DNA from: Anaerolineae bacterium
GTDB lineage: Bacteria; Chloroflexota; Anaerolineae; Anaerolineales; E44-bin32
Length of the DNA stretch: 64,000 nucleotides
Direction of reading: 5' to 3'
NCBI GenBank assembly: GCA_011174825.1
Contig: DUEZ01000076.1
Span: 25,457-89,456 of the forward strand
Shown here: one piece after another, positions 1-64,000 of the stretch
Position numbering within the stretch: position 1 is the stretch's first letter
Layout of the letters: each line of letters begins with the position of its first letter
Position numbers and translations under genes: made by a program
The notes under the pieces: generated by a model
What the model saw: the letters and a program-made list of their open reading frames with translations, nothing else
Told to the model about the DNA's origin: nothing
The model's database searches: none

Positions 1-272
1 CCACGCACTTTGGTCGCGATCACAATCTGATCTCGCTTTGCAACCCCATTTTTCAACCAACGACCGATGATCGTCTCAGCCACTCCTCCGGGATTCCCCT
101 CGGCCCAGTTCGAGTATACGTCAGCCGTATCGATGAAGTTTATCCCGTTCTCATATGCAGCGGTCAACACTTCGAAGGAGGTCTCCTCATCGGCGGTCCA
201 ACCGAATTGCATCGTCCCTAGACATAACTCTGAAACTTTTAAACCTGTATCACCTAGATTCCGATAATGCAT
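1..272 (-). CDS. Aldo/keto reductase, N-terminal part (gene continues past window start)
   Basis: The minus strand is open from an ATG at 272-270 to the window edge, about 90 codons. It begins [20 protein letters not shown], the usual opening strand of NADPH-dependent aldo/keto reductases. Around residues 50-55 the motif FIDTADVY supplies the catalytic Asp and Tyr of the family. A Shine-Dalgarno AAGGAG lies just upstream (complement of 278-283). The family reduces aldehydes and ketones on a TIM barrel in the cytoplasm; the substrate cannot be assigned. The C-terminal two thirds, including the catalytic Lys and His, are outside the window. The family call is secure. Confidence 0.9.
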
Positions 273-468
273 TCAATTCTCCTTGTAGAACGAGCCATCA
301 AATCATGGATCGCTGACTAATAAATCGATCTGCGGATTCTCTGTCGATCTTGTGTTGATCTCTATAAACCGAATTAAATAGAAATAACATATAGCTATTA
401 GAGCTAACATGAATACTGATCACAGATTACGACGATGCCCCATGTTTCTTTGGTAAGAACATGCGAGG

Positions 469-1317
469 CTAAAGATCAGTGCAGTAGGCCAAGCCAACTG
501 TACCTGGTCCAGCATGGGTCCCAATCACCGGGGTGACCTCTGACCAGATCGTTTCCATCGGATTACACCGATTCTTCGCTTCATCGAGTACAGCACGCGC
601 GTCTTGTTCCGCGGCCGCATGTAACCCAGCTATCCGTACATTAGATTGGCCAGCTAGACGCTCTTCGACGACTTCCAATAGACGTTTAAAGGCTTTGGTC
701 TTCGTTCGGATGTTTTCAACAGCTTCAACCCGCCCCTCTTGTAATTCAAGCAGAGGTTTAAGGCTGAGGGCAGTGCCAAATAACCGCTTAGCACCCCCTA
801 TTCGACCACCGCGATGCAAGAATTCAAGCGTATCAACGACGAACATCACCCCTGTGTGTTTGTGAGCCCCGCGGGCTAGAGAGACAACTTCCTCAAAGGA
901 TTTTCCTGCTTCGACCGCCCTCGCAGCTGCTAACACCTGGAATCCCATTGACATGGCCACGTCCAGCGAATCGATCACCTCAATGGTGGCATCGGGGAAA
1001 AGAGATTTCGCCTGCTCCGCTGAATTTATCGTCGCGGTGAGTTTGCTCGATCCCACAATTGCGACAATAGGACGGCCTTCAGGCACTAGAGTTTCAAATA
1101 TTTCTTTGAAACTTGCTAAAGTTGCTTGGGAAGTCGTAGGCATCTCTTTAGATGACTGTAAGCGAACATAGAATTCATGCGGCGTGATATCCACACCATC
1201 GAGGTAAGACTCATCCCCCCAAACCAGAACCTGCGGAGCGACTTTAATATCATATTGGTTGATAAGTTCTTCCGGTAACGAAGCTAAACTATCTGTGACG
1301 ATTGCGATTCTGGACAT
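469..1317 (-). CDS. DegV family fatty-acid-binding protein
   Basis: 282 residues, the normal DegV length. It opens MSRIAIVTDSLASLPEE, where the DS pair is the conserved phosphate/carboxylate-binding start of the fold, and carries the family stretch FLHRGGRIGG around residue 165 and THAGPGTVG near the C-terminus. DegV proteins bind a long-chain fatty acid between two alpha/beta domains; in Firmicutes the related FakB hands the acid to the kinase FakA. No FakA-type kinase is in the window, so a phosphorylation role is unproven. A purine-rich ribosome site (GGAGGGAGGGG) lies directly before the ATG. The gene stands alone between two other minus-strand genes. Confidence 0.9.
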   Translation of the reverse strand: MSRIAIVTDSLASLPEELINQYDIKVAPQVLVWGDESYLDGVDITPHEFYVRLQSSKEMPTTSQATLASFKEIFETLVPEGRPIVAIVGSSKLTATINSAEQAKSLFPDATIEVIDSLDVAMSMGFQVLAAARAVEAGKSFEEVVSLARGAHKHTGVMFVVDTLEFLHRGGRIGGAKRLFGTALSLKPLLELQEGRVEAVENIRTKTKAFKRLLEVVEERLAGQSNVRIAGLHAAAEQDARAVLDEAKNRCNPMETIWSEVTPVIGTHAGPGTVGLAYCTDL

Positions 1318-1405
1318 TTCCCCTCCCTCCTCTTCTCATGTAATGCGACAGACTATCCAATAAGATTGAACACCATGCCAAATCAGAAGTTGCTTGAGAT
1401 GGGAT

Positions 1406-3130
1406 TTAACCTCGCGCACGCAGCCACTGATGCACGCGATCATAAGGCCAGCAATTAATCACCGATCCTGATTCAACCCAAGCTCGTCTCGCTACACCTA
1501 CGCCGTATTGTTGCAATACAAGGTGTTCTGGATGGTGAGCGTCGGTATTCACCGCAAGCAGACAGCCTAATTCCATTGCCCTGCGGGCGTGCACATCAGA
1601 TAAGTCGAGCCGTTCAGGAGAGGCGTTAATGCTCAAAACCACCTGATGTTCTGCAGCAGTTTCAAAGATCGCCTCCATATCCAAATCGGCTGGGTCACGA
1701 GAACCGACCAATCGACCCGTTGGATGAGCGATCATGTCCACATGAGGATTGCGGATGGCTTTTAGCAAACGGGCCGTGATGATATGCCGTGGTTGACGAA
1801 GAGAAGTATGCAATGAAGCAATAACCAGATCCAACTCGCTTAGGACTTCGTCCGAGTAATCCATACGACCATCCGCAAGGATCTCAACTTCAATACCCTG
1901 AAGGACACGGATATCATCTCCCACCGCTTGTTGGATCTCGTTTATCGCCTCACGTTGTTGTCTCAGGCGATCAACGTCCAAGCCTCTGGCAACCCCGAGG
2001 CTTTGCGAATGATCCGTGATCGCAAGGTACTGAAGTCCAAACGCCTGAGCAGCCCTGACCATCTCCTCCAAGGTGCATGAACCATCGCTCCAATCGCTAT
2101 GAGAGTGTAATTCCCCAACCAGATCATTTTGAGTGATCAACTTCGGAAGGCGATCTTCCAACGCTGCTTCCACCTCCCCGCGATCCTCTCGAAGCTCTGC
2201 TGGTATCCAAGGCAACCCAAGGATGCGATACACCTCTTCCTCATCCTCACAAGTGATTTCTGAACCGTCCTGCCTCATAAAACCATGTTCAGAGAGCGAA
2301 AGGCCGCTTCGTTTTGCCAACTCCCGCAATCGTACATTGTGGGCTTGCGAACCGGTTGCGTATTGCAGGGCAGTACCGAAGTGAGACGGCGGATGTACCC
2401 ACAACTGCGTCCTCAACCCATTATGCAATTCAACGCTGAGTTTCGTTTCGCCCCGACCCACAATCCTGCTGATTTGAGGAAGGCTGAGAAAAGCGTTCAT
2501 GACAGAACTTGCGTCTGATGAGGCGGCGATAAGATCGAGATCTCCCACTGTCTCACGCCAACGCCTGAGGCTTCCTGCAACCTCTGCTTTCTCGACACCC
2601 GGTAGCTTTCCGAGACTCGCGACAAGATCCGCCGCGATCTCCCATGCCTGGTTGATTAGTATACGATCCGTTTGACGGAGTTTGAGGGCTTCTAGACTTT
2701 CGAGGATCCGTTTTTCCGAACGTTCACCCATGCCGCGCAGGGATTTTAATCTTCCAGCCTTTGCTGCAGCTTCGAGATCGTCGAGAGAAGTGATCCCCAA
2801 TTCCTTCCAGAAGCGCGCCGCTTTCTTGGGGCCGACATCTCCGACATGTAGCAAGTCGATCAGGCTAGGAGGGATTTCGGTTGTTAATTTCTCATAAAAT
2901 TCCAAACGCCCTGTCCGTAACAGCTCATCGATTTTCCCTGAAATGGCCTTCCCCACACCAGGTATCTCTTCAAGACGTCCGTCCCTCCACACGGCTTCGA
3001 TACTTTCTCCGAGAGACCGCACAGTATCGCTCGCTCGACGGTAGGCAAGAACGCGATAGATCTCCTCACCCTTGATCTCAAGCAGGTCCGCGATGCGTTG
3101 AAAAACTTCGGCTACCTCTCGGTTGTTCAC
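1406..3130 (-). CDS. polX: DNA polymerase/3'-5' exonuclease PolX (Pol beta palm plus PHP domain)
   Basis: About 574 residues in bacterial PolX order: helix-hairpin-helix segments (PGVGKAISGK near 60, GDVGPKKAARF near 100), the nucleotidyltransferase palm with GSLRRW near 188 and the metal-binding DLD about ten residues later, and a C-terminal PHP exonuclease with GELHSHSDWSDGS near 340 and ITDHS near 375. It should fill short gaps in base-excision repair and trim 3' ends. The frame is open up to 3172, but GGGAGG lies seven bases before a GTG at 3130 and only one base before the ATG at 3136. The GTG start gives NNREVAEVFQRIADLLE, matching the normal family N-terminus. UvrB lies 2.7 kb away on the other strand. 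Confidence 0.93.
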   Translation of the reverse strand: MNNREVAEVFQRIADLLEIKGEEIYRVLAYRRASDTVRSLGESIEAVWRDGRLEEIPGVGKAISGKIDELLRTGRLEFYEKLTTEIPPSLIDLLHVGDVGPKKAARFWKELGITSLDDLEAAAKAGRLKSLRGMGERSEKRILESLEALKLRQTDRILINQAWEIAADLVASLGKLPGVEKAEVAGSLRRWRETVGDLDLIAASSDASSVMNAFLSLPQISRIVGRGETKLSVELHNGLRTQLWVHPPSHFGTALQYATGSQAHNVRLRELAKRSGLSLSEHGFMRQDGSEITCEDEEEVYRILGLPWIPAELREDRGEVEAALEDRLPKLITQNDLVGELHSHSDWSDGSCTLEEMVRAAQAFGLQYLAITDHSQSLGVARGLDVDRLRQQREAINEIQQAVGDDIRVLQGIEVEILADGRMDYSDEVLSELDLVIASLHTSLRQPRHIITARLLKAIRNPHVDMIAHPTGRLVGSRDPADLDMEAIFETAAEHQVVLSINASPERLDLSDVHARRAMELGCLLAVNTDAHHPEHLVLQQYGVGVARRAWVESGSVINCWPYDRVHQWLRARG

Positions 3131-3284
3131 ATCCATACCTCCCAGAAATCCAGCATGAATACCTTCTCGCATGCTTTGGTTTATACAGATTCGACTACAT
3201 TATATGGATCAGCAAATTCAACTGATTATACCTAGTGCAGTCTCGATCATGAATTGGTCCACAATAGTGCTCGAAGCACCCTGA

Positions 3285-3358
3285 TCCTGCATTGTCCTAA
3301 GCCTGTCGAAGGGTGCGTGCTGCTGTTTTCCGTGATCCTTCGATAGACTCAGGACGAC
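3285..3358. repeat. Dispersed intergenic repeat, copy A (TGTCGAAGG/CTCAGGA family)
   Basis: Contains CATTGTCCTAAGCCTGTCGAAG followed by CCTTCGATAGACTCAGGACG, so parts of it can fold back on themselves. The same word set recurs at 3731-3808, 5575-5700 and 21155-21277, always between genes. This copy is diverged. Confidence 0.7.
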
Positions 3359-3552
3359 TTTCGTTTGATCGATAAATCGTTTTCATCGCAACTTGGAACT
3401 CGTGCGAGCGCGACGATGAATTGTACAAGCATTGTAGTTGAACCACCCTGATACTGTTTTGTGCTGCTGCTCCCGAAGGTTTGACAAAGCTTACATCATG
3501 ATTAACCGCAGGGTCAGCGATGGAATGTGTAAAATGACCCCTTATATCATTT

Positions 3553-3578
3553 TAGGAGCGACTGGCCAGTCACCCCTA
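3553..3578. repeat. GGCC-centred palindrome of the GTAGGGGCG/CGCCCCTAC type, imperfect copy
   Basis: A 26-base palindrome centred between 3565 and 3566 with two mismatched pairs. Its outer right arm CACCCCTAC resembles the CGCCCCTAC arm of the palindromes at 27937 and 33631. Confidence 0.6.
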
Positions 3579-3691
3579 CAGCGTTATAAGCATATAAGAT
3601 CTTCTTTGGAATCCAGCAGCTCTGCTGCTCACAGAGTCGATGGAATCCAAATGATCTCTAGGATGATGGGATGATATGCCTGTACGAGCGT

Positions 3692-3728
3692 AAATCTTCC
3701 CGCGAGCTTAAAGCTCGCGGGAAGATTT
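3692..3728. repeat. Perfect 18-bp inverted repeat with a one-base centre
   Basis: The left arm AAATCTTCCCGCGAGCTT is mirrored exactly by its reverse complement across a single A. As RNA it would form a hairpin with the loop taken from the inner pairs. There is no gene within 170 bases upstream on either strand that it would obviously terminate, and no downstream T-run, so a mobile or REP-like palindrome is as likely as a terminator. Confidence 0.75.
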
Positions 3729-3730
3729 GG

Positions 3731-3808
3731 CATCCTTCGCCCTGTCCTGCTTTTCCTGAACTCGACGAATAGCATCTGTCGAAGGGCTGTCGGGGGGCTC
3801 AGGATGAC
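3731..3808. repeat. Dispersed intergenic repeat, copy B
   Basis: Contains CATCCTTCGCCCTGTCCTG, CATCTGTCGAAGG and GGCTCAGGATGAC, the words shared by the copies at 3285, 5575 and 21155. It lies immediately after the perfect hairpin at 3692-3728. Confidence 0.7.
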
Positions 3809-3922
3809 ATGTAGCGATTTGATCTAGCCTACGGGAAAATGCCTAGTACAGATTTACCACCTCCTTGGATGCAGTCCTACTCGAGTTACATTGCTCTGTG
3901 TTATCCGTTATGTTATGCTTTG

Positions 3923-4336
3923 ATGCATGTCAAGGATTTGAAGGCAATTCGATTGACCGAATTAACCTCACCCCAGCCGATCGTAGTCTATCTCATCGAG
4001 CAGCACCCACTTGATATGCCCGAGACAGGTCCTCTTTTTCGATGGCTGAAGATCGATAACGATTTTAAGCGTGAATTGGAAGGACTCATCGGGCCATTTG
4101 ACGAGAATGATTTGACATTGCTTGTCGATAAACACCCCGCCGGTCCAGCATGGAAGCAGTTATTAAAAGGCTTGCTCGCTGAACAGATCCAGATGGTCGT
4201 TACCCACCTGGCTCCTCTCTCGTCAGCTCAACGCCAGCAGTTAATCGGAGTCTGCGCGCAAACAGGTGCCCAACTGATCACCCCTGGTGATGCAGGACGC
4301 AACCGCCTCGGAGAAGAACGAAGCCGTATCATCTGA
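3923..4336 (+). CDS. Conserved-looking hypothetical protein upstream of a PHP gene
   Basis: The frame is open from 3839, but residues before the ATG at 3923 (Cys/Tyr-rich, over a likely promoter) look non-coding, so about 137 residues are proposed. I do not recognise the family. Visible features are a hydrophobic strand IVVYLIEQHPLDM near the N-terminus, an acidic middle (PFDENDLTLLVDK) and a C-terminal segment TGAQLITPGDAGRNR. No signal peptide or membrane helix is seen. Its last 47 bases overlap the start of the PHP-domain gene, which suggests translational coupling and a shared task. The start is uncertain because no strong ribosome site is visible. Confidence 0.55.
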   Translation: MHVKDLKAIRLTELTSPQPIVVYLIEQHPLDMPETGPLFRWLKIDNDFKRELEGLIGPFDENDLTLLVDKHPAGPAWKQLLKGLLAEQIQMVVTHLAPLSSAQRQQLIGVCAQTGAQLITPGDAGRNRLGEERSRII

Positions 4337-5438
4337 GACGTTTCCACCCCCCTCCTCGTGGAGACGCCAATTGATTTATGAATACGTAGGCAATCTACAT
4401 ATACATTCGACATATTCCGACGGTCATGCAACCCATGACCAGATTGCGCTCGCAGCTTTAAAAGCAAAGCTCGATTTCATTGTCATTACCGATCATAATA
4501 TTTGGGTAGGTGGTTACGATGGTTACCGCTACCTCGGCGACCACAGGGTGTTACTCCTCACCGGGGAGGAGATCCACGATCAGGCTCGCGAACCTCAAAA
4601 GAATCACCTTCTCGTTTTCGAGGCCCGTCAAGAACTTGCCCCTTATGCGCGCGAACCTCAAAGGCTGCTTAATAAGGTAAAGGAAGTCGGAGGTCAGTCA
4701 TATCTCGCTCATCCGCACGACCCTCCAGCTCCATCTATCAACGAACCTGATCTTTCATGGGTGGATTGGGATGTACACGGCTTCACTGGTCTCGAGATAT
4801 GGAACTTCATGAGTGAGTTCAAATCGCATATTAAATCCATCCCAAAGGCAATCTTTTACGCATACAATCCCACGCTTAGCGCCATGGGACCCTTTCCTGA
4901 AGTTCTTGAGCGATGGGATCGACTCTTAGCTGCTGGCACGCGTGTGGTTGCGATCGGTGGTACCGATGCGCATGCCATGCCAATCAGAAAGGGTCCTTTG
5001 TTCAGAGTTATTTTCCCTTACGAATGGCTTTTCAGAACCGTTAATACCCACATTCTGACAAAAGAACCTCTCACGGGTGACGCAGAGATCGATCGGAAGC
5101 GATTGTTTAGTGACTTAGAACGTGGTCACTGCTTCGTTGGCTATGATCTCCCAGCACCAACAAAGGGATTTCGCTTTACCGCTCAAGGAGACGGATCGCA
5201 GGCGATCATGGGCGAGACAATTACCGCACGTTTCGGCGTCACACTTCAGGTGAAATTACCAAGCCGAGCAGATGTTAACCTCCTCCGTAATGGTGTACAA
5301 ATTCGACAGTGGGAAGATTGTGAAGCGGCGGTACATACGGTGATCGAGCCAGGTGCATACCGTGTCGAAGTTTACCGTTCTTTTCAAGGCAAGAACCGGG
5401 GTTGGATCTTCAGCAACCCCATTTTTGTGTCCACTTAG
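4290..5438 (+). CDS. PHP-domain metal-dependent phosphoesterase
   Basis: About 382 residues. The PHP motifs are clear: NLHIHSTYSDG (His 37, His 39, Asp 44), ITDHN (Asp 68, His 69), TGEEI (Glu 93), LAHPHDP near 145 and GGTDAH near 228. These are the trinuclear metal ligands of the family. The last 90 residues form a separate beta-rich domain that ends EVYRSFQGKNRGWIFSNP, as in CehA-type PHP proteins. It is likely a soluble phosphoesterase; the substrate is unknown. An in-frame GTG lies just before the ATG at 4290. The gene overlaps the preceding hypothetical gene by 47 bases, so the two are probably coupled. Confidence 0.85.
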   Translation: MQDATASEKNEAVSSETFPPPSSWRRQLIYEYVGNLHIHSTYSDGHATHDQIALAALKAKLDFIVITDHNIWVGGYDGYRYLGDHRVLLLTGEEIHDQAREPQKNHLLVFEARQELAPYAREPQRLLNKVKEVGGQSYLAHPHDPPAPSINEPDLSWVDWDVHGFTGLEIWNFMSEFKSHIKSIPKAIFYAYNPTLSAMGPFPEVLERWDRLLAAGTRVVAIGGTDAHAMPIRKGPLFRVIFPYEWLFRTVNTHILTKEPLTGDAEIDRKRLFSDLERGHCFVGYDLPAPTKGFRFTAQGDGSQAIMGETITARFGVTLQVKLPSRADVNLLRNGVQIRQWEDCEAAVHTVIEPGAYRVEVYRSFQGKNRGWIFSNPIFVST

Positions 5439-5834
5439 ATTTGGAGACCGTATACACGAAATTAAAGAATCCTTCAGTAGCTAAGATATTCGTTACCTCG
5501 CTCATCTACCCCGCAAAACGTGGTTTGATAACTAAGGTTGATACATGATCGCCCCCAAAAAAGCACACTGGGCATGCATTGTCCTGCCTGTCCTGAGCTC
5601 GCCGAAGGAAGCATGTCGAAGGATCGAAGAGTGCGAATTATAGTTAAGCGTCATCCTTAGTCACGCCTTGTCTTGAGCCTGTCGAAGGACTGAGGATGAC
5701 TATCGATCTTGGGATTCATAGGATCCATGGCGATACTGTACTAATCCTCTTCTTCACAGTGAACCTCTACAAAGGGTCAGCGCTTTCCGTGATACAATAT
5801 CAGCCCATTTGTTCGAATACACCGTGGGGTCCTC
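5439..5834. other. Intergenic region upstream of uvrB with repeats
   Basis: About 400 bases with no gene. The centre holds repeat copy C (5575-5700). Near the right end TACAAT at about 5792 could be a -10 element for uvrB, but no matching -35 box at good spacing is evident. No LexA-type palindrome was recognised. Confidence 0.6.
5575..5700. repeat. Dispersed intergenic repeat, copy C
   Basis: Positions 5575-5635 are the inverted counterpart of 21155-21215, identical at 59 of 61 bases. The second half (5651-5700) carries the related words CATCCTTAG, GAGCCTGTCGAAGG and CTGAGGATGAC. High identity over 15 kb suggests recent copying or sequence-preserving selection. Confidence 0.88.
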
Positions 5835-7871
5835 ATGCTTGAATTCAAATTACATGCCCCATATAAGGCGACAGGTGATCAACCTGAGGCGATAGAACAG
5901 CTTATCCTCGGCCTCAGCCGTGGAGACAAGCATCAGGTACTTTTAGGCGCGACCGGGACAGGCAAGACCTTCACCATCGCTTCCGTCATCGATCGCGTTC
6001 AGCGCTCAACGCTCGTTTTGGCTCACAATAAGACTCTTGCTGCTCAACTTTACGCTGAATTTAAAAGCTTTTTCCCTGAAAACGCAGTTGAGTACTTTGT
6101 CTCCTACTATGATTACTACCAGCCAGAAGCTTATGTCCCACGCCATGATCTCTATATCGAGAAAGAGACCGACATTAATGAGGAGATCGAGCGATTACGC
6201 TTATCAACGACAACATCGGTGATATCGCGACGCGATGTGATTGTGGTCGCATCTGTATCCAGCATCTATGGCATCGGCAGCCCTGAGGCATACGGTCGTG
6301 TAGTTATCGATCTCAAAGTAGGGGGGCTCTACCGGAGGGAAACCGTATTACGCCAATTGGTCGAGAGCCACTATGAACGCAACGATTTAGAACTGAAGCC
6401 TGGTGCATTTCGCGTCCGAGGCGATACACTCGAGGTTTTACCTGCTTACGGCGAACATGGCCTTCGGATCAGCTTATTCGATGATGAGATTGAGCGGATC
6501 GTCGAGTTTGACTCGCTCACCGGCGAGCTTTTAGCAGAACGAGAAAGTGTGAGCATCTACCCCGCTAAGCACTTCATCACTGAAGAGGAAAAACTCAAGC
6601 TAGCCCTTAACGACATTCGCGCAGAATTGACCGAACGTCTTGAGCATTTCAAATCTCAGGAGAAGTACCTTGAAGCACAACGGCTGGAACAGCGAACTCT
6701 CTACGATCTGGAGATGATGCAGGAGGTCGGATATTGCTCCGGCATCGAAAACTACTCGCGCCATCTAGATCAACGACCGACCGGATCCCCACCTTGGACA
6801 TTGATGGACTACTTCCCCCCTGATTTTCTTCTCGTCGTCGATGAGAGCCACATGACAATCCCCCAAGTTCGAGGGATGTACGCTGGTGATCGCTCGCGAA
6901 AGGAAACCTTGGTCGAGTACGGTTTTCGACTGCCTTCAGCACTTGACAACCGCCCCCTCTCCTTTGAAGAGTTTGATGCCCGTACAGGTCAAGTGCTCTA
7001 TACCTCTGCCACACCAGGACCGTATGAGATGAATATCGCCTCACAAGTTGTCGAGCAAATCATCCGACCAACGGGCCTTGTTGATCCCGAGGTTGAGGTA
7101 CGACCTGTCGAGGGTCAGATTGACGATTTGGTCATTGAGATCCGTCGTCGAGTGGATAACGGTCAGCGCGTATTGGTGACCACTCTCACCAAGCGAATGG
7201 CGGAAGATCTTTCGGACTATCTACTCGAGTTAGGGGTCAAGGTGCACTACCTCCACTCAGAGATAGACACCCTCGATCGGGTCGGTATTCTACGTGATCT
7301 GCGGTTAGGCGTGTTCGATGTCGTCGTTGGTATCAATCTCCTTCGCGAGGGTCTTGATCTTCCAGAAGTTTCCCTGGTGGCGATCCTCGACGCTGACAAA
7401 GAAGGGTTCCTTCGCTCAGACACTGCTTTGATCCAAACGATCGGACGGGCAGCTCGGCACGTCGATGGTAAAGTGATCATGTATGCTGATAAGGTCACCG
7501 ATTCGATGCGTCGCGCGATCGATGAGACCGAGAGGCGAAGGATTAAACAAATCACATTTAACGAAGCCCATGGTATAGAGCCGGTGAGCATTATCAAGGA
7601 GATTCGTGATCTCACGGATCAAGTAGCCGCTCATACTATGGCAGAGGAATCGGCAGAATATCGAGCCTTCACACCTGCCCAAATGCCAAAAGACGAATTA
7701 TCGCGATTAATCAAGGAACTCGAGCGACAAATGAAAGCAGCTGCTGAAGCACTCGAGTTTGAAAAAGCCGCCAGCCTTCGTGACCAGATCTTCGAACTGC
7801 GCGAGGTCCTTGCTGAAAAGCAAGATTTACCCCCATGGGAGCGTGCACGGGTATTAGCGGGAGAAAGTTGA
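5835..7871 (+). CDS. uvrB: Excinuclease ABC subunit UvrB
   Basis: 678 residues, the expected length. UvrB verifies damage handed over by UvrA and recruits UvrC in nucleotide-excision repair. Motifs in order: Walker [11 protein letters not shown] near 37-46, the damage-probing beta-hairpin [12 protein letters not shown] near 92-103, Walker B VVDESH near 335, TSATPG near 394, [13 protein letters not shown] near 500, QTIGRAARH near 535, and a C-terminal UVR motif ([17 protein letters not shown] near 640) for UvrC binding. All catalytic motifs are intact. The next gene starts nine bases after the UGA stop, so co-transcription is likely. Confidence 0.98.
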
Positions 7872-7880
7872 TCAGGTCGG

Positions 7881-8879
7881 GTGAAAAGGAATAGAATAGC
7901 AGAGCTCGATTTCCTCAGAAGTCTTGCAACTCTCTTGCTCCTGGTCCACCATTCGGGTATATACCAGTACCAAATCGGCTCGTTCCCCCTTCGCAATTTA
8001 TCTAAATACAATAACCACCTTTTATTGGGCGCCTTCGTTTTTATCTCCGGTTACCTAACCGCGAGAACACTTTCCCGGCGGGAAATCTTCCACTTATCTG
8101 CCTTCTACCGATCAAGGTTATTGAGGTTATACCCACCTTATCTTGTGGCACTTTTGTCCTTTGTCTTCCTCCTGGGAATCCGGATTTCATCACAGGAGAT
8201 GTTGATCCACCTGATGGGACTTCAAGTTCTCCTCTCACCCAAGTATTCCGATCCTATACGAACACTTTGGTTCATCAGCCTGCTGCTTATCTTTTTCACT
8301 TTCGCCCCTACTCTCATTCTCTCTTTGAAAAGAATTGCGCGCCTGTTCGCAGCTTACCTCACCATATTCATGATTACAATTCTCATCCACAATAGCATTG
8401 AACTCCTCGATATCCGCTTCTTCTATTTCTTTCCAACCTTTGCTATCGGAAGCTTGATCGGAGTCGCACAGGCGCTGCCGGTGATGAAAACATCGAATTC
8501 GCTTCTCGGCGGAAGTCTTGTTGGGTTTTCTGTCGGGATCTTCATGCTTTCGCAGAACAACCTTACTTATATTCCCGATCTTGATCTACTGCACATACTT
8601 TGGTCGAACCTTTTCATCCTTTCATCTATCGTCATAATTTTTCGATCATCACATCGGTTAACGCATTTCCGATTTGTCCAAAATCTCATCCTTTACATCG
8701 CAACAAGTTCCTATTTCACCTATCTATATCACCGACCACTGTGGAGAATCCTGTATGACATCTCTGGAATAGGTGTTGAGAGAATTGAAGTCTTAATAAA
8801 TTTGGTTAGTATTCCCATTGTTATCGCCTTCGCCTTCATCCTCCAAAACCTATACAAAAAGATCGTTGAAAGAATATAA
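7881..8879 (+). CDS. Membrane acyltransferase (acyltransferase 3 family)
   Basis: 332 residues with about ten hydrophobic helices. The N-terminus RIAELDFLRSLATLLLLVHH is the family signature, with the catalytic His in the LVHH segment near 22. SRLLRLYPPYLVALL near 75 is the second conserved block. Such proteins transfer acyl groups to exported sugars or envelope glycans at the cytoplasmic membrane; the acceptor is not predictable. The start is a GTG at 7881, nine bases after uvrB, with only a weak G-rich ribosome site. It is more AT-rich than uvrB, as is usual for membrane proteins. No other glycan genes adjoin it. Confidence 0.87.
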   Translation: MKRNRIAELDFLRSLATLLLLVHHSGIYQYQIGSFPLRNLSKYNNHLLLGAFVFISGYLTARTLSRREIFHLSAFYRSRLLRLYPPYLVALLSFVFLLGIRISSQEMLIHLMGLQVLLSPKYSDPIRTLWFISLLLIFFTFAPTLILSLKRIARLFAAYLTIFMITILIHNSIELLDIRFFYFFPTFAIGSLIGVAQALPVMKTSNSLLGGSLVGFSVGIFMLSQNNLTYIPDLDLLHILWSNLFILSSIVIIFRSSHRLTHFRFVQNLILYIATSSYFTYLYHRPLWRILYDISGIGVERIEVLINLVSIPIVIAFAFILQNLYKKIVERI

Positions 8880-9189
8880 ATCCTCGAGAAACATACGCAC
8901 GCTTTTTCTCTGCTGCATCAAACTGAATTTACTTCCCTAACAATTTAGGGGTTACGAAATCGCATTGAATACACAAGGGGGTTTCTATCATCTTGATTGA
9001 GCACCGCGGTTATTATTCAACCGGTGCCCCCCACTCGCCCCATACCATCCGCATACAGGTTCCTAAGAATGGTATCGGCTTGATAAGCGCGTCCACAAAA
9101 CTTGTTTCAAAATGCTGGCGAAGGGGGGTCCTTATGTAGCTTAATTCAATACGTGTGATGCGAAGTCTGCACTCCGAGATTCGCATGCC
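8880..9189. other. Intergenic region between convergent genes
   Basis: About 310 bases between the plus-strand acyltransferase and the minus-strand deacetylase-family gene. A short plus-strand open stretch at about 8993-9139 encodes GYYSTGAP and ends in a stop; it has no start and no recognisable family, so it is not called. No strong terminator hairpin was seen. Confidence 0.5.
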
Positions 9190-10215
9190 TTACATAAAGG
9201 CGTCGAGGAAGGCGATAATGCCATCTCCGAGTCGATCGAGGCAATAACCGCCCTCCTGCACGAGGACAGTTGGTAACCCAAGACCGGCAACTTGTTTGGC
9301 GATTTCTCGCAATCCTTCCACCGACAACAAGAAACCTCCAACAGGGTCGTCCTCCAGAATGTCGATCCCTAAGGAAACTACCAGAAAGTGTGGGTCGTAG
9401 GCATGGATCCCTTTCAAAGCCTCATCTAATATGCGCAGATACTCAGCGTTGGATGTCTCGCGTGGGAGTGGCCAATTGCAATTCAAGCCCTCCCCCTCTT
9501 CCATTCCTCGCTCGTCGGCAAAACCCCAGTAGTAGGGATAATCATAATTCGGATCAGCGTGAAGCGAGCAGTAGAGCACCGAAGGATCCGTATAAAAAAT
9601 CATCTGCGTGCCGTTGCCGTGATGAAAGTCTATGTCGAGGATGGCGACCTTCGTGCCTTGCTGGGTGTGTTGTAAATGACGCGTGGTGATAGCGGCGTTG
9701 TTTAAATAACAGAATCCACCGTACAAATCGATGCTCGCATGATGACCAGGAGGCCGTGTAAGCGCATATACAGTTTGTCCACCTTTTAAGACTTCGTCGG
9801 CAGCGCTAAGGGAACACTGTGCACTCCAGTAAGCTGCTTCCCATGTCCCCTCAAGGATGGGACTGCCCCAACCACTAGCATAATAACCAAGCAATCCGAG
9901 CATAGCCTTTGGCTTTTGGCCTGTATAACGCGTGGCGAAAGTGCCTGGAAAAACGGCTGTCTCCTGTGGATATAACGCGGTGTAAGCTTCATAGATCGAG
10001 CTTAAAAAAGTGACATAGTCTTTCGTATGTACACGAAGGATTGGATCTATGCCGTGGTCGGCTGGTGTCAGCAATGTTCCTATTTGCGCCTCTCGAATCG
10101 CGGACAGAAGCACCTCCGCACGAGCAGGGACCTCCTCGACGGAGTATGGATGGCCTTCAAAAAGGGTGTGATCTGTAGCATGGCGTTTGTGCAGATCGGT
10201 ATAGACGATTTTCAT
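9190..10215 (-). CDS. Histone deacetylase-fold amidohydrolase (acetylpolyamine amidohydrolase-like)
   Basis: About 341 residues. Zinc-hydrolase motifs of the deacetylase superfamily are complete: RPPGHHA near 155 (tandem His), DIDFHHGNGTQ near 193 (Asp and His metal ligands), SLGIDILEDDP near 283 (third metal Asp) and QEGGYC near 321 (transition-state Tyr). The N-terminus MKIVYTDLHKRHATDH fits acetylpolyamine or acetoin-utilisation-type members. It probably removes acetyl groups from small amines such as polyamines rather than histones. The frame extends to 10257, but family alignment favours the ATG at 10215. Neighbouring CoA-transferase genes lie 270 bases upstream on the same strand. Confidence 0.88.
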   Translation of the reverse strand: MKIVYTDLHKRHATDHTLFEGHPYSVEEVPARAEVLLSAIREAQIGTLLTPADHGIDPILRVHTKDYVTFLSSIYEAYTALYPQETAVFPGTFATRYTGQKPKAMLGLLGYYASGWGSPILEGTWEAAYWSAQCSLSAADEVLKGGQTVYALTRPPGHHASIDLYGGFCYLNNAAITTRHLQHTQQGTKVAILDIDFHHGNGTQMIFYTDPSVLYCSLHADPNYDYPYYWGFADERGMEEGEGLNCNWPLPRETSNAEYLRILDEALKGIHAYDPHFLVVSLGIDILEDDPVGGFLLSVEGLREIAKQVAGLGLPTVLVQEGGYCLDRLGDGIIAFLDAFM

Positions 10216-10529
10216 TTGAGCATCCAGGTTGTCATCGAATGGCTTCCTTAGAATCATCGATAATTAGAACGTGCCAACATCGTCTTCAGAATTTCGAGGC
10301 TTCGATAAGGGCTTATCCCCGCACATTTTGCGTACATTATACGGTTGATTTTCTCGAATTCAGCATATGAATCCACATAAAGGGCAACTGTGAGATGAGA
10401 ACCGGTATATGTGTGTGCTGAAGAGAGATTGAGAATTATTTTTGGATGTGGTGGGCTCTGATTGAGCAGGATCGTGTGTGCTGCCGGAATATTTATTCAG
10501 ACACGAAACCGGTAGCTCGAACTGAGGCC

Positions 10530-11318
10530 TCAACCGATATACATCCCTTGGGGATCCAACTCCTCCCGGAGGAGATGAATTTCTTCATCCGTCGGTGCTA
10601 CAGTTTCCTTCAAATCACTGGCTGTCTGAATCTGCCATCCAACTTCCTGCTGCACCTCGGATAGCTCCACATCGGGGTGCAAGCTGGAGATCAGCATCTC
10701 TTTGTTCTCATGATCGAAGACGAAAACACATTTATCTGTCACCACCAGTTGGGGACCCGTGCCTGGCAGTCCTGAAGTATCACGGGCATCACCGCCATGT
10801 AAATGTCCTGGACCCGTGAGGAAATCCAACCGATCGACAAAACCGCGTTTCGAGAGGCGCATGATGATAAATACTTTTTGGGCATGGATAGCAATTTCGC
10901 AAGCGCCGCCGCTTCCTGGAAGACGCACCTTGGGACGCGTATAATTCTCCTCGAGCGAACCTTCGTTCCCGGCGATCATTGTGGTGTTCAGGTTGCCATA
11001 ACGATCTATCTGTGCGCCTCCAAGAAAAGCTACTTGTACACGACCTCCTTGAAGATAGAGACCAAACAGGTCTTGCATCGAGCAAACGGATAATGCATCG
11101 CTCACAAGCGTAGGATCTCCAATGGAGAGTGGTAAGCGTGCCGGTCGAGCGCCGTAGACTCCACTTTCATAGATAAGCTCCAGATCCGGTGCCACGGTGC
11201 GGCGTGCCAAGTTGCAGGCGATATTGGGGAGCCCGACACCTACGAAGACGGTCCGGGTACCGGCCAACGCACGAGAGGCGGTGACGATCATCATTTCATT
11301 GCGCGTGTAATTGGTCAT
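10530..11318 (-). CDS. CoA-transferase family I, beta subunit
   Basis: 262 residues. Family I CoA-transferases move CoA between carboxylic acids through a glutamyl-CoA thioester. The motif LIYESGVYGARP near residue 48 places a Glu where GctB-type subunits carry the catalytic one, so this looks like a true transferase rather than a hydrolase. VAFLGGAQIDRYGNLNTT near 95 and LPGSGGACEIA near 130 are typical of the subunit. The alpha subunit gene lies 102 bases upstream on the same strand. Glutaconate, 3-oxoadipate or a related acid are possible substrates and cannot be separated by reading. Confidence 0.88.
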   Translation of the reverse strand: MTNYTRNEMMIVTASRALAGTRTVFVGVGLPNIACNLARRTVAPDLELIYESGVYGARPARLPLSIGDPTLVSDALSVCSMQDLFGLYLQGGRVQVAFLGGAQIDRYGNLNTTMIAGNEGSLEENYTRPKVRLPGSGGACEIAIHAQKVFIIMRLSKRGFVDRLDFLTGPGHLHGGDARDTSGLPGTGPQLVVTDKCVFVFDHENKEMLISSLHPDVELSEVQQEVGWQIQTASDLKETVAPTDEEIHLLREELDPQGMYIG

Positions 11319-11420
11319 CCTATATGTCTCTTGATGGTCATTTGTATTCCCTTGGTCAGAAGGCGTGCCATTTATTTGTGAGTTGTGTTCTTATCAAACC
11401 ATAAGAACGACTGATGAATG

Positions 11421-12338
11421 TCATGCATACTGCCCGTAATTCACCGGTTCAGCAAGTGCCACACCGGGTGATAAGCGCTGTAAAGTACTCACCTCCAACT
11501 TCTGCAGATACTCAGCCCGATCCTTCACTCCGATGACCCATTCTTCAAGCCAGGTTTGAGTGGAAGTCTCATCTCTGCTGAGTTCATCCCAGTGCAAATA
11601 GAACTGATTATCTCGATCGTAATACCCTTGCACATAGGAAGGATGGGCGCCGAAGGGTTCCTGCACAACAGCATCGACAATCAGGCCAGGAATGATCGTT
11701 CGGTTCGGATCGGATCGAATGACCTGCTCCTGCACAAGTTCTTCGACCACGACAATCACGTGTCGAGCAGCAAAGGCAGCTTCCTTTTGAACGCCCAACA
11801 AGCCCCACAAATGTGTGTTGCCATCCCGATCTGCGCGTTGGGCGTGAATGATGACTACATCTGGATTCAGGGGTGGGACAACTGCGATGGACTTGCCGTC
11901 ATACGGACTCTCCACAAAGCGGATCATAGGATTCACACGCGGTAGATCGCTCCCAGTATAGGAATGGAGCGGGTAGAAAGGCAATCGATGGGCTCCTGCA
12001 GTGTATCTTGATACCATACCAAAATGGGAATACTCCTCAATCTCCAATGGGGTCGGGATATCTCTCTCTACTGCCCTACGGATCGCGTGTAGAGAACCTA
12101 CACCGGGATTACCCAAGTATGAAAAGATCAGCTTCCGGGCACAACCTGCGGCGATCATCTGATCGTAGATGAGATCAGGCGTCATTCGGCACAGCACCAA
12201 ATCGCGGCGACCCTGACGGATGATCTCATGGCCAGCAGCGAAGCAGATGCAAGCAGTAAAACCCTCGATTGCGACCATATCTCCATCGTTAACATGTCTT
12301 GCGATCGCCTCTTGCATGGACATAACCTTCGAATCCAT
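11421..12338 (-). CDS. CoA-transferase family I, alpha subunit
   Basis: 305 residues from the ATG at 12338, which has GGGAGG eight bases upstream; the open frame extends to 12512 but that part is antisense to nothing conserved and lacks a ribosome site. Features: an N-terminal segment DGDMVAIEGF for the CoA-binding loop, FSYLGNPGVGS near 85, and HAQRADRDGNTHLWG near 190, all typical of GctA/CatI-like subunits. It pairs with the downstream beta subunit. The ribosome site lies within the last codons of the creatininase-family gene, whose stop is four bases before this start, so the three genes form one operon. Confidence 0.88.
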   Translation of the reverse strand: MDSKVMSMQEAIARHVNDGDMVAIEGFTACICFAAGHEIIRQGRRDLVLCRMTPDLIYDQMIAAGCARKLIFSYLGNPGVGSLHAIRRAVERDIPTPLEIEEYSHFGMVSRYTAGAHRLPFYPLHSYTGSDLPRVNPMIRFVESPYDGKSIAVVPPLNPDVVIIHAQRADRDGNTHLWGLLGVQKEAAFAARHVIVVVEELVQEQVIRSDPNRTIIPGLIVDAVVQEPFGAHPSYVQGYYDRDNQFYLHWDELSRDETSTQTWLEEWVIGVKDRAEYLQKLEVSTLQRLSPGVALAEPVNYGQYA

Positions 12339-12342
12339 TCTC

Positions 12343-13185
12343 TCATCCTCCCTGGGTTTTCTGATCGCTTGGCGTTTCATGCATATCTTGACGCGATCGA
12401 ATTGGAAGGGTTCGAAAAGCACGCAGGAGGCGTATAAAGTTTTCCACAGTTGTTTCGAAGAGCGCTTCTCCAAACTCGACCGTCGCAAGCGTGGGATCTC
12501 CACAAACACCACTTTCGCTCATGCGCGACCACCAATCCTGCCAGGCAACTGCACTGGGTTCGGGATGATCCCAGTTGAAATACTCGATCTTCAATTGGCT
12601 TTGTTCCTTGAGTGCCCGGTCCATATCAACCAATTCGGGGCGCAAATGAAGCATCATGGCCGTTTCATACTCACCGGCATGTGCGATTCCCCCCGGTTGA
12701 GATTTACGCATTTTAGAGAGTGTGGGCTCGGCCAGTGTGGGATCAATTGCCGCGTTGGGATTCACGGCAGCGCAAACGACACCCGTTTCCAGAACCACCC
12801 GCCGCGCCGCGAGATCGGCAATCGATGCGTTTGAGCCGTGCCCATTCACGATGAGAATATGGGTGAAACCGTGGCGAGCGGTACTGATGACCACATCCGA
12901 CACGAACTGTATCAAGGTCTGCATATCGACGGAGATTGTCCCCGGGAAGTCCATGTGGTGCTCATCCAAGCCGTAAGCGATCGCCGGCATAACCAACACC
13001 TCCCCCTTCAGGCGTCGTGCGGCTTCCTGACATATCGCTACAACGATAATATTATCGGTGTTGAGCGGCAGATGAGGTCCATGATCTTCCACAGCGCCAA
13101 ATGGGAGCAGCAGAACGGGTTGGTTGCGGATGACATCACGTATTTCTGGCCATGTCATTTCATCGTAGCAGTATTTATCATTCAT
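12343..13185 (-). CDS. Creatininase-family amidohydrolase
   Basis: 280 residues. Creatininase-fold signatures: PFGAVEDHGPHLPLNTD near 28-44 (Glu and His metal ligands, Asp), DEHHMDFPGTIS near 75, VNGHGSN near 113 and HAGEYETAMML near 168 (His and Glu). The family includes creatinine amidohydrolase, formamide hydrolases in riboflavin/F420 synthesis and MftE. It is the first gene of an operon with the two CoA-transferase subunits, so it may open a cyclic amide whose acid product is then activated with CoA. That link is inference. The C-terminal tail after 255 is polar and not conserved. Confidence 0.87.
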   Translation of the reverse strand: MNDKYCYDEMTWPEIRDVIRNQPVLLLPFGAVEDHGPHLPLNTDNIIVVAICQEAARRLKGEVLVMPAIAYGLDEHHMDFPGTISVDMQTLIQFVSDVVISTARHGFTHILIVNGHGSNASIADLAARRVVLETGVVCAAVNPNAAIDPTLAEPTLSKMRKSQPGGIAHAGEYETAMMLHLRPELVDMDRALKEQSQLKIEYFNWDHPEPSAVAWQDWWSRMSESGVCGDPTLATVEFGEALFETTVENFIRLLRAFRTLPIRSRQDMHETPSDQKTQGG

Positions 13186-13604
13186 CGCGTGTTGTTTTCC
13201 TTTAATGTTTGTAAAAAAGATCGGTTATGAAGAATGGCATAAGCCGAGCCTACGTTCCAGACTCGAAAACATATCGCAACAAGTCGATCTCTTGGAGAGC
13301 GCAGCCTCACTGATACGCTAGATTCGTTGGTCATTTGTTTACGCTATGAATTCCAGTGCAACACTCACATTCCACTATCGATTCGAAGAGTGTGCCTAAT
13401 AAAATCACTTTCGAAAAGTTGACATGTGTAGAGGGACTTTTGAAAACCGTAAACCACCATGTAACTATATCCACAACTCCAAAGGCTGTCCACCTTACTT
13501 CGAGGAAACCACATTTGCATTCGAACAAGGCAGGCAATCTCCGTAGAAAGGGAGAATATCTTGCCACAGGATGATACCCAAATCACTCAAGCAAATGATT
13601 TTCA
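13186..13604. other. Intergenic region, nothing recognised
   Basis: About 420 bases between the creatininase-family gene and the DUF4380-like gene, both on the minus strand. The short frames on both strands lack ribosome sites and show no protein family. The right part should hold the promoter of the creatininase/CoA-transferase operon. Confidence 0.5.
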
Positions 13605-14576
13605 TTACCAAATTGGTCGATCTGCGCTAGTTTGATGGGCTCCTAATTCAAACTGGAAACGATCTCGAAGGCTTAGTTGAAGAATGGGATAGACGGATGC
13701 TCTAAAGCTTGTTAGGTCTTCTACCATCGTGACATCGTCGTTGAGGATCCACGTCTCAACATGTTCCAATGCTGAACTTATGGGAATATTCTCCAAGGGT
13801 CCAAGGCTTTCAACCTCGATCAATTGGTGGTCACAATAGAGTTCAGCGGAACTTCCTTGGTCCGGGTAGTCTGCTGTTGGGTCATGGTGAAATAATTTGA
13901 TAAATAAATGACCAGCGTGCAGATAAGCACCCCAACCGTCCAAACATGGTACACCGATCTTTTGCTGCTGTTCGGTTGGCGATCTGAGAAGGACAAATTG
14001 GTCATCGAACGCGAAATGATCATCCCCGATATCTGAATATGGCCAAAGTGCAATTCTGCTGTGCGCCGTAAATCCATTGTGTTCACTTATCGGCTTGGGA
14101 AGAGGGAGAATCCCAATACCTCCGGGGACAAAGGCTGTGATACCCCACGGAGCTAAGATATGAATAGACGGTCCATGATTATGAATCCAATGTGTGACCT
14201 TAACTTGTGGTTTCTCAGGATGTAAAATGACCTCCACCTCTTTTTGAAGATCACTTGCCGAGTCGACCATCTGCGTTACCCGGATGCCGTTCTCTAATTC
14301 TTTGATCTGGACCGGATCGTTATCCGGTTTTGTCGACTCGGAGCTCTCTGGTGCAATCCAAAGGCGATGTCCACCGTAAAGCTTCCATTGATCGTGATCC
14401 ACATCACTGCCGTGGGGAAAGACAACAAATTCATTATGACTTCCGACGAAACCAAAATGAAGGATCCGTATGCCGAAACTCTTAGGGATGATCAACTCAA
14501 TGGTTGCGTTGGCTAACCGTATACATTCATCCCAGATAAGATATCTCACTTCTTCAATTTGCATGATCTGATACAC
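13605..14576 (-). CDS. DUF4380-like protein (aldose-epimerase-like beta sandwich)
   Basis: 323 residues from a GTG at 14576; an ATG at 14564 is an alternative. The key block is YGGHRLWIAPES near residue 67, which resembles the GGxRxWxAPE motif of DUF4380 and neighbouring galactose-mutarotase-like proteins. Other conserved-looking segments are HWIHNHGP near 128, LAPWGITAFVPGG near 141, IALWPYSD near 174 and LFIKLFHHDP near 228. The composition is beta-rich with no signal peptide, suggesting a cytoplasmic carbohydrate-binding or sugar-epimerase-like role; activity is not established for the family. It starts four bases after the end of a decayed reading frame, so it may have been part of a longer operon. 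Confidence 0.65.
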   Translation of the reverse strand: MYQIMQIEEVRYLIWDECIRLANATIELIIPKSFGIRILHFGFVGSHNEFVVFPHGSDVDHDQWKLYGGHRLWIAPESSESTKPDNDPVQIKELENGIRVTQMVDSASDLQKEVEVILHPEKPQVKVTHWIHNHGPSIHILAPWGITAFVPGGIGILPLPKPISEHNGFTAHSRIALWPYSDIGDDHFAFDDQFVLLRSPTEQQQKIGVPCLDGWGAYLHAGHLFIKLFHHDPTADYPDQGSSAELYCDHQLIEVESLGPLENIPISSALEHVETWILNDDVTMVEDLTSFRASVYPILQLSLRDRFQFELGAHQTSADRPIW

Positions 14577-14579
14577 TAC

Positions 14580-14917
14580 CTATCTCAGCCTTTTCGCTGC
14601 TTCTTGTGATGCCAGATGACGTCGGGCTTCAGCGAGCATTTCATAACCAACCATGAATTTTCTCGCTGTCGCTGATGTTTAGAAACCCGAGAATATACTC
14701 TAGTTTCAAATGCTTGAGAGTGACGGATCGGCCGTGGGTGAAGCCAGCTACAATTTCTGGGACGGGTAAACGAATCTCAGGTCGCACTAAGCACAAGGGA
14801 TATCGACTCAACGTCTGATAATGTATCCAAGTAAGTCCAATCGAATTCTTCGAGTTGATTGAAGGTGTCTCCGGCTGTATTCTCTACCAGGGCTTCAGCA
14901 AAGGTTTCTTGCAGCAC
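14580..14917 (-). pseudogene. Probable decayed coding sequence, family not recognised
   Basis: On the minus strand three consecutive coding-like segments lie in different frames. The first (14917-14777) reads FNQLEEFDWTYLDTLSDVES and stops; the second (about 14788-14641) reads PEIVAGFTHGRSVTLKHLKL and stops; the third (14654-14580) reads MVGYEMLAEARRHLASQEAA and ends in UAG four bases before the next gene. Amphipathic, protein-like composition through all three suggests one gene with two frameshifts. I cannot name the family. It could also be chance open sequence. Confidence 0.35.
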
Positions 14918-15265
14918 CCCTCACGGATTCGGTGGGATGAAAATAAAGAAAGATCATCTCATCGAGTCGCCTCCCATGTCGTCATGATCTTGACTAAATG
15001 CCTCGTGTAAACTCCCGACGTTCACCGCTGAATCATTCTCATCTTCAAGAAATGACCCTGGAAATCTACTTAAATTATATCCAAACGCACATTCTCATTT
15101 CTGTACCGATCAAAAATAGGCTACCTCCGCTGTTCCACAGGAGGACGGTAAGTCAGAGTTCAATTGCAGTGAAAAGAAAAGAGCGGCCTGTCGCATCTGA
15201 CAGACCTTTGCTGGACGGAAATCGCCTTTATATGTCCTACAAAATGAAACAACGTGATTCTTTGG

Positions 15266-15306
15266 TGCCCCTGACAGGATACGAACCTATAACCGTCGGA
15301 TTAGAA
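15266..15306 (-). pseudogene. tRNA-Arg(TCT) 3'-half fragment
   Basis: These 41 bases match positions 33-73 (anticodon loop to discriminator) of the intact tRNA-Arg at 16831-16903 at 38 of 41 bases, on the same strand. The fragment keeps the unusual A at tRNA position 43 found in the intact gene, which points to that gene as its source. It has no 5' half, and two of its changes fall in the T loop. Fragments of this kind usually mark an attachment-site duplication left by a tRNA-targeting integrase. Confidence 0.85.
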
Positions 15307-15507
15307 TTACATCCGAGATTCGGACAGAGTCATAACCAAAGGACTATCATTAGAAGCAATTCTGTTAGACAGTTCTTCTATCTGTCTATTTGATTTTCGG
15401 TTTACATCGAGTCAACACTAATCTCTAGGACAACCTATCTTACTCGCCCTTCCAATGTACATCTACATTCCTGATTTCACGTCTTAGCAACTAATTGGCG
15501 CAGGGAT

Positions 15508-16506
15508 TTATATCCGGCCATAACTTTGAAGCAGTTTAATGTAACTTGATCTCTCAAACGCCGTCGGTTCGACATAGCTCTCTAGACTCAACGCACCCTT
15601 TATACTTGCAAGGGAGTCAATCTCTAGCTCATCCATTCGCGATTCTGTATTCTCTATAAGCTCAGTGATCTTCTCAACACCCTCTGCCAGCAAAAAGGAA
15701 CATACATTGGCGATATCTGCTCCAGCCATGACCGCCTTGAGAACAGCATCTACTGAGTGTACACCACTGGTTAAGGCAAAGGAGCAATCTACCTGGCCAT
15801 AAAGGATGGCGATCCAACGCAGCGGAAGGAGGATATCCTCAGGTTTGCTTAAGCTGATGCTTGGCTGGACTTCCTTTCGCTCGACATTAATATCCGGCTG
15901 GTAAAAACGATTGAATAACACAAGCGCATCTGCCCCTGTTTCATCTAAACGAACAGCAAAGTTTGGAAGAGCCGTGAAGAACGGGCTGAGCTTTACCGCT
16001 ATTGGAATGCTCACTATCTTCTTTACTGACTTCAGGATATCAAGATAGATGGTCTCGATATCCAAGCCAAGAAGGGTGTCCGATGTGGGAATGAAATAAA
16101 AGTTTAATTCCAAACCATCGGCACCTGCCTGCTCGATTTGCTTGGCAAATTCAAGCCAACCGCCTTTACTCGTTCCGTTCATACTGGCGATGATCGGGAT
16201 ATCGACGGCTTCTTTCGCCTTCCGAATATGATCTACGTAGGCTTCGGGATCTCGAGGATACTCATGTCGGTGAGGGAAATAAACACTCGCGTCCGCAAGG
16301 CTCAGGGCGCCACTGCTCAGCAAGTTCGAGAACTCACCTGTCTCCATAGCAATTTGTTCCTCAAAGAGTGAGTACAAGACCACGGCAGCTGCACCCGCAT
16401 CCTCCATCTTTTTTATACCGCTTATTTCACGGGATAATGGTGAAGCAGAGGGTACAATCGGGTTTTTCAGTTCCAAGCCCATAAATGAAGTTTTAATATC
16501 AGCCAT
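15508..16506 (-). CDS. Dihydroorotate dehydrogenase-like flavoprotein
   Basis: About 332 residues from the ATG at 16506, which has GGAGG five bases upstream; the open frame runs back to 16563. It is a FMN-type TIM barrel: MGLELKNPIVPSASPL at the N-terminus, IIASMNGTSKGGWLEFAKQ near 110, GADGLELNFYF near 133, PIAVKLSPFF near 172, ALTSGVHSVDAVLKAVMAGA near 245. This matches the PyrD-like proteins found in anaerobes, often near pyruvate:ferredoxin oxidoreductase, and not the canonical pyrimidine enzyme. The true substrate is unknown. It is the only gene between the tRNA-Arg gene and its fragment. Confidence 0.85.
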   Translation of the reverse strand: MADIKTSFMGLELKNPIVPSASPLSREISGIKKMEDAGAAAVVLYSLFEEQIAMETGEFSNLLSSGALSLADASVYFPHRHEYPRDPEAYVDHIRKAKEAVDIPIIASMNGTSKGGWLEFAKQIEQAGADGLELNFYFIPTSDTLLGLDIETIYLDILKSVKKIVSIPIAVKLSPFFTALPNFAVRLDETGADALVLFNRFYQPDINVERKEVQPSISLSKPEDILLPLRWIAILYGQVDCSFALTSGVHSVDAVLKAVMAGADIANVCSFLLAEGVEKITELIENTESRMDELEIDSLASIKGALSLESYVEPTAFERSSYIKLLQSYGRI

Positions 16507-16830
16507 GTTTTCCTCCATGAAGTATTGATACTGAAAAAGCAAGTTTAATGACTGTATCTGCAAAAGAGAGGAGATCCGTCATCGATGAGTTAAGTCCAAG
16601 CATTATAAAACACGACTTAACATAATGACAACATCAATTCGTTCTCAGCAGGGTAGATCTCGATCCACATCCATCGATTGAAAACCCACCCCACGGGGGA
16701 TTATTCAATATTCCTCGCTCAGATCTTACATTGGACTCTACTCTTAGCATGGATACTACAGATCATTGAAGATATGAGGTGGAGCCTTTAGGTGTTTATC
16801 AATATTGGGTAAGAACGAGGGAAAGTAGAA

Positions 16831-16903
16831 TGCCCCTGACAGGACTCGAACCTGTAACCGTCGGATTAGAAGTCCGGTGCTCTATCCATTGAGCTACAGG
16901 GGC
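16831..16903 (-). tRNA. tRNA-Arg (anticodon TCT)
   Basis: The reverse complement folds as a full cloverleaf: acceptor GCCCCTG/CAGGGGC with discriminator A, D stem GCTC/GAGC, anticodon loop CTTCTAA giving TCT (reads AGA), T arm ACAGG-TTCGAGT-CCTGT. The outermost anticodon-stem pair is a C-A mismatch (27-43). No CCA is encoded. It stands alone, and its 3' end faces the truncated copy at 15266-15306. Confidence 0.96.
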
Positions 16904-17083
16904 TTAGCTTTGCTCATTATACTCGTGAAACGCTTGCGATCAATCGGTATGGCATCAGAGGTTTCCATCAGAAGCGAGTGTTTCTTAACGATTCTTGAAA
17001 TTCAACCTTGAAGAGAATAGAAAAGCATGGCCTCAAGAGGTACCTTATCGAAATTTGTGACATGGTTTATGAGGAGAAGAAAA

Positions 17084-17530
17084 TCAGGATTTGGTATACG
17101 GTCTGATACCTTTGTACACCCTGCTCCCAGAAAAGGTTCGCAAGATCATTTGAGGTGGCTTTCCCAAACGTTCCGATAATTCGATAGGCGATAACGGTGT
17201 ATTACTGTTCGCCAAAAAGACTCTAAAAACTGCGTTCACCAAACTGGTTTGCGGAGTTAGATAGTCCGGTTGACGCGCACAATGTGAGATCAAGATGTGT
17301 TGCACTCCGGCGACCCTGGTAACCTCTGCGGTTCCAGGATCCACAGAATCAACCATCACGTCAGCATCGAGGTCAGCATAGGCAAGTTGATGCTCCGAAC
17401 AGAGATGACTTCGAAGGTAAACCTCCAGGTCCCGATCAGCCCTGTCCCACCAGCCGTAATCGATATGGAATTTAGTCTCAAGGGTTGGTCGTACGAGAAG
17501 TCCCACCCGCTTCGTTTCCACTGTGCTCAT
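17084..17530 (-). CDS. Unknown protein with possible C-terminal helix-turn-helix, coupled to 531-aa partner
   Basis: 148 residues from the ATG at 17530. That ATG overlaps the UGA stop of the upstream gene in an ATGA junction, so the two are translationally coupled. I do not recognise the family. The N-terminal half is an alpha/beta segment (VGLLVRPTLETKFHIDYGWW, then DLEVYLRSHLC); the C-terminal 35 residues, PLSPIELSERLGKPPQMILR, look like a winged or simple helix-turn-helix followed by SGSRVYKGIRPY. No membrane segments. It may bind nucleic acid together with its partner; this is inference from fold appearance only. Confidence 0.75.
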   Translation of the reverse strand: MSTVETKRVGLLVRPTLETKFHIDYGWWDRADRDLEVYLRSHLCSEHQLAYADLDADVMVDSVDPGTAEVTRVAGVQHILISHCARQPDYLTPQTSLVNAVFRVFLANSNTPLSPIELSERLGKPPQMILRTFSGSRVYKGIRPYTKS

Positions 17531-19122
17531 GTTGAACTCCAAGCGGATGACTCAAAACGCCAATACAGATCACCAACGTGAACATAGTAGGGTTGAGTCA
17601 CCAGTTCGGCGAAAACAGTAGCTGGAGGAAGGCGTTGAATCACATTCAGTCCAGAGTATAAAGACTGGGCATGGACTGCACTTTGAGGTGTGAGCTTCGC
17701 AAGTTCACGAAAGATCTGCGCCACAAGCCGATCCACAGGCATCTGCCGTTGTTTACCTCGCAACCATGCCTCATCCAAGGTAACTGGGTCTATCAGGCCG
17801 ATAACCATGCGATCATCATATGCGGTACCGATCGATTGTTTAAGCATGGTAAACCCGATGACCCCTTCCTCGCTTATCGTTACCGTTCTGATCCAATCGT
17901 TCCGTCGGCTGCGGTCGATTGTCTCTACGATCACTTTCCCTTCTTCATCACTTCGACGAATCCTGACCAGACCTCCTGTGGGCACATCGTATCGTTTATA
18001 CCACTGTTCCAGGCCCATGACGTAACCGGCCTGCCGAACGACCCAGCCTGGGAATTCATCTCCGCTATGTGCGTCAATCAAGATGAAACGGATGCGTGGC
18101 GCTTCATACGCCGTAGGGAACATGGGTTTCAAGCGATGAGAGAGCGGAAGCGCCCCCACACGCCAATGAGGAAAGAGCAAGGAAATGGTCACATCATCGA
18201 GCGCCTCGTCCAATGGTTCTAAGGGGCTGAGCTCATCATCAAGTGACCGTTCAAGGGCAATTAAATCCTCTGTCAGTACATTGCGATTAACGTTTTTGGC
18301 AACGGGCTCCAATCGTGGAGGAGAGAAAAGCACTTCCGGCGGCTCGAGGCGCTTCAGATACCAAAGTACTTGCCCTGCTGGACCGACCTCATCAAACCGA
18401 TCGTCCTCTTGAAGAGCGTAATCCAACGAGAATGCCATTAATAACGGATCGATTCCAGATGGCATTTCTATATGTTCGAGCAAATTTGAGGTTGGGAGTG
18501 GACCTCCGCTCGCAACGTCCAAGACGGCTTCTGCGAGGTTCAAATGTCCTTCATGAATATCAGCAAGGAGTGCCTTGGGAAACCACGAGCCAGCGATCCA
18601 AACTATACCTTCCTCGCTTTCGAGGCTGCGGATCAGCCGTTCCTCTATCAGACGCCCATATAACCTCATAACCCCGTCTGCGCTGCTAAGCTCGTCCTCA
18701 TCCAATTCGGGTTCAGGAGGGTTGTTGAGGATGTGATCCTCGAGGCGTGCGGCGAATTCTTTCTGTAAGCCAGTTTCGTCAAATTTAACTTTTATCACAT
18801 CAAAGGAGCTGATCTCTGGGTTCTCTCCGTCTCGAACTCCTACAACAGAACCAATGAGGTTGCCTAACGCAGGGAAGAGGACACGTTGACCAACTTCGTA
18901 TTCAGAAACCGGCAGGTAAACTGTATAATCGATCTCAACCGCCTCTTGTGCTTCTTTTTCAAGACGCTCAAGACGGTACTCGATTATGGCTGATGACATC
19001 TCTTCTGTGGTTAGAGGGACCTCGCGCTCCAGCAACAAATTATAGATAAAATCGAGATCCTCATCGGAGACATCAAAATCCGTCCAGTAAGCCTCATAGG
19101 AAAAGGTGGGAACGGAAATCAT
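17527..19122 (-). CDS. Large soluble protein of unknown function
   Basis: 531 residues, acidic and without signal peptide or membrane helices. The N-terminus (DEDLDFIYNLLLEREVPLTT followed by a Glu/Arg helix) resembles a winged-helix element. A small beta-barrel-like segment follows near 75-130 (EYEVGQRVLFPALGNLIGSV). The middle is leucine/acidic rich, and residues 330-440 contain FPGWVVRQAGYVMGLEQWY. I cannot assign a family. The last codon overlaps the next gene (ATGA), and it is transcribed away from the DUF2007 gene with 68 bases between them. The pairing suggests a two-protein system conserved in related genomes. Confidence 0.8.
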   Translation of the reverse strand: MISVPTFSYEAYWTDFDVSDEDLDFIYNLLLEREVPLTTEEMSSAIIEYRLERLEKEAQEAVEIDYTVYLPVSEYEVGQRVLFPALGNLIGSVVGVRDGENPEISSFDVIKVKFDETGLQKEFAARLEDHILNNPPEPELDEDELSSADGVMRLYGRLIEERLIRSLESEEGIVWIAGSWFPKALLADIHEGHLNLAEAVLDVASGGPLPTSNLLEHIEMPSGIDPLLMAFSLDYALQEDDRFDEVGPAGQVLWYLKRLEPPEVLFSPPRLEPVAKNVNRNVLTEDLIALERSLDDELSPLEPLDEALDDVTISLLFPHWRVGALPLSHRLKPMFPTAYEAPRIRFILIDAHSGDEFPGWVVRQAGYVMGLEQWYKRYDVPTGGLVRIRRSDEEGKVIVETIDRSRRNDWIRTVTISEEGVIGFTMLKQSIGTAYDDRMVIGLIDPVTLDEAWLRGKQRQMPVDRLVAQIFRELAKLTPQSAVHAQSLYSGLNVIQRLPPATVFAELVTQPYYVHVGDLYWRFESSAWSST

Positions 19123-19190
19123 CGCGATTGATCAGCCTATTTTGGGGAAATACTTCGCCATTATACTATAAGCACAGCCAAGGAGGCATC

Positions 19191-19448
19191 ATGGATGAAG
19201 AAATTGTCGTCGTTGAGACCACCTCTGGTTTGATTGAAGCCGAGATCCTGCGTGGCCTATTAGAGGCCAACGATATCAATGTCTGGCTTTCGCACGAGTC
19301 AGCCGGCAAGGTGATCGGTCTTAGCGTTGGACCCCTCGGGCAAGTCGATTTGATGGTTCCGGCGTATCAAGCCGAAGATGCCAAGAAGATTTTAGATGAC
19401 TATCACGCTGGACGACTTATGGATCATGACGAACTGCCACCAGAATAA
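19191..19448 (+). CDS. DUF2007-domain protein (putative signal-transducing domain)
   Basis: 85 residues from the ATG at 19191, preceded by AAGGAGG four bases away; TATACT at 19162-19167 is a plausible -10 element. The ferredoxin-like DUF2007 pattern is visible: VVVETTSGLIEAEILRGLLE for the first strand and helix, then NDINVWLSHES, and VDLMVPAYQAEDAKKILDDY near 60. The domain is thought to bind a ligand or partner; no function is proven. It is transcribed divergently from the unknown 531-residue gene and may share its control region. Confidence 0.85.
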   Translation: MDEEIVVVETTSGLIEAEILRGLLEANDINVWLSHESAGKVIGLSVGPLGQVDLMVPAYQAEDAKKILDDYHAGRLMDHDELPPE

Positions 19449-19582
19449 TCATTTCGGGTAAAGCTCAAACCACATGAGTTGAAGAAACTTTTTTCCCCCC
19501 CTTCCCGCAAAAAGCATCCCTTATCGTTGCTAGCCTGTAGTTTGTGAATATGATGAATAGTCAGAGTTCAACGGGGGGTAGG

Positions 19583-20983
19583 TTATGGTAATCCTTTCTC
19601 CACCCATTCCAAAGGGTCAACCGGTACACCTCCCACCCAGATCTCCCAATGCAAATGGGCTCCTGTTGATCGACCCGTATTACCGACTTCACCGATCACC
19701 TGCCCTGTTTCGACCAAGTCTCCGACTGAAACGAATATCTTCGATTGATGAAAATATCCACTATACACACCCCAACCATGGTCAATATAGGTCGCATTCC
19801 CCCGAACGATTAACGGACCGGCAAACACAATCCTACCAGGCGCGGGAGCCAGGATTGACAAACCGACGCTGCCATACAGATCGAGACCCGTGTGATAGTA
19901 ATCAAAAGCACCCCAATTATAACTCCGGCGAGTTCCAAAGATTGAAACAAAACTCTCGGTGTAATAGTTCGATGGAAACTGAAAAGGACCTTCCCAATAC
20001 TTTTCCTGCGTCGCCTCAGCCAGCATACCCTCGACCATAGCCCGTTCCGGACCCGTGACCTCAGGATCGATCGTCTCTGCTGGAACCCCATTGATGTTCT
20101 CAAATCCATACCCACCATCAAGTACCCGTATGGGTTGTGAAAAGGCGTAAATCAACTCTCCTCCCTCAGTGGAATATAAATTTAGCTCACAAGTGTACAA
20201 ACCTGGATTCTCCATGGCGTGGATGCCTTGAAGCGCGACATAATTCCGATCATCTTGAGAGAAGAAGTTTAGCCGCCGATCGCCAAGCATACCGCTTACC
20301 CAACCCGCTCCGTTTAGCCCAACACGAAAAACAGTTGTCCGGCCTTGCGCCGTCAACAAAGGATCTACGGTTACTTCAACATAAGGAGCTGGCAGAGCCC
20401 CGGACCATCCATCACCTCCTGGGGACACCACCGGCGCATCCGGGACAATCCAAAGCTTGATTCCGTTTTTGCCGAGAGTGTCTAAGGACCAGGGGTTGAT
20501 ACCAACACGTACCGCCATCTCCAATTTACTTTCCCCAAGCTTGGGGAGAAGCAACGAGACCTGAGGTATATCGAAGGCAGCTTCGTCCATTTCTGGGACA
20601 ATCAATGGTTGACCAGCATACAATTGACCGGGGCTAACCAAACGGTTGAGCCGAGCAAGCCCATCGATCGAAACCCCATAGCGCAAACTCAAGCTTAGGA
20701 GATTCTCACCAAAATCTACCGCGCGAAAAGTTAACACCCCCGAGATGTCCCCAAAACCGGGAATGACCAGTTCCGTCCCTGGAATTAGGAGAGAGGGGTC
20801 ATCGATATTATTTGCGACTGCTAAAGCCTCAACGGTGGTGCCAAAGACCGCCGCAATGTAGGTCAATGTGTCCCCAGGTTGTACGATGTAGATCGGTCCA
20901 GATTCCTGAGCAAGGCCGGAAGAGATTGGGATCGCAAGAACAAAGATAAGTGATATAAGGATGATCCTAGTCCCAAGTTTCAT
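19583..20983 (-). CDS. Secreted LysM / M23 peptidoglycan endopeptidase
   Basis: 466 residues. A signal peptide spans 1-25 (hydrophobic core IILISLIFVLAIPI). Two LysM domains follow (IVQPGDTLTYIAAVFGTT near 33 and VDFGENLLSLSLRYGVS near 88), with a weaker LysM-like repeat near 150. A beta-rich region reaches to about 300. The C-terminal M23 (LytM) domain has YHTGLDLYG near 365 (His, Asp zinc ligands) and AHLHWEIW near 445 (catalytic HxH). It should cut peptide cross-links in the wall or split daughter cells. The stop faces the DUF2007 gene. No regulator adjoins it. Confidence 0.93.
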   Translation of the reverse strand: MKLGTRIILISLIFVLAIPISSGLAQESGPIYIVQPGDTLTYIAAVFGTTVEALAVANNIDDPSLLIPGTELVIPGFGDISGVLTFRAVDFGENLLSLSLRYGVSIDGLARLNRLVSPGQLYAGQPLIVPEMDEAAFDIPQVSLLLPKLGESKLEMAVRVGINPWSLDTLGKNGIKLWIVPDAPVVSPGGDGWSGALPAPYVEVTVDPLLTAQGRTTVFRVGLNGAGWVSGMLGDRRLNFFSQDDRNYVALQGIHAMENPGLYTCELNLYSTEGGELIYAFSQPIRVLDGGYGFENINGVPAETIDPEVTGPERAMVEGMLAEATQEKYWEGPFQFPSNYYTESFVSIFGTRRSYNWGAFDYYHTGLDLYGSVGLSILAPAPGRIVFAGPLIVRGNATYIDHGWGVYSGYFHQSKIFVSVGDLVETGQVIGEVGNTGRSTGAHLHWEIWVGGVPVDPLEWVEKGLP

Positions 20984-21154
20984 CTACGATCTCCATGACG
21001 AAGTGTGTCTCTTTATCCGATTGATCGAGGCGACTGATGTGATGATTGAATATTCAAATCACTTCAGCGATCGTGTAATTATACATTCCAAATCCTTCTC
21101 AAGTATTTTGTAATATTGTCTGGTCGAAAATTTTCCATTGTGGAATTCCAATTA

Positions 21155-21277
21155 CGCACCCTTCGATCCTTCGACAGGCTTCCTTCGGCGAGCTCAGGAC
21201 AGGCAGGACAATGCAAGCTCAGGGCACTCTCTACTTTTACGTAGGAAAGTCATCCTGAGCCTGTCGAAGGATGACGG
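21155..21277. repeat. Dispersed intergenic repeat, copy D
   Basis: 21155-21215 is the reverse complement of 5575-5635 with two mismatches in 61 bases. A second part (21248-21277) has GTCATCCTGAGCCTGTCGAA. The two parts are themselves partly complementary, so the unit can form a stem. Confidence 0.88.
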
Positions 21278-21489
21278 CTAGCCAACGCCGGTACGATTTG
21301 GTCACGCTCCTGCCAAGGGAGAGAATGATATCTGATTGGCCTAAGATCCTGACCAACTTTTATCGGAAGGTGGAGAAGTAAGAGGGCTGATCCAAAATTT
21401 TATAAGGTATGTTCAATCTATGATCTTCGGTTGGATGGGACTCCAATCAACCAAAACATCATACGGCTACCTGCTTTTAATTAAACACA

Positions 21490-21517
21490 AAACCGGGTGA
21501 CTTCGGTCACCCAGTTT
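21490..21517 (-). terminator. Rho-independent terminator with TTCG-type loop
   Basis: Arms AAACCGGGTGAC and GTCACCCAGTTT with one mismatch enclose a four-base loop. On the minus strand a T-rich tract (TTTTGTGTTTAATT) follows. It lies 18 bases after the response-regulator stop. Confidence 0.85.
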
Positions 21518-21535
21518 ATGTCCTTGTGCAGCAAT

Positions 21536-21922
21536 TTAATCCACAGGTCCTATGATCTTTTCCACACTCTCTAGTAGTTCTTGTGGACCAAAAGGCTTTG
21601 TGATGTAATCATCCACTTTCGCGATATGGAGACCCAACACCTTATCTATCGATTGAGCCTTGGCTGTTACGACAATGACAGGGATCACACGTAATTCAGC
21701 ATCGGCTTTAATTTGCTGGTAAACCTCCCAACCATCCATATCAGGCATCATCAAGTCTAGCAGGATTAAATCCGGCTTCTCACGCCGAACTGTTTCCAAC
21801 CCCTCTATCCCACCATTGGCCCCGATGACATCAAAGCCCTTTCGACCCAGAATCAGCCGAACCAGGTCGATCATCTCCGGTTCATCTTCAATGCAAACTA
21901 CACGTTTTTGTTCAGTTGCCAT
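21536..21922 (-). CDS. Single-domain response regulator (CheY-like receiver)
   Basis: 128 residues from the ATG at 21922, with GGGGGAGG four bases upstream; the frame extends to 21994 without a better start. The receiver fold is complete: acidic cluster IEDEPE near 11-16, phospho-acceptor Asp 56 in LILLDLMMPDMDG, the switch Thr in VVTAK near 85 and Lys in YITKPFG near 107. There is no output domain, so it acts through protein contacts, and no histidine kinase is adjacent. It is followed by a strong terminator and is probably monocistronic. Confidence 0.93.
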   Translation of the reverse strand: MATEQKRVVCIEDEPEMIDLVRLILGRKGFDVIGANGGIEGLETVRREKPDLILLDLMMPDMDGWEVYQQIKADAELRVIPVIVVTAKAQSIDKVLGLHIAKVDDYITKPFGPQELLESVEKIIGPVD

Positions 21923-22083
21923 AAGGCCTCCCCCAAGACGAAGCCGTTCTTCCCGTAGTTTATCACAACCCCATGGGGGTGCAACGAACCTCATTTCCTA
22001 CTATAAGAGGAAATTTGGCTGCCAATGTGGCTAGTATGGCGGTACACAATGCTCCAATCGCGAGCTTAGCCATGGATTAACCC

Positions 22084-22710
22084 TTAGGGCCAAGCACGAT
22101 AGAAATCCTGTGGCGTGATATCGCTACCAGGATCCAGGTAACCAGCATTATAAATCGCCTGAGCTAGAGTTATTCCAATATACCGTATATGCCATGGTTC
22201 ATAGATAAATTCCGTCACCACGGGCAGCCAGCGATTATGGTATGGCCAGGTATCGGAAGTTTTGTATGGATAACTGATGACAAATCCAAAAAGGTGTGCG
22301 TTATCACGTAACCATGTGTAAAGTCGATCATTTCGTGCATCATTGAACCCTAATGGCAAACCAGGCCAAGCGACATCAATCGTAGTACCCAATTGATGTT
22401 CGCTATGCCCAGGACGAGTTGAATAGAGCGGTGCCTGACCTCTCCGCTCCGCAATCTCACGAGCATACACCTGCGCTTGATACTCATAAGATCGATATCC
22501 GGAGAAGATCGTCATTTTTATACCATCCTTGCTAGCTTCGGTCTGCAATGCATCCCACGCTGTCAGCGTCGTTTCTTGCATACCGGGGTCGTACCAAGCG
22601 GGTAAACCGTACTCAGAGTCAACGAGTGTATCCAAAGGAGCCCCGGCAAGCAATAAAAGGACCACGTAAAGTTGGAGAAGGATCTTCAAGGATATCTCCG
22701 TCAAGAACAA
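22084..22710 (-). CDS. D-alanyl-D-alanine carboxypeptidase, VanY/M15B family
   Basis: 208 residues. An N-terminal hydrophobic segment (ISLKILLQLYVVLLLLAGA) is a signal peptide or anchor. Metal-binding M15B motifs: FSGYRSYEYQ near 69-78, SEHQLGTTIDV with His 105 and Asp 112, and YEPWHIRYIG with catalytic Glu 171 and His 174. It should trim the terminal D-Ala from peptidoglycan stem peptides outside the membrane. No vancomycin-resistance genes (vanHAX, vanRS) are nearby, so a housekeeping wall function is likelier than resistance. Confidence 0.93.
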   Translation of the reverse strand: MFLTEISLKILLQLYVVLLLLAGAPLDTLVDSEYGLPAWYDPGMQETTLTAWDALQTEASKDGIKMTIFSGYRSYEYQAQVYAREIAERRGQAPLYSTRPGHSEHQLGTTIDVAWPGLPLGFNDARNDRLYTWLRDNAHLFGFVISYPYKTSDTWPYHNRWLPVVTEFIYEPWHIRYIGITLAQAIYNAGYLDPGSDITPQDFYRAWP

Positions 22711-22887
22711 GCTACAAGGATAAGTCTACACTTCTCTGTTTGACAGTCAAAGGATCCTGAGAGCAGACTTTGTAAGGTGTATGTAACTTTGTTGTAAGTC
22801 CTGTGTAACGTGTCTGGAGGCCATAGTATGTTAGGATGAATGCATCAAACGGGTGCTAACTTTGAACCCGATTTTAGGTGAAGAGAT

Positions 22888-23121
22888 ATGGCAACTAGGA
22901 CCGCACCACATCGAAAATCAACGATCGAAGAAGCCCTTGACATTGCAGTTGAAGCGGTAAATCGTGGAGAATTGGGAAAGGGAAAAGCTGCTTTGAATTG
23001 GATTCTCGAACAAGAACCCAATAACACAACGGCATGGCTTTGGATGGCATGTTGTGTTACTGAAGATCATGCTAAGCAAGACTGCTACCGAAAGGTTTCA
23101 ACGATCGTATCTCAGTTCTAA
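22888..23121 (+). CDS. Small TPR-like protein
   Basis: 77 residues starting MATRTAPHRKSTIEEALDIA. It contains one helix-turn-helix pair resembling a tetratricopeptide repeat: AVEAVNRGELGKGKAALNWI followed by EPNNTTAWLWMA. A basic N-terminus and a short tail after the CCVTEDHAKQDCYRKV segment complete it. It resembles the first repeat of larger TPR proteins and may be a truncated relative, but a terminator follows at a normal distance, so it seems to be expressed as is. Its partner is unknown. Confidence 0.7.
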   Translation: MATRTAPHRKSTIEEALDIAVEAVNRGELGKGKAALNWILEQEPNNTTAWLWMACCVTEDHAKQDCYRKVSTIVSQF

Positions 23122-23170
23122 ATACTGGCTTCTGCTTGGTCGAGATCGCATTCTACTAGACTGCTACAAG

Positions 23171-23205
23171 ACCTCCTAGCGAGATAAGCTTGCTGGGAGG
23201 TTTTT
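23171..23205 (+). terminator. Rho-independent terminator after the TPR-like gene
   Basis: ACCTCCTAGC pairs with GCTGGGAGGT (one G-U type pair) and is followed by TTTTT on the plus strand. It lies 50 bases after the TPR-like gene and 15 before the end of the opposing gluconolactonase-like gene. Confidence 0.85.
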
Positions 23206-23219
23206 CTATTTTCTCATCC

Positions 23220-24071
23220 TCATGCCATAACGCCAACTTGTATCCCAGGAATCTTGACACGGATTCGATACAAGGAGGTCCGAGCTGTGATGTAGAGTGA
23301 CTTCCAATCCTCATCACCCCAAGCGCAGTTCGCAGGACGTTCCGGTGTGACGATCACCCCCAAGAGTGTGCCATCAGGTTCAAATATCCAGATCCCTGTT
23401 GCACCAGCTACATATAGATGTCCTTCGACATCGATTTTCATCCCGTCAGGGGAACCTGGTTGAGGGTGATCCATATCCGCAACAATACGTGATTTTAATA
23501 AACCTCCGTCCGATTCCATATCAAATCCCCTCACGTGGCGACGCCCAGAATCGTCAACATAGAGAATACTTTCACCACTTGAGAATGCCAAGCCGTTAGG
23601 GCGGATGAAATCATCCCGGAGTAGCTCAACGCTACCATCCAGTAAGATCCGGTAGAGCCCGTTGTGAGGTTGTTCTTGCTCTTCAGGCTTGATCCCGTAA
23701 GGTGGATCGGTAAAATAAATCGTGCCATCTGATCTAACGACAACGTCATTTGGGCTGTTCAATCGCTTTTCGTTAAATCGATCAGCAAGCGTACTTACGC
23801 TACCATCAGCCTCAATACGCGAAACTCGACGATTGCCATGTTCACAAATGACCAGGCGGTTTTGAGTATCGAGTGTTAACCCGTTGGCATGGCCGCTCGG
23901 TTCCCGCCAAACCACAACCCCATCATCCGAGGTCCAGCGATAAATCCGGTTAGCTGGGATATCTGAGAAAAGCAACGCGCCTTCAGGAATCCAGACTGGT
24001 CCCTCAGTGAATTCAAAACCTGAGGCAATTCGTTCCGGATCTCCTGGTTCAATAAGATCATTAAGTCGCAT
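23220..24071 (-). CDS. SMP-30/gluconolactonase family six-bladed propeller
   Basis: 283 residues. The family metal site is recognisable: Glu 23 in FEFTEGPVW, Asn in NSPNDVVV near 105, Asn in RPNGLAFS near 152, and Asp in GSPDGMKID near 203. Repeated strands such as LYVDDSGRRHVRGFD match propeller blades. The family hydrolyses sugar lactones such as gluconolactone or related esters, using one divalent metal. No signal peptide is seen, so it should be cytoplasmic. It lies alone between terminators. Substrate choice cannot be read. Confidence 0.9.
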   Translation of the reverse strand: MRLNDLIEPGDPERIASGFEFTEGPVWIPEGALLFSDIPANRIYRWTSDDGVVVWREPSGHANGLTLDTQNRLVICEHGNRRVSRIEADGSVSTLADRFNEKRLNSPNDVVVRSDGTIYFTDPPYGIKPEEQEQPHNGLYRILLDGSVELLRDDFIRPNGLAFSSGESILYVDDSGRRHVRGFDMESDGGLLKSRIVADMDHPQPGSPDGMKIDVEGHLYVAGATGIWIFEPDGTLLGVIVTPERPANCAWGDEDWKSLYITARTSLYRIRVKIPGIQVGVMA

Positions 24072-24211
24072 ACATTTTTCCGTTGAATTCAGGATTCTGA
24101 ACGCGAAGGTGATCGATCAGGTAAGGGTGAGTATACTAGAAATGGAATTGTTGGTCAGATTACGAAGATTAACCCTATATCTCGATATCGATGAACCGTT
24201 CATCATAACAA

Positions 24212-24265
24212 AGCCCCTTCAAGATTGTAACGACTGATCCTCAATCAAGTAATCTTGAAGGGGCT
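24212..24265 (-). terminator. Long-loop hairpin downstream of the DUF3179 pseudogene
   Basis: AGCCCCTTCAAGATT at 24212-24226 pairs perfectly with 24251-24265 across 24 bases. On the minus strand the hairpin lies 71 bases after the end of the DUF3179 frame and is followed by TTTGTTATG, a weak U-tract. Confidence 0.65.
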
Positions 24266-24336
24266 ATCTTGCTACTATTCACATCGCTCGAGTTGGACTT
24301 GCATAAATCCCCCCAAGGATCCTTCCTAAAAACCAT

Positions 24337-25313
24337 TTATTCAACTGCCGACCAAATGATCGTGTCGGGCCTGAAAGCCACCCAAGCGAACCAGAAATGC
24401 TCGCCAGCAACAATCGATTCGAGTCTCTGCCCGGTCAATGGTCCATCAATCGCCTCACCGATGATGTTCCACAGACTTCCGGTTTGATCGTCTCGAAAAC
24501 CATCGTCCTCCGCCCGGAAGGTTAGAACCTGATCGTCAAGCTGGCGCAGAAACACGCTCGTTGAACCTACATCTAAATCTGAATTCCCGAATGTGGTTCT
24601 GGTTCCTTCCTTCCAAAAAACGACTGGTGGCAATCCAGCGACTTCATCATTCACGACCAGGATTTCACGAAGCACAATGAAGGGATAAGCCACGTCGATC
24701 CCTTCCAGTTGAATTGCGACCACCCTTTCTACAGGTGGAAGACGTCCATCCAGGGCGCCCTCATATAAGTATGGGTAGTTATTGATGCTGTCATAACCCA
24801 AATACGGATTTCGTCCGTAGGATCGGTTAAAACCTGTGTCTCGTGATAGATCAGGATCGTTAACGGATAAGCTCTTGTGTCATCGTCCAACTTAAAAAGC
24901 ATAATTGGCCAATCTTCACCTAACCACTCGTCAGCTTCACCCACGCTCTCGAAGACAGGATCATCGATTGAGGGTATTCCATCCGGAGGCGGTCCTCCCG
25001 ATATGATTTCACCATAGTCGACGCTATGGATTGTAAAATCGGTATCCGGCCAGTATGCAGTGTTGAAACGCAGTCTTATCCCTGCAAAGGGGTCTTTGTC
25101 TACCAACAGTTCCTCCTGTTGATCCACCGCTGTTTGACTAGGATCGATAGCCTGCGGCATCGGTTCTGCAGTAGCATTTTGCGTTCCAATACCCGAGACC
25201 GCTCCTGGAGCAACCGCGGTCGCACATGCTGCTAACAAAAGGCTGAATCCAACGATAATAAGATACGGTCGAAGATGAAAATTACGTATCATTCTCTTCC
25301 ACCTCACTTTCAA
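24337..25313 (-). pseudogene. DUF3179 lipoprotein gene with internal deletion and frameshift
   Basis: The 5' part (25313 to about 24841) starts with a lipoprotein signal (IIVGFSLLLAACATA) and runs through EWLGEDWPIMLFKLDDDTRA and AYPLTILIYHE, the N-terminal DUF3179 block. The 3' part, in another frame (about 24840-24337), starts DTGFNRSYGRNPYLGYDSIN and continues to a normal C-terminus. In intact family members roughly 90 residues, including a conserved Cys-containing TFCPLCN-type motif, lie between these two blocks. Here they are missing and the frame changes at the join (about 24840-24843). This is a deletion with frameshift, so no functional product is expected. The 5' frame would give a 194-residue truncated lipoprotein. 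It sits beside TlpA and CcdA genes. Confidence 0.88.
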
Positions 25314-25446
25314 TTAGTTATGCCTAACAAAATCTCCATCAAAATAGTGTGGGGGATTCTCAAATATCGCTATACCAACCAAAACCCAGAAGGCTCCTAG
25401 ATGTAACCTGTTCCACTTTCCGACCCAACAGAGGATCAAAATTTAA

Positions 25447-26046
25447 TTATGGACCTACCCCGATCTCTGCCAGGTTATCGTCAAGTTGACGGTCCGTCAT
25501 TAAGCCGATGTGATGAACTTGAATCACTCCCGACTCATCAACGAAGAAGCTGGTGGGGTAAGTCCGATTGCGGTAGAGTTTCTGGACATTCGCTCCCGGA
25601 TCGAGGAGTATTTGGAATGTCAGACCTAACGTATCGCGAAAGTCTTTAACCTCACTGACGGGTTTGTCAAAATCAACTACAAGAACGACAAACCCGTCCT
25701 CCTCGGACAACTCAAACCGATCTTGAATGGCAGGCATCTCCAGCCTGCATGGTCCACACCAGGTAGCCCAAAGGTTAATCAAGACCGGATGTCCTCGAAA
25801 ATTGCTCAACTGCACCTCGTCACCACCCAAGTCTTGCAGTTTGAAGTCTGGTGCGATAGAACTCTTGATCGGAGCCACTTCCAACCCTTGCGTTTCTGCC
25901 GGCACTTCGTACAGGGGCACGGCTTCCTTATCACCCATCCCTGATGCGTAGGCAAGCGTAAAACCTAAAGTGCTTAGGGCCACGAGCGCGATGAGGATTT
26001 TCCAATTGAGCAAGATTCCTCTTCTAGGTTGGAAATTCATCAACAT
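25447..26046 (-). CDS. TlpA/ResA-like membrane-anchored thiol-disulfide oxidoreductase
   Basis: About 199 residues. One N-terminal transmembrane helix (ILIALVALSTLGFTLAYA) anchors a thioredoxin domain outside the membrane. The active site LWATWCGPCRLEM is at about residue 96-100, and the cis-Pro segment YPTSFFVDESG near 170 is intact. Proteins of this type reduce apocytochrome c haem-binding cysteines or other exported thiols using electrons passed by CcdA. The start is either 26046 or the ATG at 26040; both begin just after the ccdA stop, so the two genes are an operon. Its electron donor gene ccdA carries a nonsense codon, which may leave this protein without reductant. Confidence 0.9.
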   Translation of the reverse strand: MLMNFQPRRGILLNWKILIALVALSTLGFTLAYASGMGDKEAVPLYEVPAETQGLEVAPIKSSIAPDFKLQDLGGDEVQLSNFRGHPVLINLWATWCGPCRLEMPAIQDRFELSEEDGFVVLVVDFDKPVSEVKDFRDTLGLTFQILLDPGANVQKLYRNRTYPTSFFVDESGVIQVHHIGLMTDRQLDDNLAEIGVGP

Positions 26047-26047
26047 C

Positions 26048-26767
26048 TCACAATCCAAAATCCACAAAGAAACCGAAGCGTGCCAGCTGCTCTAAGGTTC
26101 CCGTGAGCAACATGACACCCAAGATAACTAAGAATGCCCCTGTTGCGATGGACATGTAATGGATCGCTTTACTATGACGGCGCATGAGCTCTGTAACCCT
26201 GCCGACACCGAGGGCAGCCAAGAGGAACGGCACAGCCAACCCAACCGAATAGGCGCTCAATAGGAGAACACCTTGGCCCAACTGGGCACCATTTAGAGCC
26301 AGTGTAAGAACGGCTCCCAGCACGGGGCCTACGCAAGGCGCCCAACCAGCAGAGAAAAATACTCCCATCATGCCAGAAGAGATGTAGCCAGTCCTCTTTG
26401 GTTGAGCCTGACGACGGGTGTCATAATCCAGAAATGGGATGTTGATCACGCCCATCGTATGCAATCCGAAGATGATCACCACGATGCCGCCAATACGAGA
26501 TATCCATTCCCGAAGATCGAAAAGCAATACTCCTACCGCTGAAGCCGCTGCTCCCAGCAGCACAAAAACCAGGCTAAATCCTAGGACGAATGCCAAGCCG
26601 TGGCTGAAGGTAACCCATCGGTTCGCGACCGTGCTTCCACTTGATGATACCGATCACCCACCTAAGTACCCCACATACGCAGGCACCAATGCCAACACGC
26701 ACGGGGAGAGAAAGGAAGCCAAGCCAGCGAGCATCGCTAAGCCAATCGTAATGTTGTTCGGGTCCAT
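26048..26767 (-). pseudogene. ccdA: Cytochrome c biogenesis/thiol transport protein CcdA, interrupted by in-frame UGA
   Basis: One continuous 240-codon frame from the ATG at 26767 encodes CcdA apart from a UGA at 26656-26654 (codon 38). Before it, LAGLASFLSPCVLALVPAYV contains the first redox-active Cys-Pro segment; after it, FSLVFVLLGAAASAVG, FFSAGWAPCVGPVLGA with the second Cys, and six-helix pattern continue to a normal end. The codon after YLGG is usually Arg in relatives, so a CGA to UGA transition is the simplest cause. CcdA carries electrons across the membrane to TlpA/ResA proteins; the product here would stop after the first helix unless read through. Restart at the TTG at 26596 would lose the first Cys. 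TlpA follows directly. Confidence 0.88.
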
Positions 26768-26906
26768 AGTGTGTCCTCACATGCGAATTTCGATATTTAG
26801 TGCTTATCAAAAGGTGAACCTGTAGCTCTGTCCTTTTGATGGATCAGAATGTGCGTTTCTTACCAACGATCAACGTAATCTGTCTCCTAGGGGGGTCACC
26901 CTAAAA

Positions 26907-26941
26907 TTAAGGGTCTGTCAGCCTTGCTGACAGACCCTTAA
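26907..26941 (-). terminator. Rho-independent terminator of folE
   Basis: A perfect 15-bp stem (TTAAGGGTCTGTCAG and its complement) with a five-base loop lies 49 bases after the folE stop on the minus strand and runs into TTTTAGGG. Confidence 0.85.
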
Positions 26942-26990
26942 CCCTCTCTGACGAAAACACGGATAACGAAGCCGAGCGATATCGTACGCA

Positions 26991-27644
26991 CTACTTCCCG
27001 ATCAACCGATAGAACTCCTCCCTCGCCTCAAGGTTATGACGAAACTCTCCTCGCTTTGCAGTTGTCGTCATATTCACTCCGTGCTTTTTCACCCCTCTCA
27101 AGGCAGCACAACTGTGCTGCCCTTCGATCACAACCATCACCCCCGCCGCATCAATTGCTTGCTCAATTGAATCTGCAATTTCATTTGTAAGTCTTTCCTG
27201 TACCTGTAAGCGACGAGCGAACATATCGACGATGCGCGGGATCTTGCTTAGACCCACAACCTTCTCGCCCGGGATGTATCCCACGTGAGCCTTTCCTACG
27301 AAGGGTAACATATGATGTTCACACATGGAGTTGTACTCAATGTTGGCGACAACAACCATCTCGCTATCGCCGTACTCAACTTCGAACATCGCGCCATTGA
27401 TAATGGTCTCGACATCCTGATTGTAGCCTTCCAACAACTCGCCATACATCTTAGCCACGCGATGGGGGGTGCGGATTAAACCATCCCGCTCGGGATCTTC
27501 TCCTACATTGAGAAGGATTTGATAGACCGCATCCTCGACGGCTGCTTTCGGGTGGACTACCAGATTCTCAGGCAGATCTGTTAATGTATATCCCTCTTCT
27601 TGAAGGTTACCTCGCCCATTTGATTTCGTAATTAATTGCTCCAT
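26991..27644 (-). CDS. folE: GTP cyclohydrolase I
   Basis: 217 residues from the ATG at 27644; GGAGGT lies ten bases upstream, inside a six-codon extension that starts at 27662. FolE converts GTP to dihydroneopterin triphosphate, the first step to folate or biopterin, as a cytoplasmic decamer. The zinc and active-site motifs are complete: [19 protein letters not shown] near 102-120, [20 protein letters not shown] near 126 and [13 protein letters not shown] near 170. No other folate gene adjoins it, and a strong terminator follows, so it is likely a single-gene transcript. Confidence 0.97.
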
Positions 27645-27662
27645 GATAAAGCCTACCTCCAT

Positions 27663-28001
27663 TTTCCCTGATCAATTCAGGATTTACATTTAATCTAATT
27701 TAGGTCATTCTTGACCAATAAATGACTACTTGTTGTCCATAATTATTGACGATCCAATTGCCTAAAATCTTACGGTGATGTATTTGTTACTATGATTTTC
27801 CTGGGTAAGAATGGAGGGTGTGAAGGGGGATACTAATCGTTGGGAGAAAACAAGCCGAGCAGGTTCGCCTGACTTATTACATTGGATCATAAATATTAAT
27901 GAACAATTTTGATAATCTAGAGACTTATCAAATGGAGGGCGGGGTCACCCCGCCCCTACTCCAATGACAATCTCCATGCTTTTTTTTACATTACCTAATC
28001 A
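27663..28001. other. Intergenic region between folE and the glucoamylase gene
   Basis: About 340 AT-rich bases. It contains the palindrome at 27937-27955 and presumably the folE promoter near the left end. No coding stretch is visible. Confidence 0.6.
27937..27955. repeat. GC-rich palindrome of the CGCCCCTAC family
   Basis: GGGCGGGGT and ACCCCGCCC flank a single C. The right side continues CGCCCCTAC, the same arm as the palindrome at 33631-33660. It lies 47 bases beyond the GH15 stop, so it could also end that operon's transcript. Confidence 0.7.
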
Positions 28002-30026
28002 TTACACTCCTGAGACCCGCTTCCTGGCCTTCAAGTAGGCTTGGACTGTGGTGACAAAGGTCGCATGGCTCCAGGTAAGAGGGCTAACAGATAGCGGAGC
28101 GTTTGTGTAAGGGTTTACCTGCTCAGCGAGCACACCACTCCGCAATGCTCTTTCTGCAGTCCACTGCATCAACTCCCGCGACCGATCCAAGTCCTCATCA
28201 GTCTGCGCCAACGCAGCGTACCACTCTGAAAGCCAAAGCGTGCATATATACCAAGGATTTCCGGGCACATTTTGAATGTCGTCGCTTACCTGATGATAGC
28301 GATCGTTTTCATAACGGGCGATCCCACCAACCTCCGTCTTCACCCACAAGCGTTCTCGTATGGCTTCCATAGTCGTCTTGATCAGTGGCGAGTCGACTGG
28401 GTACATCCCAAACTTCCATAGCCCAACCATGGATGCGTCGATAACATGATCAACCTGATAGCCGCCGTCTTGATTCCCATCGATCATACGGACAAAACGA
28501 TTCAAATCAGGTCGCCAAAGATGCTTTTCTGTCCCAATCTTGACTTGATGGGCAGCGTTTTGATATCGATGCGCACGGTCTTTGTCACCAAAGGATTGCG
28601 CGAATTTTACTGCAGCCGTAAGACCACCCCACACTGCCGCGACGGTCCATGCAAATATGCCGTGTCTCTCCTCCCACAAATCGTAGCTGGGCAATGGAAG
28701 TCCTGTTTTTTCATCACGATAATGGTCTAAGAAGTCCGCCGCGGGTGTTATCAGCGAGCGATAGAGCGGTTTGATGAACTCAACGTCGTTGAAGCGATCG
28801 AAGTGCTCCCACAAGGCCCAAAGGACGAGCGCGGTTTCGTCCTCCTGAATTGGGAGATCCTTCTTCCCCTCTCGATACCACGGATGCCAACTTGAAGCCA
28901 ATGTTCCATCAGGATTGAATTTGTGTAGCAGGTAGCCTTCTCGGGTTAAAGATCGGTCACAAAAACGAAAGAATTCACGTGGCAGGTCGATATATCCCGC
29001 TTGAATGAGAGCATCCGCAACCAACGCGCCGTCGCGTGGCCACATGTAGCTGTACGTATCGCGAACAGAAGAAGATATATCCGAATCGTTGGCTGCGATG
29101 ATCGCGCCATTGGCATCTACTTGCGTGCGAATGATGAGCAGGCTAGTTAGATAAAGGTCGCGAATTCCATGGGGCAACTCACCAAAATCAGGTGAGTGAC
29201 GTGTTAGCCAGAGATGCCAGTAATCCCGCGTGCGCTTGATGAAAGATTCCGGTCCCCGACGCCTAACCATTCGATTGAGGCGAACAGTCTCCTCAAAGTT
29301 AAAGCCCACAGCAAGCCAGGTATATAGGGTGCGAGTTTGGCCCGCTTCAAGGGGGAGATTAAAACCGATACACGAGTCAACTGAGCCATGCGCAACCGCT
29401 TCAGCCGAAAGTACCCCATCTTCTGCATCGCGCCAGGTCCCTTCAAAATCATGAATTTCTTTCAGGCCGCAAGCCCACTGATGGACACCTACGCTTAAAT
29501 CCGGCAGGGTATCAGGCGAGCTTTCCCCCAGCGACTCAGCGTCCTCAGACATCTTCACTGCCCCGTTCAACAGGAACCAACGGTCTCCTTTGTAGTGAAA
29601 TATTGCCCGTCGCTCGGGTTCATAATAAGCCGTGTCCCCGATCTCGTTACCTGAGATGTGAAAATCATGGTGGAAGAACACCCGGATGTCTCGATCACGA
29701 TCTGCGAGGTCCGTGATTTCAAATTTGCGAACCATGAGATGCTCGTGAAAATCTACGACATCCGTTGCGCAGATCTCCAGTTCAAGTTCTGGGTGGGATA
29801 ATTTCACATCTCCCACCAGATTCTCGTCGAGGTAGCGGATTTCCCTTTCCCATCCATGATCGTCAATCCAACGATATTCTCCATCCGCCCAAAAACCCAA
29901 TCGGAATGGGTGGCCCACGGCGTGATTCTCCTGACCAACGTGTGGCCAGTAAAGATCTCGAATTTGGTATTTCTTATCGAAGGCAACCAATAGGCTGCCA
30001 TTTCCAAGTGGTAGATCTCGTGGCAT
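28002..30026 (-). CDS. Glycoside hydrolase family 15 glucoamylase-like enzyme
   Basis: 674 residues. The N-terminal 270 residues form a beta-sandwich that starts LPLGNGSLLVAFDKKYQIRD; the rest is the (alpha/alpha)6 barrel. Barrel motifs: YSYMWPRDGALVADALI near 330 (substrate-binding WPRD), LWEERHGIFAWTVAAVW near 455 with the general-acid Glu, and PLTWSHATFVTTVQAYLKA near 650 close to the catalytic base region. The enzyme cleaves glucose from the non-reducing ends of alpha-glucans or alpha-glucosides. No signal peptide is seen, so it probably acts on internal glycogen or trehalose-like sugars. It starts 15 bases after zwf, in one operon with zwf and gnd. Confidence 0.92.
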   Translation of the reverse strand: MPRDLPLGNGSLLVAFDKKYQIRDLYWPHVGQENHAVGHPFRLGFWADGEYRWIDDHGWEREIRYLDENLVGDVKLSHPELELEICATDVVDFHEHLMVRKFEITDLADRDRDIRVFFHHDFHISGNEIGDTAYYEPERRAIFHYKGDRWFLLNGAVKMSEDAESLGESSPDTLPDLSVGVHQWACGLKEIHDFEGTWRDAEDGVLSAEAVAHGSVDSCIGFNLPLEAGQTRTLYTWLAVGFNFEETVRLNRMVRRRGPESFIKRTRDYWHLWLTRHSPDFGELPHGIRDLYLTSLLIIRTQVDANGAIIAANDSDISSSVRDTYSYMWPRDGALVADALIQAGYIDLPREFFRFCDRSLTREGYLLHKFNPDGTLASSWHPWYREGKKDLPIQEDETALVLWALWEHFDRFNDVEFIKPLYRSLITPAADFLDHYRDEKTGLPLPSYDLWEERHGIFAWTVAAVWGGLTAAVKFAQSFGDKDRAHRYQNAAHQVKIGTEKHLWRPDLNRFVRMIDGNQDGGYQVDHVIDASMVGLWKFGMYPVDSPLIKTTMEAIRERLWVKTEVGGIARYENDRYHQVSDDIQNVPGNPWYICTLWLSEWYAALAQTDEDLDRSRELMQWTAERALRSGVLAEQVNPYTNAPLSVSPLTWSHATFVTTVQAYLKARKRVSGV

Positions 30027-30041
30027 TTTCTTGATCCTCGC

Positions 30042-31505
30042 CTAACTATCTTTATGGTCGCCGCAACCCAAACGCCAGATTCTGGCCTCTCGGGTCATAA
30101 ACGATTGTGCCTCTTGAGGTCCCCAACTACCTGGAGCGTAGTCTACGAGTGGGGATACTTCAGGTGAATCCTCCCAACCCGTGATTAGAGGATCCACAAG
30201 CCCCCACGCAAGCTCGATCTCATCGCTGCGGGTGAACAAGGAGGCGTCTCCATTTAGCGCATCGAGCAGCAGGCGTTCGTAAGCATCCGGCAGGACCTCA
30301 CCTTCGAATGTAGTGCGGTAGTGGAATTCCATATCTACGGAGCGTGTCTCCTGCGATGAGCCGGGGACCTTGGTTTCAAATCGAAGATGGATCCCCTCAT
30401 CAGGCTGGATGCACAAAGATAAGTAATTAGGGGTAAGTTTGTAATCCGCAGGCAATTCAAGCATCACATGTGGTGGTGCCTCGAATTCGATCACAATCTC
30501 ACTCGTTTTCGACCCTAATGCCTTTCCTGAGCGCAAGTAAAAAGGCACACCTTGCCAACGCCAGTTGTCGATATACAGCTTAATTGCTGCATATGTCGGC
30601 GTTTGAGAGCCGGAAGCAACGCCTCCGGTTTCACAATAACCTTCATATTGAGCGCGAACGGTGTCCTCAAGAACAACCGGTCGTACAGCACGGAGCACCT
30701 TCACTTTTTCGTTACGTACAGCATCTGCATCAAAGGTCGCTGGTGGTTCCATCGCCACGAGTGTGAGAAGTTGAAGCAAATGGTTTTGGAACATATCACG
30801 AACGATTCCAGCCTTATCGTAATAACCTGCACGATGTCCGACGTCGAGATCTTCCGCGACAGTGATCTGTACATGATCGATGAAATTCCGATTCCAAATC
30901 GGTTCAAAGATCGTGTTGAGAAAACGGAAATAGAGTATGTTTTGAGCTGTATCCTTCCCAAGATAGTGATCAATACGGTAAATCTGATGTTCTTTAAAGA
31001 ATGAATGAATAGAAGCGTTTAATTCAGTCGCTGAGGCTAAATCGTGACCAAAGGGCTTTTCTACGATGACCCGCCGCCAACCTCCCACTTCCTCCGTCAT
31101 CCCTAGATCCCCCAAATGATGGATGATCTGCGGAAAAAAAGCCGGAGCTGTAGCAAGATAATAGAGGCGATTACAGAACCCGCCCTCCTTCTCATTCAGG
31201 AAAGTACGCAGCTTTTCATAATCTTTCGTTTCACTCAGATCTCCGCGCACATACCATACTCTTTGTGAAAAATCCTTCCAATCCGTCATATCTGGGACAA
31301 CACCAGTCAGCTCCTGCATCCCCTCAAGCAGCAATTGACGAAACTCGTCATCAGAATAAGGACGACGGGAAAAGCCAACGATATGAATCGTTTCCGTCAA
31401 CCGACCTTTGATGTATTGATTGAACAATGCCGGTACCAGCTTCCTTCTCGTCAAATCACCCGAGGCGCCAAAGATAACGAAGCTCGTTGGACATTTTCTT
31501 TCCAT
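30042..31505 (-). CDS. zwf: Glucose-6-phosphate 1-dehydrogenase
   Basis: 487 residues. It oxidises glucose-6-phosphate to 6-phosphogluconolactone with NAD(P). Motifs: the dinucleotide loop FGASGDLTRRKLVPAL near 12, VIVEKPFGHDL near 150, and the catalytic YRIDHYLGKDTAQN near 180. C-terminal blocks such as PFYLRSGKALGSKTSEI near 325 are intact. AAGGAG lies about ten bases before the ATG. The upstream leader holds a 15-base tandem duplication. The gene is third in the HAD-gnd-zwf-GH15 operon; a 6-phosphogluconolactonase gene is not in the operon. Confidence 0.97.
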   Translation of the reverse strand: MERKCPTSFVIFGASGDLTRRKLVPALFNQYIKGRLTETIHIVGFSRRPYSDDEFRQLLLEGMQELTGVVPDMTDWKDFSQRVWYVRGDLSETKDYEKLRTFLNEKEGGFCNRLYYLATAPAFFPQIIHHLGDLGMTEEVGGWRRVIVEKPFGHDLASATELNASIHSFFKEHQIYRIDHYLGKDTAQNILYFRFLNTIFEPIWNRNFIDHVQITVAEDLDVGHRAGYYDKAGIVRDMFQNHLLQLLTLVAMEPPATFDADAVRNEKVKVLRAVRPVVLEDTVRAQYEGYCETGGVASGSQTPTYAAIKLYIDNWRWQGVPFYLRSGKALGSKTSEIVIEFEAPPHVMLELPADYKLTPNYLSLCIQPDEGIHLRFETKVPGSSQETRSVDMEFHYRTTFEGEVLPDAYERLLLDALNGDASLFTRSDEIELAWGLVDPLITGWEDSPEVSPLVDYAPGSWGPQEAQSFMTREARIWRLGCGDHKDS

Positions 31506-31523
31506 TTAAATCATTCTCCTTCC

Positions 31524-31553
31524 TTTGAAGGTGAAGGCTTTGAAGGTGAAGGC
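31524..31553. repeat. Tandem duplication of a 15-base unit in the zwf leader
   Basis: TTTGAAGGTGAAGGC occurs twice without a gap between the gnd stop and the zwf ribosome site. It could have arisen by slippage. Confidence 0.85.
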
Positions 31554-31596
31554 GCAGAACACGTGATTGCTGCCAAATAGTCTCAGCTGCACACGC

Positions 31597-32517
31597 TTAT
31601 GGGGATTCCGAAATCGAAGGCTTTACCGCGTGCCCCCCGAATTGTTGCCGCATCGCGGCTAGCATCTTCGCGGCGTAGCTATCTTCCTGACGGCTGACAA
31701 AACGCATGAGCAACGAAAGGGTAATCACCGGTGCTGGCACATCTAAGTCGATAGCATCCTTCACCGTCCATCGTCCTTCACCGCTATCAGCCACCCAGCC
31801 CTTAATATCGCTCAAATCCTGATCATCCTTTAATGCCTTAGCGGTCAGGTCCAGCAACCAGGAGCGAACCACACTCCCATATCGCCAAATCTCTGCGATC
31901 TGACGTAAATCGAGGTTGAAATCCTCCTTGGATTTCATGATTTCGAAACCTTCAGCATAAGCTTGCATCAATCCATATTCAATACCATTGTGAACCATCT
32001 TGACGAAGTGACCAGCACCACTCGGGCCAACATGTCCCCAGCCACGATCGGGTCCGGGGGCCAGGGTCTTGAAGATCGGCCTTAAACGCTCGACTATATC
32101 CGATCTCCCCCCGATCATCATGCTGTAGCCCTCGCTCAAACCCCATATACCACCGCTGGTGCCTACATCCACCAGATCGAGACCGTTTTCTTTGAGTTCA
32201 GAAGCCCTCCGCATAGTGTCCTTGTAATTACTATTTCCCCCATCGATTAATATGTCGCCTGGCGAGAGCAGCTCAACCAAGGTATCGATGACGGTCTGGG
32301 TAGCATCACCAGCTTGTACCATAAGCCAGATTGCGCGTGGCATCGATAATTTCGAAACCAGCTCCTCAAGCGACTCAGAACCATCTGCACCATCTGCTTC
32401 GGCTGCTTCGACTTTGGGTGGATTACGATCGAAGACCACGATCCGATGTCCATCCTTGACAAGCCGTGTGGTCATATTGGCCCCCATTTTCCCCAAACCA
32501 ACCATCCCTAGTTCCAT
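31597..32517 (-). CDS. gnd: 6-phosphogluconate dehydrogenase, decarboxylating, short type
   Basis: 306 residues from the ATG at 32517, with AAAGGA nine bases upstream. This is the short GndA/YqeC-type enzyme rather than the 470-residue form. Motifs: GLGKMGANMTTRLVKDGH at the N-terminus (dinucleotide fold), ILIDGGNSNYKDTMRRA near 95, GTSGGIWGLSEGYSMMIGG near 118, and HNGIEYGLMQAYAEGFEIM near 178 with the catalytic Lys nearby (HFVKMVHNG). It yields ribulose-5-phosphate, CO2 and NAD(P)H. It precedes zwf by 91 bases and follows the damaged HAD gene by 77, so the oxidative pentose phosphate branch is co-expressed with the glucoamylase. Confidence 0.95.
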   Translation of the reverse strand: MELGMVGLGKMGANMTTRLVKDGHRIVVFDRNPPKVEAAEADGADGSESLEELVSKLSMPRAIWLMVQAGDATQTVIDTLVELLSPGDILIDGGNSNYKDTMRRASELKENGLDLVDVGTSGGIWGLSEGYSMMIGGRSDIVERLRPIFKTLAPGPDRGWGHVGPSGAGHFVKMVHNGIEYGLMQAYAEGFEIMKSKEDFNLDLRQIAEIWRYGSVVRSWLLDLTAKALKDDQDLSDIKGWVADSGEGRWTVKDAIDLDVPAPVITLSLLMRFVSRQEDSYAAKMLAAMRQQFGGHAVKPSISESP

Positions 32518-32594
32518 TCTCGTTATCCTTTCTCTGTTATATAAAATCCATGTGAGTGATTCTAACTCTTTCCGTTCTAAAGATGCCCAATCTA

Positions 32595-33344
32595 TCAGAA
32601 GCAATCACTTCCACGCTCTTCGACCATCTCCCGTACTACTTTTACAACAAGATCCGAATCATCGACGATCCAGCGTTCTTCTAGAAGACCCAGATCGTGA
32701 ATCCCCTGACGGGTAAATGGTGTTGTAACGGCCACACACCACATTCCTGCTACTACCGCAGCTTTAACGCCCGAGGGAGAGTCTTCCAAGACCAAGCATT
32801 CCTTCGGGGGTACACCTAATTCATCGGATACCAGATAATAGATCTCCGGGTCCGGTTTTCCATGTTCAACATCATAACAGGTGGCAATAAAATCGAAAGC
32901 ACTGTGCAAACCCAAAATATTCAACACCCGCGTGGTTTGTGCACATTGTGACATCGTTGCCAGACCCGTCTGGCAATTCGACCTGCGCGCTTCCTCAAGG
33001 ATAGCGAGGTTGTGCAGCCACTGATGAGTTCGGATTACCTCAGGATCTGCCAACATCTCTTCGTAATGATGCAATCGAACCTGCACGAAAGTTTGCCAAG
33101 GCGAGCCGACACCAAATTCAGACATCCTCTCTTCCGCCTTCTCTGTGAGATTGAAGTTTTTAACTAACGTTTCTGATACCTCACGTCGTGATAGTCCAAC
33201 AACGTTCTTGAATTCCGCTAGAACATCTTCTTCACGGATGTCATGAGGACAAAGTTCTATAGCAGCCTTTGCATAGGACAGCACTTTTAGCTTCTCCGTC
33301 TGAACCAAGGTTCCATCTCAATCAAAAATCATCGCTTGAATCAT
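32595..33344 (-). pseudogene. HAD-superfamily sugar-phosphate phosphatase/phosphoglucomutase-like gene with UGA in motif I
   Basis: From the ATG at 33344 (GGGAGGG six bases upstream) the frame reads MIQAMIFD, then UGA at 33320-33318, then DGTLVQTEKLKVLSYAKA and an intact HAD body: TGLATMSQCAQT near 119 (motif II Thr/Ser region), HGKPDPEIYYLVSDELGV near 160 (motif III Lys) and CLVLEDSPSGVKAA near 182 (motif IV). The UGA replaces the residue between the two catalytic Asp of motif I, where Trp, Leu, Met or Cys are usual; UGG to UGA is the simplest change. Restart at the TTG at 33308 would lose both Asp. Relatives include beta-phosphoglucomutase and sugar phosphatases. First gene of the gnd-zwf-GH15 operon. 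Confidence 0.85.
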
Positions 33345-33797
33345 GCGATGCCCTCCCTCAAAGTCATCACACATATACCAAAAACTAGAGAAGACGCGTT
33401 TGCCCTCCCCCCACCATTGCCACAACCATCATGATGCTATCGGATATCATAATCTTACTGTGTAAGGATAATGTAGAGTAGGCTTTCAACTCATATAACC
33501 CGCACACATCAGGAATGTCATCTTGACCGCGTCGAGGCTCGAAGAATGCCCCGGTTAGATGAAATATGGGTCAAAAAAAATATACACAATCCTTATCTCT
33601 TCTTGTTATCAAATAAAAATCGATGATAGATGTAGGGGCGCATGGCCATGCGCCCCTACATACAACGGATAACCTCGAGCTCTGCACATGGGTAGCCGGA
33701 TTGGGGAATCGCTCAGCATCTTCGATCGGTGGTCCTTATGATATTTGTCAATCCGAGACTTGCTTATTGCGAAGTAACTCTTAGCTGCGGAGGCTTC
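33345..33797. other. Intergenic region between divergent genes, with palindrome
   Basis: About 450 bases. It holds a perfect 30-base palindrome (33631-33660) and, at about 33520-33556, a degenerate GTCATC/GTCGAGG stretch reminiscent of the dispersed repeat family. The promoters of the minus-strand operon and the plus-strand sigma factor must lie here; neither can be placed with confidence. Confidence 0.6.
33631..33660. repeat. Perfect 30-base palindrome, GTAGGGGCG...CGCCCCTAC
   Basis: TGTAGGGGCGCATGG is followed directly by its exact reverse complement. The central GGCC and the outer arms match the family seen in weaker form at 3553 and 27937. Confidence 0.9.
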
Positions 33798-34610
33798 ATG
33801 CAATTTTCCCAAGCCAAGTCGAGAGACTCAGTAGCACACATGGAGTGTACCCTTCCGATAACAGCATATGTAAGTGTTCAGCATGTACGGTATACTTCAA
33901 CGGTAAAAGCAGGACTTTCACCAAAGAATCGTTTCCCAGCTGACCAGGATCTACTTCAAGAGGCACCAAAATTGGCTGAACGGAAGAACGAAGAGTGGCT
34001 CTCTGATCTGAGAACACCGGGACTTGCGCAAGAGACCGCGTTGAGTGATTTACGTTCGATCATTCGATCCGGTCTTCCTTACGCGCTCTCAAATTATCTT
34101 TCCCCCTCCGATCCTCAATTCGATGATCTGGCGGAAGAGGTCACACAAGACACATTACTTAGGGTGCTTGATAACCTTGACACCTTTGAAGGAAGAAGCA
34201 AATTCACGACATGGGTCCACAAGATCGCCGTACGAATCGCACTTACGGAATTACGGCGTAAACGCTGGCAGGATGTATCATTGGACAGCCTCGTCGAGAC
34301 TGAGGACGGTCAGATGAGTATAAGTTTGATGGCTGATCCTGGTGTTGGACCGGAATTAGCTACCGAGCAAATTGATATCCTCACTCGAGTAGAACGGATC
34401 ATCCTCGAAGAATTGACCGATAAACAACGCTCTGCCCTTATGGCTACGCGCATACACGGCATGCCGATGGACAGCGTTGCCCGAAAGATGGGGATGAACC
34501 GTAACGCCTTATACAAGCTATTACACGACGCACGCCTAAGACTCAAGCGTCGATTGACTGAAGAAGGGTTATCACCAGAAGAAGCCCTGAGAACTTTCGA
34601 AGCCGGGTAA
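33798..34610 (+). CDS. ECF-like RNA polymerase sigma-70 family factor
   Basis: 270 residues from the ATG at 33798, which follows GGAGG by four bases; the frame is open from 33729. Residues 1-80 are a non-conserved extension. Sigma region 2 is seen at about 100-150 (FDDLAEEVTQDTLLRVLDNL, then GRSKFTTWVHKIAVRIAL) and region 4 at about 205-255 (LTDKQRSALMATRIHGMPMD and MGMNRNALYKLLHDARLRLK). Region 3 is absent, as in ECF factors. It would direct RNA polymerase to stress-type promoters. The next gene, 43 bases on, looks like its small zinc-type anti-sigma partner. Confidence 0.92.
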   Translation: MQFSQAKSRDSVAHMECTLPITAYVSVQHVRYTSTVKAGLSPKNRFPADQDLLQEAPKLAERKNEEWLSDLRTPGLAQETALSDLRSIIRSGLPYALSNYLSPSDPQFDDLAEEVTQDTLLRVLDNLDTFEGRSKFTTWVHKIAVRIALTELRRKRWQDVSLDSLVETEDGQMSISLMADPGVGPELATEQIDILTRVERIILEELTDKQRSALMATRIHGMPMDSVARKMGMNRNALYKLLHDARLRLKRRLTEEGLSPEEALRTFEAG

Positions 34611-34653
34611 GACTGCGGCATCTTAGGTCGTCTAAATACCAAAGCGGTGGGAT

Positions 34654-34890
34654 ATGAAAGACTCTATAAAACTTGTTCGGACCTTATTCGAGGATCTTTC
34701 TCGGACCCGGGAAGAAGAAATCGATTGCGATGCGGTCTTCGATGTGCTCGATGTTTATGCGGAGGCCAAAACTCGCGGTGAAGACCCCAGCGAATTACTC
34801 CCACTCGTTCAACAACACTTCGAGATTTGTCCATGCTGCAGAGAGGAACTCGAAGCGCTTTTGAGTATCCTGGAGGCTGATTTACCTTAA
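34654..34890 (+). CDS. Small putative zinc-type anti-sigma protein
   Basis: 78 residues. Two acidic helices (REEEIDCDAVFDVLDVYAEA and SELLPLVQQHF) are followed by HFEICPCCREELEALL. The His-x3-Cys-x2-Cys arrangement resembles the zinc-binding anti-sigma (ZAS, zf-HC2) motif. It lacks a transmembrane segment and sensor domain, so it would be a soluble, minimal version. Position 43 bases after a sigma gene and before a terminator supports a sigma/anti-sigma pair. The call rests on context and motif only. Confidence 0.7.
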   Translation: MKDSIKLVRTLFEDLSRTREEEIDCDAVFDVLDVYAEAKTRGEDPSELLPLVQQHFEICPCCREELEALLSILEADLP

Positions 34891-34926
34891 CGAATTTGAC
34901 CTGATATATGCATAATTAATGTCAAC

Positions 34927-34958
34927 AAGAGCCTGGCATATGACACTGCCAGGCTCTT
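34927..34958 (+). terminator. Rho-independent terminator of the sigma/anti-sigma pair
   Basis: AAGAGCCTGGCA pairs perfectly with TGCCAGGCTCTT across eight bases and is followed by TCAGATTTG. It begins 37 bases after the anti-sigma stop. Confidence 0.85.
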
Positions 34959-35161
34959 TCAGATTTGACATCTGATGGATGCCATGATTTCACTTGATAC
35001 GAAGAATTTGTGAACACGCTTCTATCCCTCACTTCTTTTGAATCCATCGAGAGATCTCTTAGGACGAGGTAATAACTTCATTCAATGCGTCGTCTATTGG
35101 TTATGGAACATCAGTATGCCCATCTTCGTGGACATAACATCAAACGATTTTGGAGGCTACG

Positions 35162-35338
35162 ATGACAAACCTTTCCGTCATCATCCCTATGATCAGTGCA
35201 CTCTTCTTTCTCTCTATCTTGGCATACAACAAAGCTAAGCAAGTCGGAAGTAGCGCCATTCGAATTCCGGTTCGAATAGAGTCTGAATCTCCACCACGAC
35301 AGATCAAAGTGAGATACCGACGCGATCAGGATTGGTAG
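35162..35338 (+). CDS. Small membrane protein, unknown
   Basis: 58 residues from the ATG at 35162, with GGAGG five bases upstream. A single hydrophobic helix (VIIPMISALFFLSILAY) is followed by a basic tail ending RQIKVRYRRDQDW. The strong ribosome site and the clear helix-plus-basic-tail layout support expression. Function unknown. The same frame stays open for 58 more codons after the UAG stop, so a longer ancestral protein is possible. It might belong to the sigma factor's regulon, but a terminator separates them. Confidence 0.6.
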   Translation: MTNLSVIIPMISALFFLSILAYNKAKQVGSSAIRIPVRIESESPPRQIKVRYRRDQDW

Positions 35339-35838
35339 CCAACCTTCGATCGCGATTCCATCCTCCGCACGTTGTCAACTCAAGAATATGGTACGAGCAA
35401 AGCGACTCAACGTTGGCGCCTCGAATTCACTGGTGGATACCATCGTGGGCTTAGCAACCGAGCTGAGGCATTCGTCAATCTTTATTACAGTCACGTGAGA
35501 ATTGAGCATGTTTAAACAGAGGTAAGAAGAGAAAGGAAGGGATCGTCTGAAGAGTAAGAGAAGAAACCTTCTCAATTCTCCTCCTCCCGAAGCCCCGGAG
35601 ATAAAACTCCGGGGCTTCGTAATCTAAATTGAAAGCCAAGCATTTACCTCTTTATCATTGCGAGTTTTGTCTTTGTTGGACGGTGAGAGGGGGAAGCTGA
35701 ACTGCGAAGCACATCCCTGAGATCGCGACCACCCCGTCACTAAGTTTACGATGTAAGACTAGACAGGATTAAAGCGTCTATGGAGTGGCGGCAAGCAAAT
35801 GTTGGGCTCAAGCCAGATGCAAGAAGTGGAGTATAAAA
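35339..35838. other. Intergenic region before thioredoxin
   Basis: About 500 bases. The first 175 are open in the frame of the preceding small gene. A strong hairpin lies at 35588-35619. The part from 35620 to 35838 shows no gene and should hold the thioredoxin promoter. Confidence 0.5.
35588..35619 (+). terminator. Strong GC hairpin, probable terminator
   Basis: CGAAGCCCCGGAG pairs perfectly with CTCCGGGGCTTCG across six bases; TAATCTAAATT follows, a weak T-tract. It lies 250 bases after the small membrane-protein gene. Confidence 0.7.
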
Positions 35839-36192
35839 ATGATCAATGAACCTATCCATCTAACAGATGCTGAGTTTGAAGACAAAGTAGTGCAGTCGGT
35901 GCTCCCGGTGATTGTAGATTTCTGGGCACCATGGTGTGGTCCGTGTCATATGATCGCACCCTTATTGGAAAAGATCGCTTCGGACCACGCCGGCGAATTG
36001 ATAATTGCGAAGATCAATATCGATGAACACCGGGAATGGGCTGATAAGTCTGGAGTTCAAGGAATTCCAACCATGCTTTTCTTCCATAACGGAATGCTCG
36101 TTCATGAACAGATAGGTGCTCTCCCAGAGCCACTCCTTCGAAAGAAGGTTGAGGAGTTCTTAAAGATCGACGAGAAGGTTGTGGTTCATTGA
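35839..36192 (+). CDS. trx: Thioredoxin
   Basis: 117 residues from the ATG at 35839; the open frame extends to 35785 but the upstream part is not conserved. Thioredoxin reduces disulfides in the cytoplasm. The active site FWAPWCGPCHMIAP is at about 28-41, with the catalytic cysteines at 33 and 36, and the cis-Pro loop QGIPTMLFFHNG near 74 is intact. Length and motif order are typical. It ends in UGA, supporting the standard code. No thioredoxin reductase gene is adjacent. Confidence 0.96.
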   Translation: MINEPIHLTDAEFEDKVVQSVLPVIVDFWAPWCGPCHMIAPLLEKIASDHAGELIIAKINIDEHREWADKSGVQGIPTMLFFHNGMLVHEQIGALPEPLLRKKVEEFLKIDEKVVVH

Positions 36193-36288
36193 GGGTAGTG
36201 ATGCCCTCAAGTTTTTAAACCAAGATCTCTAAGTTTGATCTCTCCTCATTACCATCCGTTTTGGTCCAATACTTCCCGAAATATATCT

Positions 36289-36334
36289 AAACCATATTCA
36301 GCCCTTTGATCCTCGGTAAAGGGCTGGATGGTTT
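36289..36334 (+). terminator. Bulged hairpin downstream of thioredoxin
   Basis: AAACCAT and CAGCCCTTT pair with AAAGGGCTG and ATGGTTT around a ten-base loop with a small bulge. It lies about 95 bases after trx. The T-tract is poor, so the call is moderate. Confidence 0.5.
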
Positions 36335-36488
36335 AAGGACAAGTTGAGCTATGATTAAAGTGTGGTATCTTTCCAGAACATGAAACTCACGGTAATGTTA
36401 CGAAATAGCTTCCATATCAAAAGACCTTAAGCCAGCCATGGCCGTACACTTCCTTTGAAGCATCGAGACCCTGGGGAGGAATATCATC

Positions 36489-36803
36489 ATGAACATCCTT
36501 GGGAGAATACAAGATCTCTTCAACTCAGCGGCTGATGATAAGTCGGTCTACTGGGTTTTTGTGAGGTGTGACGATTGTAGTGAGAAACTCCAGACAAGGA
36601 TAAATCTGTACAACGACCTGAGTGTTCAGTACGACGATACAGAGGATAAGACCACATACTTCTGTCGTAAAACCCTCATTGGCAGTGAACAATGCTTCCG
36701 CCCCATCGAAGTCGAATTGACCTTTGATGAACAGCGCAAGTTGATCGATAAAAGGATCCAAGGTGGTCAATTCATATCCGAAGAAGAATACCAATCTGAA
36801 TAA
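36489..36803 (+). CDS. Small zinc-ribbon-like protein, unknown
   Basis: 104 residues. It starts MNILGRIQDLFNSAADDKSV and contains CDDC at 27-30 and further cysteines at 59 and 69 (YFCRKTLIGSEQCF), a spacing that fits a zinc ribbon binding one metal. The rest is polar with a charged tail. GGGAGGAATATCATC just upstream provides a ribosome site. I do not recognise a named family. It could bind nucleic acid or a protein partner. It stands alone. Confidence 0.75.
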   Translation: MNILGRIQDLFNSAADDKSVYWVFVRCDDCSEKLQTRINLYNDLSVQYDDTEDKTTYFCRKTLIGSEQCFRPIEVELTFDEQRKLIDKRIQGGQFISEEEYQSE

Positions 36804-37025
36804 TCGTGGATCCTATACATACTCACTAAAGGGGGAAAAGATGAGTATGGTGAACGTTTTATTATGAGATCCAATGCTTATGGGTTACACACACATATCG
36901 AGGGAAAAAATCGGAAATTCAACAATATTGTTGATTCATCCGTATAGTTTTCTAAAGCTTCATCTCGTTCAATTACATTTGTTGTAGTAGGCTTTTACCT
37001 ACTATTTGGAAAAGGAGACTTCCAT

Positions 37026-37922
37026 ATGCGTTTCGGTATCATGACGATGCAAGTCGACACTCTCATCCCTTCCGGCTTACCAGTCGATCAGATGTTGGCT
37101 CACGTCGCGGGCTTTGACTATGCGCAACTTGTCCGCAGGATGGTCGAATCTGGATTTCGAACCATCGAGCTTGGAGGCGATCTAGCACTTTTCTTGCCCA
37201 TGATCTTCGATCAGAACTCTATCGAAAGGTTATCTGAAGTTAAAGAGGAACTCGATCTAACGTACACGGTGCACTTACCTCTATGGTCTGTAGAACCATC
37301 GACGCCCCTTGAACCTGTACGGAAAGGGTCAGCGGATGCGATTGTCGATTTCATCCATTCTGTCCTGCCGCTTAACCCTGAAGTGTACGTTTTTCACGCG
37401 ACCGGAGCATTGGCCGCGGAGTTCTACCGCATGAACCTTCCCAAGATTGCTAAGATCGTCATCCTCCAACAATTCCAAACCAAGGCTGCCGAAAGCCTGC
37501 GCTGGATCCTCACCGAAACCGGTATCCCCTCTCGCGAAATAGCCATCGAGACCATCGAATTCCCCCTCGACTTAACACTTGACCTTGCTGAAGAGCTTGA
37601 CTTGTCCATCTGCCTCGATACCGGCCACGTTCTTTCTGGTTTCTCAGGTAATGTGACGGTTGAAGATGCATTGGAAGCCAGCTTGCCACGTTTAGCTGAA
37701 GTCCACCTGCACGATGGACCCCAACACAACCCCGAGCAGGAGATCGTCTATGGACTGGATCATCGTCCACTGGGAACCGGTGATCTCAACCTTGGATTTA
37801 TCCTTGATCACCTCATAGCTGCAGATTTCAATGGGCCAGTGATCTTTGAGCTCCAATTGTACGAAGCGCTGGATTCTCTCAATGTGATTAAGAGCCTCCG
37901 CCCTGATCTCCCTATCGAGTAA
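37026..37922 (+). CDS. Sugar phosphate isomerase/epimerase-like TIM barrel
   Basis: 298 residues. The AP-endonuclease-2/xylose-isomerase-like fold is shown by FRTIELGGDLALFLP near 48, YTVHLPLWSVEPSTP near 80, EIAIETIEFPLDL near 160, ICLDTGHVLSGFSG near 195 and LAEVHLHDGPQHN near 227, which together supply the His, Glu and Asp metal ligands. GTGDLNLGFILDHL near 250 and VIFELQLYEALDSL near 275 complete it. It may isomerise a sugar or act on inositol-type compounds. AAAAGGAGA lies ten bases before the ATG. No partner gene identifies the substrate. Confidence 0.85.
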   Translation: MRFGIMTMQVDTLIPSGLPVDQMLAHVAGFDYAQLVRRMVESGFRTIELGGDLALFLPMIFDQNSIERLSEVKEELDLTYTVHLPLWSVEPSTPLEPVRKGSADAIVDFIHSVLPLNPEVYVFHATGALAAEFYRMNLPKIAKIVILQQFQTKAAESLRWILTETGIPSREIAIETIEFPLDLTLDLAEELDLSICLDTGHVLSGFSGNVTVEDALEASLPRLAEVHLHDGPQHNPEQEIVYGLDHRPLGTGDLNLGFILDHLIAADFNGPVIFELQLYEALDSLNVIKSLRPDLPIE

Positions 37923-38098
37923 TCTGATTTATTTCGCAGGATTATTTGAAGCAATGTTGGCTACACGCAATTTATACGCATGAAGTGGTCCCACAACTGG
38001 TTGCTTTGAAAATCCCACTCTGCGGATTGATGGAAGAGTTTGCGGCCCCTTCGAAATGGTACTATCATAGAATATGAAAAGAGAACTCCATTGGAATC

Positions 38099-38266
38099 AT
38101 GAGCCCGATGGATATGTTGATCTTAAAACGGTTGTGGCGTTTTATCGTTCGTATGGATGTGGTGTCTATCCTCATCGTCCTTCTGTTAAGTCTTGCTGCA
38201 CCAGGGTCATTGTTCACCCAACTCCCCTCCAAGATCGAAACTGACCTGAGCACATTAGTGCCGTGA
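38099..38266 (+). pseudogene. ResB/CcsB N-terminal fragment
   Basis: A 55-codon frame starting at 38099 reads LKRLWRFIVRMDVVSILIVL followed by SLAAPGSLFTQLPSKIETD, which matches the first transmembrane helix and the GSxFPQLP segment of ResB cytochrome c biogenesis proteins. Intact ResB is 300-600 residues; everything after this segment is missing, and the UGA at 38264-38266 overlaps the next gene's ATG by one base. It is most likely a truncated remnant, though a small one-helix protein cannot be excluded. Confidence 0.6.
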
Positions 38267-38830
38267 TGTTCTGGAAATATGACCCGCTTGAGCTAACATC
38301 CGCTCAGCGGGTGGAATTGTTTTCATTAGCCCGAACAACCCTCGCAGAGTATTTGAAGACCGGCACCTTACCTGACTATGAGACAGACGATCCCGTACTC
38401 TCGCGCCGTTTAGGTGCTTTTGTTACCCTGAAGAAAGACGCGGAACTATGAAGCTGCATCGGAAGCCTACGAAACAACTTACCCCTCTATCAGGTCGTGC
38501 AAGAGATGACTGTTTCCGCAGCTACATCAGACCCTCGTTTCCCACAGTTAACCTTGGAGGAATTCGATCTGATAAGCATTGAGATCTCTGTGCTATCGCC
38601 TTTAAAACGGATCACGGACATCAACATGATCGAGGTTGGGACGCACGGGCTTGTATTCCATCAGGCAGGGATGCAAGGCGTACTCCTACCACAAGTTGCC
38701 ATTGAGCAGGGCTGGGATCGTCAGGCTTTCATCGAAAATGTATGCCTCAAAGCAGGACTTCCCCGCAATTGCTGGCAGGAAAAATCCGATCATGTACACC
38801 TTCACGGCGCTGGTGTTTGGTGAGGAGTGA
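38266..38830 (+). pseudogene. amrA: AMMECR1-domain protein AmrA, with in-frame UGA and a one-base frameshift
   Basis: The frame starts at the ATG at 38266 and reads LTSAQRVELFSLARTTLAEY and RRLGAFVTLKKDAEL, then UGA at 38449-38451, then SCIGSLRNNLPLYQVVQEM and AATSDPRFPQLTLEEFD in the same frame. The UGA stands at the Arg of the conserved ELRGCIG motif, so CGA to UGA is likely. A second lesion follows in a run of five A at about 38782: removing one A restores NPIMYTFTALVFGEE, the normal C-terminus, ending at 38830. AmrA belongs to the AmmeMemoRadiSam set (AMMECR1, Memo, radical SAM) of unknown function. The radical SAM gene amrS follows three bases later; no Memo gene is in the window. Confidence 0.88.
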
Positions 38831-38833
38831 GAT

Positions 38834-39865
38834 ATGAAAGCCCCTCTTTCCAGCCATAGGGAGGCTCGCCTTCAAGAAGTGGCTCAGGGTAAGGTACGTT
38901 GTCTTCTCTGTGAAAGACGTTGTCTGATCATTGAGGGGGGAAAAGGATGGTGTCAGACAAGATACAATCAGAATGGCATCTTGTTTACCTCAATCTATGG
39001 TGCCGTTTCCTCCCTTTCGGCCAATCCCATTGAGAAAAAACCCTTGTACCACTTCTATCCAGGAAGCCGAGCTTTGACGGCTGGCAGTTGGAGCTGCAAT
39101 TTTGGCTGCCCTTGGTGCCAAAATTGGGACATAAGCAAAACACCGCCTCCTGCGCGGTGCCGCTTTATGTCGCCAAAGGCTTTTATCGAAGAGACCATCC
39201 GTCTGTCCTGTCAAGGGACGTCGATCAGCTTCAACGAACCGACGCTCTCTTTTGATTGGTCGTTGGAGGTTTTCCAGCTAGCCCACGAGCGTGGTCTCTA
39301 TAACACCTTCGTCACAAATGGGTATATGACAGCCACAGCGCTCGATCTGCTCCATGGTGCAGGTTTGGATGCGATGAATGTAGACATCAAAGGGAAAAAG
39401 GGAGAGGTCAGAAAATATTGCCAGGGAATTGATGTCGATCGAGTTTGGGCTCGCTGCCAACAAGCGAGAGAACTCGGGCTGCATATCGAGATCACAACCT
39501 TGATCATCCCCGGAGTAAATGACGATGTCGAGAGTTGTGTCGAAATCGCGAACCGTATTGCTGATGAGCTAGGATGTGAAACGCCGTGGCACGTAAGTGG
39601 ATACCACCCGGCCTATAGATTTGTTTCACCGTCTACACCAATCTCGACCCTCGAGCTGGCTTGGGCGATTGGGATGGACGCAGGTTTGAAGTTCGTCTAC
39701 CTGGGTAATGTCCCCGGGCATCATAAGGACAACACCTATTGCCCGCGATGCGGGGCAACGTTGATTGAACGACGAGGCTTCTTCATGAAGCAAAACTTGA
39801 TGGAGAATGGCCGTTGTTACGCTTGCGGGGAATCTATTGCCGGTATGGGATGGAATTGGTGTTAG
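38834..39865 (+). CDS. amrS: AmmeMemoRadiSam system radical SAM enzyme
   Basis: 343 residues. The cluster motif CNFGCPWCQNW places the three [4Fe-4S] cysteines at 88, 92 and 95, the CxxxCxxC pattern for SAM cleavage. An N-terminal Cys set (23, 26, 30, 40) precedes it. FNEPTLSFDW near 135, NVDIKGKKGEVRKYCQG near 183 and LIIPGVNDD near 219 are typical of the AmrS/PflA-like family. The last 45 residues form a zinc-ribbon-like end (YCPRCG and CYACGES). The chemistry is not known for the family. It lies three bases after amrA and is undamaged, unlike its neighbour. Confidence 0.92.
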   Translation: MKAPLSSHREARLQEVAQGKVRCLLCERRCLIIEGGKGWCQTRYNQNGILFTSIYGAVSSLSANPIEKKPLYHFYPGSRALTAGSWSCNFGCPWCQNWDISKTPPPARCRFMSPKAFIEETIRLSCQGTSISFNEPTLSFDWSLEVFQLAHERGLYNTFVTNGYMTATALDLLHGAGLDAMNVDIKGKKGEVRKYCQGIDVDRVWARCQQARELGLHIEITTLIIPGVNDDVESCVEIANRIADELGCETPWHVSGYHPAYRFVSPSTPISTLELAWAIGMDAGLKFVYLGNVPGHHKDNTYCPRCGATLIERRGFFMKQNLMENGRCYACGESIAGMGWNWC

Positions 39866-39943
39866 CTCGAGGTTGTATATATGATGGGAACGCACATTCA
39901 GAATTTCGCAGGATCGTAGATGATTTCTTTCTAATCCGCACTT

Positions 39944-42900
39944 TTAGATTCCCCTCCCCATCCGAACCCGTACGATGTGGTGCCCCGGTTCGCCATCTAA
40001 TGGAATCTCAAGCTGTGTAAGTCGCTGGCCATCCAACTCAACCCACGCCACATCACTGGACACATGATCCGGGTTCTCGAAAATAATTTCGTAATGTGAA
40101 TCACCTCTCCGGTAACGCATTGTAAATTGGTCCCAGTATGAGGGGATAGCAGGCTCGATTCGAAGCGTTTCCCCACGCAGCTTAAACCCTAGAACTTCCT
40201 CAATCCAAACGCGGTACATCCAACCAGCTGACCCGGTATACCAGGTCCACCCACCCTGACCAATCTTTCCAAGTAGGTTATATACATCCGCAGCAACGAC
40301 ATACGGTTCTACCATGTAACGTTCTGCTTCTTCAGGTTCTTTAGCATGCTCAATTGGATTCATGATCCGGAGCAACCACGCTGCCCGATCTCCATCCCCT
40401 TGTTGAGCCAATGCCATGGCTAACCATAACGAACCGTGCGTATATTGACCGCCATTCTCACGGACGCCCGGTGGATATCCCATAATATAACCTGGGTTTG
40501 GCTTCGACTTGTCAAATGGCGGTGTAAAGAGAAGCACCAGCTTATCTTCCTCTCGGACGAGTTGATCGACCGCTGCATCCACCGCTCGCTTTGCTCGCTG
40601 TTGATCAGCCGCTCCGCTGATGATCGCCCACGACTGGGGCAGCGAACCAATACGGGCTTCTTGATTCGTGATCGATCCGAGCGGGGTTCCATCATCGAAA
40701 TAAGCTCGCCGATACCAATCTCCATCCCATGCTTCACCCTCGACAGCCCGCGCTAAACTACGCGTTTCCTTCCGATATTTCTCCGCGAGGTCGCTTTCCC
40801 CTTTCAGATCCGCTAACTCGGCAAACCCATGGAGCACATCGATCAAGAACCAAGCGAGCCAGACACTTTCACCTCTTCCCCCATCTCCAACCCGATTCAT
40901 ACCATCGTTCCAGTCACCGATACCGATCAGTGGCAATCCATGAACACCGGATGTAAGACCACGATCGATCGCTCGACGACAGTGCTCGAAAAGTGTAGCA
41001 GACTCGAGTGTTATGACTGGCGTCATGAAAACTTCGTTCTCGTCCTCTTCTAATGCTGGACCCTCTAAAAATGAGATCTCCTCGTCAAGGATAGCCTCAT
41101 CACCAGTTGAGTTCACATAATGAACCACAACATAGGGTAGCCAAAGCAGATCGTCTGAAAAGCGAGAGCGGATTCCACCCCCGCCTGGTTGATGCCACCA
41201 ATGTTGGACATCACCTTCTCGGAATTGCCTGCTCGCTGCTAACAAGATGTGGTCCCGGGCGATCTTCGGGGCTGAGTAGATCAACGCCATGACATCCTGA
41301 AGTTGATCACGAAATCCGAACGCGCCGCTGGATTGATAGAACGCAGATCGACCCCAGACACGGCAACTCAATGTCTGGTAGAGAAGCCAATGATTGATGA
41401 GAAAGTTCGCTGAAAGTTCTGGGGTCTCCACCTGAATGTTTCCTAAAAGGTTGTCCCACCATCTTGTGGTTCGAAGCAGCGCTTCTTCCACTCCGAGATC
41501 TTCTCGATACTTACCTACCAACCGTCGAACTTCTTCTACGGAGCCGGCTTGGCCGAGAAGGCAAATCACATCTGTGCTCTCACCAGGGGCTAACTCTAGC
41601 TTGACCTGCATTGCTGAACATGGATCCAATCCTGCTCCGGTTCGGTTGGAGAGCTTTAGTCGTTTCATGGCATCTGGATCAGCCAGAGTGCCGTTCCGCC
41701 CTATGAATTCGTTATTGTCACCGGTGATGCTATGTGGGGCGGGATTTATCGCGCTAAATGCGATCCGATCTCTATAATCGGCGTTGTATCGGTTTCTGGC
41801 CAAGATCACTTTTGATGTATCGTCCCACTTCGTCTCGACGTGTTGTTGAGTCTTTTCTCGATCATCACCTAACGTCCACTCTAGATAGAACGTGACAGAC
41901 AACCGCCGCTTCTTCGATGAGCCATTGCGAAGGCGCAATCGTTGCACGCGAATTGGTTCCCCACCCTGATCATCCATCGGCACAAAGGTGACCAACTCCT
42001 GCTCGATCGAGTGGCTATTGTGTTCGAAGACCGAAAAGCCAGCCCCATGTCTTGTTCGATACGCATCCAACTCTCGAATAGGTAGGGGAGTGGGTGTCCA
42101 GAATTTCCCTGTCTCCTCATCGCGGATGAAGATCGTGTCGGGTGGCGGATCGCTTACTGGGTCATTAGACCAACGGGTTAGCCGATTCTGTTGGCTATTC
42201 CCATACCAAGTAAAACCCGACCCGGACTCGCTGATCAAAGTGCCAAAAGTCGGATTCGCAATGACATTCACCCACGGTGCCGGTGTTTGATCCTCAGGCC
42301 CAAGGTAGATCGCATAAACACGTCCGTCGTGGGTAAATCCACCTAAGCTGTTGAAATACGCAAGATCCATGTAGGGCAGGGGCGCAGATGGCTCCTCGGG
42401 GACGAAAGATATTGACAAGGGGGAGGGATATTCCGTTGTCTTAGAACGACCAGCCAGCTGTTGATGTAAGGAGCCCCGAGAAGCCACCAAAGATACCCGT
42501 GCGACGGCCAACATAAGGGTCAGATCCTCCTCTGAGATCTGATCCACATTGAGCAGGAAGACGCCATCGGATTGACTAACGCCGGTAAGTGAAGATTGGG
42601 CTTGGATCAGCCTTTTAAGTTCCTCGTTCAACGGCTGCTCATAACTGCTCGATTCCTCATTCAGGATCACCAGATCAGCGTTCAACCCATGCTGGTGCCA
42701 GTACGAATGCGCTTGCAGCATTTGTCGCGCGAAATTGAGATCAGCCCCTTCAGCGATACTCAGGACAGCAATGGGCTTATCTCCTGAAATGCCATAAGGC
42801 CAGAGGCGTGACTGATCAAGCTCGTTTTGCCTAAGCACCTCTCCGGGTGGACGAAATGTAGCACTGGGATAGAGCATATAACTGGCTAGCTGTTGAAAAC

Positions 42901-45900
42901 GACGGGCATCGTCCGGTTGAATGCGTAATTGACGTAACTCAACCTGAGCTTGGACCCAAGCTAAGTCAAGTGCGCGATCAACGGATTGAGATTCACGATA
43001 TCTGTCCAGCAGGTTCAGCAACTTCTCGCGGGTTTCAGCTACGCATAGGATCAAAGTAAACCGTTTCCTCTGTCTAGGCTTCAACACCACTTCACGACGA
43101 ATACTTAAAATCGGATCCAGTACCGCCCCCTCTGTATTGGTTAACTCTTGGTTTAAGGCAATCGGAGCAACAGTTGTGTGACCACGACCGATGAAGCGTC
43201 GTCGATCGGTCTCGAATTGTATCGACGCTTCCAAGGTAGGATCATAGGTAATCAAGTGACCAACCCAGATGGGAGGGTCATCTTCGTTCCGTGGTCGACG
43301 CGAAGCAATCAATGCCCCAAGATTAGGGACAAACTCTGTTTGGATAAATAGTTTATTGAAGGCTGGATGTTGACGATCGGTGTTATGAGGAGCCATGGCT
43401 AGCTCAAGATAGCTCGTAACCTCTAGCTCTCGCTGACGGTTCGTGCGATTAATGAGCGTGATACGCCTGATCTCAACGTTATCCTCTGGCGAGACGGTGA
43501 TCACACTCTCACTTTCGATACCGTCATCGGAACGGCGGATCTCAGCTCGATCAATGGTGAAGCTCACGGCGTAATTGTCCATCTTCCCGCCAACTGGTTG
43601 GAAAGTGTTGCTCCAAACCCTGTCCGTCTCCGTATCGCGGAAGTAACAGAAGGTTCCCCAGTTATCACGGGTGGTGTCCGCCCTCCAGCGAGTGATATCA
43701 ATATCGCGCCAGCGGCTATAGCCCCCACCGGCGCCACTTATCAGCAAGCTATATTCTCCGTTACTTATGAGTTGTGTAACGGGTGTCGGCGTATGTGGGG
43801 TATCGAATTTGCTTACCGAGGGCGCTACCTCGGCGCTTGATGCAAGTGAACCAGCATGCTCTCGCCTAGGAAACTCATTCAATGGTGGTGCAATCGGAAT
43901 CCGCTCATACAAGAGAGGCTCCGTTGCCCTAACTCGCGCATCGGAATGAAATCGTCTCTGCAATGGCTGATCGTTTAAAAGGCTGTTGATCGCGAGAAAT
44001 CCCATCGCCTGGTGATGAGCCATGTAGGTTCGGGCAGGTACGCCGCGTTTCCCATCACGACTACGATGTCGGCTGAAATCAATGGCGTCATAGTAACCGT
44101 AGCTATCATGGAGTCCGATCTGATCTAATCTTTTCAGATTACGAATCGCTGCTGCCGGATCTATCATGAGGGCTAACAGTGTGGCGTATGGCGCGACGAC
44201 TAATTCTTCCCCAAGCCCTCGTTTGAGACCCAAACCAGGTACTCCGAAGGCCTTATACTGATAGATCCTATTATTATCCAGATCACTGAAGGCCGATTCG
44301 GAAATCCCCCACGGAACACCTCGTTGGCGTGCGTAATCGATTTGTTGCGCCACTGCCTCACGCGCAGCCATATCGAGCAGTGAATTTTCAAATCCCTTTT
44401 GAAGCAGCAGTGGCATCAAGTACTCGAACATCGTCCCAGTCCAACTGAGTAGAAGATGGCGATTGCCTACTCTAGCGAACGGACGTGATAGCGCTAGCCA
44501 GTGATCGCTTGGAACGTCACCTCTAGCGATAGCGACGAAGCTGGCTAAACGAGCTTCACTTGCTAACAGATCGTAATAGGATGGATCTAAATGCTGCTCG
44601 TTGAGGTTATACCCGATAGAAAATAGTCGGCGGTTTGTGTCATAGAGGAACCGCATATTCATACTATCGCCGAGGTCCCGTATCCGATGGATAAGATCCG
44701 CTACGTTGGAAAGCATCTCCCCAGCAAACCATTTCGATCGAGAATAATCTTTCCTGATACGATTTACCCATACTTCGAGCTGCTCCGGGGGATCGGACAA
44801 TTGTTTATACTCAGATTCTAAGACCTCGATGAAATGAATGTCTCCAGAAGCAATATCTTTTAACGATAGGGGCGATTTCAAGAAATTTCGGTAGGCATCC
44901 TTTACCCTACTGTTGAAAAGATCTATGTTGTCCTTTGATTCCCGTAAAATAAATTCAACCCAGGGAAGATAACGATCAATTAATTCCACCCAAGCCATCA
45001 ATTGCTGTTGTACCTTTTCAGACCAATAAACCGCTTCACTGTCCAACTGAGAATCCTGCTTTAAGAGAAGGACAAGGTCATCAACAGAATTGACTGCGAA
45101 CCAAATGTGTAAAATAAATTCTTCGAGATTCTTGGGTTTCGTTAAGAACATTTCTTCAAGTTTCACGAAGATTTCATTGTGTCTTCCGCGATGATCAATC
45201 CTGTTGAGCACTTCACGAAGGATTCGTAGCGTATCAATCACTCCCCGAGAAGCTTGTTCACCAAAGAGTGGCGAGTCGATTACCTCCTGAATTCCTTGAT
45301 CGAGTGCCCAGAGACTTCCTAAGAGATTTCCACTATCGACAGTAGAAACATAGCGCGGCATCAACGGGCGAAGGTTCTGAAGTTCATACCAATTAAGTAG
45401 ATGCCCTTCAAACCGTTCGAGATTATCAATCGTATTGAAGGTCTGAGTCATCAAGTTAACGAATTGATCACCTGTCACGTAACCGAAATCGTAAGCTCCC
45501 AACGCACTCAACAGCCAAAGCCCAATGTTTGTTGGGCTGGTTCTCATCGCCAGCTCTTTACGATGCGAGATCTGATAATTATCTGGCGGCAGCCATTTCG
45601 TATCAGAGCGCACAAAGTCATCGTAGAAGCGCCATGTTTCTCGTGCAATTCGCCTCAGCATCTGCGAATCTCTATCCGAGATTTGTACCTGACGCGGCGT
45701 TCGGTCAGGCTTGACAGCAAGCCACATTGCAACAAATGGACTGATAAACCAAAGAAGTAAGAAGAACCCTGCAAAAATCAAACTGAAGGGTTCAACCCAA
45801 AAAAGCAATCCCGTTAGGCCAATAGAAAGAACGCTGACCATTCCCATATGGAGATAAAAAGCTCGATCGTGGCCGGAAACATCCCATTGTGCCATTTGGG

Positions 45901-48900
45901 CTGGCGTCCATTCGAGGAGTTTACGATGGCTGATTAATCGTCGATACCAAACCCTAAACATCGCATCGATGGACAGACCGGCTTGATGAGGCAGAAACGA
46001 GAGTTCGATTAAAACGTGAATAAGATCATGACCTAACTCTCGCCATGAGATATCAACTGATCCTGATGGCAAGGTCATCCAGGTCACAAGTTTTGATATC
46101 GGTCGGAAGAGAGCTAAAAAACCAGCAAGCAAGCCAGCGATGGCCCCAATAACGGGTGATATTAGCCAGGTTGTTATGAGCATGAGAACAGTAGCAGGCG
46201 AAACCAAACTTCGTCGCAGGTTATCGAATATCTTCCATCGGTTAAGCGCACTTAGCTGGTTCGGTACCCGACCATCCGGTCCTGGCACCCAAGGCGTGAC
46301 CCAATCAGCGATCTGCCAATCTCCCCTGATCCACCTATGTTGCCGAATAGAGTAGGCTTGATAATGGGTCGGAAAATCATCAAACAACTCAATGTCGCTA
46401 GCAAGCCCGACCCTCATGTGTGCGCCTTCGATCAGATCATGGCTAAGGATTCTCCCCTCCGGGAATCGACCTCCTAGAACGCGATGGAAAACCTTGGGAT
46501 CATAAATACCCTTGCCGTGGTAAGAGCCTTCTCCCGATAAATCTTGATAGACATCCGAAACCGCTTTGGTGTACGGATCTGCTCCGATGGGATCTGTGAA
46601 GAGACGGCTAAATCGTGTTGCGTTGGCGCTTGGCAAGGAAGTACTAACTCGGGGCTGAATAATGGCATAACCCTCGCGGATGGCATTCCCCTCCGCCGAG
46701 AGTTTTGGTTGGTTCAAGGGGTGGGCCAGAGTCTCGATCATTCGTCGAGCACCATCAACGGGGAGTTGGGTGTCGCTGTCTAACGTAATCACAAAACGGA
46801 TGTCACCCAAGTGGTCTGCGCGTCCAGCATGGAGGATCCCTTCATCGGTGAGTGGTGACTCACCAATGAGCAATCGATTAAGATCTTCTAACTTACCCCG
46901 TTTACGCTCCCAACCGATAAAACGATCTTCCGATTCAGACCACTCACGTTCCCGATGGAAGAGATAAAAACGAGCTTCGCCATAGAATTGATTGAGGTTC
47001 TCAATGCGCTCGACAGTTAAACCGAGCAACTCTTCATCACCATCCATCCGCTGAGCATCGGCATCTGCGAAGTCACTAAATAATGCATACACCAGGTTTG
47101 GATCTGGGTTTGCTAAATAGCGTATCTCCAGCTTAGATACTTCATCGAGAATCGTCTCTCGATCGATCAATATAATCGGTACCACAACCAGTGTGCGGTA
47201 CTCCTCAGGAATTCCTCCCTCCTCGAAGGACAATTTCGGCAAGGTTCGTGGTGGCAATACCCGCGTTACGAGGTAATTTACGAGAAGAACGGCAAATTGA
47301 CTGGCGGGGAAAACGGAAACCAGGGAAACACCTGCAAATAACAGTTGAGATCGAACACCTACCAGGTTCATCAATACCAGTACAAAGCCAACTGCGATAA
47401 CACTCAACAAGCTGATGGAAGAAATATATAAAAAGGAGTGATATCGATAGATCCACTGTAGCGTACGATGTCGACGAATATCGCTACACGCAAGTCGATC
47501 AACCAATTGGTTTCGTCCCATGCCCACTAAGTAATAACCGATGTGGTTGTGCAACGAGTCCTCAGGATAGTCGGAAGCCATCTCCACTGACAACTTTGCC
47601 ACATGATCCTCTGCAACACCTGCACAGACTGCCAGTTCCTCAACCGCACGACGGTAACGATCGCGCGTATCGAAATCCATGTGGGAGTAAATACCTGCAG
47701 GATCCGAGCGTAGCACGACATCGACGCGACTTTGATCCTCAAAAATCTCGCGCCAATCTAAGAGCGCTAACTGCCGTAGGCTGGTAATCGCGTTTCCGAT
47801 CGAGGTGTGATCGGATGCTAGTCGAGATTGTTCTTGATGAATGATCTCATCCAGTTCGGTATTCAGCTTCCGTTCAAGCCAACTTTGAACCAAGAGGAGA
47901 GCTGTCTCCTCATCATATAAATTTCCCATGAGCTGAGCCGCGAAATACATGCTCGGTTCGGGAACTTCAGCAATGAGTTCATTAAAAATAGAAAAAAGCT
48001 GATCCGGATCTCGACGCGAAAAAGTGAGTAGTCGATTGGACCAGTAGTCAGCGACCTCATTTTCACGCAGGCTCTTGCTCACCTGTTCAACAAGCTGTCG
48101 CAAGCTATCGATCAAGGCAATACGCAACATCAGAGGCAATGCCCATAATTCCCCTATTGTCAGCGTTGCGATGGCTTGATAGGCTTCAAGAAAATCCGTT
48201 ATATTATGACGATCAAGCCTCCCATCCGTATGCCTGATCAGCTCGACTGATAGCTGATAAACTCTTGGCTCAACCTTCTGACCTTCAGCTGCCAACACAG
48301 GAAGCTGCTCGTAAAACTTCTTCGACAGGTTAAGACGAACGTCATTAATATGCCTTTGTACAATGTATGCGTTATCCAAAATCCATTCAGCTGAGGTCGA
48401 GATCGGCAATTCCATATGGGATGCATCCACCAATTCCGAACGGATAGACTCGATTACGTCTTCACAAATCCTTAGCTGCTCATAAAGCACTTCATCATGA
48501 GCCGTATCGGGTCGGAATAGATGGCTAGCAGCAAGTTGAGCTGCATGATCCTTTAGTTCAGCTGTTGATAACGGTTCAGCTTGGAGTGGGTTCTGATCAG
48601 CTTCAATTTCTCGCTCGGGGTGAATGACAAAGATTGAAGGTTGAGATTCGGTGTAATCTTGGAGTAAATGGAATGCGTCATCCATAGACTCTAGGGTAGT
48701 TTGGGCAATAACGACCGTTTCCCCAGAAACCAAGAATCGCATCGTCTTTTCGACGAGCTTCTCATCGATCCCAAGTCTAAATACACGAAAAAAAACTCTC
48801 GCCGACAAACCACCTGGCACCCCCCCAAAAATACCCGTAATTGCCAGAATGAAGGAATCCGACAAAATCCATGGGTTTCCTTTTGCGACAATCCACAACA

Positions 48901-49111
48901 CCCCCGCTAGTACACCAAGAATCGATCCAAGGATAATACCCCAATAAGTAAATTGCCTTTTTGAAAACATCCTTATGGTGTGGTTCTTGTTCGGTGATTT
49001 GTGCATAAGACACGCACGTAGGAATCGATTTCGTCGAAGCTGTCGATAAGCTTCGATGCCGTCTTCTCGGTTTGCGTAAAAACCGATGAGGATTCCCATA
49101 TTGCTCATCAT
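39944..49111 (-). CDS. Giant cyclic beta-1,2-glucan synthase-like protein (GT84, GH94-type and middle glycoamylase-like domains)
   Basis: 3055 codons, one uninterrupted frame. Two helices near 57-105 follow a short cytoplasmic start. Two further helices lie near 570-630, before the GT84 glycosyltransferase at about 640-1030, with VITLDSDTQLP near 774 (DxD). More helices follow near 1035-1180. A middle domain at about 1220-1720 (YVSTVDSGNLLGSLWALDQG near 1240, LSWTGTMFEYLMPLL near 1560, YMAHHQAMGFLAINSLLND near 1700) resembles the cyclising domain of cyclic glucan synthases. Two sugar-binding sandwiches near 1790 and 2300 lead to a GH94 phosphorylase-like barrel with SSGAFGFRDQLQD near 2597 and IGIGDWNDGMNRV near 2732. 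Family knowledge: UDP-glucose is polymerised to beta-1,2-glucan, trimmed and cyclised. The product is probably periplasm- or surface-located glucan, but Chloroflexota usually lack a classical outer membrane, so the destination is unclear. An ATG at 49099 is an alternative start. Confidence 0.9.
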   Translation of the reverse strand: MMSNMGILIGFYANREDGIEAYRQLRRNRFLRACLMHKSPNKNHTIRMFSKRQFTYWGIILGSILGVLAGVLWIVAKGNPWILSDSFILAITGIFGGVPGGLSARVFFRVFRLGIDEKLVEKTMRFLVSGETVVIAQTTLESMDDAFHLLQDYTESQPSIFVIHPEREIEADQNPLQAEPLSTAELKDHAAQLAASHLFRPDTAHDEVLYEQLRICEDVIESIRSELVDASHMELPISTSAEWILDNAYIVQRHINDVRLNLSKKFYEQLPVLAAEGQKVEPRVYQLSVELIRHTDGRLDRHNITDFLEAYQAIATLTIGELWALPLMLRIALIDSLRQLVEQVSKSLRENEVADYWSNRLLTFSRRDPDQLFSIFNELIAEVPEPSMYFAAQLMGNLYDEETALLLVQSWLERKLNTELDEIIHQEQSRLASDHTSIGNAITSLRQLALLDWREIFEDQSRVDVVLRSDPAGIYSHMDFDTRDRYRRAVEELAVCAGVAEDHVAKLSVEMASDYPEDSLHNHIGYYLVGMGRNQLVDRLACSDIRRHRTLQWIYRYHSFLYISSISLLSVIAVGFVLVLMNLVGVRSQLLFAGVSLVSVFPASQFAVLLVNYLVTRVLPPRTLPKLSFEEGGIPEEYRTLVVVPIILIDRETILDEVSKLEIRYLANPDPNLVYALFSDFADADAQRMDGDEELLGLTVERIENLNQFYGEARFYLFHREREWSESEDRFIGWERKRGKLEDLNRLLIGESPLTDEGILHAGRADHLGDIRFVITLDSDTQLPVDGARRMIETLAHPLNQPKLSAEGNAIREGYAIIQPRVSTSLPSANATRFSRLFTDPIGADPYTKAVSDVYQDLSGEGSYHGKGIYDPKVFHRVLGGRFPEGRILSHDLIEGAHMRVGLASDIELFDDFPTHYQAYSIRQHRWIRGDWQIADWVTPWVPGPDGRVPNQLSALNRWKIFDNLRRSLVSPATVLMLITTWLISPVIGAIAGLLAGFLALFRPISKLVTWMTLPSGSVDISWRELGHDLIHVLIELSFLPHQAGLSIDAMFRVWYRRLISHRKLLEWTPAQMAQWDVSGHDRAFYLHMGMVSVLSIGLTGLLFWVEPFSLIFAGFFLLLWFISPFVAMWLAVKPDRTPRQVQISDRDSQMLRRIARETWRFYDDFVRSDTKWLPPDNYQISHRKELAMRTSPTNIGLWLLSALGAYDFGYVTGDQFVNLMTQTFNTIDNLERFEGHLLNWYELQNLRPLMPRYVSTVDSGNLLGSLWALDQGIQEVIDSPLFGEQASRGVIDTLRILREVLNRIDHRGRHNEIFVKLEEMFLTKPKNLEEFILHIWFAVNSVDDLVLLLKQDSQLDSEAVYWSEKVQQQLMAWVELIDRYLPWVEFILRESKDNIDLFNSRVKDAYRNFLKSPLSLKDIASGDIHFIEVLESEYKQLSDPPEQLEVWVNRIRKDYSRSKWFAGEMLSNVADLIHRIRDLGDSMNMRFLYDTNRRLFSIGYNLNEQHLDPSYYDLLASEARLASFVAIARGDVPSDHWLALSRPFARVGNRHLLLSWTGTMFEYLMPLLLQKGFENSLLDMAAREAVAQQIDYARQRGVPWGISESAFSDLDNNRIYQYKAFGVPGLGLKRGLGEELVVAPYATLLALMIDPAAAIRNLKRLDQIGLHDSYGYYDAIDFSRHRSRDGKRGVPARTYMAHHQAMGFLAINSLLNDQPLQRRFHSDARVRATEPLLYERIPIAPPLNEFPRREHAGSLASSAEVAPSVSKFDTPHTPTPVTQLISNGEYSLLISGAGGGYSRWRDIDITRWRADTTRDNWGTFCYFRDTETDRVWSNTFQPVGGKMDNYAVSFTIDRAEIRRSDDGIESESVITVSPEDNVEIRRITLINRTNRQRELEVTSYLELAMAPHNTDRQHPAFNKLFIQTEFVPNLGALIASRRPRNEDDPPIWVGHLITYDPTLEASIQFETDRRRFIGRGHTTVAPIALNQELTNTEGAVLDPILSIRREVVLKPRQRKRFTLILCVAETREKLLNLLDRYRESQSVDRALDLAWVQAQVELRQLRIQPDDARRFQQLASYMLYPSATFRPPGEVLRQNELDQSRLWPYGISGDKPIAVLSIAEGADLNFARQMLQAHSYWHQHGLNADLVILNEESSSYEQPLNEELKRLIQAQSSLTGVSQSDGVFLLNVDQISEEDLTLMLAVARVSLVASRGSLHQQLAGRSKTTEYPSPLSISFVPEEPSAPLPYMDLAYFNSLGGFTHDGRVYAIYLGPEDQTPAPWVNVIANPTFGTLISESGSGFTWYGNSQQNRLTRWSNDPVSDPPPDTIFIRDEETGKFWTPTPLPIRELDAYRTRHGAGFSVFEHNSHSIEQELVTFVPMDDQGGEPIRVQRLRLRNGSSKKRRLSVTFYLEWTLGDDREKTQQHVETKWDDTSKVILARNRYNADYRDRIAFSAINPAPHSITGDNNEFIGRNGTLADPDAMKRLKLSNRTGAGLDPCSAMQVKLELAPGESTDVICLLGQAGSVEEVRRLVGKYREDLGVEEALLRTTRWWDNLLGNIQVETPELSANFLINHWLLYQTLSCRVWGRSAFYQSSGAFGFRDQLQDVMALIYSAPKIARDHILLAASRQFREGDVQHWWHQPGGGGIRSRFSDDLLWLPYVVVHYVNSTGDEAILDEEISFLEGPALEEDENEVFMTPVITLESATLFEHCRRAIDRGLTSGVHGLPLIGIGDWNDGMNRVGDGGRGESVWLAWFLIDVLHGFAELADLKGESDLAEKYRKETRSLARAVEGEAWDGDWYRRAYFDDGTPLGSITNQEARIGSLPQSWAIISGAADQQRAKRAVDAAVDQLVREEDKLVLLFTPPFDKSKPNPGYIMGYPPGVRENGGQYTHGSLWLAMALAQQGDGDRAAWLLRIMNPIEHAKEPEEAERYMVEPYVVAADVYNLLGKIGQGGWTWYTGSAGWMYRVWIEEVLGFKLRGETLRIEPAIPSYWDQFTMRYRRGDSHYEIIFENPDHVSSDVAWVELDGQRLTQLEIPLDGEPGHHIVRVRMGRGI

Positions 49112-49373
49112 TCTTGGTTACACCCAAACCATCACAATCTTTATATGATTTCTCCCCATGGATCTTAACCCTCGTACCACCACCTAATGCCGCTCCAACA
49201 AGATCGCAATATCAAGTCGCGATAACATGCAAAAACCGTTAACCTGTCGTTGCACAATCCCGCTGATGACCCACTCTACAGATGGTACTGATGCCCACTT
49301 AATCCAAAAGGTTTCATTTATGCTGCGATATAGGTCTTACATCATGAGCTTGTTGGTGATTATCTTCGTCCCC

Positions 49374-50090
49374 TTAGCTAGTGCCATAGACAGGTATTGC
49401 TGCACCATGGATTGCTCTCGCAGCATCCGAAGACAGGAATAAGATGACATCTGCGATGGCCTCAGGTTTTACCCAGCGATCATAATTAGCATCCGGCATC
49501 GATTTTCGATTCTCATCCGTATCAATCGTACCGGGCAGAACACAATTAACGTTGATGCCATGTATCTTAAGTTCAGCAGATAAGCTCTCGGTTAAACGGA
49601 TCACTGCGCACTTTGAAGCACCGTAGGCGGCTGCATTAGCAACACCTTTCAAACCCGGCCGCGCACCGATGTTAATGATCGCACCCGAACCTGCCTGGAT
49701 CATAAATGGGACCACAGCTCGGCACGTAATAAAAGCGGTTCGCGCATTAAGATTGAGCATAAAATCCCACGCTTCCAGTGAAGTTTCATGAACGGGGGTT
49801 CCAGCACGGTAACCTCCAGCGATATTCACCAAGACATCGATACGCCCATAATGATCAATCACTCGGCTGATCGCGCTCTCAACCGAATCGGGGTCCGTGA
49901 GGTCAACGGACCCATCCAGAAGATGGTTAGGAGACTTGCCTAAATCGCCACAAGCTTCTTCAAGACGATCTGGGTGACGATCAAACAACGTGAGATAAGC
50001 ACCCGCGCGATTGAACCTGTATGCTACGGCACTACCCAAATTCCCTGCTGCACCGGTCACCAAGACCACTTGGTCTGAAAAATCAAACAT
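49374..50090 (-). CDS. Short-chain dehydrogenase/reductase lacking the usual catalytic Ser
   Basis: 238 residues. The cofactor loop VTGAAGNLGSA is at 11-21 and the Asn-Ala-Gly-type motif appears as NIAGG at 89. The catalytic Tyr 156 and Lys 160 (YGASK) are present, but the position 13 residues before the Tyr, normally Ser, is Ala 143 in INIGARPGLKG. Substrate is unknown; reduced or altered activity is possible, and some SDRs tolerate this change. A 3' stop lies 262 bases from the glucan synthase start. GAGGAAA precedes the ATG at a 10-base spacing. Confidence 0.88.
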   Translation of the reverse strand: MFDFSDQVVLVTGAAGNLGSAVAYRFNRAGAYLTLFDRHPDRLEEACGDLGKSPNHLLDGSVDLTDPDSVESAISRVIDHYGRIDVLVNIAGGYRAGTPVHETSLEAWDFMLNLNARTAFITCRAVVPFMIQAGSGAIINIGARPGLKGVANAAAYGASKCAVIRLTESLSAELKIHGINVNCVLPGTIDTDENRKSMPDANYDRWVKPEAIADVILFLSSDAARAIHGAAIPVYGTS

Positions 50091-50556
50091 AAGATTTCAT
50101 TTCCTCTCGGCTGATGTTGCTTATATAAGGAATAAGCCTACCTCGATCCATCCTACGAGGAATGGACCGTTCAACAATCGGTTTTTTTAGTGTCAAATAT
50201 TGGATTATAACAGACCAAGCTGGCCCTTCTAATGGTATATCTTGGAATTATTGAGTCACAAGTCGCAAGCTTCAGGCTTCAAGCTGCAGGCTACAGGCTT
50301 CAAACTGAAGGTCGATGTTGTCGCCCTGCGTCTTGCGGTTTGTGGCTTGCAGCTTGCGGCTTGCAGCTTGAAGCTTGTAGCTTGAGATATATGATGATCT
50401 CCTGATGCAGAAACGATCATTATCCTAATGATTTTGGATGATGACTTGTTATTATTCTTATATAAACTCGAATACAATAATCCTCGATCCCCTAGTGCTG
50501 GAATCGATGATCGAAAGTTTCTTATTTGTTTACGGATTCATCGAGCATTACATCCT
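50091..50556. other. Intergenic region with heptad repeats
   Basis: About 465 bases between divergent genes. Positions 50260-50383 hold the facing heptad arrays. The plus-strand frame is open from 50428, but no ribosome site supports a start before 50557. Promoters for both flanking genes must lie here. Confidence 0.6.
50260..50383. repeat. Inverted pair of seven-base repeat arrays
   Basis: Left array (50260-50308): seven consecutive heptads close to AAGCTTC / AGGCTTC / AAGCTGC. Right array (50335-50383): seven heptads close to GCAGCTT / GCGGCTT / GTAGCTT. The right units are reverse complements of the left ones, so the arrays can fold into a long imperfect stem around 26 bases. Confidence 0.88.
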
Positions 50557-53472
50557 ATGGTCAAAAAAGAAACGTTAGAAGCAAGCCAAGAATTCATACA
50601 TGAAATGCGTCGTGCTATCGGTGAAGTTCATTTCGATAGACTGACACGATTACTCTACAGCACAGACGCTAGCATCTACCAGATCATACCCGTGGGAGTC
50701 GCAATCCCTCGAGATGAAGATGAGATCACTGCCGTAATGGAGATCGCCGCTCGGCATAATGTTCCAATCCTCCCTCGTGGTGGCGGAAGCAGCCTGGCTG
50801 GACAAGCAGTGGGACAAGCGTTAGTACTTGATTTTTCCCGCTATCATGATCGCATTCTCGAGGTCAATCCTGAGGCGAAAACCGTTCGAACGCAGCCAGG
50901 CATCACCCTCAGTGCACTCAATAAAACCCTCAGCCGTTTCGATCTTATGTATGGCCCAGACCCAGCAAGTGGCGAACGGGCGACAATGGGGGGCATCCTG
51001 GGAAACAACTCAACAGGGGCTCACTCCATCGTCTATGGAATGACCGTCGATCATGTCCTAACGACCGATGTTATCCTAGCTGATGGTACACGCGCACGAT
51101 TCGAAGCCCTCGATCCAAAGAATTGGAAGATCCGCAGCAAACGTCCCGGGCTCGAGGGATCGATTTATCGTGCCATCCCTGACATCCTGCAGCGCTACAA
51201 AGATCAGATAACGTCAAGATATCCAAAGGTGTTTCGCCACGTTGCGGGCTACAATCTCAATCAATTGACAGGAGTAGAAGCACCCAACCTCGCCAAACTG
51301 ATCGTTGGGTCAGAAGGGACACTTGGAATCATTACTGAGATGACCCTGAATCTCGTTCCTGTCCCCAAACTCAAGCGACTGGTGATGATCCACTACGCTG
51401 AACTACCCGCTGCAATGGATGCGGTGCCGATCATTCTCGAGACCAATCCCTCGGCTATCGAAGTGCTTGATAAGATGCTGCTCGACCTAACGAGGGACAA
51501 AAAAGAATACAACCGCTTGTTGACTTTTATCGAGGGCGATCCGGCTGTCGTGCTGCTTGTCGAGTATTCAGGAGGTACCGAATCCGAACTTGATGCGGGA
51601 ATCGCAAGGTTACGAGATAAGCTGAGCCAGATGCACCATCACGATACTGTAATCATCATCGTCGATCCAGCAGAACAAGCCAACGTTTGGTTTGTACGCA
51701 AGGTAGGATTGGGTATCCTGATGAGCGTCCGAGGTGATGCCAAACCTATCCCTTTCATCGAAGATGCGGCGGTACCGGTTGAACGCCTCACAGATTACGT
51801 CACAAATATTTACCAGTATTCAAATAGTGTGGGTGTCGAACAGGTGGCAATGTATGCCCATGCGAGTGCTGGCTGTATCCACATCCGCCCTCTTGTAAAT
51901 CTAAAAACAACCGATGGTCTGCAACAACTACGGCAGATTGCTGAGAGGTCTGTGGAACTCGTGACGCAGTACGGTGGCACAACGAGCGGCGAACACGGTG
52001 AAGGACTAGCTCGAGGAGAGTTCTCGGAGCGGTTATTTGGTACGGAGCTTGTCGAAGCATTCCGTGAGGTGAAGAAGGCATTTGATCCTGCCGGACTCAT
52101 GAATCCTGGCAAGGTGGTCGATGTACCCAGAATGGATGACCAATCGCTGCTTCGCTTTGGGACCAATTATGCCGTTCCCCACGAGTTCAGTGAAACGGTC
52201 TTCAGCTTCGCAAGCGATGGCGGCTTCGCCGGATCGGTCGAAATGTGTAACGGCGCTGGGGTGTGCCGACAATTGGAACTAGGGGTGATGTGCCCCTCCT
52301 TTCAAGCTATGCGGGATGAAGCTCACAGCACACGCGGTCGAGCAAATGCGTTACGTGTAGCGATGATGGGTCTCCTCGGTCCTGAGGGGATGACTTCCCG
52401 AGAGTTGTATGATGTACTGGATCTATGTTTATCGTGTCATGCATGTAAAGTTGAGTGTCCATCAGCCGTGGACATGGCAAAGATCAAAGCCGAGTTTCTT
52501 CACAATTACTATCGGCATCATGGCACCCCTCTTCGAGCACAAATCTTTGGAAATATCGCCAAGATGTATTCAATCTCCCAGCCCCTTGCATCTTTTGTCA
52601 ACCTGCTGCTGAATGGACCAGCGAAATGGCTCATACCGTTCTTGGGTGTTCATCCTAAGCGATCCATACCAAGATTATCCTCACAGAGCTTCAGCAATTG
52701 GTTTGGACAGAATAATGGCTATGCGAATAGCCTAAAAATCGGGGAAAAGACGGTCATCTTTTTCCACGATACCTTCACCGAACACAACCACCCTCACATC
52801 GGACGAGCCGCGATTAAAGCCCTGAAAGCCGTAGGATTTGAGCCCCTCCTGTTACCCAACAAAGCCTGCTGTGGTCGGCCCGCGGTGTCGAAGGGTCTTC
52901 TCGATGAAGCCGCACGCTTAGCGCGTCACAACATAGGATTGCTCGCACCCTACGCAAGGGAGGGCGTTCCAATCGTCGGAATCGAACCAAGCTGCATGTC
53001 AATGCTGCGTAACGAGTATCTTGATCTTGTGCCCGGGGACGATGCGAACGCTGTGGCGGAGGTCACGACGACAATCGAAACACTGATCGTACAAGCGGGA
53101 GAAGCAGGGAATCATAAGCTACGTTTTATAGATAGCCCCCGCCAGGTGCTGTTCCACGGTCACTGCCAGCAGAAGGCGGTCTTCGGTACTGAAAATACGC
53201 ACAAGCTGTTGCAACTCATTCCAGATTGCACGATCGAAGAGATCGAATCGGGTTGTTGCGGTATGGCAGGGTCATTCGGTTACGAGAAAGAGCACTACGA
53301 GTTATCGATCAAGCTGGCCGAAATGTCCCTCGCCCCAGCCGTACGTGGTGCTTCAGAAGAAACGATTATTTGCGCCAGCGGAACCTCGTGTAGGGATCAG
53401 ATCGAACATACAACCGGCCGCCGGGCGATGCATCCTATCGAGGTGTTTGCCGATGCATTGATCGTAGATTAA
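50557..53472 (+). CDS. FAD-linked oxidase fused to Fe-S/CCG protein (GlcD-GlcF type, D-lactate dehydrogenase-like)
   Basis: 971 residues from the ATG at 50557; the frame is open to 50428. The N-terminal FAD_binding_4 domain has PILPRGGGSSLAGQAVG near 67 and GILGNNSTGAHSIVYG near 145, with the C-terminal oxidase half to about 530. The Fe-S part follows: MCNGAGVC near 563, a ferredoxin-type CLSCHACKVECPSAVDMAK near 624, and two CCG-domain motifs, KACCGRP near 770 and SGCCGMAGSFGYEKEH near 898, which bind a non-cubane cluster. Such fusions oxidise 2-hydroxyacids and pass electrons to quinone or an ETF-like acceptor at the membrane. It may oxidise D-lactate, glycolate or a related acid made by the pathway that follows. 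Next gene 57 bases on. Confidence 0.9.
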   Translation: MVKKETLEASQEFIHEMRRAIGEVHFDRLTRLLYSTDASIYQIIPVGVAIPRDEDEITAVMEIAARHNVPILPRGGGSSLAGQAVGQALVLDFSRYHDRILEVNPEAKTVRTQPGITLSALNKTLSRFDLMYGPDPASGERATMGGILGNNSTGAHSIVYGMTVDHVLTTDVILADGTRARFEALDPKNWKIRSKRPGLEGSIYRAIPDILQRYKDQITSRYPKVFRHVAGYNLNQLTGVEAPNLAKLIVGSEGTLGIITEMTLNLVPVPKLKRLVMIHYAELPAAMDAVPIILETNPSAIEVLDKMLLDLTRDKKEYNRLLTFIEGDPAVVLLVEYSGGTESELDAGIARLRDKLSQMHHHDTVIIIVDPAEQANVWFVRKVGLGILMSVRGDAKPIPFIEDAAVPVERLTDYVTNIYQYSNSVGVEQVAMYAHASAGCIHIRPLVNLKTTDGLQQLRQIAERSVELVTQYGGTTSGEHGEGLARGEFSERLFGTELVEAFREVKKAFDPAGLMNPGKVVDVPRMDDQSLLRFGTNYAVPHEFSETVFSFASDGGFAGSVEMCNGAGVCRQLELGVMCPSFQAMRDEAHSTRGRANALRVAMMGLLGPEGMTSRELYDVLDLCLSCHACKVECPSAVDMAKIKAEFLHNYYRHHGTPLRAQIFGNIAKMYSISQPLASFVNLLLNGPAKWLIPFLGVHPKRSIPRLSSQSFSNWFGQNNGYANSLKIGEKTVIFFHDTFTEHNHPHIGRAAIKALKAVGFEPLLLPNKACCGRPAVSKGLLDEAARLARHNIGLLAPYAREGVPIVGIEPSCMSMLRNEYLDLVPGDDANAVAEVTTTIETLIVQAGEAGNHKLRFIDSPRQVLFHGHCQQKAVFGTENTHKLLQLIPDCTIEEIESGCCGMAGSFGYEKEHYELSIKLAEMSLAPAVRGASEETIICASGTSCRDQIEHTTGRRAMHPIEVFADALIVD

Positions 53473-53528
53473 GCTTTCTCGCCTTGCACATCATCTTTTG
53501 GTTATCATAATAGGGACCATCGGGATTA

Positions 53529-54728
53529 ATGTCCGCCTCAAACAAGAAATTAACCATGCGTCAGCGTGTCCTAGCCGTTCTCCAGGGGAGGAAACCCGAT
53601 CGCATTCCCTTCATTGACCGGATCGATTTTTGGTACAAAGGTCGAACGCAGCAAGGAAAATTGCCTGCAGAGTTTCACGGGAAGACCTTGCCCGCAGTCC
53701 ATCAAGCGATCGGTATGGGGCACCAAGATTGGGATTATCCCTATGCCATCAAATACAGAAATGTTGAGATCATCCTTACCTTTGAGGGGGAGAGGATTTT
53801 CCAAGAGATCGATCCCGAGATCACCAATTTCCCTACCCTTTGGGGATGGATCCCAATTGATAAAGCTGGCGTCACAACGACTGAACTGATCACACCTGTG
53901 GGCAAACTATTCTTTCAACACCGATTGCTAGAGGAGAGCATCTCTACAGGCACCACACGCCCTCAAATGATCTCCCATCCGATAAAAGATCTTGATGATT
54001 TCAAAACATACGAATACATCATCGAGCATACAGAATTCGTTCCCCGCTACGATGCTTTTGCTCACCGAGAAGCAGAAGTTGGTGATCATGGGTACCTCGT
54101 CCCGATCATTGAACGTATCCCGTTTCAACACTTACTCATCGACACAATTGGTGAGCTCGAAACCTTCTACATGCTCCATGACAACCCGAAGGAATTTAAA
54201 CGACTACTCAGCGTCATCGACGAGCAAGTTACGGATAAACTCAAGAGATTGGCTGACTTTTCTGCGCCTTATGTTGAATTCACTGACAATCTTGATGGTT
54301 TCATGACCAATCCCCTACTCTTCCGAGAGTATGTACTCCCAGCATTTCAATGCTATTGTGAAATCCTGCATGGTCAAGGTAAAAAAGTGGGAGATCATAC
54401 GGATGGGGATCTGAAGGCGATTGTAAATCTGATACCAGAGACGGATCTGGATGTATGTGAATCTTTCACGCCAGCTCCGACGACCAGTTGTACCTTCGAA
54501 GAGGCCTGGACGTTATGGAAAGAGGGTCCTCTCATATGGGGCGGGATCGCATCCTATTATCTTGAAGAAAGGGTCAGCGAGGTCGAATTCCGTGAGCACA
54601 TCGAACATCTATTGCAACTCATCGGCGACCGTCCTATCATCCTAGGTGTAGGTGACGCTGTCATGAGCAACAACGACCTCGATCGAGTAAGATACATTGC
54701 GGAGAGAATTGAGAGCCATCCGATATAA
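53529..54728 (+). CDS. Uroporphyrinogen-decarboxylase-fold methyltransferase
   Basis: 399 residues. It has the UroD TIM barrel (KPDRIPFIDRIDFWYKGR near 25, EFTDNLDGFMTNPLLFREYV near 252, LDVCESFTPAP near 308). The MtaA/MtbA-type zinc motif HxC is HTD here (DHTDGD near 290), and the third zinc Cys near the C-terminus is replaced by Asp (GVGDAVMSN), so it is probably not a zinc-thiolate CoM-type enzyme but a substrate-to-corrinoid methyltransferase. The corrinoid protein gene follows after 55 bases, which supports this. True uroporphyrinogen decarboxylase (HemE) is excluded by the altered N-terminus. Donor substrate unknown. Confidence 0.85.
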   Translation: MSASNKKLTMRQRVLAVLQGRKPDRIPFIDRIDFWYKGRTQQGKLPAEFHGKTLPAVHQAIGMGHQDWDYPYAIKYRNVEIILTFEGERIFQEIDPEITNFPTLWGWIPIDKAGVTTTELITPVGKLFFQHRLLEESISTGTTRPQMISHPIKDLDDFKTYEYIIEHTEFVPRYDAFAHREAEVGDHGYLVPIIERIPFQHLLIDTIGELETFYMLHDNPKEFKRLLSVIDEQVTDKLKRLADFSAPYVEFTDNLDGFMTNPLLFREYVLPAFQCYCEILHGQGKKVGDHTDGDLKAIVNLIPETDLDVCESFTPAPTTSCTFEEAWTLWKEGPLIWGGIASYYLEERVSEVEFREHIEHLLQLIGDRPIILGVGDAVMSNNDLDRVRYIAERIESHPI

Positions 54729-54782
54729 GGGTCATGCATAGATCATGACCGATGCAGATTTTTAACCGCTAGGAGCCAATGT

Positions 54783-55418
54783 ATGAACGAAATATTAAAA
54801 TCCATCTACGCCGCAGTATTAACAGGCGACATGACTACGACCCAGGAACAAGTCGAAGAAGCGATAAAAATCGGCTTGACTCCAGCCGATATCTTGCAGG
54901 AGGGACTGATCTCGGCTATGACAGAAGTAGGTAGGCGGTTCGAAGCCGGAGACTATTACGTTCCCGAGATGCTTATCGCTGCCAGAGCGATGAAAGGGGG
55001 ATTAACGATCCTCAAGCCGCTCCTCGCTGCATCAGATGTCCAACCTCTCGGAAAGATTGTCCTCGGTACGGTTAAGGGTGATTTACATGATATCGGCAAG
55101 AACCTGGTCAGCATGATGTTGGAGGGCGCCGGGTTCGAGATCGTGGATTTAGGGGTTGATATCCCGCCTGACAAGTTCGTCGAGGCGATACGATCTGGCG
55201 GGATCGATGTCCTCGGTATGTCGGCCCTCCTTACAACCACAATGCCCCTGATGAAAGCCACGATCGACGCATTGGTTGATGCTCAGTTACGCGACCAGGT
55301 TAAAGTTATCATAGGGGGTGCACCGGTGACCCAATCCTATGCTGATGATATCGGTGCCGACGGTTACGCACCGGATGCCAGTCGAGCCGCATCATTAACA
55401 AAATCGCTCGTAGGCTGA
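54783..55418 (+). CDS. Cognate corrinoid protein of a methyltransferase system
   Basis: 211 residues. The N-terminal helical cap (about 1-90) contains ISAMTEVGRRFEAGDYYVPE and the Rossmann B12 domain follows. The corrinoid motif is GDLHDIGKNLV with Asp 100, His 102 (lower axial ligand) and Gly 105; downstream are GMSALLTTTM near 147 and VIIGGAPVTQSYADDIGADG near 180. It carries the methyl group on Co between a substrate methyltransferase and a folate- or thiol-methyltransferase. The gene is directly after the UroD-fold methyltransferase. No reductive activator (RamA/RACo) was seen in the window. Confidence 0.93.
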   Translation: MNEILKSIYAAVLTGDMTTTQEQVEEAIKIGLTPADILQEGLISAMTEVGRRFEAGDYYVPEMLIAARAMKGGLTILKPLLAASDVQPLGKIVLGTVKGDLHDIGKNLVSMMLEGAGFEIVDLGVDIPPDKFVEAIRSGGIDVLGMSALLTTTMPLMKATIDALVDAQLRDQVKVIIGGAPVTQSYADDIGADGYAPDASRAASLTKSLVG

Positions 55419-55452
55419 TGAGAGTGCGTTTAATACGTTTAAAGGATGAAGG

Positions 55453-56370
55453 ATGATGCCACAAGTTCAACATACTGAACCAGCTATAGCAAAAGTGAAG
55501 GACATTGAAATCGTCTTCGATACATTTGGTGATCCGAGCGGTTCTCCTATTCTGCTCATCATGGGAATTGGCTGCCAAATGATCGATTGGAGAGATGATT
55601 TCTGCGAGAGACTGGCCTCCCGCGGCTATTGGGTCATCAGGTACGATAACCGTGATGTCGGCCTCTCAACCAAATTGGACGATTCTGGCGTACCAAATAT
55701 GATGCAAATGCTCATCGCATCGAGCGGGGGTGAAACATTGGAATCACCCTATACGTTGAAGCACATGGCGGACGATGCTGTCGGTCTACTTGATGCCCTT
55801 AAGATCGAGAAAGCCCATGTGGTTGGCGTATCGATGGGAGGCATGATCGCTCAGTCGATGGCCATTCACCATCCTGCCCGACTCGCCTCCTTAATCTCGA
55901 TCATGTCCTCAACCGGTGAGCCGGACCTCCCTCCTCCAACACCCGAGGCGCTCGCGGTCCTCACCACTCCCGCACCTGCCGACCGTGAAGGCTACATTGA
56001 AAGCTCGATCGAGAATTGGCGGGTTCTAAGCGGTCCGAAGTTTCCACCCGATGAGAAACTAACCCGTGAGCATGCGGGCTTGAAGTTCGATCGAGGGATT
56101 CACCCAGCTGGTATTGCGAGGCAAATGGCCGCCATATTGGCCTCCGGTGGGAGGAGGGAAGCACTGAAATCTGTTACCACCCCAACCCTCGTAATTCATG
56201 GGGATGCCGATCCACTCGTGCCCGTCGAAGGTGGAGTGGACACCGCGGATGCGATCTCAGAGGCTAAGCTGATCATCGTGGAAGGTATGGGGCATTATTT
56301 ACCCATTGAGCTATGGCCTCAACTGATCGACGCAATCGTGTACCATACATCCACAATAGAGATCTTATAA
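55453..56370 (+). CDS. Alpha/beta hydrolase
   Basis: 305 residues. The nucleophile elbow is HVVGVSMGGMIAQSMA with Ser 127. An oxyanion region IMGIGCQMIDWR is near 36, the acid is probably in VIHGDADPLVP near 256, and the His in GMGHYLPIE near 282. ORYDNRDVGLS-like text near 63 is typical of haloalkane-type and esterase relatives. It may cleave an ester or C-C bond of a substrate handled by the adjacent genes. AAGGATGAAGG precedes the first of two ATGs. Spacing to the corrinoid gene is 34 bases, consistent with one operon. Substrate not predictable. Confidence 0.88.
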   Translation: MMPQVQHTEPAIAKVKDIEIVFDTFGDPSGSPILLIMGIGCQMIDWRDDFCERLASRGYWVIRYDNRDVGLSTKLDDSGVPNMMQMLIASSGGETLESPYTLKHMADDAVGLLDALKIEKAHVVGVSMGGMIAQSMAIHHPARLASLISIMSSTGEPDLPPPTPEALAVLTTPAPADREGYIESSIENWRVLSGPKFPPDEKLTREHAGLKFDRGIHPAGIARQMAAILASGGRREALKSVTTPTLVIHGDADPLVPVEGGVDTADAISEAKLIIVEGMGHYLPIELWPQLIDAIVYHTSTIEIL

Positions 56371-56542
56371 TGTAAACTACTCTTAGTCATAATTCATGAA
56401 AGGATTTTCGATATGAGCTGAAGGATAATTAATCGAGGAACCATCCAAGACATGCTCCCCGTCATGTACCATTGAGCATAGGTCCATTCGATAACTTTTA
56501 ATGACCTCATCCAAGGGATTCGCAAACGACCATAACCAAATC

Positions 56543-57655
56543 ATGAGCATACTCTTTTCCCCATTCAACATTGGTCCACTTGATTTACCAAACCGATTGG
56601 TCAGGTCCGCCACAGCCGAACGAATGGCTGATGGAGACGGTCGACCTTTACCCCCACTGAAGAATCTACATACTGAATTAGCGAAAGGTGGGGTTGGCCT
56701 GATCATCACAGGTCATATGTACATACATCCTTCAGGTAAGGCTCACGTAGAGATGACAGGTGTCTATAGCGATGACCTGCTCCCCGACCTCTCACAATTA
56801 GCCAACGCAGTTCATGATGAAAACGGTCGGATCATCGTCCAGATCAACCACGGTGGCATGAATTGCAGTCGGGAGACGGTTGATGAAAATTTCGCTCCTT
56901 CAGCAGTTGATCAGCCATATGTGAGCAGACCTGCTCGAGAAATCACACGTAAAGAGATCGATAATATCATCCAAGCATACGCTAATGCTGCTCGAAGGGT
57001 GCAAGATGCGGGCTTCGATGGGGTTCAGATTCATGCTGCACATGGCTACTTGATCAGTCAATTCTTGTCTCCACTCATCAATCATCGCAACGATGAATGG
57101 GGAGGAGGGATAACGGAGAGAATGCGTTTCCTCAAAGAAATCAGCAAGGCTGTGAGAGATCAAGTCGGATCTGACTATCCTGTCTTGATCAAGCTAGGCA
57201 TGATAGATGGCATACAAGGCGGACTAACACCCGAGGAGAGTCTAGAGGTTGTCGCCGCGTTGGAAGACATGGGCATAGATGCTTTGGAGATTAGCGGTGG
57301 TTTTAGTGGGGGTCGAAGCCTAAACATCAGAAAGGGAATTCGATCACAAACTGATGAAGCCTACTTCCTTCACTTGGCACAAAGAGCCCGCAAAGTCACC
57401 CCACTGCCTGTCATCTTGGTTGGGGGTTTACGCTCACGATCCGTGATGGAGCAAGTACTGATCGATGGACACGCCGACCTCATCTCACTCAGCCGACCGC
57501 TGATATCTGAACCTGATCTACCAAATCGCTTGCGTTTAGGCTTGCAGGAAAAATCAAGATGTCTGTCATCAAACAATTGTTGGCCTGAAACCGTAGGGGA
57601 AGGAATTGCATGTAAATGTCCTCATGAGAAGCTGACCGATAAGGGTAAAGCGTAA
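56543..57655 (+). CDS. Old-yellow-enzyme-type NADH:flavin oxidoreductase
   Basis: 370 residues from the ATG at 56543; the frame extends to 56501. FMN TIM barrel: RLVRSATAERMADGDGRP near 18, ITGHMYIHPSGKA near 58, VQINHGGMNCSRE near 98 and HAAHGYLISQFLSPLINHRN near 170, where the tandem-His region binds substrate. The C-terminus ends with SSNNCWPETVGEGIACKC, several cysteines but no full Fe-S/FAD extension of the 2,4-dienoyl-CoA reductase type. It reduces conjugated double bonds. A gap of 172 bases separates it from the hydrolase gene, and the acyl-CoA dehydrogenase gene follows. Confidence 0.9.
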   Translation: MSILFSPFNIGPLDLPNRLVRSATAERMADGDGRPLPPLKNLHTELAKGGVGLIITGHMYIHPSGKAHVEMTGVYSDDLLPDLSQLANAVHDENGRIIVQINHGGMNCSRETVDENFAPSAVDQPYVSRPAREITRKEIDNIIQAYANAARRVQDAGFDGVQIHAAHGYLISQFLSPLINHRNDEWGGGITERMRFLKEISKAVRDQVGSDYPVLIKLGMIDGIQGGLTPEESLEVVAALEDMGIDALEISGGFSGGRSLNIRKGIRSQTDEAYFLHLAQRARKVTPLPVILVGGLRSRSVMEQVLIDGHADLISLSRPLISEPDLPNRLRLGLQEKSRCLSSNNCWPETVGEGIACKCPHEKLTDKGKA

Positions 57656-57728
57656 GGATACGATTAATCAACGATAATGATCTGGGCAAAATAAAACATG
57701 AGATCGATCGAGCCACAAGGAGGATAAT

Positions 57729-58868
57729 GTGATCGACTTTGCTCTCACCGAGGAACAAAAAGCCTGCCAAAAGCTGGTTCGCGACTTTGCTCTTAAAGAG
57801 ATCGTACCTGTAGCTCATGAGTTGGATGAAGAACAACGTCACAGCCCTGAAATCGTGGAAAAGTACCACGAGATCGGATTACTACATTACGCGGTACCAG
57901 AGGAATATGGTGGAGCCGGATTGGGCTCATTAGAAGGCTGCATCTTCGGTGAGGAATTGGGCGCGGCCTGTGCGGGGGTTGCTGCGAGCCTTGGAGGCAG
58001 CATTTTAGGCCTCACCCCGTTTCTTATCGCTGGTAGCCCAGAGCTTAAAGAAGAGCTGCTCACGAAGCATACCTCAGGGCCAAATCTGGGCGCATTTTGT
58101 TTAACCGAACCAGATGCTGGTTCAGATGTCGCAGCGCTACGGACGACTGCCGTTCTCGAAGGAGACGAATACATCATAAATGGTTCTAAACGCTTCATCA
58201 CTAATGGCGGTGTGGCAAGCCTCTATTCGGTCTTTGCTACCGAAAACGCTGAATTAAGACACAAAGGGATCTCGGCTTTCATGGTCCCTGCCGATACACC
58301 CGGTGTCTCCAGTGGTAAGAAAGAGGACAAGATGGGCCAGCGGGCTACCGATACCCGAGAAGTGATCTTTAGCGATGTTCACATTCCCGCCCGATATCGA
58401 CTGGGCGAAGGGCTTGATGGCTTCAAGATTGCGATGAAGACCTTGGATGATTCCCGTGCAGGAGTAGGCGCAGCAGCGGTTGGTATCGCACGCGCAGCTC
58501 TGGAGGCCGCGAGGGATTATGCTAAAGAGCGGGTGCAATTTGGGAAACCCATCGCTGCTCAACAAGGCATCCAGTTCATGTTGGCTGATATGGCGATGAA
58601 GGTCAACGCCGCTCGATTACTCTGCTGGCATGCTGCCTGGTTGCATGATAACGGACAACGTAATACATTGGAATCAGCTATCGCCAAATGCTTTGCTGGA
58701 GACACGGCCATGGCGGTGACCACGGACGCCGTCCAGGTTCTCGGGGGCTACGGGTATATGAAGGAATACCCGGTTGAGAAATACATGCGCGACGCTAAAC
58801 TACACCAGATCTATGAGGGCACAAACCAGATCCAACGTTTGGTGATCGCTCGGCAGATTCTCAGTTAG
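57729..58868 (+). CDS. Acyl-CoA dehydrogenase
   Basis: 379 residues from a GTG at 57729 with AAGGAGG five bases upstream. Signatures: CLTEPDAGSDVAALRTTAV near 115 (first family motif), KRFITNGGVASLYSVFA near 150, and QVLGGYGYMKEYPVEKYMRD near 335 followed by KLHQIYEGTNQIQRLVIAR, whose Glu at about 364 is the catalytic base position of short/medium-chain enzymes. FAD-dependent oxidation of an acyl-CoA to enoyl-CoA is expected, with electrons to ETF; no ETF gene is in view. It follows the flavin oxidoreductase by 73 bases and shares direction with the ligase and AbfD genes. Confidence 0.95.
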   Translation: MIDFALTEEQKACQKLVRDFALKEIVPVAHELDEEQRHSPEIVEKYHEIGLLHYAVPEEYGGAGLGSLEGCIFGEELGAACAGVAASLGGSILGLTPFLIAGSPELKEELLTKHTSGPNLGAFCLTEPDAGSDVAALRTTAVLEGDEYIINGSKRFITNGGVASLYSVFATENAELRHKGISAFMVPADTPGVSSGKKEDKMGQRATDTREVIFSDVHIPARYRLGEGLDGFKIAMKTLDDSRAGVGAAAVGIARAALEAARDYAKERVQFGKPIAAQQGIQFMLADMAMKVNAARLLCWHAAWLHDNGQRNTLESAIAKCFAGDTAMAVTTDAVQVLGGYGYMKEYPVEKYMRDAKLHQIYEGTNQIQRLVIARQILS

Positions 58869-59177
58869 GTTGCGATTTTTCAAACTTGAGTAGAAAAAGA
58901 TTACCGTGATATTGCTCAATATCGACTGCATGATAGATTGTCAAACGAGAGATGAAGAGATTCATTAGGTTCAACGAGGAGGTGACCTCGGCGATCGATT
59001 AAACCATTGATTATGATGTATCTCCGAGATAACCGCATAAGCTGCACAAGAGAACGCGAATGAGATTCTAGACGCGCATCGATCAAGCACCCCTAAGGAT
59101 CAATCAAGGATCTCACCATCGATAAGCGCATCATGAAGTTCTCTCCACAGCAGCTCAAGCAATGGAGGAGGCCTGCG

Positions 59178-60884
59178 ATGAATCAAGAAAAACCCTGGCT
59201 CAAATTCTATGAGCCCCATGTACCGGAGCACATTGATTATCCCGAAATGACACTACCCGAAGCTTTAGAAGAGACTGCGCGCAAACATCCGGATCATGTG
59301 GCCCACATATTCAAAGACAGCAAGATAACCTATCGAGAACACATAGAGGCGGTAAACAGGTTCGCTGCTGCTTTGCAAGGGTTGGGCGTAAAAAAGGGTG
59401 ACCGGGTCGCGATCCACCTACCCAACTGCCCACAGTTCCCAATCTCTTATGCAGCTACCCTGAAGATCGGAGGGATCGTCGTTCCTTGCAATCCGGTCTA
59501 CACGGCCCGTGAGCTAAACCATCAACTTAACGACTCTGGTGCAGAGGTCATCGTAACTCTCAGCGCGATGTATCCCATCATCAAACATATCCGTAGCGAA
59601 ACCAAGTTGCGTCATGTCGTCGTCGCCAAGATCAAAACGTTCTTCCCAACCCTCACGAAATTGCTCTTCACACTGCTGTTGGAGAAGAAATCTGGCCATA
59701 AGGCAGACATCTCAGGCGATGAGAACACTTATTGGTTTTCGGATCTCTTGGCTGAGGCACCAGAGAAACCCCAACCGGTTGATATCTCGTGGGATGACAC
59801 CGCGGTGCTGATGTACACGGGCGGCACCACTGGCGTCTCCAAGGGCGCCCAACTCACACACAAGAATATCTTTGTCAACGCTTACCAGGTGATCACTTGG
59901 GTTAATGGAATGGATGCAAAAAACACAGTGCTGACGGCTATTCCGCTGTATCACAGCTACGGCATGACCTGCTGTATGAACCCAGGCGCCATCACCCCCG
60001 GCACCACAATCCTGGTACCCGATCCACGCGACGTAGAAGACGTTTTGAAGAGTATCCACAAATACCGACCGGATTTATACCCTGGCGTGCCGGCCTTGTA
60101 CATCTCGATTAATAACCATCCGGATGTAAAAAAGTATGACCTTACCTCACTTAAGGCATGCAACAGTGGTGCTGCTCCGCTTCCCGTGGAGGTACAACAA
60201 CAATTCCAAAAGATCACAGGCGCTCGTTTGGTGGAAGGTTATGGTCTCAGCGAGGCTTCACCTGTAACGCACGCCAACCCCATATATGGCGAGTGCCGCC
60301 TCGGTACCATCGGTCTGCCATACCCCGACACTGAGGTCAAGATCGTCGACGCTGATACCGGTGAGAGAGTGCTCGGCATTGGCGAGATAGGCGAACTCTG
60401 TATCCGGGGTCCGCAAGTGATGAAGGGGTACTGGAACATGCCGACCGAAACGGCTAATACCCTTCGGACCGGCCCAGAAGGTGGCGAACCCTGGCTTCAC
60501 ACCGGCGACATCGCTGTTATGGATAAAGATGGGTACAGTCAAATCGTAGATCGAAAAAAGGACATGATCCTGGGCGCAGGTGGTTATAATATCTACCCTC
60601 GGGAGATCGAGGATGTTCTCTTTGAAAATCCGAAGATCCTTGAAGCCGGAGTCGCAGGAGTTCCGGTGCCGGGTAAGGGTGAACGTGTAAAGGCTTTCGT
60701 CGTTCTAAAGCCCGGTGAGACCGCAACCGAGGAAGAGATCTTGGCTTTCCTACGGGAAAAAGTGGCTCCCTACAAAGTACCTAAGTATGTTGAATTCCGC
60801 GATGAACTGCCAAAGACATTAACCGGAAAGGTGCTACGTCGCGCGCTGGTTGAAGAGGAGACGAAGAGACAAACCACCGAGTGA
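59178..60884 (+). CDS. Acyl-CoA synthetase (AMP-forming, long-chain fatty-acid-CoA ligase type)
   Basis: 568 residues from the ATG at 59178, where GGAGGAGG stands six bases upstream; the frame is open from 59133. ANL-superfamily motifs are complete: ATP-binding LMYTGGTTGVSKGAQLTHKN near 213, VEGYGLSEASPVTHANP near 350, WLHTGDIAVMDKDGY near 440, IVDRKKDMILGAGGYNIYPR near 455 and the catalytic Lys in LPKTLTGKVLRR near 555. It activates a carboxylic acid with CoA using ATP. Chain length is not predictable. Expected role: feeding the acyl-CoA dehydrogenase and AbfD steps nearby. Confidence 0.95.
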   Translation: MNQEKPWLKFYEPHVPEHIDYPEMTLPEALEETARKHPDHVAHIFKDSKITYREHIEAVNRFAAALQGLGVKKGDRVAIHLPNCPQFPISYAATLKIGGIVVPCNPVYTARELNHQLNDSGAEVIVTLSAMYPIIKHIRSETKLRHVVVAKIKTFFPTLTKLLFTLLLEKKSGHKADISGDENTYWFSDLLAEAPEKPQPVDISWDDTAVLMYTGGTTGVSKGAQLTHKNIFVNAYQVITWVNGMDAKNTVLTAIPLYHSYGMTCCMNPGAITPGTTILVPDPRDVEDVLKSIHKYRPDLYPGVPALYISINNHPDVKKYDLTSLKACNSGAAPLPVEVQQQFQKITGARLVEGYGLSEASPVTHANPIYGECRLGTIGLPYPDTEVKIVDADTGERVLGIGEIGELCIRGPQVMKGYWNMPTETANTLRTGPEGGEPWLHTGDIAVMDKDGYSQIVDRKKDMILGAGGYNIYPREIEDVLFENPKILEAGVAGVPVPGKGERVKAFVVLKPGETATEEEILAFLREKVAPYKVPKYVEFRDELPKTLTGKVLRRALVEEETKRQTTE

Positions 60885-61096
60885 AACCATTGAGAAATCG
60901 TGGGTATCGACATTGAGAGAATCTGACCTCCGAGGTCTTTGATCATAGCTTCATGAGCTCTGTGGTTATCTGTCATCTGCTCAAACACGAAAGCATGTAG
61001 CAAAGCATCGGAGGTCTTTGCCATTACATCATCGATGAAGAGAGGCACAAGGTTGAGTTGTTTTTATCCCATTCGACTTGATCAGGAGTAGATGTC

Positions 61097-62551
61097 ATGA
61101 CTTTGATGACGGCAGATGCGTATTTGGATAGCCTGAGGCGGATGCACAAACGTGTTTTTATGTTTGGTGAGGAGATCGAAGACCCTACAGATCACCCAAT
61201 GATACGGCCGTCGGTGAATGCTGTGGCCATGACGTATGAATTAAGCCACCACCCAGATCATGAGGCACTTCTAACTACTGAATCGAGTCTTACAGGAAAG
61301 AGAATCAACCGCTTCACCCACCTCCACCAGAGCACGGACGATCTGGTCAAGAAGGTCAAGATGTTGCGTCTTTTAGGGCAATGCACTGGATGCTGCTTCC
61401 AACGGTGCGTCGGGATGGACAGCTTTAATGCAATCGATATCGTCACGGACAAGATGGATCAAGCACTAGGCACTGAATACAACCTAAGATTTAGAGAATA
61501 CCTGCAACATGTGCAAGATGAAGACTTGGTGGTTGATGGCTGTATGACAGATCCCAAAGGAAATCGAGGGCTTCCACCAGGGGAGCAATCAGATCCAGAT
61601 TTATTCCTTCGTGTCATTGATGAGAATAAAGACGGGATCACAATCCGCGGCGCGAAAGTCCATCAGACAGGTGCCATCAATTCCCATGAAATACTGGCGA
61701 TGCCCACACGGTCCCTTAAAGAAGCCGATGAAGACTACGCAGTCGCCTGTGCGATTCCCGCAGATGATGAAGGAGTCCTCTACGTTTACGGTCGGCAGGC
61801 AAGCGACACAAGAAAACTTGAAGGGGGCGATATCGACGTCGGGAATGTCCGCTTTGGAGGACACGAAGCGGTCGTAATCTTCAATAACGTGTTCGTTCCA
61901 TGGAAACGGGTATTCATGTGCGGTGAATTTCAATTCGCTGGTGAGATGGTTGAGACCTTCGCTGCTTATCACAGATCGAGTTATGGGGGGTGCAAGGTTG
62001 GCGTGGGTGATGTTCTCATTGGCGCGACAAAACTCATCGCCACGTATCAAGGCGTTGAGGACGCTTCCCATATCAAGGACAAGCTTGTTGAGATGATCCA
62101 CCTTAATGAAACACTCTATGCGTGTGGGTTGGCATGTTCCACTGAGGGCGTGAAGACGTCCTCCGGAACTTACCTCGTCGACATGGTCCTAGCGAATATC
62201 TGCAAGTTGAACGTTACCCGTTTTCCCTATCAGATCGCCAGCATCGCTCAGGATATTGCTGGAGGGTTGCTTGTAACAATGCCCTCTGAGAAGGACTTTT
62301 CTCATCCCGAAGTAGGACCCTTGCTACAAAAGTATTTGGCTGGAGCAGAACCATACCCCACAGAATGGCGTCAACGTATCCTGCGTTTGATTGAAAACCT
62401 AACGCTTGGGCTAGGTGCGGTGGGATATTTAACTGAGTCGATGCATGGCGCTGGATCGCCTATGGCTCAGCGGATCATGCTCTCCCGTTTGACCGACATG
62501 GAGCATAAGGAAGGATTAGCGGCAACCATTGCTGGTATTAAAGAGCAGTAA
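61097..62551 (+). CDS. abfD: 4-hydroxybutyryl-CoA dehydratase / vinylacetyl-CoA delta-isomerase
   Basis: 484 residues. AbfD binds FAD and an unusual [4Fe-4S] cluster and dehydrates 4-hydroxybutyryl-CoA by a radical route to crotonyl-CoA. The cluster ligands of the Clostridium enzyme are Cys 99, Cys 103, His 292 and Cys 299. Here GQCTGCCFQRC supplies Cys 100 and Cys 104 in the right spacing, and AAYHRSSYGGCKVG supplies His 292 and Cys 299 exactly. This separates it from 4-hydroxyphenylacetate hydroxylases, which lack these ligands. It links to 4-aminobutyrate or succinate fermentation, or to 4-hydroxybutyrate-type carbon pathways. AGGAG precedes the ATG. FdrA follows after 120 bases. Confidence 0.95.
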   Translation: MTLMTADAYLDSLRRMHKRVFMFGEEIEDPTDHPMIRPSVNAVAMTYELSHHPDHEALLTTESSLTGKRINRFTHLHQSTDDLVKKVKMLRLLGQCTGCCFQRCVGMDSFNAIDIVTDKMDQALGTEYNLRFREYLQHVQDEDLVVDGCMTDPKGNRGLPPGEQSDPDLFLRVIDENKDGITIRGAKVHQTGAINSHEILAMPTRSLKEADEDYAVACAIPADDEGVLYVYGRQASDTRKLEGGDIDVGNVRFGGHEAVVIFNNVFVPWKRVFMCGEFQFAGEMVETFAAYHRSSYGGCKVGVGDVLIGATKLIATYQGVEDASHIKDKLVEMIHLNETLYACGLACSTEGVKTSSGTYLVDMVLANICKLNVTRFPYQIASIAQDIAGGLLVTMPSEKDFSHPEVGPLLQKYLAGAEPYPTEWRQRILRLIENLTLGLGAVGYLTESMHGAGSPMAQRIMLSRLTDMEHKEGLAATIAGIKEQ

Positions 62552-62671
62552 AGTGTGCTACATTTGGCGCAAGCGCTCCTTTACACTTACTGTTCATTAA
62601 GAGAAAAGAATTTCCCTTACCACACGGTGCTCCGTTCTTGAAGGTTACTCACAGGACCTGGGGTGATATCC

Positions 62672-64000
62672 ATGGCCATTCTTTGCCGAAGGAAGGAAAG
62701 TCAGTACTACGACTCTGTAACATTAATGACCGTGGCCAGGAAAATAAAGTCTATCTCAGGGATAGAAGATGCCGCGCTCGTCATGGGCACCAAAGCCAAT
62801 AAGGATCTGCTAAAAGAAGCAAAATTGTTCTCGCCTGAATTGGAAGAGGCGACCTCGAATGACCTCATTATTGTTGTCATGGGCGATGAGCCAAATGCGA
62901 GTAAGGCGATTGTCCAGGCCGAGGATTTCCTGACCCGAAGGACAATCCAAGCCAAACCGTTCGGAGAACACCAACCCAGGACTTTGCGTAGTGCGGTACG
63001 AATGGGACAAGAATCAAATCTCGCATTGATCTCGCTCCCCGGGCAATATGCAGTGGCTGAAGCGTGGGATGCGCTCCATTACGGATTACATGTTCTCCTC
63101 TTCAGCAACAATATACCGCTTGCTGACGAAATCGCCTTGAAACGCTACGCTGTCGATCACAACTTACTCATGATGGGTCCGGGGGCCGGCACGGCCATCA
63201 TCAATGGCGTGGCGCTCGGTTTCGGGAACGCTCTACCTCGCGGACCGGTAGGTGTCGTCTCCGCTGCAGGTACCGGTTTACAGGAAGTGAGCACACTGCT
63301 CGCCAAACAAGGGGTAGGGATCTCGCATGGCATCGGTGTTGGTGGACGTGATCTCTCCGATGAGGTCGATGCGATGATGATGATCCAGGCAATAGAAGCA
63401 TTGCAAGTGGATCAGGGGACTGAAGTTATCGTAGCCATCTCGAAATACCCTTCATCAAATGTGACGAAGAAGGTATTTTCGAAACTAGAGGCAGGCACAA
63501 AACCATCCGTTGTGATCTTCATGGGGGAGAGCATTGCCCCAATTCCCAATCAACATCTCGGTAGAGGGATGATTATCTTTGCGAATACTTTGCAGGAAGC
63601 TGCTATGAAGGCCGCAACGTTAGCCACGGGAGGCGATCTCACTGTTGTAGATGAGCAATTAGATCAACAATTGATTGATCTACAGAGTCAGGCATATAAG
63701 CTGGCCTCCTTACTCAAACCTGGGCAGAGATATCTGCGGGGCTTATTCAGTGGTGGCACTCTCTGTGAGGAGGCAATGCGGATATGGTTTGATAGGATAC
63801 AACCTGTGTGGTCCAATGTCCCACTAAAGGATGAATGGAAATTACATGATTCGAAAAGGAGTCATGAACATTGTGCATGGGATCTAGGAGCGGAAGAGTT
63901 CACCTTGGGTCGCCCCCACCCTATGATTGATCATGACCTACGAATTTCGCGCCTTTTAGAAGAGGCGAACGATCATTCTGTTGCAGTGATTCAGATGGAT
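62672..64000 (+). CDS. fdrA: FdrA-family protein (acyl-CoA synthetase-like), continues past window end
   Basis: The frame is open from the ATG at 62672 to the window edge, 443 codons; E. coli FdrA has about 555, so roughly a fifth is missing. The N-terminus SQYYDSVTLMTVARKI and DAALVMGTKANKDLLKEA matches FdrA. A succinyl-CoA-synthetase-like CoA-binding region follows: LLMMGPGAGTAIINGVALGF near 170 and VVSAAGTGLQEVSTLLAKQG near 195, ISHGIGVGGRDLSDEV near 215. In E. coli FdrA is part of the oxamate carbamoyltransferase of allantoin breakdown; in other bacteria its role is open. Placement right after abfD suggests an anaerobic acid- or amide-processing function. AllG/AllH partners, if any, lie beyond the window. 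Confidence 0.93.
   Translation, partial: MAILCRRKESQYYDSVTLMTVARKIKSISGIEDAALVMGTKANKDLLKEAKLFSPELEEATSNDLIIVVMGDEPNASKAIVQAEDFLTRRTIQAKPFGEHQPRTLRSAVRMGQESNLALISLPGQYAVAEAWDALHYGLHVLLFSNNIPLADEIALKRYAVDHNLLMMGPGAGTAIINGVALGFGNALPRGPVGVVSAAGTGLQEVSTLLAKQGVGISHGIGVGGRDLSDEVDAMMMIQAIEALQVDQGTEVIVAISKYPSSNVTKKVFSKLEAGTKPSVVIFMGESIAPIPNQHLGRGMIIFANTLQEAAMKAATLATGGDLTVVDEQLDQQLIDLQSQAYKLASLLKPGQRYLRGLFSGGTLCEEAMRIWFDRIQPVWSNVPLKDEWKLHDSKRSHEHCAWDLGAEEFTLGRPHPMIDHDLRISRLLEEANDHSVAVIQMD

Follow-up and report, generated by a model that had tools for sequence, protein, structure and literature searches.

The locus at 38099-39865 of the window (the whole 64,000-nucleotide stretch of Anaerolineae DNA that was analysed) is best explained, with a probability of about 0.85, as what remains of an exported AmmeMemoRadiSam operon, of which the last gene, amrS2, was kept. 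In the proposed course of events, one deletion would have fused codon ~50 of resB to the start of the AMMECR1 half of a Memo-AMMECR1 gene, another would have taken a speE-like gene, and the AMMECR1 stump would later have gained a nonsense change and a +1 shift. AmrS2 itself is most likely a cytoplasmic radical SAM enzyme with a [4Fe-4S] cluster on C88/C92/C95. It would act independently of the exported fusion, and any AMMECR1 or Memo that it needs would come in trans from the separate genes on other contigs. The locus belongs to a natural deletion experiment, in which the exported AMMECR1-Memo-AmrS set disappeared from three sister species, each of which kept AmrS2.

Features of the locus

The window organism (G000) was compared with two sister species, CSMAG_2273 (G001) and W167 (G002), and with Anaerolineaceae bin52 (G004; CP070708.1), which belongs to the same genus; all genomes compared are MAGs. 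The locus and its left flank comprise the following features.

37026..37922, + strand: xylose-isomerase-like TIM-barrel gene (PF01261), the left flank, also kept in sister species G001 and G002
38099..38266, + strand: resB remnant, a 55-codon ORF in which the ~50 5′ codons of a ResB-like gene are followed by ~5 junction codons and then a stop
38247..38262, + strand: deletion junction, with limits taken from blastn against G001, G002 and G004
38266..38830, + strand: AMMECR1 remnant, apparently left from a lipoprotein Memo-AMMECR1 fusion as its C-terminal half (profile match, tree)
38449..38451, + strand: in-frame TGA replacing the Arg of L-R-G-C-I-G (homolog comparison)
38781..38785, + strand: AAAAA run with one extra A, a one-base frame shift relative to intact relatives (sequence comparison)
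38822..38827, + strand: GAGGAG, a plausible ribosome-binding site of amrS, 6 nt 5′ of its ATG
38834..39865, + strand: amrS, subfamily AmrS2, an unbroken ORF of 343 aa that starts 3 nt after the AMMECR1 remnant

Because the isomerase-like gene on the left is common to the three species, the locus is syntenic in the window, G001 and G002. On the right lies an NdvB-like cyclic glucan synthase/phosphorylase gene of 3055 aa (39944-49111), a flank also found in G002 and G004. Elsewhere in the window, at 24337-25313, there is a second broken gene, DUF3179-like, which is split over two frames and lacks ~100 codons by comparison with an intact 414-aa homolog in G017 (L049 3730-4974).

The resB stump directly upstream of AMMECR1 had escaped the earlier note. 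It is 76% identical to residues 1-50 of the G002 ResB and 33-48% identical to the ResB of intact operons, and its stop, TGA 38264-38266, overlaps the ATG of AMMECR1 (38266). Similarity to ResB ends at ~38246-38248 and similarity to the AMMECR1 fusion starts at ~38261. Missing at the junction are the remainder of resB, ccsB, TAT-amrS (the amrS with a Tat signal) and the Memo half of the fusion; these last three and the speE-like gene are absent from the window locus, which has no room for them.

The AMMECR1 frame opens at the ATG at 38266 and, when read through, gives a PF01871 match of 165 bits, far beyond chance. It also passes the TIGR04335 profile cut-off, yet the frame is not intact. Two lesions that the earlier note had pointed out were both found. 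The first is the TGA at the core Arg, in a motif that now reads L-*-S-C-I-G: the codon after the TGA is Ser where other sequences have Gly, so that both the Arg and the Gly of a trio (RGC) that is invariant in 64/64 distinct AMMECR1 homologs are changed. The second is the extra A, downstream of which the canonical C-terminus (...YTFTALVFGEE*, stop TGA 38828-38830) stands in the other frame; relatives have the same ending with no frame shift (YTFTASVFAED in G004, YTITALVFGEE in G002). The stump yields no complete AMMECR1. Its last two codons (Glu-Glu) are the GAGGAG that plausibly now serves amrS as ribosome-binding site, and a promoter scan of the coding strand at the locus gave nothing above chance. 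The amrS gene three bases further on is intact, as had been claimed: its product scores 256 bits over its full length against the TIGR04337 cut-off of 220, and both the radical-SAM motif (C88-NFG-C92-PW-C95) and the N-terminal and C-terminal Cys sets are preserved.

Probable collapse of a Memo-AMMECR1 operon

The closest relative of the window AMMECR1 is the intact copy of G004 (76% identical), whose reading frame opens with the final residues of Memo (ILSYANSG...QVVGYGTV-MFWKYD). Memo and AMMECR1 form a single ORF in G022 and G017. Among 53 AMMECR1 domains placed in a tree, that of the window paired with the fused copy of G004 (100/99) inside a clade of fused AMMECR1, which was split 100/100 from stand-alone AMMECR1, including a second copy of the window organism; two stand-alone AMMECR1 of family f5 group with the fused side. 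The tree and the Memo tail of the G004 copy rule out that the window gene was a stand-alone amrA. The sequences point instead to a lipoprotein Memo-AMMECR1 fusion, apparently exported, of which this is the C-terminal half. The window thus keeps two marks of the exported Memo-AMMECR1 operon, an AMMECR1 half of the fused clade and resB on its 5′ side. The fusions of G017 and G022 (456-459 aa) have the same domain order and an AMMECR1 half in the same clade, but differ in that no signal peptide is seen and neither amrS nor resB-ccsB adjoins them.

The locus had been described as an AmmeMemoRadiSam locus without Memo. It is correct that no Memo was found in the 64-kb window, but the description misleads, since Memo was the deleted half of the fused gene. 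The view of a three-part locus lacking Memo did not survive either: canonical AMMECR1, Memo and AmrS all lie elsewhere in the genome (assembly of 3.85 Mb in 102 contigs, 91.9% complete, 6.1% contaminated). The earlier note had proposed looking in the whole genome for amrB and another amrA, and both were found: the sole Memo is at C65:42220-43017, on another contig (TIGR04336, 233 bits), which rules out an organism devoid of Memo, and a second, intact AMMECR1 is at C23:9604-10119 (TIGR04335, 185 bits). Two further AmrS above cut-off are on contigs C83 and C21. Neither a TAT-AmrS nor a second Memo was found in this genome. The organism has a complete canonical AmmeMemoRadiSam set as scattered genes, and the window locus is something additional. 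An apparent internal TGA in the C83 amrS is merely the terminal stop, and that gene is intact; it lies directly 3′ of a hydrogenase maturation gene, named hypE-like from its sequence (L004 349-2493).

The gene-order comparison with relatives, also proposed in the earlier note, showed different collapses of the same operon. The window retains ResB 1-50, the whole AMMECR1 and amrS2. G002, flanked as the window is by the isomerase gene on the left and the NdvB-like glucan gene on the right, retains ResB 1-115, AMMECR1 from residue 76 to the end, residues 2-37 (a weak match) and the last 18 aa of the SpeE-like protein, and amrS2. G001 retains ResB 1-~110, the last 47 aa of the SpeE-like protein and amrS2. 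Among these sister-species remnants, speE fragments occur in G001 and G002 only. The last gene, amrS2, is intact in all three collapsed loci. From the three sets of remnants, which together give resB...AMMECR1-speE-amrS, and from the intact operons of other genomes, we infer that the ancestral order in the genus was resB-ccsB-TAT-signal amrS-lipoMemo-AMMECR1-membrane speE-like-amrS2. The amrS tree pairs G000 with G004 and leaves G002 and G001 outside this pair, and G004 still has TAT-AmrS and the fusion. Since G004 keeps these parts of the operon and the break points differ, the losses in the window, G002 and G001 would most simply be three separate events. A locus caught in decay, one of the options offered by the earlier note, fits these results, with point lesions on top of large deletions and other stages in two sister species.

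Several observations count against the relic reading: the data come from MAGs only, the dN/dS of the AMMECR1 remnant is low, and 14/33 genomes with AmrS2 have no fusion. In addition, the G004 sequence consists of short contigs strung together by 100 N, and the operon in it is seen in pieces; it was rejected as a closed synteny reference because its single contig consists of many such pieces. There, the next gene after the fused AMMECR1, at a distance of 118 nt, is not speE but one for a ferredoxin + radical SAM protein (L047 9319-10502), which is not beside the fusion in other loci.

The 3-nt gap between the two window genes could suggest a normal amrA-amrS pair that was damaged not long ago, with AMMECR1 as the functional partner of this AmrS, and the co-occurrence of AmrS2 with the fusion described below makes a functional link in trans plausible. 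We nevertheless consider such a pair rather unlikely. The two genes became neighbours when the speE-like gene was deleted, and pieces of it still separate them in G002; this AMMECR1 is part of a fusion encoded in an operon that has a TAT-AmrS of its own; and AmrS2 is without an AMMECR1 or Memo neighbour in every other genome checked (none in 27 loci with flanks of ≤5 kb, save the G002 remnant).

Selection on the stump and on AmrS2

The dN/dS of the AMMECR1 remnant against G004 was 0.168, and its dS of 0.90, near the 0.81 of amrS, fits vertical descent. For the C-terminal half of AMMECR1, the window branch was no faster than the branch of the intact G004 copy. Because the remnant shows so little excess amino-acid change, its lesions may be recent or partly artefactual. 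The low dN/dS also lends something to the possibility that amrA is whole in the living cell and that the TGA and the extra A are consensus mistakes of sequencing or assembly, as do the 102 contigs of this MAG and the fact that A runs are typical places for a base to be inserted in error. Error as the full explanation is quite unlikely, however: two adjacent codons of the invariant trio are changed, for which one miscall is insufficient; base errors cannot delete the Memo half, ccsB and TAT-amrS or join a resB stump; and two separately assembled sister MAGs have other deletions in the same operon.

AmrS2 forms a monophyletic group of CNFGCPWCQNW-type AmrS (24 rows, 100/100), apart from canonical AmrS and TAT-AmrS, and occurs in Chloroflexota, Acidobacteriota, Methylomirabilota and Ignavibacteria. 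Its dN/dS was 0.083 against G004 and 0.109 against G002, and ~0.12 on the window branch alone. By these measures amrS2 is functional and under purifying selection, with no sign of relaxation, and with its Cys motif present the protein has predicted radical SAM activity. The loss of its neighbours in three species would also fit a gene with no function of its own that is merely the last to decay, but we give this little credit given a dN/dS of 0.08-0.11 between species whose operons collapsed separately, the integrity of all Cys motifs and the conservation of the subfamily in the lineages just named. Its retention after losses at different break points speaks for a role of AmrS2 that is independent of the exported set.

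On the question of link or INDEPENDENCE, among 396 genomes of the class the fusion was found in 51, AmrS2 in 33 and both in 19, compared with 4.3 expected (p = 1e-10). Counted by genus, 13 were shared of 29 with the fusion and 24 with AmrS2, among 223 (p = 2e-7). Across genomes there is thus a link between AmrS2 and the fused system, in keeping with the position of amrS2 as the last gene of the operon in this genus. A conserved neighbour across phyla, sought as a clue to function, was not found beside AmrS2. The suggestion that AmrS works alone held in part: AmrS2 lacks amrA and memo neighbours elsewhere and was conserved after its neighbours were lost, but among 22 AmrS2 genomes AMMECR1 was present in 20 and Memo in 21, available in trans. 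"Alone" here means without the exported set, not without any AMMECR1 or Memo.

Recoding of the TGA, by selenocysteine or readthrough, so that the AMMECR1 protein is made, is hardly credible: a tRNA-Sec is present in the window organism's genome and the UGA lies two codons 5′ of a conserved Cys, but the site is Arg in all homologs including the closest ortholog and never Cys, no stable SECIS-like hairpin follows the UGA (z = +1.0), and a second lesion lies downstream.

The intact operon in relatives

The relic in the window is of moderate interest, and the operon behind it is more surprising. The fused gene was fetched from ~30 loci, which revealed a conserved operon of the order resB-ccsB-TAT-signal amrS-lipoMemo-AMMECR1-(SagB)-membrane speE. 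The TAT-amrS of one intact operon, in G065 (CP070811.1), lies at about C1:3,974,146-3,975,447. The resB product matched PF05140, the ccsB product TIGR03144 and the Tat-signal AmrS TIGR04337 (351 bits). The Memo-AMMECR1 fusion bears a lipoprotein-type signal peptide, e.g. PIVFFLLLSACAAP. A SagB-type nitroreductase with a membrane segment is sometimes part of the operon, and a membrane protein with a spermidine-synthase domain often is. Tat and lipoprotein signals, like the haem-c motifs below, were called as motif matches.

In 13 Chloroflexota loci, resB and/or ccsB lie directly 5′ of the Tat-signal AmrS and the fusion, several followed by speE. In all 13, the stretch of AmrS that separates the signal from the radical-SAM domain carries a CxxCH and then a conserved YCHxxH.

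L134, L135, L136, L168, L169, L171, L172: Tat-signal AmrS with CxxCH...YCHxxH, beside resB and/or ccsB
L173, L176, L178, L179, L180, L182: the same type of AmrS, with Tat signal and CxxCH...YCHxxH, beside resB and/or ccsB

The versions from Acidobacteriota and Ignavibacteria have neither CxxCH nor resB-ccsB (6/6), an association that gives p = 4e-5 in Fisher's test on loci that are not phylogenetically independent. CxxCH occurred at that position in 1/56 other AmrS, there within the usual Cys motif. A c-type cytochrome domain needs both CxxCH and System II maturation genes, and System II attaches haem outside the cytoplasm. In the intact operon, resB and ccsB fall into the families of System II ResB-CcsB (PF05140, TIGR03144), of which the window keeps a resB 5′ end; they differ in preceding a radical SAM gene and not a known cytochrome gene.

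The models of canonical AmmeMemoRadiSam, a system with no export signals (TIGR04335 AmrA, TIGR04336 AmrB, TIGR04337 AmrS), recognise all three components in intact relatives. The ancestral operon differs from it in having Memo and AMMECR1 as one protein with a lipoprotein-type signal, a Tat signal on AmrS (joined in Chloroflexota by a haem-c motif), and additional resB-ccsB and membrane speE-like genes; most of this operon is deleted in the window. From these sequences, the AmrS of the operon is predicted to be an exported radical SAM enzyme. Radical SAM enzymes are generally considered to be cytoplasmic. The intact operons, with a Tat-signalled CxxCH AmrS and its own cytochrome c maturation genes, suggest an extracytoplasmic form of AmmeMemoRadiSam.

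A joint reading, which we hold tentatively and at slightly under even odds, is that the lost operon encoded an extracytoplasmic AmmeMemoRadiSam system consisting of a Tat-exported AmrS with covalent haem c and a secreted lipoprotein Memo-AMMECR1, with AmrS2 as a cytoplasmic arm with a function of its own. If so, the ResB-CcsB of the operon would mature the haem c of CxxCH...YCHxxH, which would feed electrons to a radical SAM enzyme outside the cytoplasm. The prediction concerns where AmmeMemoRadiSam acts and where its electrons originate. None of the papers searched described a radical SAM enzyme that is exported, or dealt with the reaction of AmmeMemoRadiSam; those found mention the system only in passing, and one in eLife (PMC7159879) refers to "recently-described Memo-Ammecr1 systems", citing Burroughs et al. 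2019.

Two minor observations were made in these loci. Inside the exported operon, the SagB-type nitroreductases of L135 (6119-7246) and L134 (7110-8240) have a membrane segment that is DUF4405/cytochrome-b-like. The AmrS of G029 and G055 (L185 458-2923 and L186 438-2915, respectively) carry an intein-like insert of ~450 aa, which sits exactly before the third Cys of CxxxCxxC (GCDFHCAY-[insert]-CQNW).

Follow-up and report, generated by a model that had tools for sequence, protein, structure and literature searches.

The methyltransferase systems MtvBC, OdmB, VdmB, MtoB and CdmBC are among the closest described counterparts of the gene run analysed here. As in those systems, a URO-D fold gene lies beside a corrinoid gene; the genome also encodes RACo together with a methyl-H4folate:corrinoid methyltransferase, and it carries the AcsB/CdhC marker. 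Unlike them, the present locus gave no above-cut-off match to a characterised member, its cluster holds neither MT II nor an activase, and the companion genes encode a dehydrogenase, an old-yellow-enzyme (OYE) reductase, an acyl-CoA dehydrogenase (ACAD), a ligase and AbfD. Type 1 mlp clusters likewise pair a UroD-superfamily protein with a corrinoid protein and have no tetrahydrofolate methylase next to them; according to the available part of their description (PMC10418091), they carry two or more MtaA-like proteins as well as a Ram/RACE gene, whereas the present locus has one divergent UroD protein and lacks a Ram gene. The mta, mtm, mtb and mtt corrinoid methyltransferases were reported in Chloroflexota MAGs with Wood-Ljungdahl genes, in which corrinoid methyl transfer was inferred as it is here; the accessible portion of that report (PMC11650866) differs in making no mention of O-demethylases, 4-hydroxybutyryl-CoA or the present gene set. 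The AllF, AllG and AllH families occur together in one run here, as in the oxamic transcarbamylase of Escherichia coli (PMC11326118, in the excerpt at hand), and unlike those of E. coli they are accompanied by an XDH-family enzyme, a cyclase, a thiolase and a Zn/OB protein. Among the papers listed in a literature search, most of them read as titles and abstract openings, there was no description of the gene set or of an AllFGH/XDH/cyclase module.

The window comprises 64,000 nucleotides of an Anaerolineae genome assembly that is 92% complete with 6% contamination. Nine ORFs, all on the plus strand, were identified at 50557-64000 from the ORF list and Pfam/NCBIfam profile searches (Table 1), which bore out the families originally named; the gaps between the genes measured 34-264 bp, not the 70-310 bases first given. 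The start of the dehydrogenase is uncertain, with a second in-frame ATG at 50428. None of the nine window ORFs passed a curated NCBIfam cut-off, so exact functions are not assignable from those models; the dehydrogenase, for instance, scored 605.9 bits against the YdiJ (D-2-hydroxyglutarate dehydrogenase) equivalog, below the cut-off of 1350. Specific substrates resembling carnitine, betaine or DMSP were considered and not adopted, as 0 of the 10 proteins profiled passed a curated cut-off.

Table 1. Features of the gene run at the end of the window
Feature	Coordinates	Strand	Basis
FAD/Fe-S 2-hydroxyacid dehydrogenase, GlcD-GlpC fusion, YdiJ-like, 971 aa	50557..53472	+	Pfam/NCBIfam
UroD-superfamily protein, candidate methyl-donor methyltransferase (MT I), 399 aa	53529..54728	+	Pfam, fold model, Foldseek
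Methyltransferase corrinoid protein, MtgC-like, B12-binding, 211 aa	54783..55418	+	Pfam/NCBIfam
Alpha/beta hydrolase (ABH), 305 aa	55453..56370	+	Pfam/NCBIfam
Old-yellow-enzyme (OYE) reductase, single domain, Oxidored_FMN, 384 aa	56501..57655	+	Pfam/NCBIfam
Acyl-CoA dehydrogenase (ACAD), GTG start	57729..58868	+	Pfam/NCBIfam
AMP-forming acyl-CoA ligase (FACL), AMP-binding, 583 aa	59133..60884	+	Pfam/NCBIfam
AbfD, 4-hydroxybutyryl-CoA dehydratase / vinylacetyl-CoA isomerase family, HpaB family, 484 aa	61097..62551	+	Pfam/NCBIfam, 1u8v
AllF/FdrA, first gene of AllFGH/cyclase/XDH module	62663..64000 in window; whole ORF 530 aa, L009:1120-2712	+	FdrA model, 3dmy

The neighbourhood is best read, with a probability of roughly 60%, as a catabolic region of at least two functional modules and not as one demonstrated pathway. 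Across three genomes the spacers within the dehydrogenase-UroD-corrinoid-ABH block, between OYE and ACAD, and between AbfD and AllF are stable in length, and those of ABH-OYE, ACAD-FACL and FACL-AbfD vary. The first four genes are separated by 34-60 bp, equally short in all three genomes. Since the spacer between AbfD and AllF varies no more than those inside the operon, AbfD may belong to the second module (module B). Spacer lengths suggest several transcription units, in keeping with an early warning that two or more operons could be involved. Scans with consensus promoter and terminator patterns performed no better than on shuffled sequence (17 versus a mean of 16.8; 13 versus 11.9). All eight genes from the dehydrogenase to AbfD are under purifying selection, with dN/dS of 0.04-0.19.

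The eight-gene order was found in only two close relatives, and in one of them (W167) collinearity continues through unrelated flanks beyond the cluster. The original prediction had named lack of synteny in relatives, along with separate expression, as a sign of mere neighbours, and such a lack of synteny was observed in the examined relatives outside these two. Neighbourhoods of relatives were mapped by tblastn; those of the OYE, dehydrogenase and corrinoid genes cover the best-scoring matches (29 loci each, with flanks of at most 1.5 kb that often end at contig ends). At the loci examined, relatives of the UroD, AbfD, OYE and dehydrogenase genes lack the window neighbours, a few weak matches apart: at the 29 OYE and 29 dehydrogenase loci the exceptions were single matches to an ACAD, an SDR and a thiolase, at 25-40%, and the best-scoring AbfD relatives in 11 other genomes yielded none. 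A rearrangement separating AllF from AllG in bin52 was rejected, the breaks being scaffold gaps of 100 N at which AllF, the thiolase, HgdA and a glucan-synthase-like gene end.

These data bear on two other readings. The first, which joins the first and later genes as originally proposed, is a single pathway in which the UroD and corrinoid proteins would demethylate a methylated acid, the product being oxidised or reduced and led through ligase, ACAD and AbfD to crotonyl-CoA for cleavage by the downstream thiolase. The shared strand, short gaps, purifying selection on all eight genes, conservation of the order in two further genomes, the thiolase that follows and the AcsB/CdhC marker of the Wood-Ljungdahl pathway in the genome would all suit it. 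It is nevertheless distinctly unlikely, given that the neighbours are not shared outside the lineage by the relatives examined (11 genomes for AbfD, 29 loci each for OYE and the dehydrogenase), that the W167 collinearity also spans unrelated flanks, that three spacers vary in length, and that G351 also has the thiolase together with the AllG module. The second reading, somewhat unlikely, takes the region as a chance juxtaposition of three or four catabolic units that are unrelated to one another, in which the CoA genes have no link to the UroD-corrinoid pair. In its favour, the front-block neighbours did not occur together in the examined relatives outside the lineage, a few weak matches apart, and the families are common in the class (corrinoid 135, dehydrogenase 64, UroD 34, OYE 31 and AbfD 20 of 199 genomes, counted with E-value thresholds that differ between family searches); the persistence of the 34-60 bp spacers of the first four genes in three genomes argues against it.

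The rest of fdrA and its partners, which the original prediction had expected past position 64000, are present: the same-strand run extends about 10 kb beyond the window on the same contig, with FdrA complete at 530 aa and followed by a 230-aa protein (no family assignment; predicted structure with pLDDT 57), a thiolase, a Zn-ribbon/OB protein, AllG, a cyclase, an XDH-family trio and AllH, after which HgdABC-like genes lie on the opposite strand. The part of FdrA inside the window scored 351.8 bits against the FdrA model, below the cut-off of 433, and the complete ORF scored 224.7 bits against the FdrA chain 3dmy; AllG (332.8 bits) and AllH (74.2 bits) are both above their Pfam cut-offs. In the 20 AllG neighbourhoods fetched, of 64 AllG matches listed, AllF lies near AllG in every case and immediately adjoins it in 19; a CoxL-like gene is found in 11, and UroD, corrinoid and AbfD genes in none. 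Most of the AllFGH module is also kept in two genomes of other families, without corrinoid or AbfD genes. No allantoin-pathway family was among the matches for genes of the run.

FdrA had initially been assigned to acid activation. A role as CoA ligase is rejected because AllG and AllH follow FdrA and the AllFGH-type module it heads recurs without the other genes; FdrA is most likely a carbamoyltransferase-type subunit. The correction matters for annotation, as the label 'acyl-CoA synthetase' misleads toward CoA chemistry here. Module B begins at FdrA (AllF), which would work together with AllG, AllH, the cyclase and the XDH-family enzyme in opening the ring of an oxidised N-heterocycle, with carbamoyl phosphate as a released product. 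A carbamate kinase is encoded elsewhere in the window genome.

In the front block, the UroD-fold protein matches the URO-D Pfam family at 37.1 bits (cut-off 23.9), and its structure was predicted with pLDDT 93.6. A Foldseek search with this model returned URO-D decarboxylases ahead of the Methanosarcina mazei methyltransferase 4ay8/4ay7 (ranks 12 and 21), which counts against a methyltransferase reading. The protein scored 19.1 bits against the methyltransferase model NF004889, below the cut-off of 244, and a search of its clade against sequences of solved structures gave no match at E 0.01 or at E 1. Zinc ligands of the MtaA type follow the pattern HxC...C; as read by eye, HxDG stands in the UroD protein where that pattern has HxC.

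The corrinoid gene begins 54 bp downstream of the UroD gene, and the two are adjacent in L147 and L148 too. A distant UroD-fold gene lies within the locus of 8 of the 29 corrinoid relatives examined. No corrinoid gene was found at 23 of 24 loci of more distant UroD relatives, several of which are only 3-8 kb long. MTTB genes are near nine of these 24 loci, against a chance expectation of 0.8 for the 21 loci with genome counts, which hold all nine (gene positions taken as random, genome sizes rounded, L170-L172 excluded). Seven of the nine associations resemble one inherited cluster and the remaining two come from Desulfobacterales; given this kinship, there may have been as few as three (P ~0.04) or two (P ~0.18) independent events. 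The window genome has a RACo match on contig C82, together with the CdhC/AcsB marker, and a methyl-H4folate:corrinoid methyltransferase (MeTr) on contig C65 (331.1 bits, cut-off 259); RACo and CdhC/AcsB matches occur in both close relatives as well. Neither RACo nor MeTr is among the genes of the cluster. The genome has eight MTTB matches; on contig C19 two of them flank a corrinoid gene, next to a second RACo match with a stop codon in it.

The UroD-fold protein might instead be another URO-D superfamily enzyme, the corrinoid protein then serving a different methyltransferase such as one of the eight MTTB. The clade is uncharacterised and lacks a solved-structure match, the MtaA zinc-ligand pattern is replaced, and two MTTB genes already surround the C19 corrinoid gene. 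This reading is unlikely all the same: zinc is not needed by CdmB, a characterised methyltransferase of the UroD family, according to the part of its description available (PMC13222342), and UroD relatives lie near MTTB genes, as UroD-fold genes do near close corrinoid relatives. Corrinoid methyl transfer, as first proposed for the pair, looks likely from the UROD/MtaA fold, the MTTB genes near UroD relatives, and RACo, AcsB and MeTr in the genome, and the pair is a plausible candidate methyltransferase system in terms of sequence and modelled structure. The clade is represented in Anaerolineae, in Desulfobacterales and in a small number of further MAGs; should it prove to be a methyltransferase, a donor specificity so far uncharacterised would recur in these groups and would help to show how Wood-Ljungdahl Chloroflexota acquire methyl groups.

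For the preferred two-module reading, we infer the substrates and the flow of methyl groups as follows. Module A would open with a probable operon for the hydroxyacid dehydrogenase, UroD-fold methyltransferase, corrinoid protein and hydrolase. The UroD protein would bind a methylated, probably O-methylated, substrate and transfer its methyl group to the corrinoid protein's Co(I). The corrinoid would be kept active by a RACo-type activase whose gene lies elsewhere, and the methyl-H4folate:corrinoid methyltransferase, also encoded elsewhere, would connect the methyl group with the Wood-Ljungdahl pathway. A hydroxyacid that is released may be oxidised by the dehydrogenase. Acid catabolism would fall to OYE-ACAD, the ligase and AbfD, each probably transcribed as a unit of its own; AbfD would convert 4-hydroxybutyryl-CoA to crotonyl-CoA. 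A full anaerobic route is highly doubtful, in which an Anaerolineae-related lineage would demethylate a methylated, perhaps methoxylated, hydroxy acid by a new zinc-independent UroD-fold clade, deliver the methyl group to the Wood-Ljungdahl pathway, and oxidise and CoA-activate the remaining acid for conversion via AbfD to crotonyl-CoA.

No 4-hydroxybutyrate-specific partner of AbfD was identified in the cluster. AbfD itself is very probably genuine by sequence, as the original prediction held: it matches the solved AbfD 1u8v over its full length at 677 bits, and C99, C103, H292, Y296, C299, K300 and E455, which we take to be the [4Fe-4S] cluster-ligand and catalytic positions, are identical in the printed alignment of the two. 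For the ACAD, the closest solved chain was 1ukw, followed by medium-chain and short-chain types.

All nine ORFs of the original prediction were confirmed at their positions and in the families named, namely a FAD/Fe-S 2-hydroxyacid dehydrogenase, a UroD protein, a corrinoid protein, an alpha/beta hydrolase (ABH), an old-yellow-enzyme family reductase (OYE), an ACAD, a ligase (FACL), AbfD and FdrA (AllF). That the whole run serves one pathway, as was also proposed, is a low-probability hypothesis. The genome (102 contigs) is 92% complete and 6% contaminated. Contig DUEZ01000076.1 has a length of 125,548 bp, of which the window takes up positions 25457-89456, and the sequence past window position 64000 was therefore readable (fetched stretch L009).

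Coordinates of the gene run and of features discussed with it
Feature	Location	Strand	Remarks
3055-aa ORF	window 39944-49111	-	adjoins the cluster; presumably resembles cyclic beta-glucan synthase (NdvB-like)
Repeat-rich, inverted-repeat-like sequence	window 50229-50395		noted by eye; directly precedes the dehydrogenase gene
Front block, dehydrogenase to AbfD	window 50557-62551	+	eight genes
FdrA (AllF)	window 62663 to L009:2712	+	530 aa
AllFGH module	L009:1120-12515		window 62663 onward
230-aa protein	L009:2889-3581		follows FdrA
Thiolase, 112-aa Zn-ribbon/OB protein, AllG, cyclase-family hydrolase, XDH-family molybdenum enzyme (three subunits), AllH			in this order after the 230-aa protein
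BadF/HgdC-type activase and two HgdA/B-like subunits	beyond the window	opposite	
W167 gap	L181:8150-8800		left where CoxMSL and most of AllH are lacking; contains repeat-like sequence, similar by eye to that of the cyclase-CoxM gap in the window genome
Fused CoxM-CoxS ORF (FAD + 2Fe-2S), genus g48	L048:15966-17387; L050:18609-20000		adjoins AbfD

The role given to FdrA in that pathway is very probably wrong, as FdrA groups with the downstream AllG module, which recurs without the front block. AllG was detected in 57 of 301 genomes of the phylum (E 1e-40). Among 20 fetched AllG neighbourhoods, AllF was present in all and was the immediate neighbour of AllG in 19, XDH genes lying between the two at locus L134; a CoxL-like subunit occurred in 11 and a cyclase in 9. 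The UroD protein, corrinoid protein, AbfD, OYE, ACAD, hydrolase and dehydrogenase were found in none of the 20, and a ligase-like match (35%) in one. Since AllF accompanies AllG elsewhere without front-block genes, FdrA is assigned to the downstream module. Two genomes, G009 from the same class and G351 from the same order, carry AllF, AllG, the 230-aa protein, CoxLSM and the cyclase with 41-76% identity; in G351 the thiolase and the Zn/OB protein are retained as well. Related NCS2-like permease ORFs adjoin the module in both; the G351 copy, the only one scored, reached 223.4 bits, below the NCBIfam cut-off of 291.8. AllFGH, the XDH-family enzyme and the cyclase recur as a module in the phylum, joined in some genomes by the thiolase, Zn/OB protein or permease, and perhaps represent an undescribed route of N-heterocycle degradation. 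The window genome also encodes a carbamate kinase above cut-off. The oxamic transcarbamylase of E. coli is formed jointly by AllF, AllG and AllH, according to the excerpted text of PMC11326118. The 230-aa protein adjoins AllFG modules in Anaerolineae W167, G351 and G009 (41-94% identity); it had no Pfam match at E 0.001, and its predicted fold was of poor quality.

A UroD-alignment scan of named genomes gave 26 loci. Two of these, in the close relatives Anaerolineaceae bin52 and W167, retain SDR, the eight front-block genes and AllF at 75-92% identity, with AllF cut off by a scaffold gap in bin52. Collinearity with W167 extends left to the glucan-synthase-like gene and right past HgdB, that is, beyond the cluster, so that close kinship, and not selection for the cluster, may explain it; CoxMSL and most of AllH are absent from W167. 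In the remaining 24 loci, whose best UroD segment has 25-51% identity, none of the other seven front-block genes was found, except for two ACAD-like matches (L151) and one ligase-like match (L156) at 29-33% identity; an SDR-like match (24-29%) occurs in eight. In 29 OYE and 29 dehydrogenase loci no other front-block gene was found save one ACAD-like match at 40%.

Across the window genome, bin52 and W167, the spacers dehydrogenase-UroD (47-56 bp), UroD-corrinoid (50-60 bp), corrinoid-ABH (34 bp), OYE-ACAD (73-75 bp) and AbfD-AllF (111-116 bp) are stable, and ABH-OYE (130-253 bp), ACAD-FACL (263-340 bp) and FACL-AbfD (212-421 bp) vary, bin52 being the odd one out. In this sample of three genomes the pattern fits three or four transcription units. 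The dN/dS ratios are 0.04-0.19 in all eight genes (NG86; rough values only, as dS is 0.5-1.2).

AbfD matches 1u8v (677 bits) and 6vjr (625 bits) over its full length, and the positions which we take to be iron-sulfur ligands and catalytic residues are conserved in the 1u8v alignment. It would be expected to convert 4-hydroxybutyryl-CoA to crotonyl-CoA. A paralogue (43%) lies on contig C82. AbfD relatives in 11 other genomes (58-69% identity) had no front-block neighbours in the fetched stretches, two of which are contigs below 10 kb. CoxM/CoxS-like genes adjoin AbfD in three of the 11, all of one genus; the g48 stretches retrieved gave no match to CoxL.

The point of chief interest is that a bacterium carrying Wood-Ljungdahl markers pairs a UroD protein of an uncharacterised clade with a corrinoid protein. 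Several findings favor a methyltransferase function: the protein has the URO-D fold, and its structural matches include MtaA-type 4ay7/4ay8; a corrinoid gene adjoins; the genome encodes methyl-handling proteins; of 29 loci around the nearest corrinoid proteins, 8 contain UroD-fold genes; and genes of the methyltransferase family MTTB occur in 9 of the 24 relatives' UroD loci (0.8 expected in the 21 loci with genome counts). Against it, the sequence matches no characterised member above cut-off, decarboxylases top the fold search, and no corrinoid gene was detected in 23 of the 24 loci. The MTTB-bearing loci are not independent: seven appear to be copies of a single cluster, inherited together with ABC-transporter and LacI genes (the Pfam check covers L167 and L153), and the remaining two are both from Desulfobacterales. 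The association has P of about 0.04 if three independent events are assumed and about 0.18 if two. The lack of the MtaA-type zinc pattern does not settle the question, because CdmB, a characterised UroD-family methyltransferase, does not require zinc (PMC13222342, in excerpt). Corrinoid methyltransferases have already been reported for Chloroflexota (PMC11650866). A UroD-clade protein recurs in a cluster with MTTB methyltransferases, a regulator of LacI type and sugar-type ABC transporter genes at L155, L160, L164, L166, L167, L168 and L169, five of which add relatives of M24 peptidase, SDR and DUF4432.
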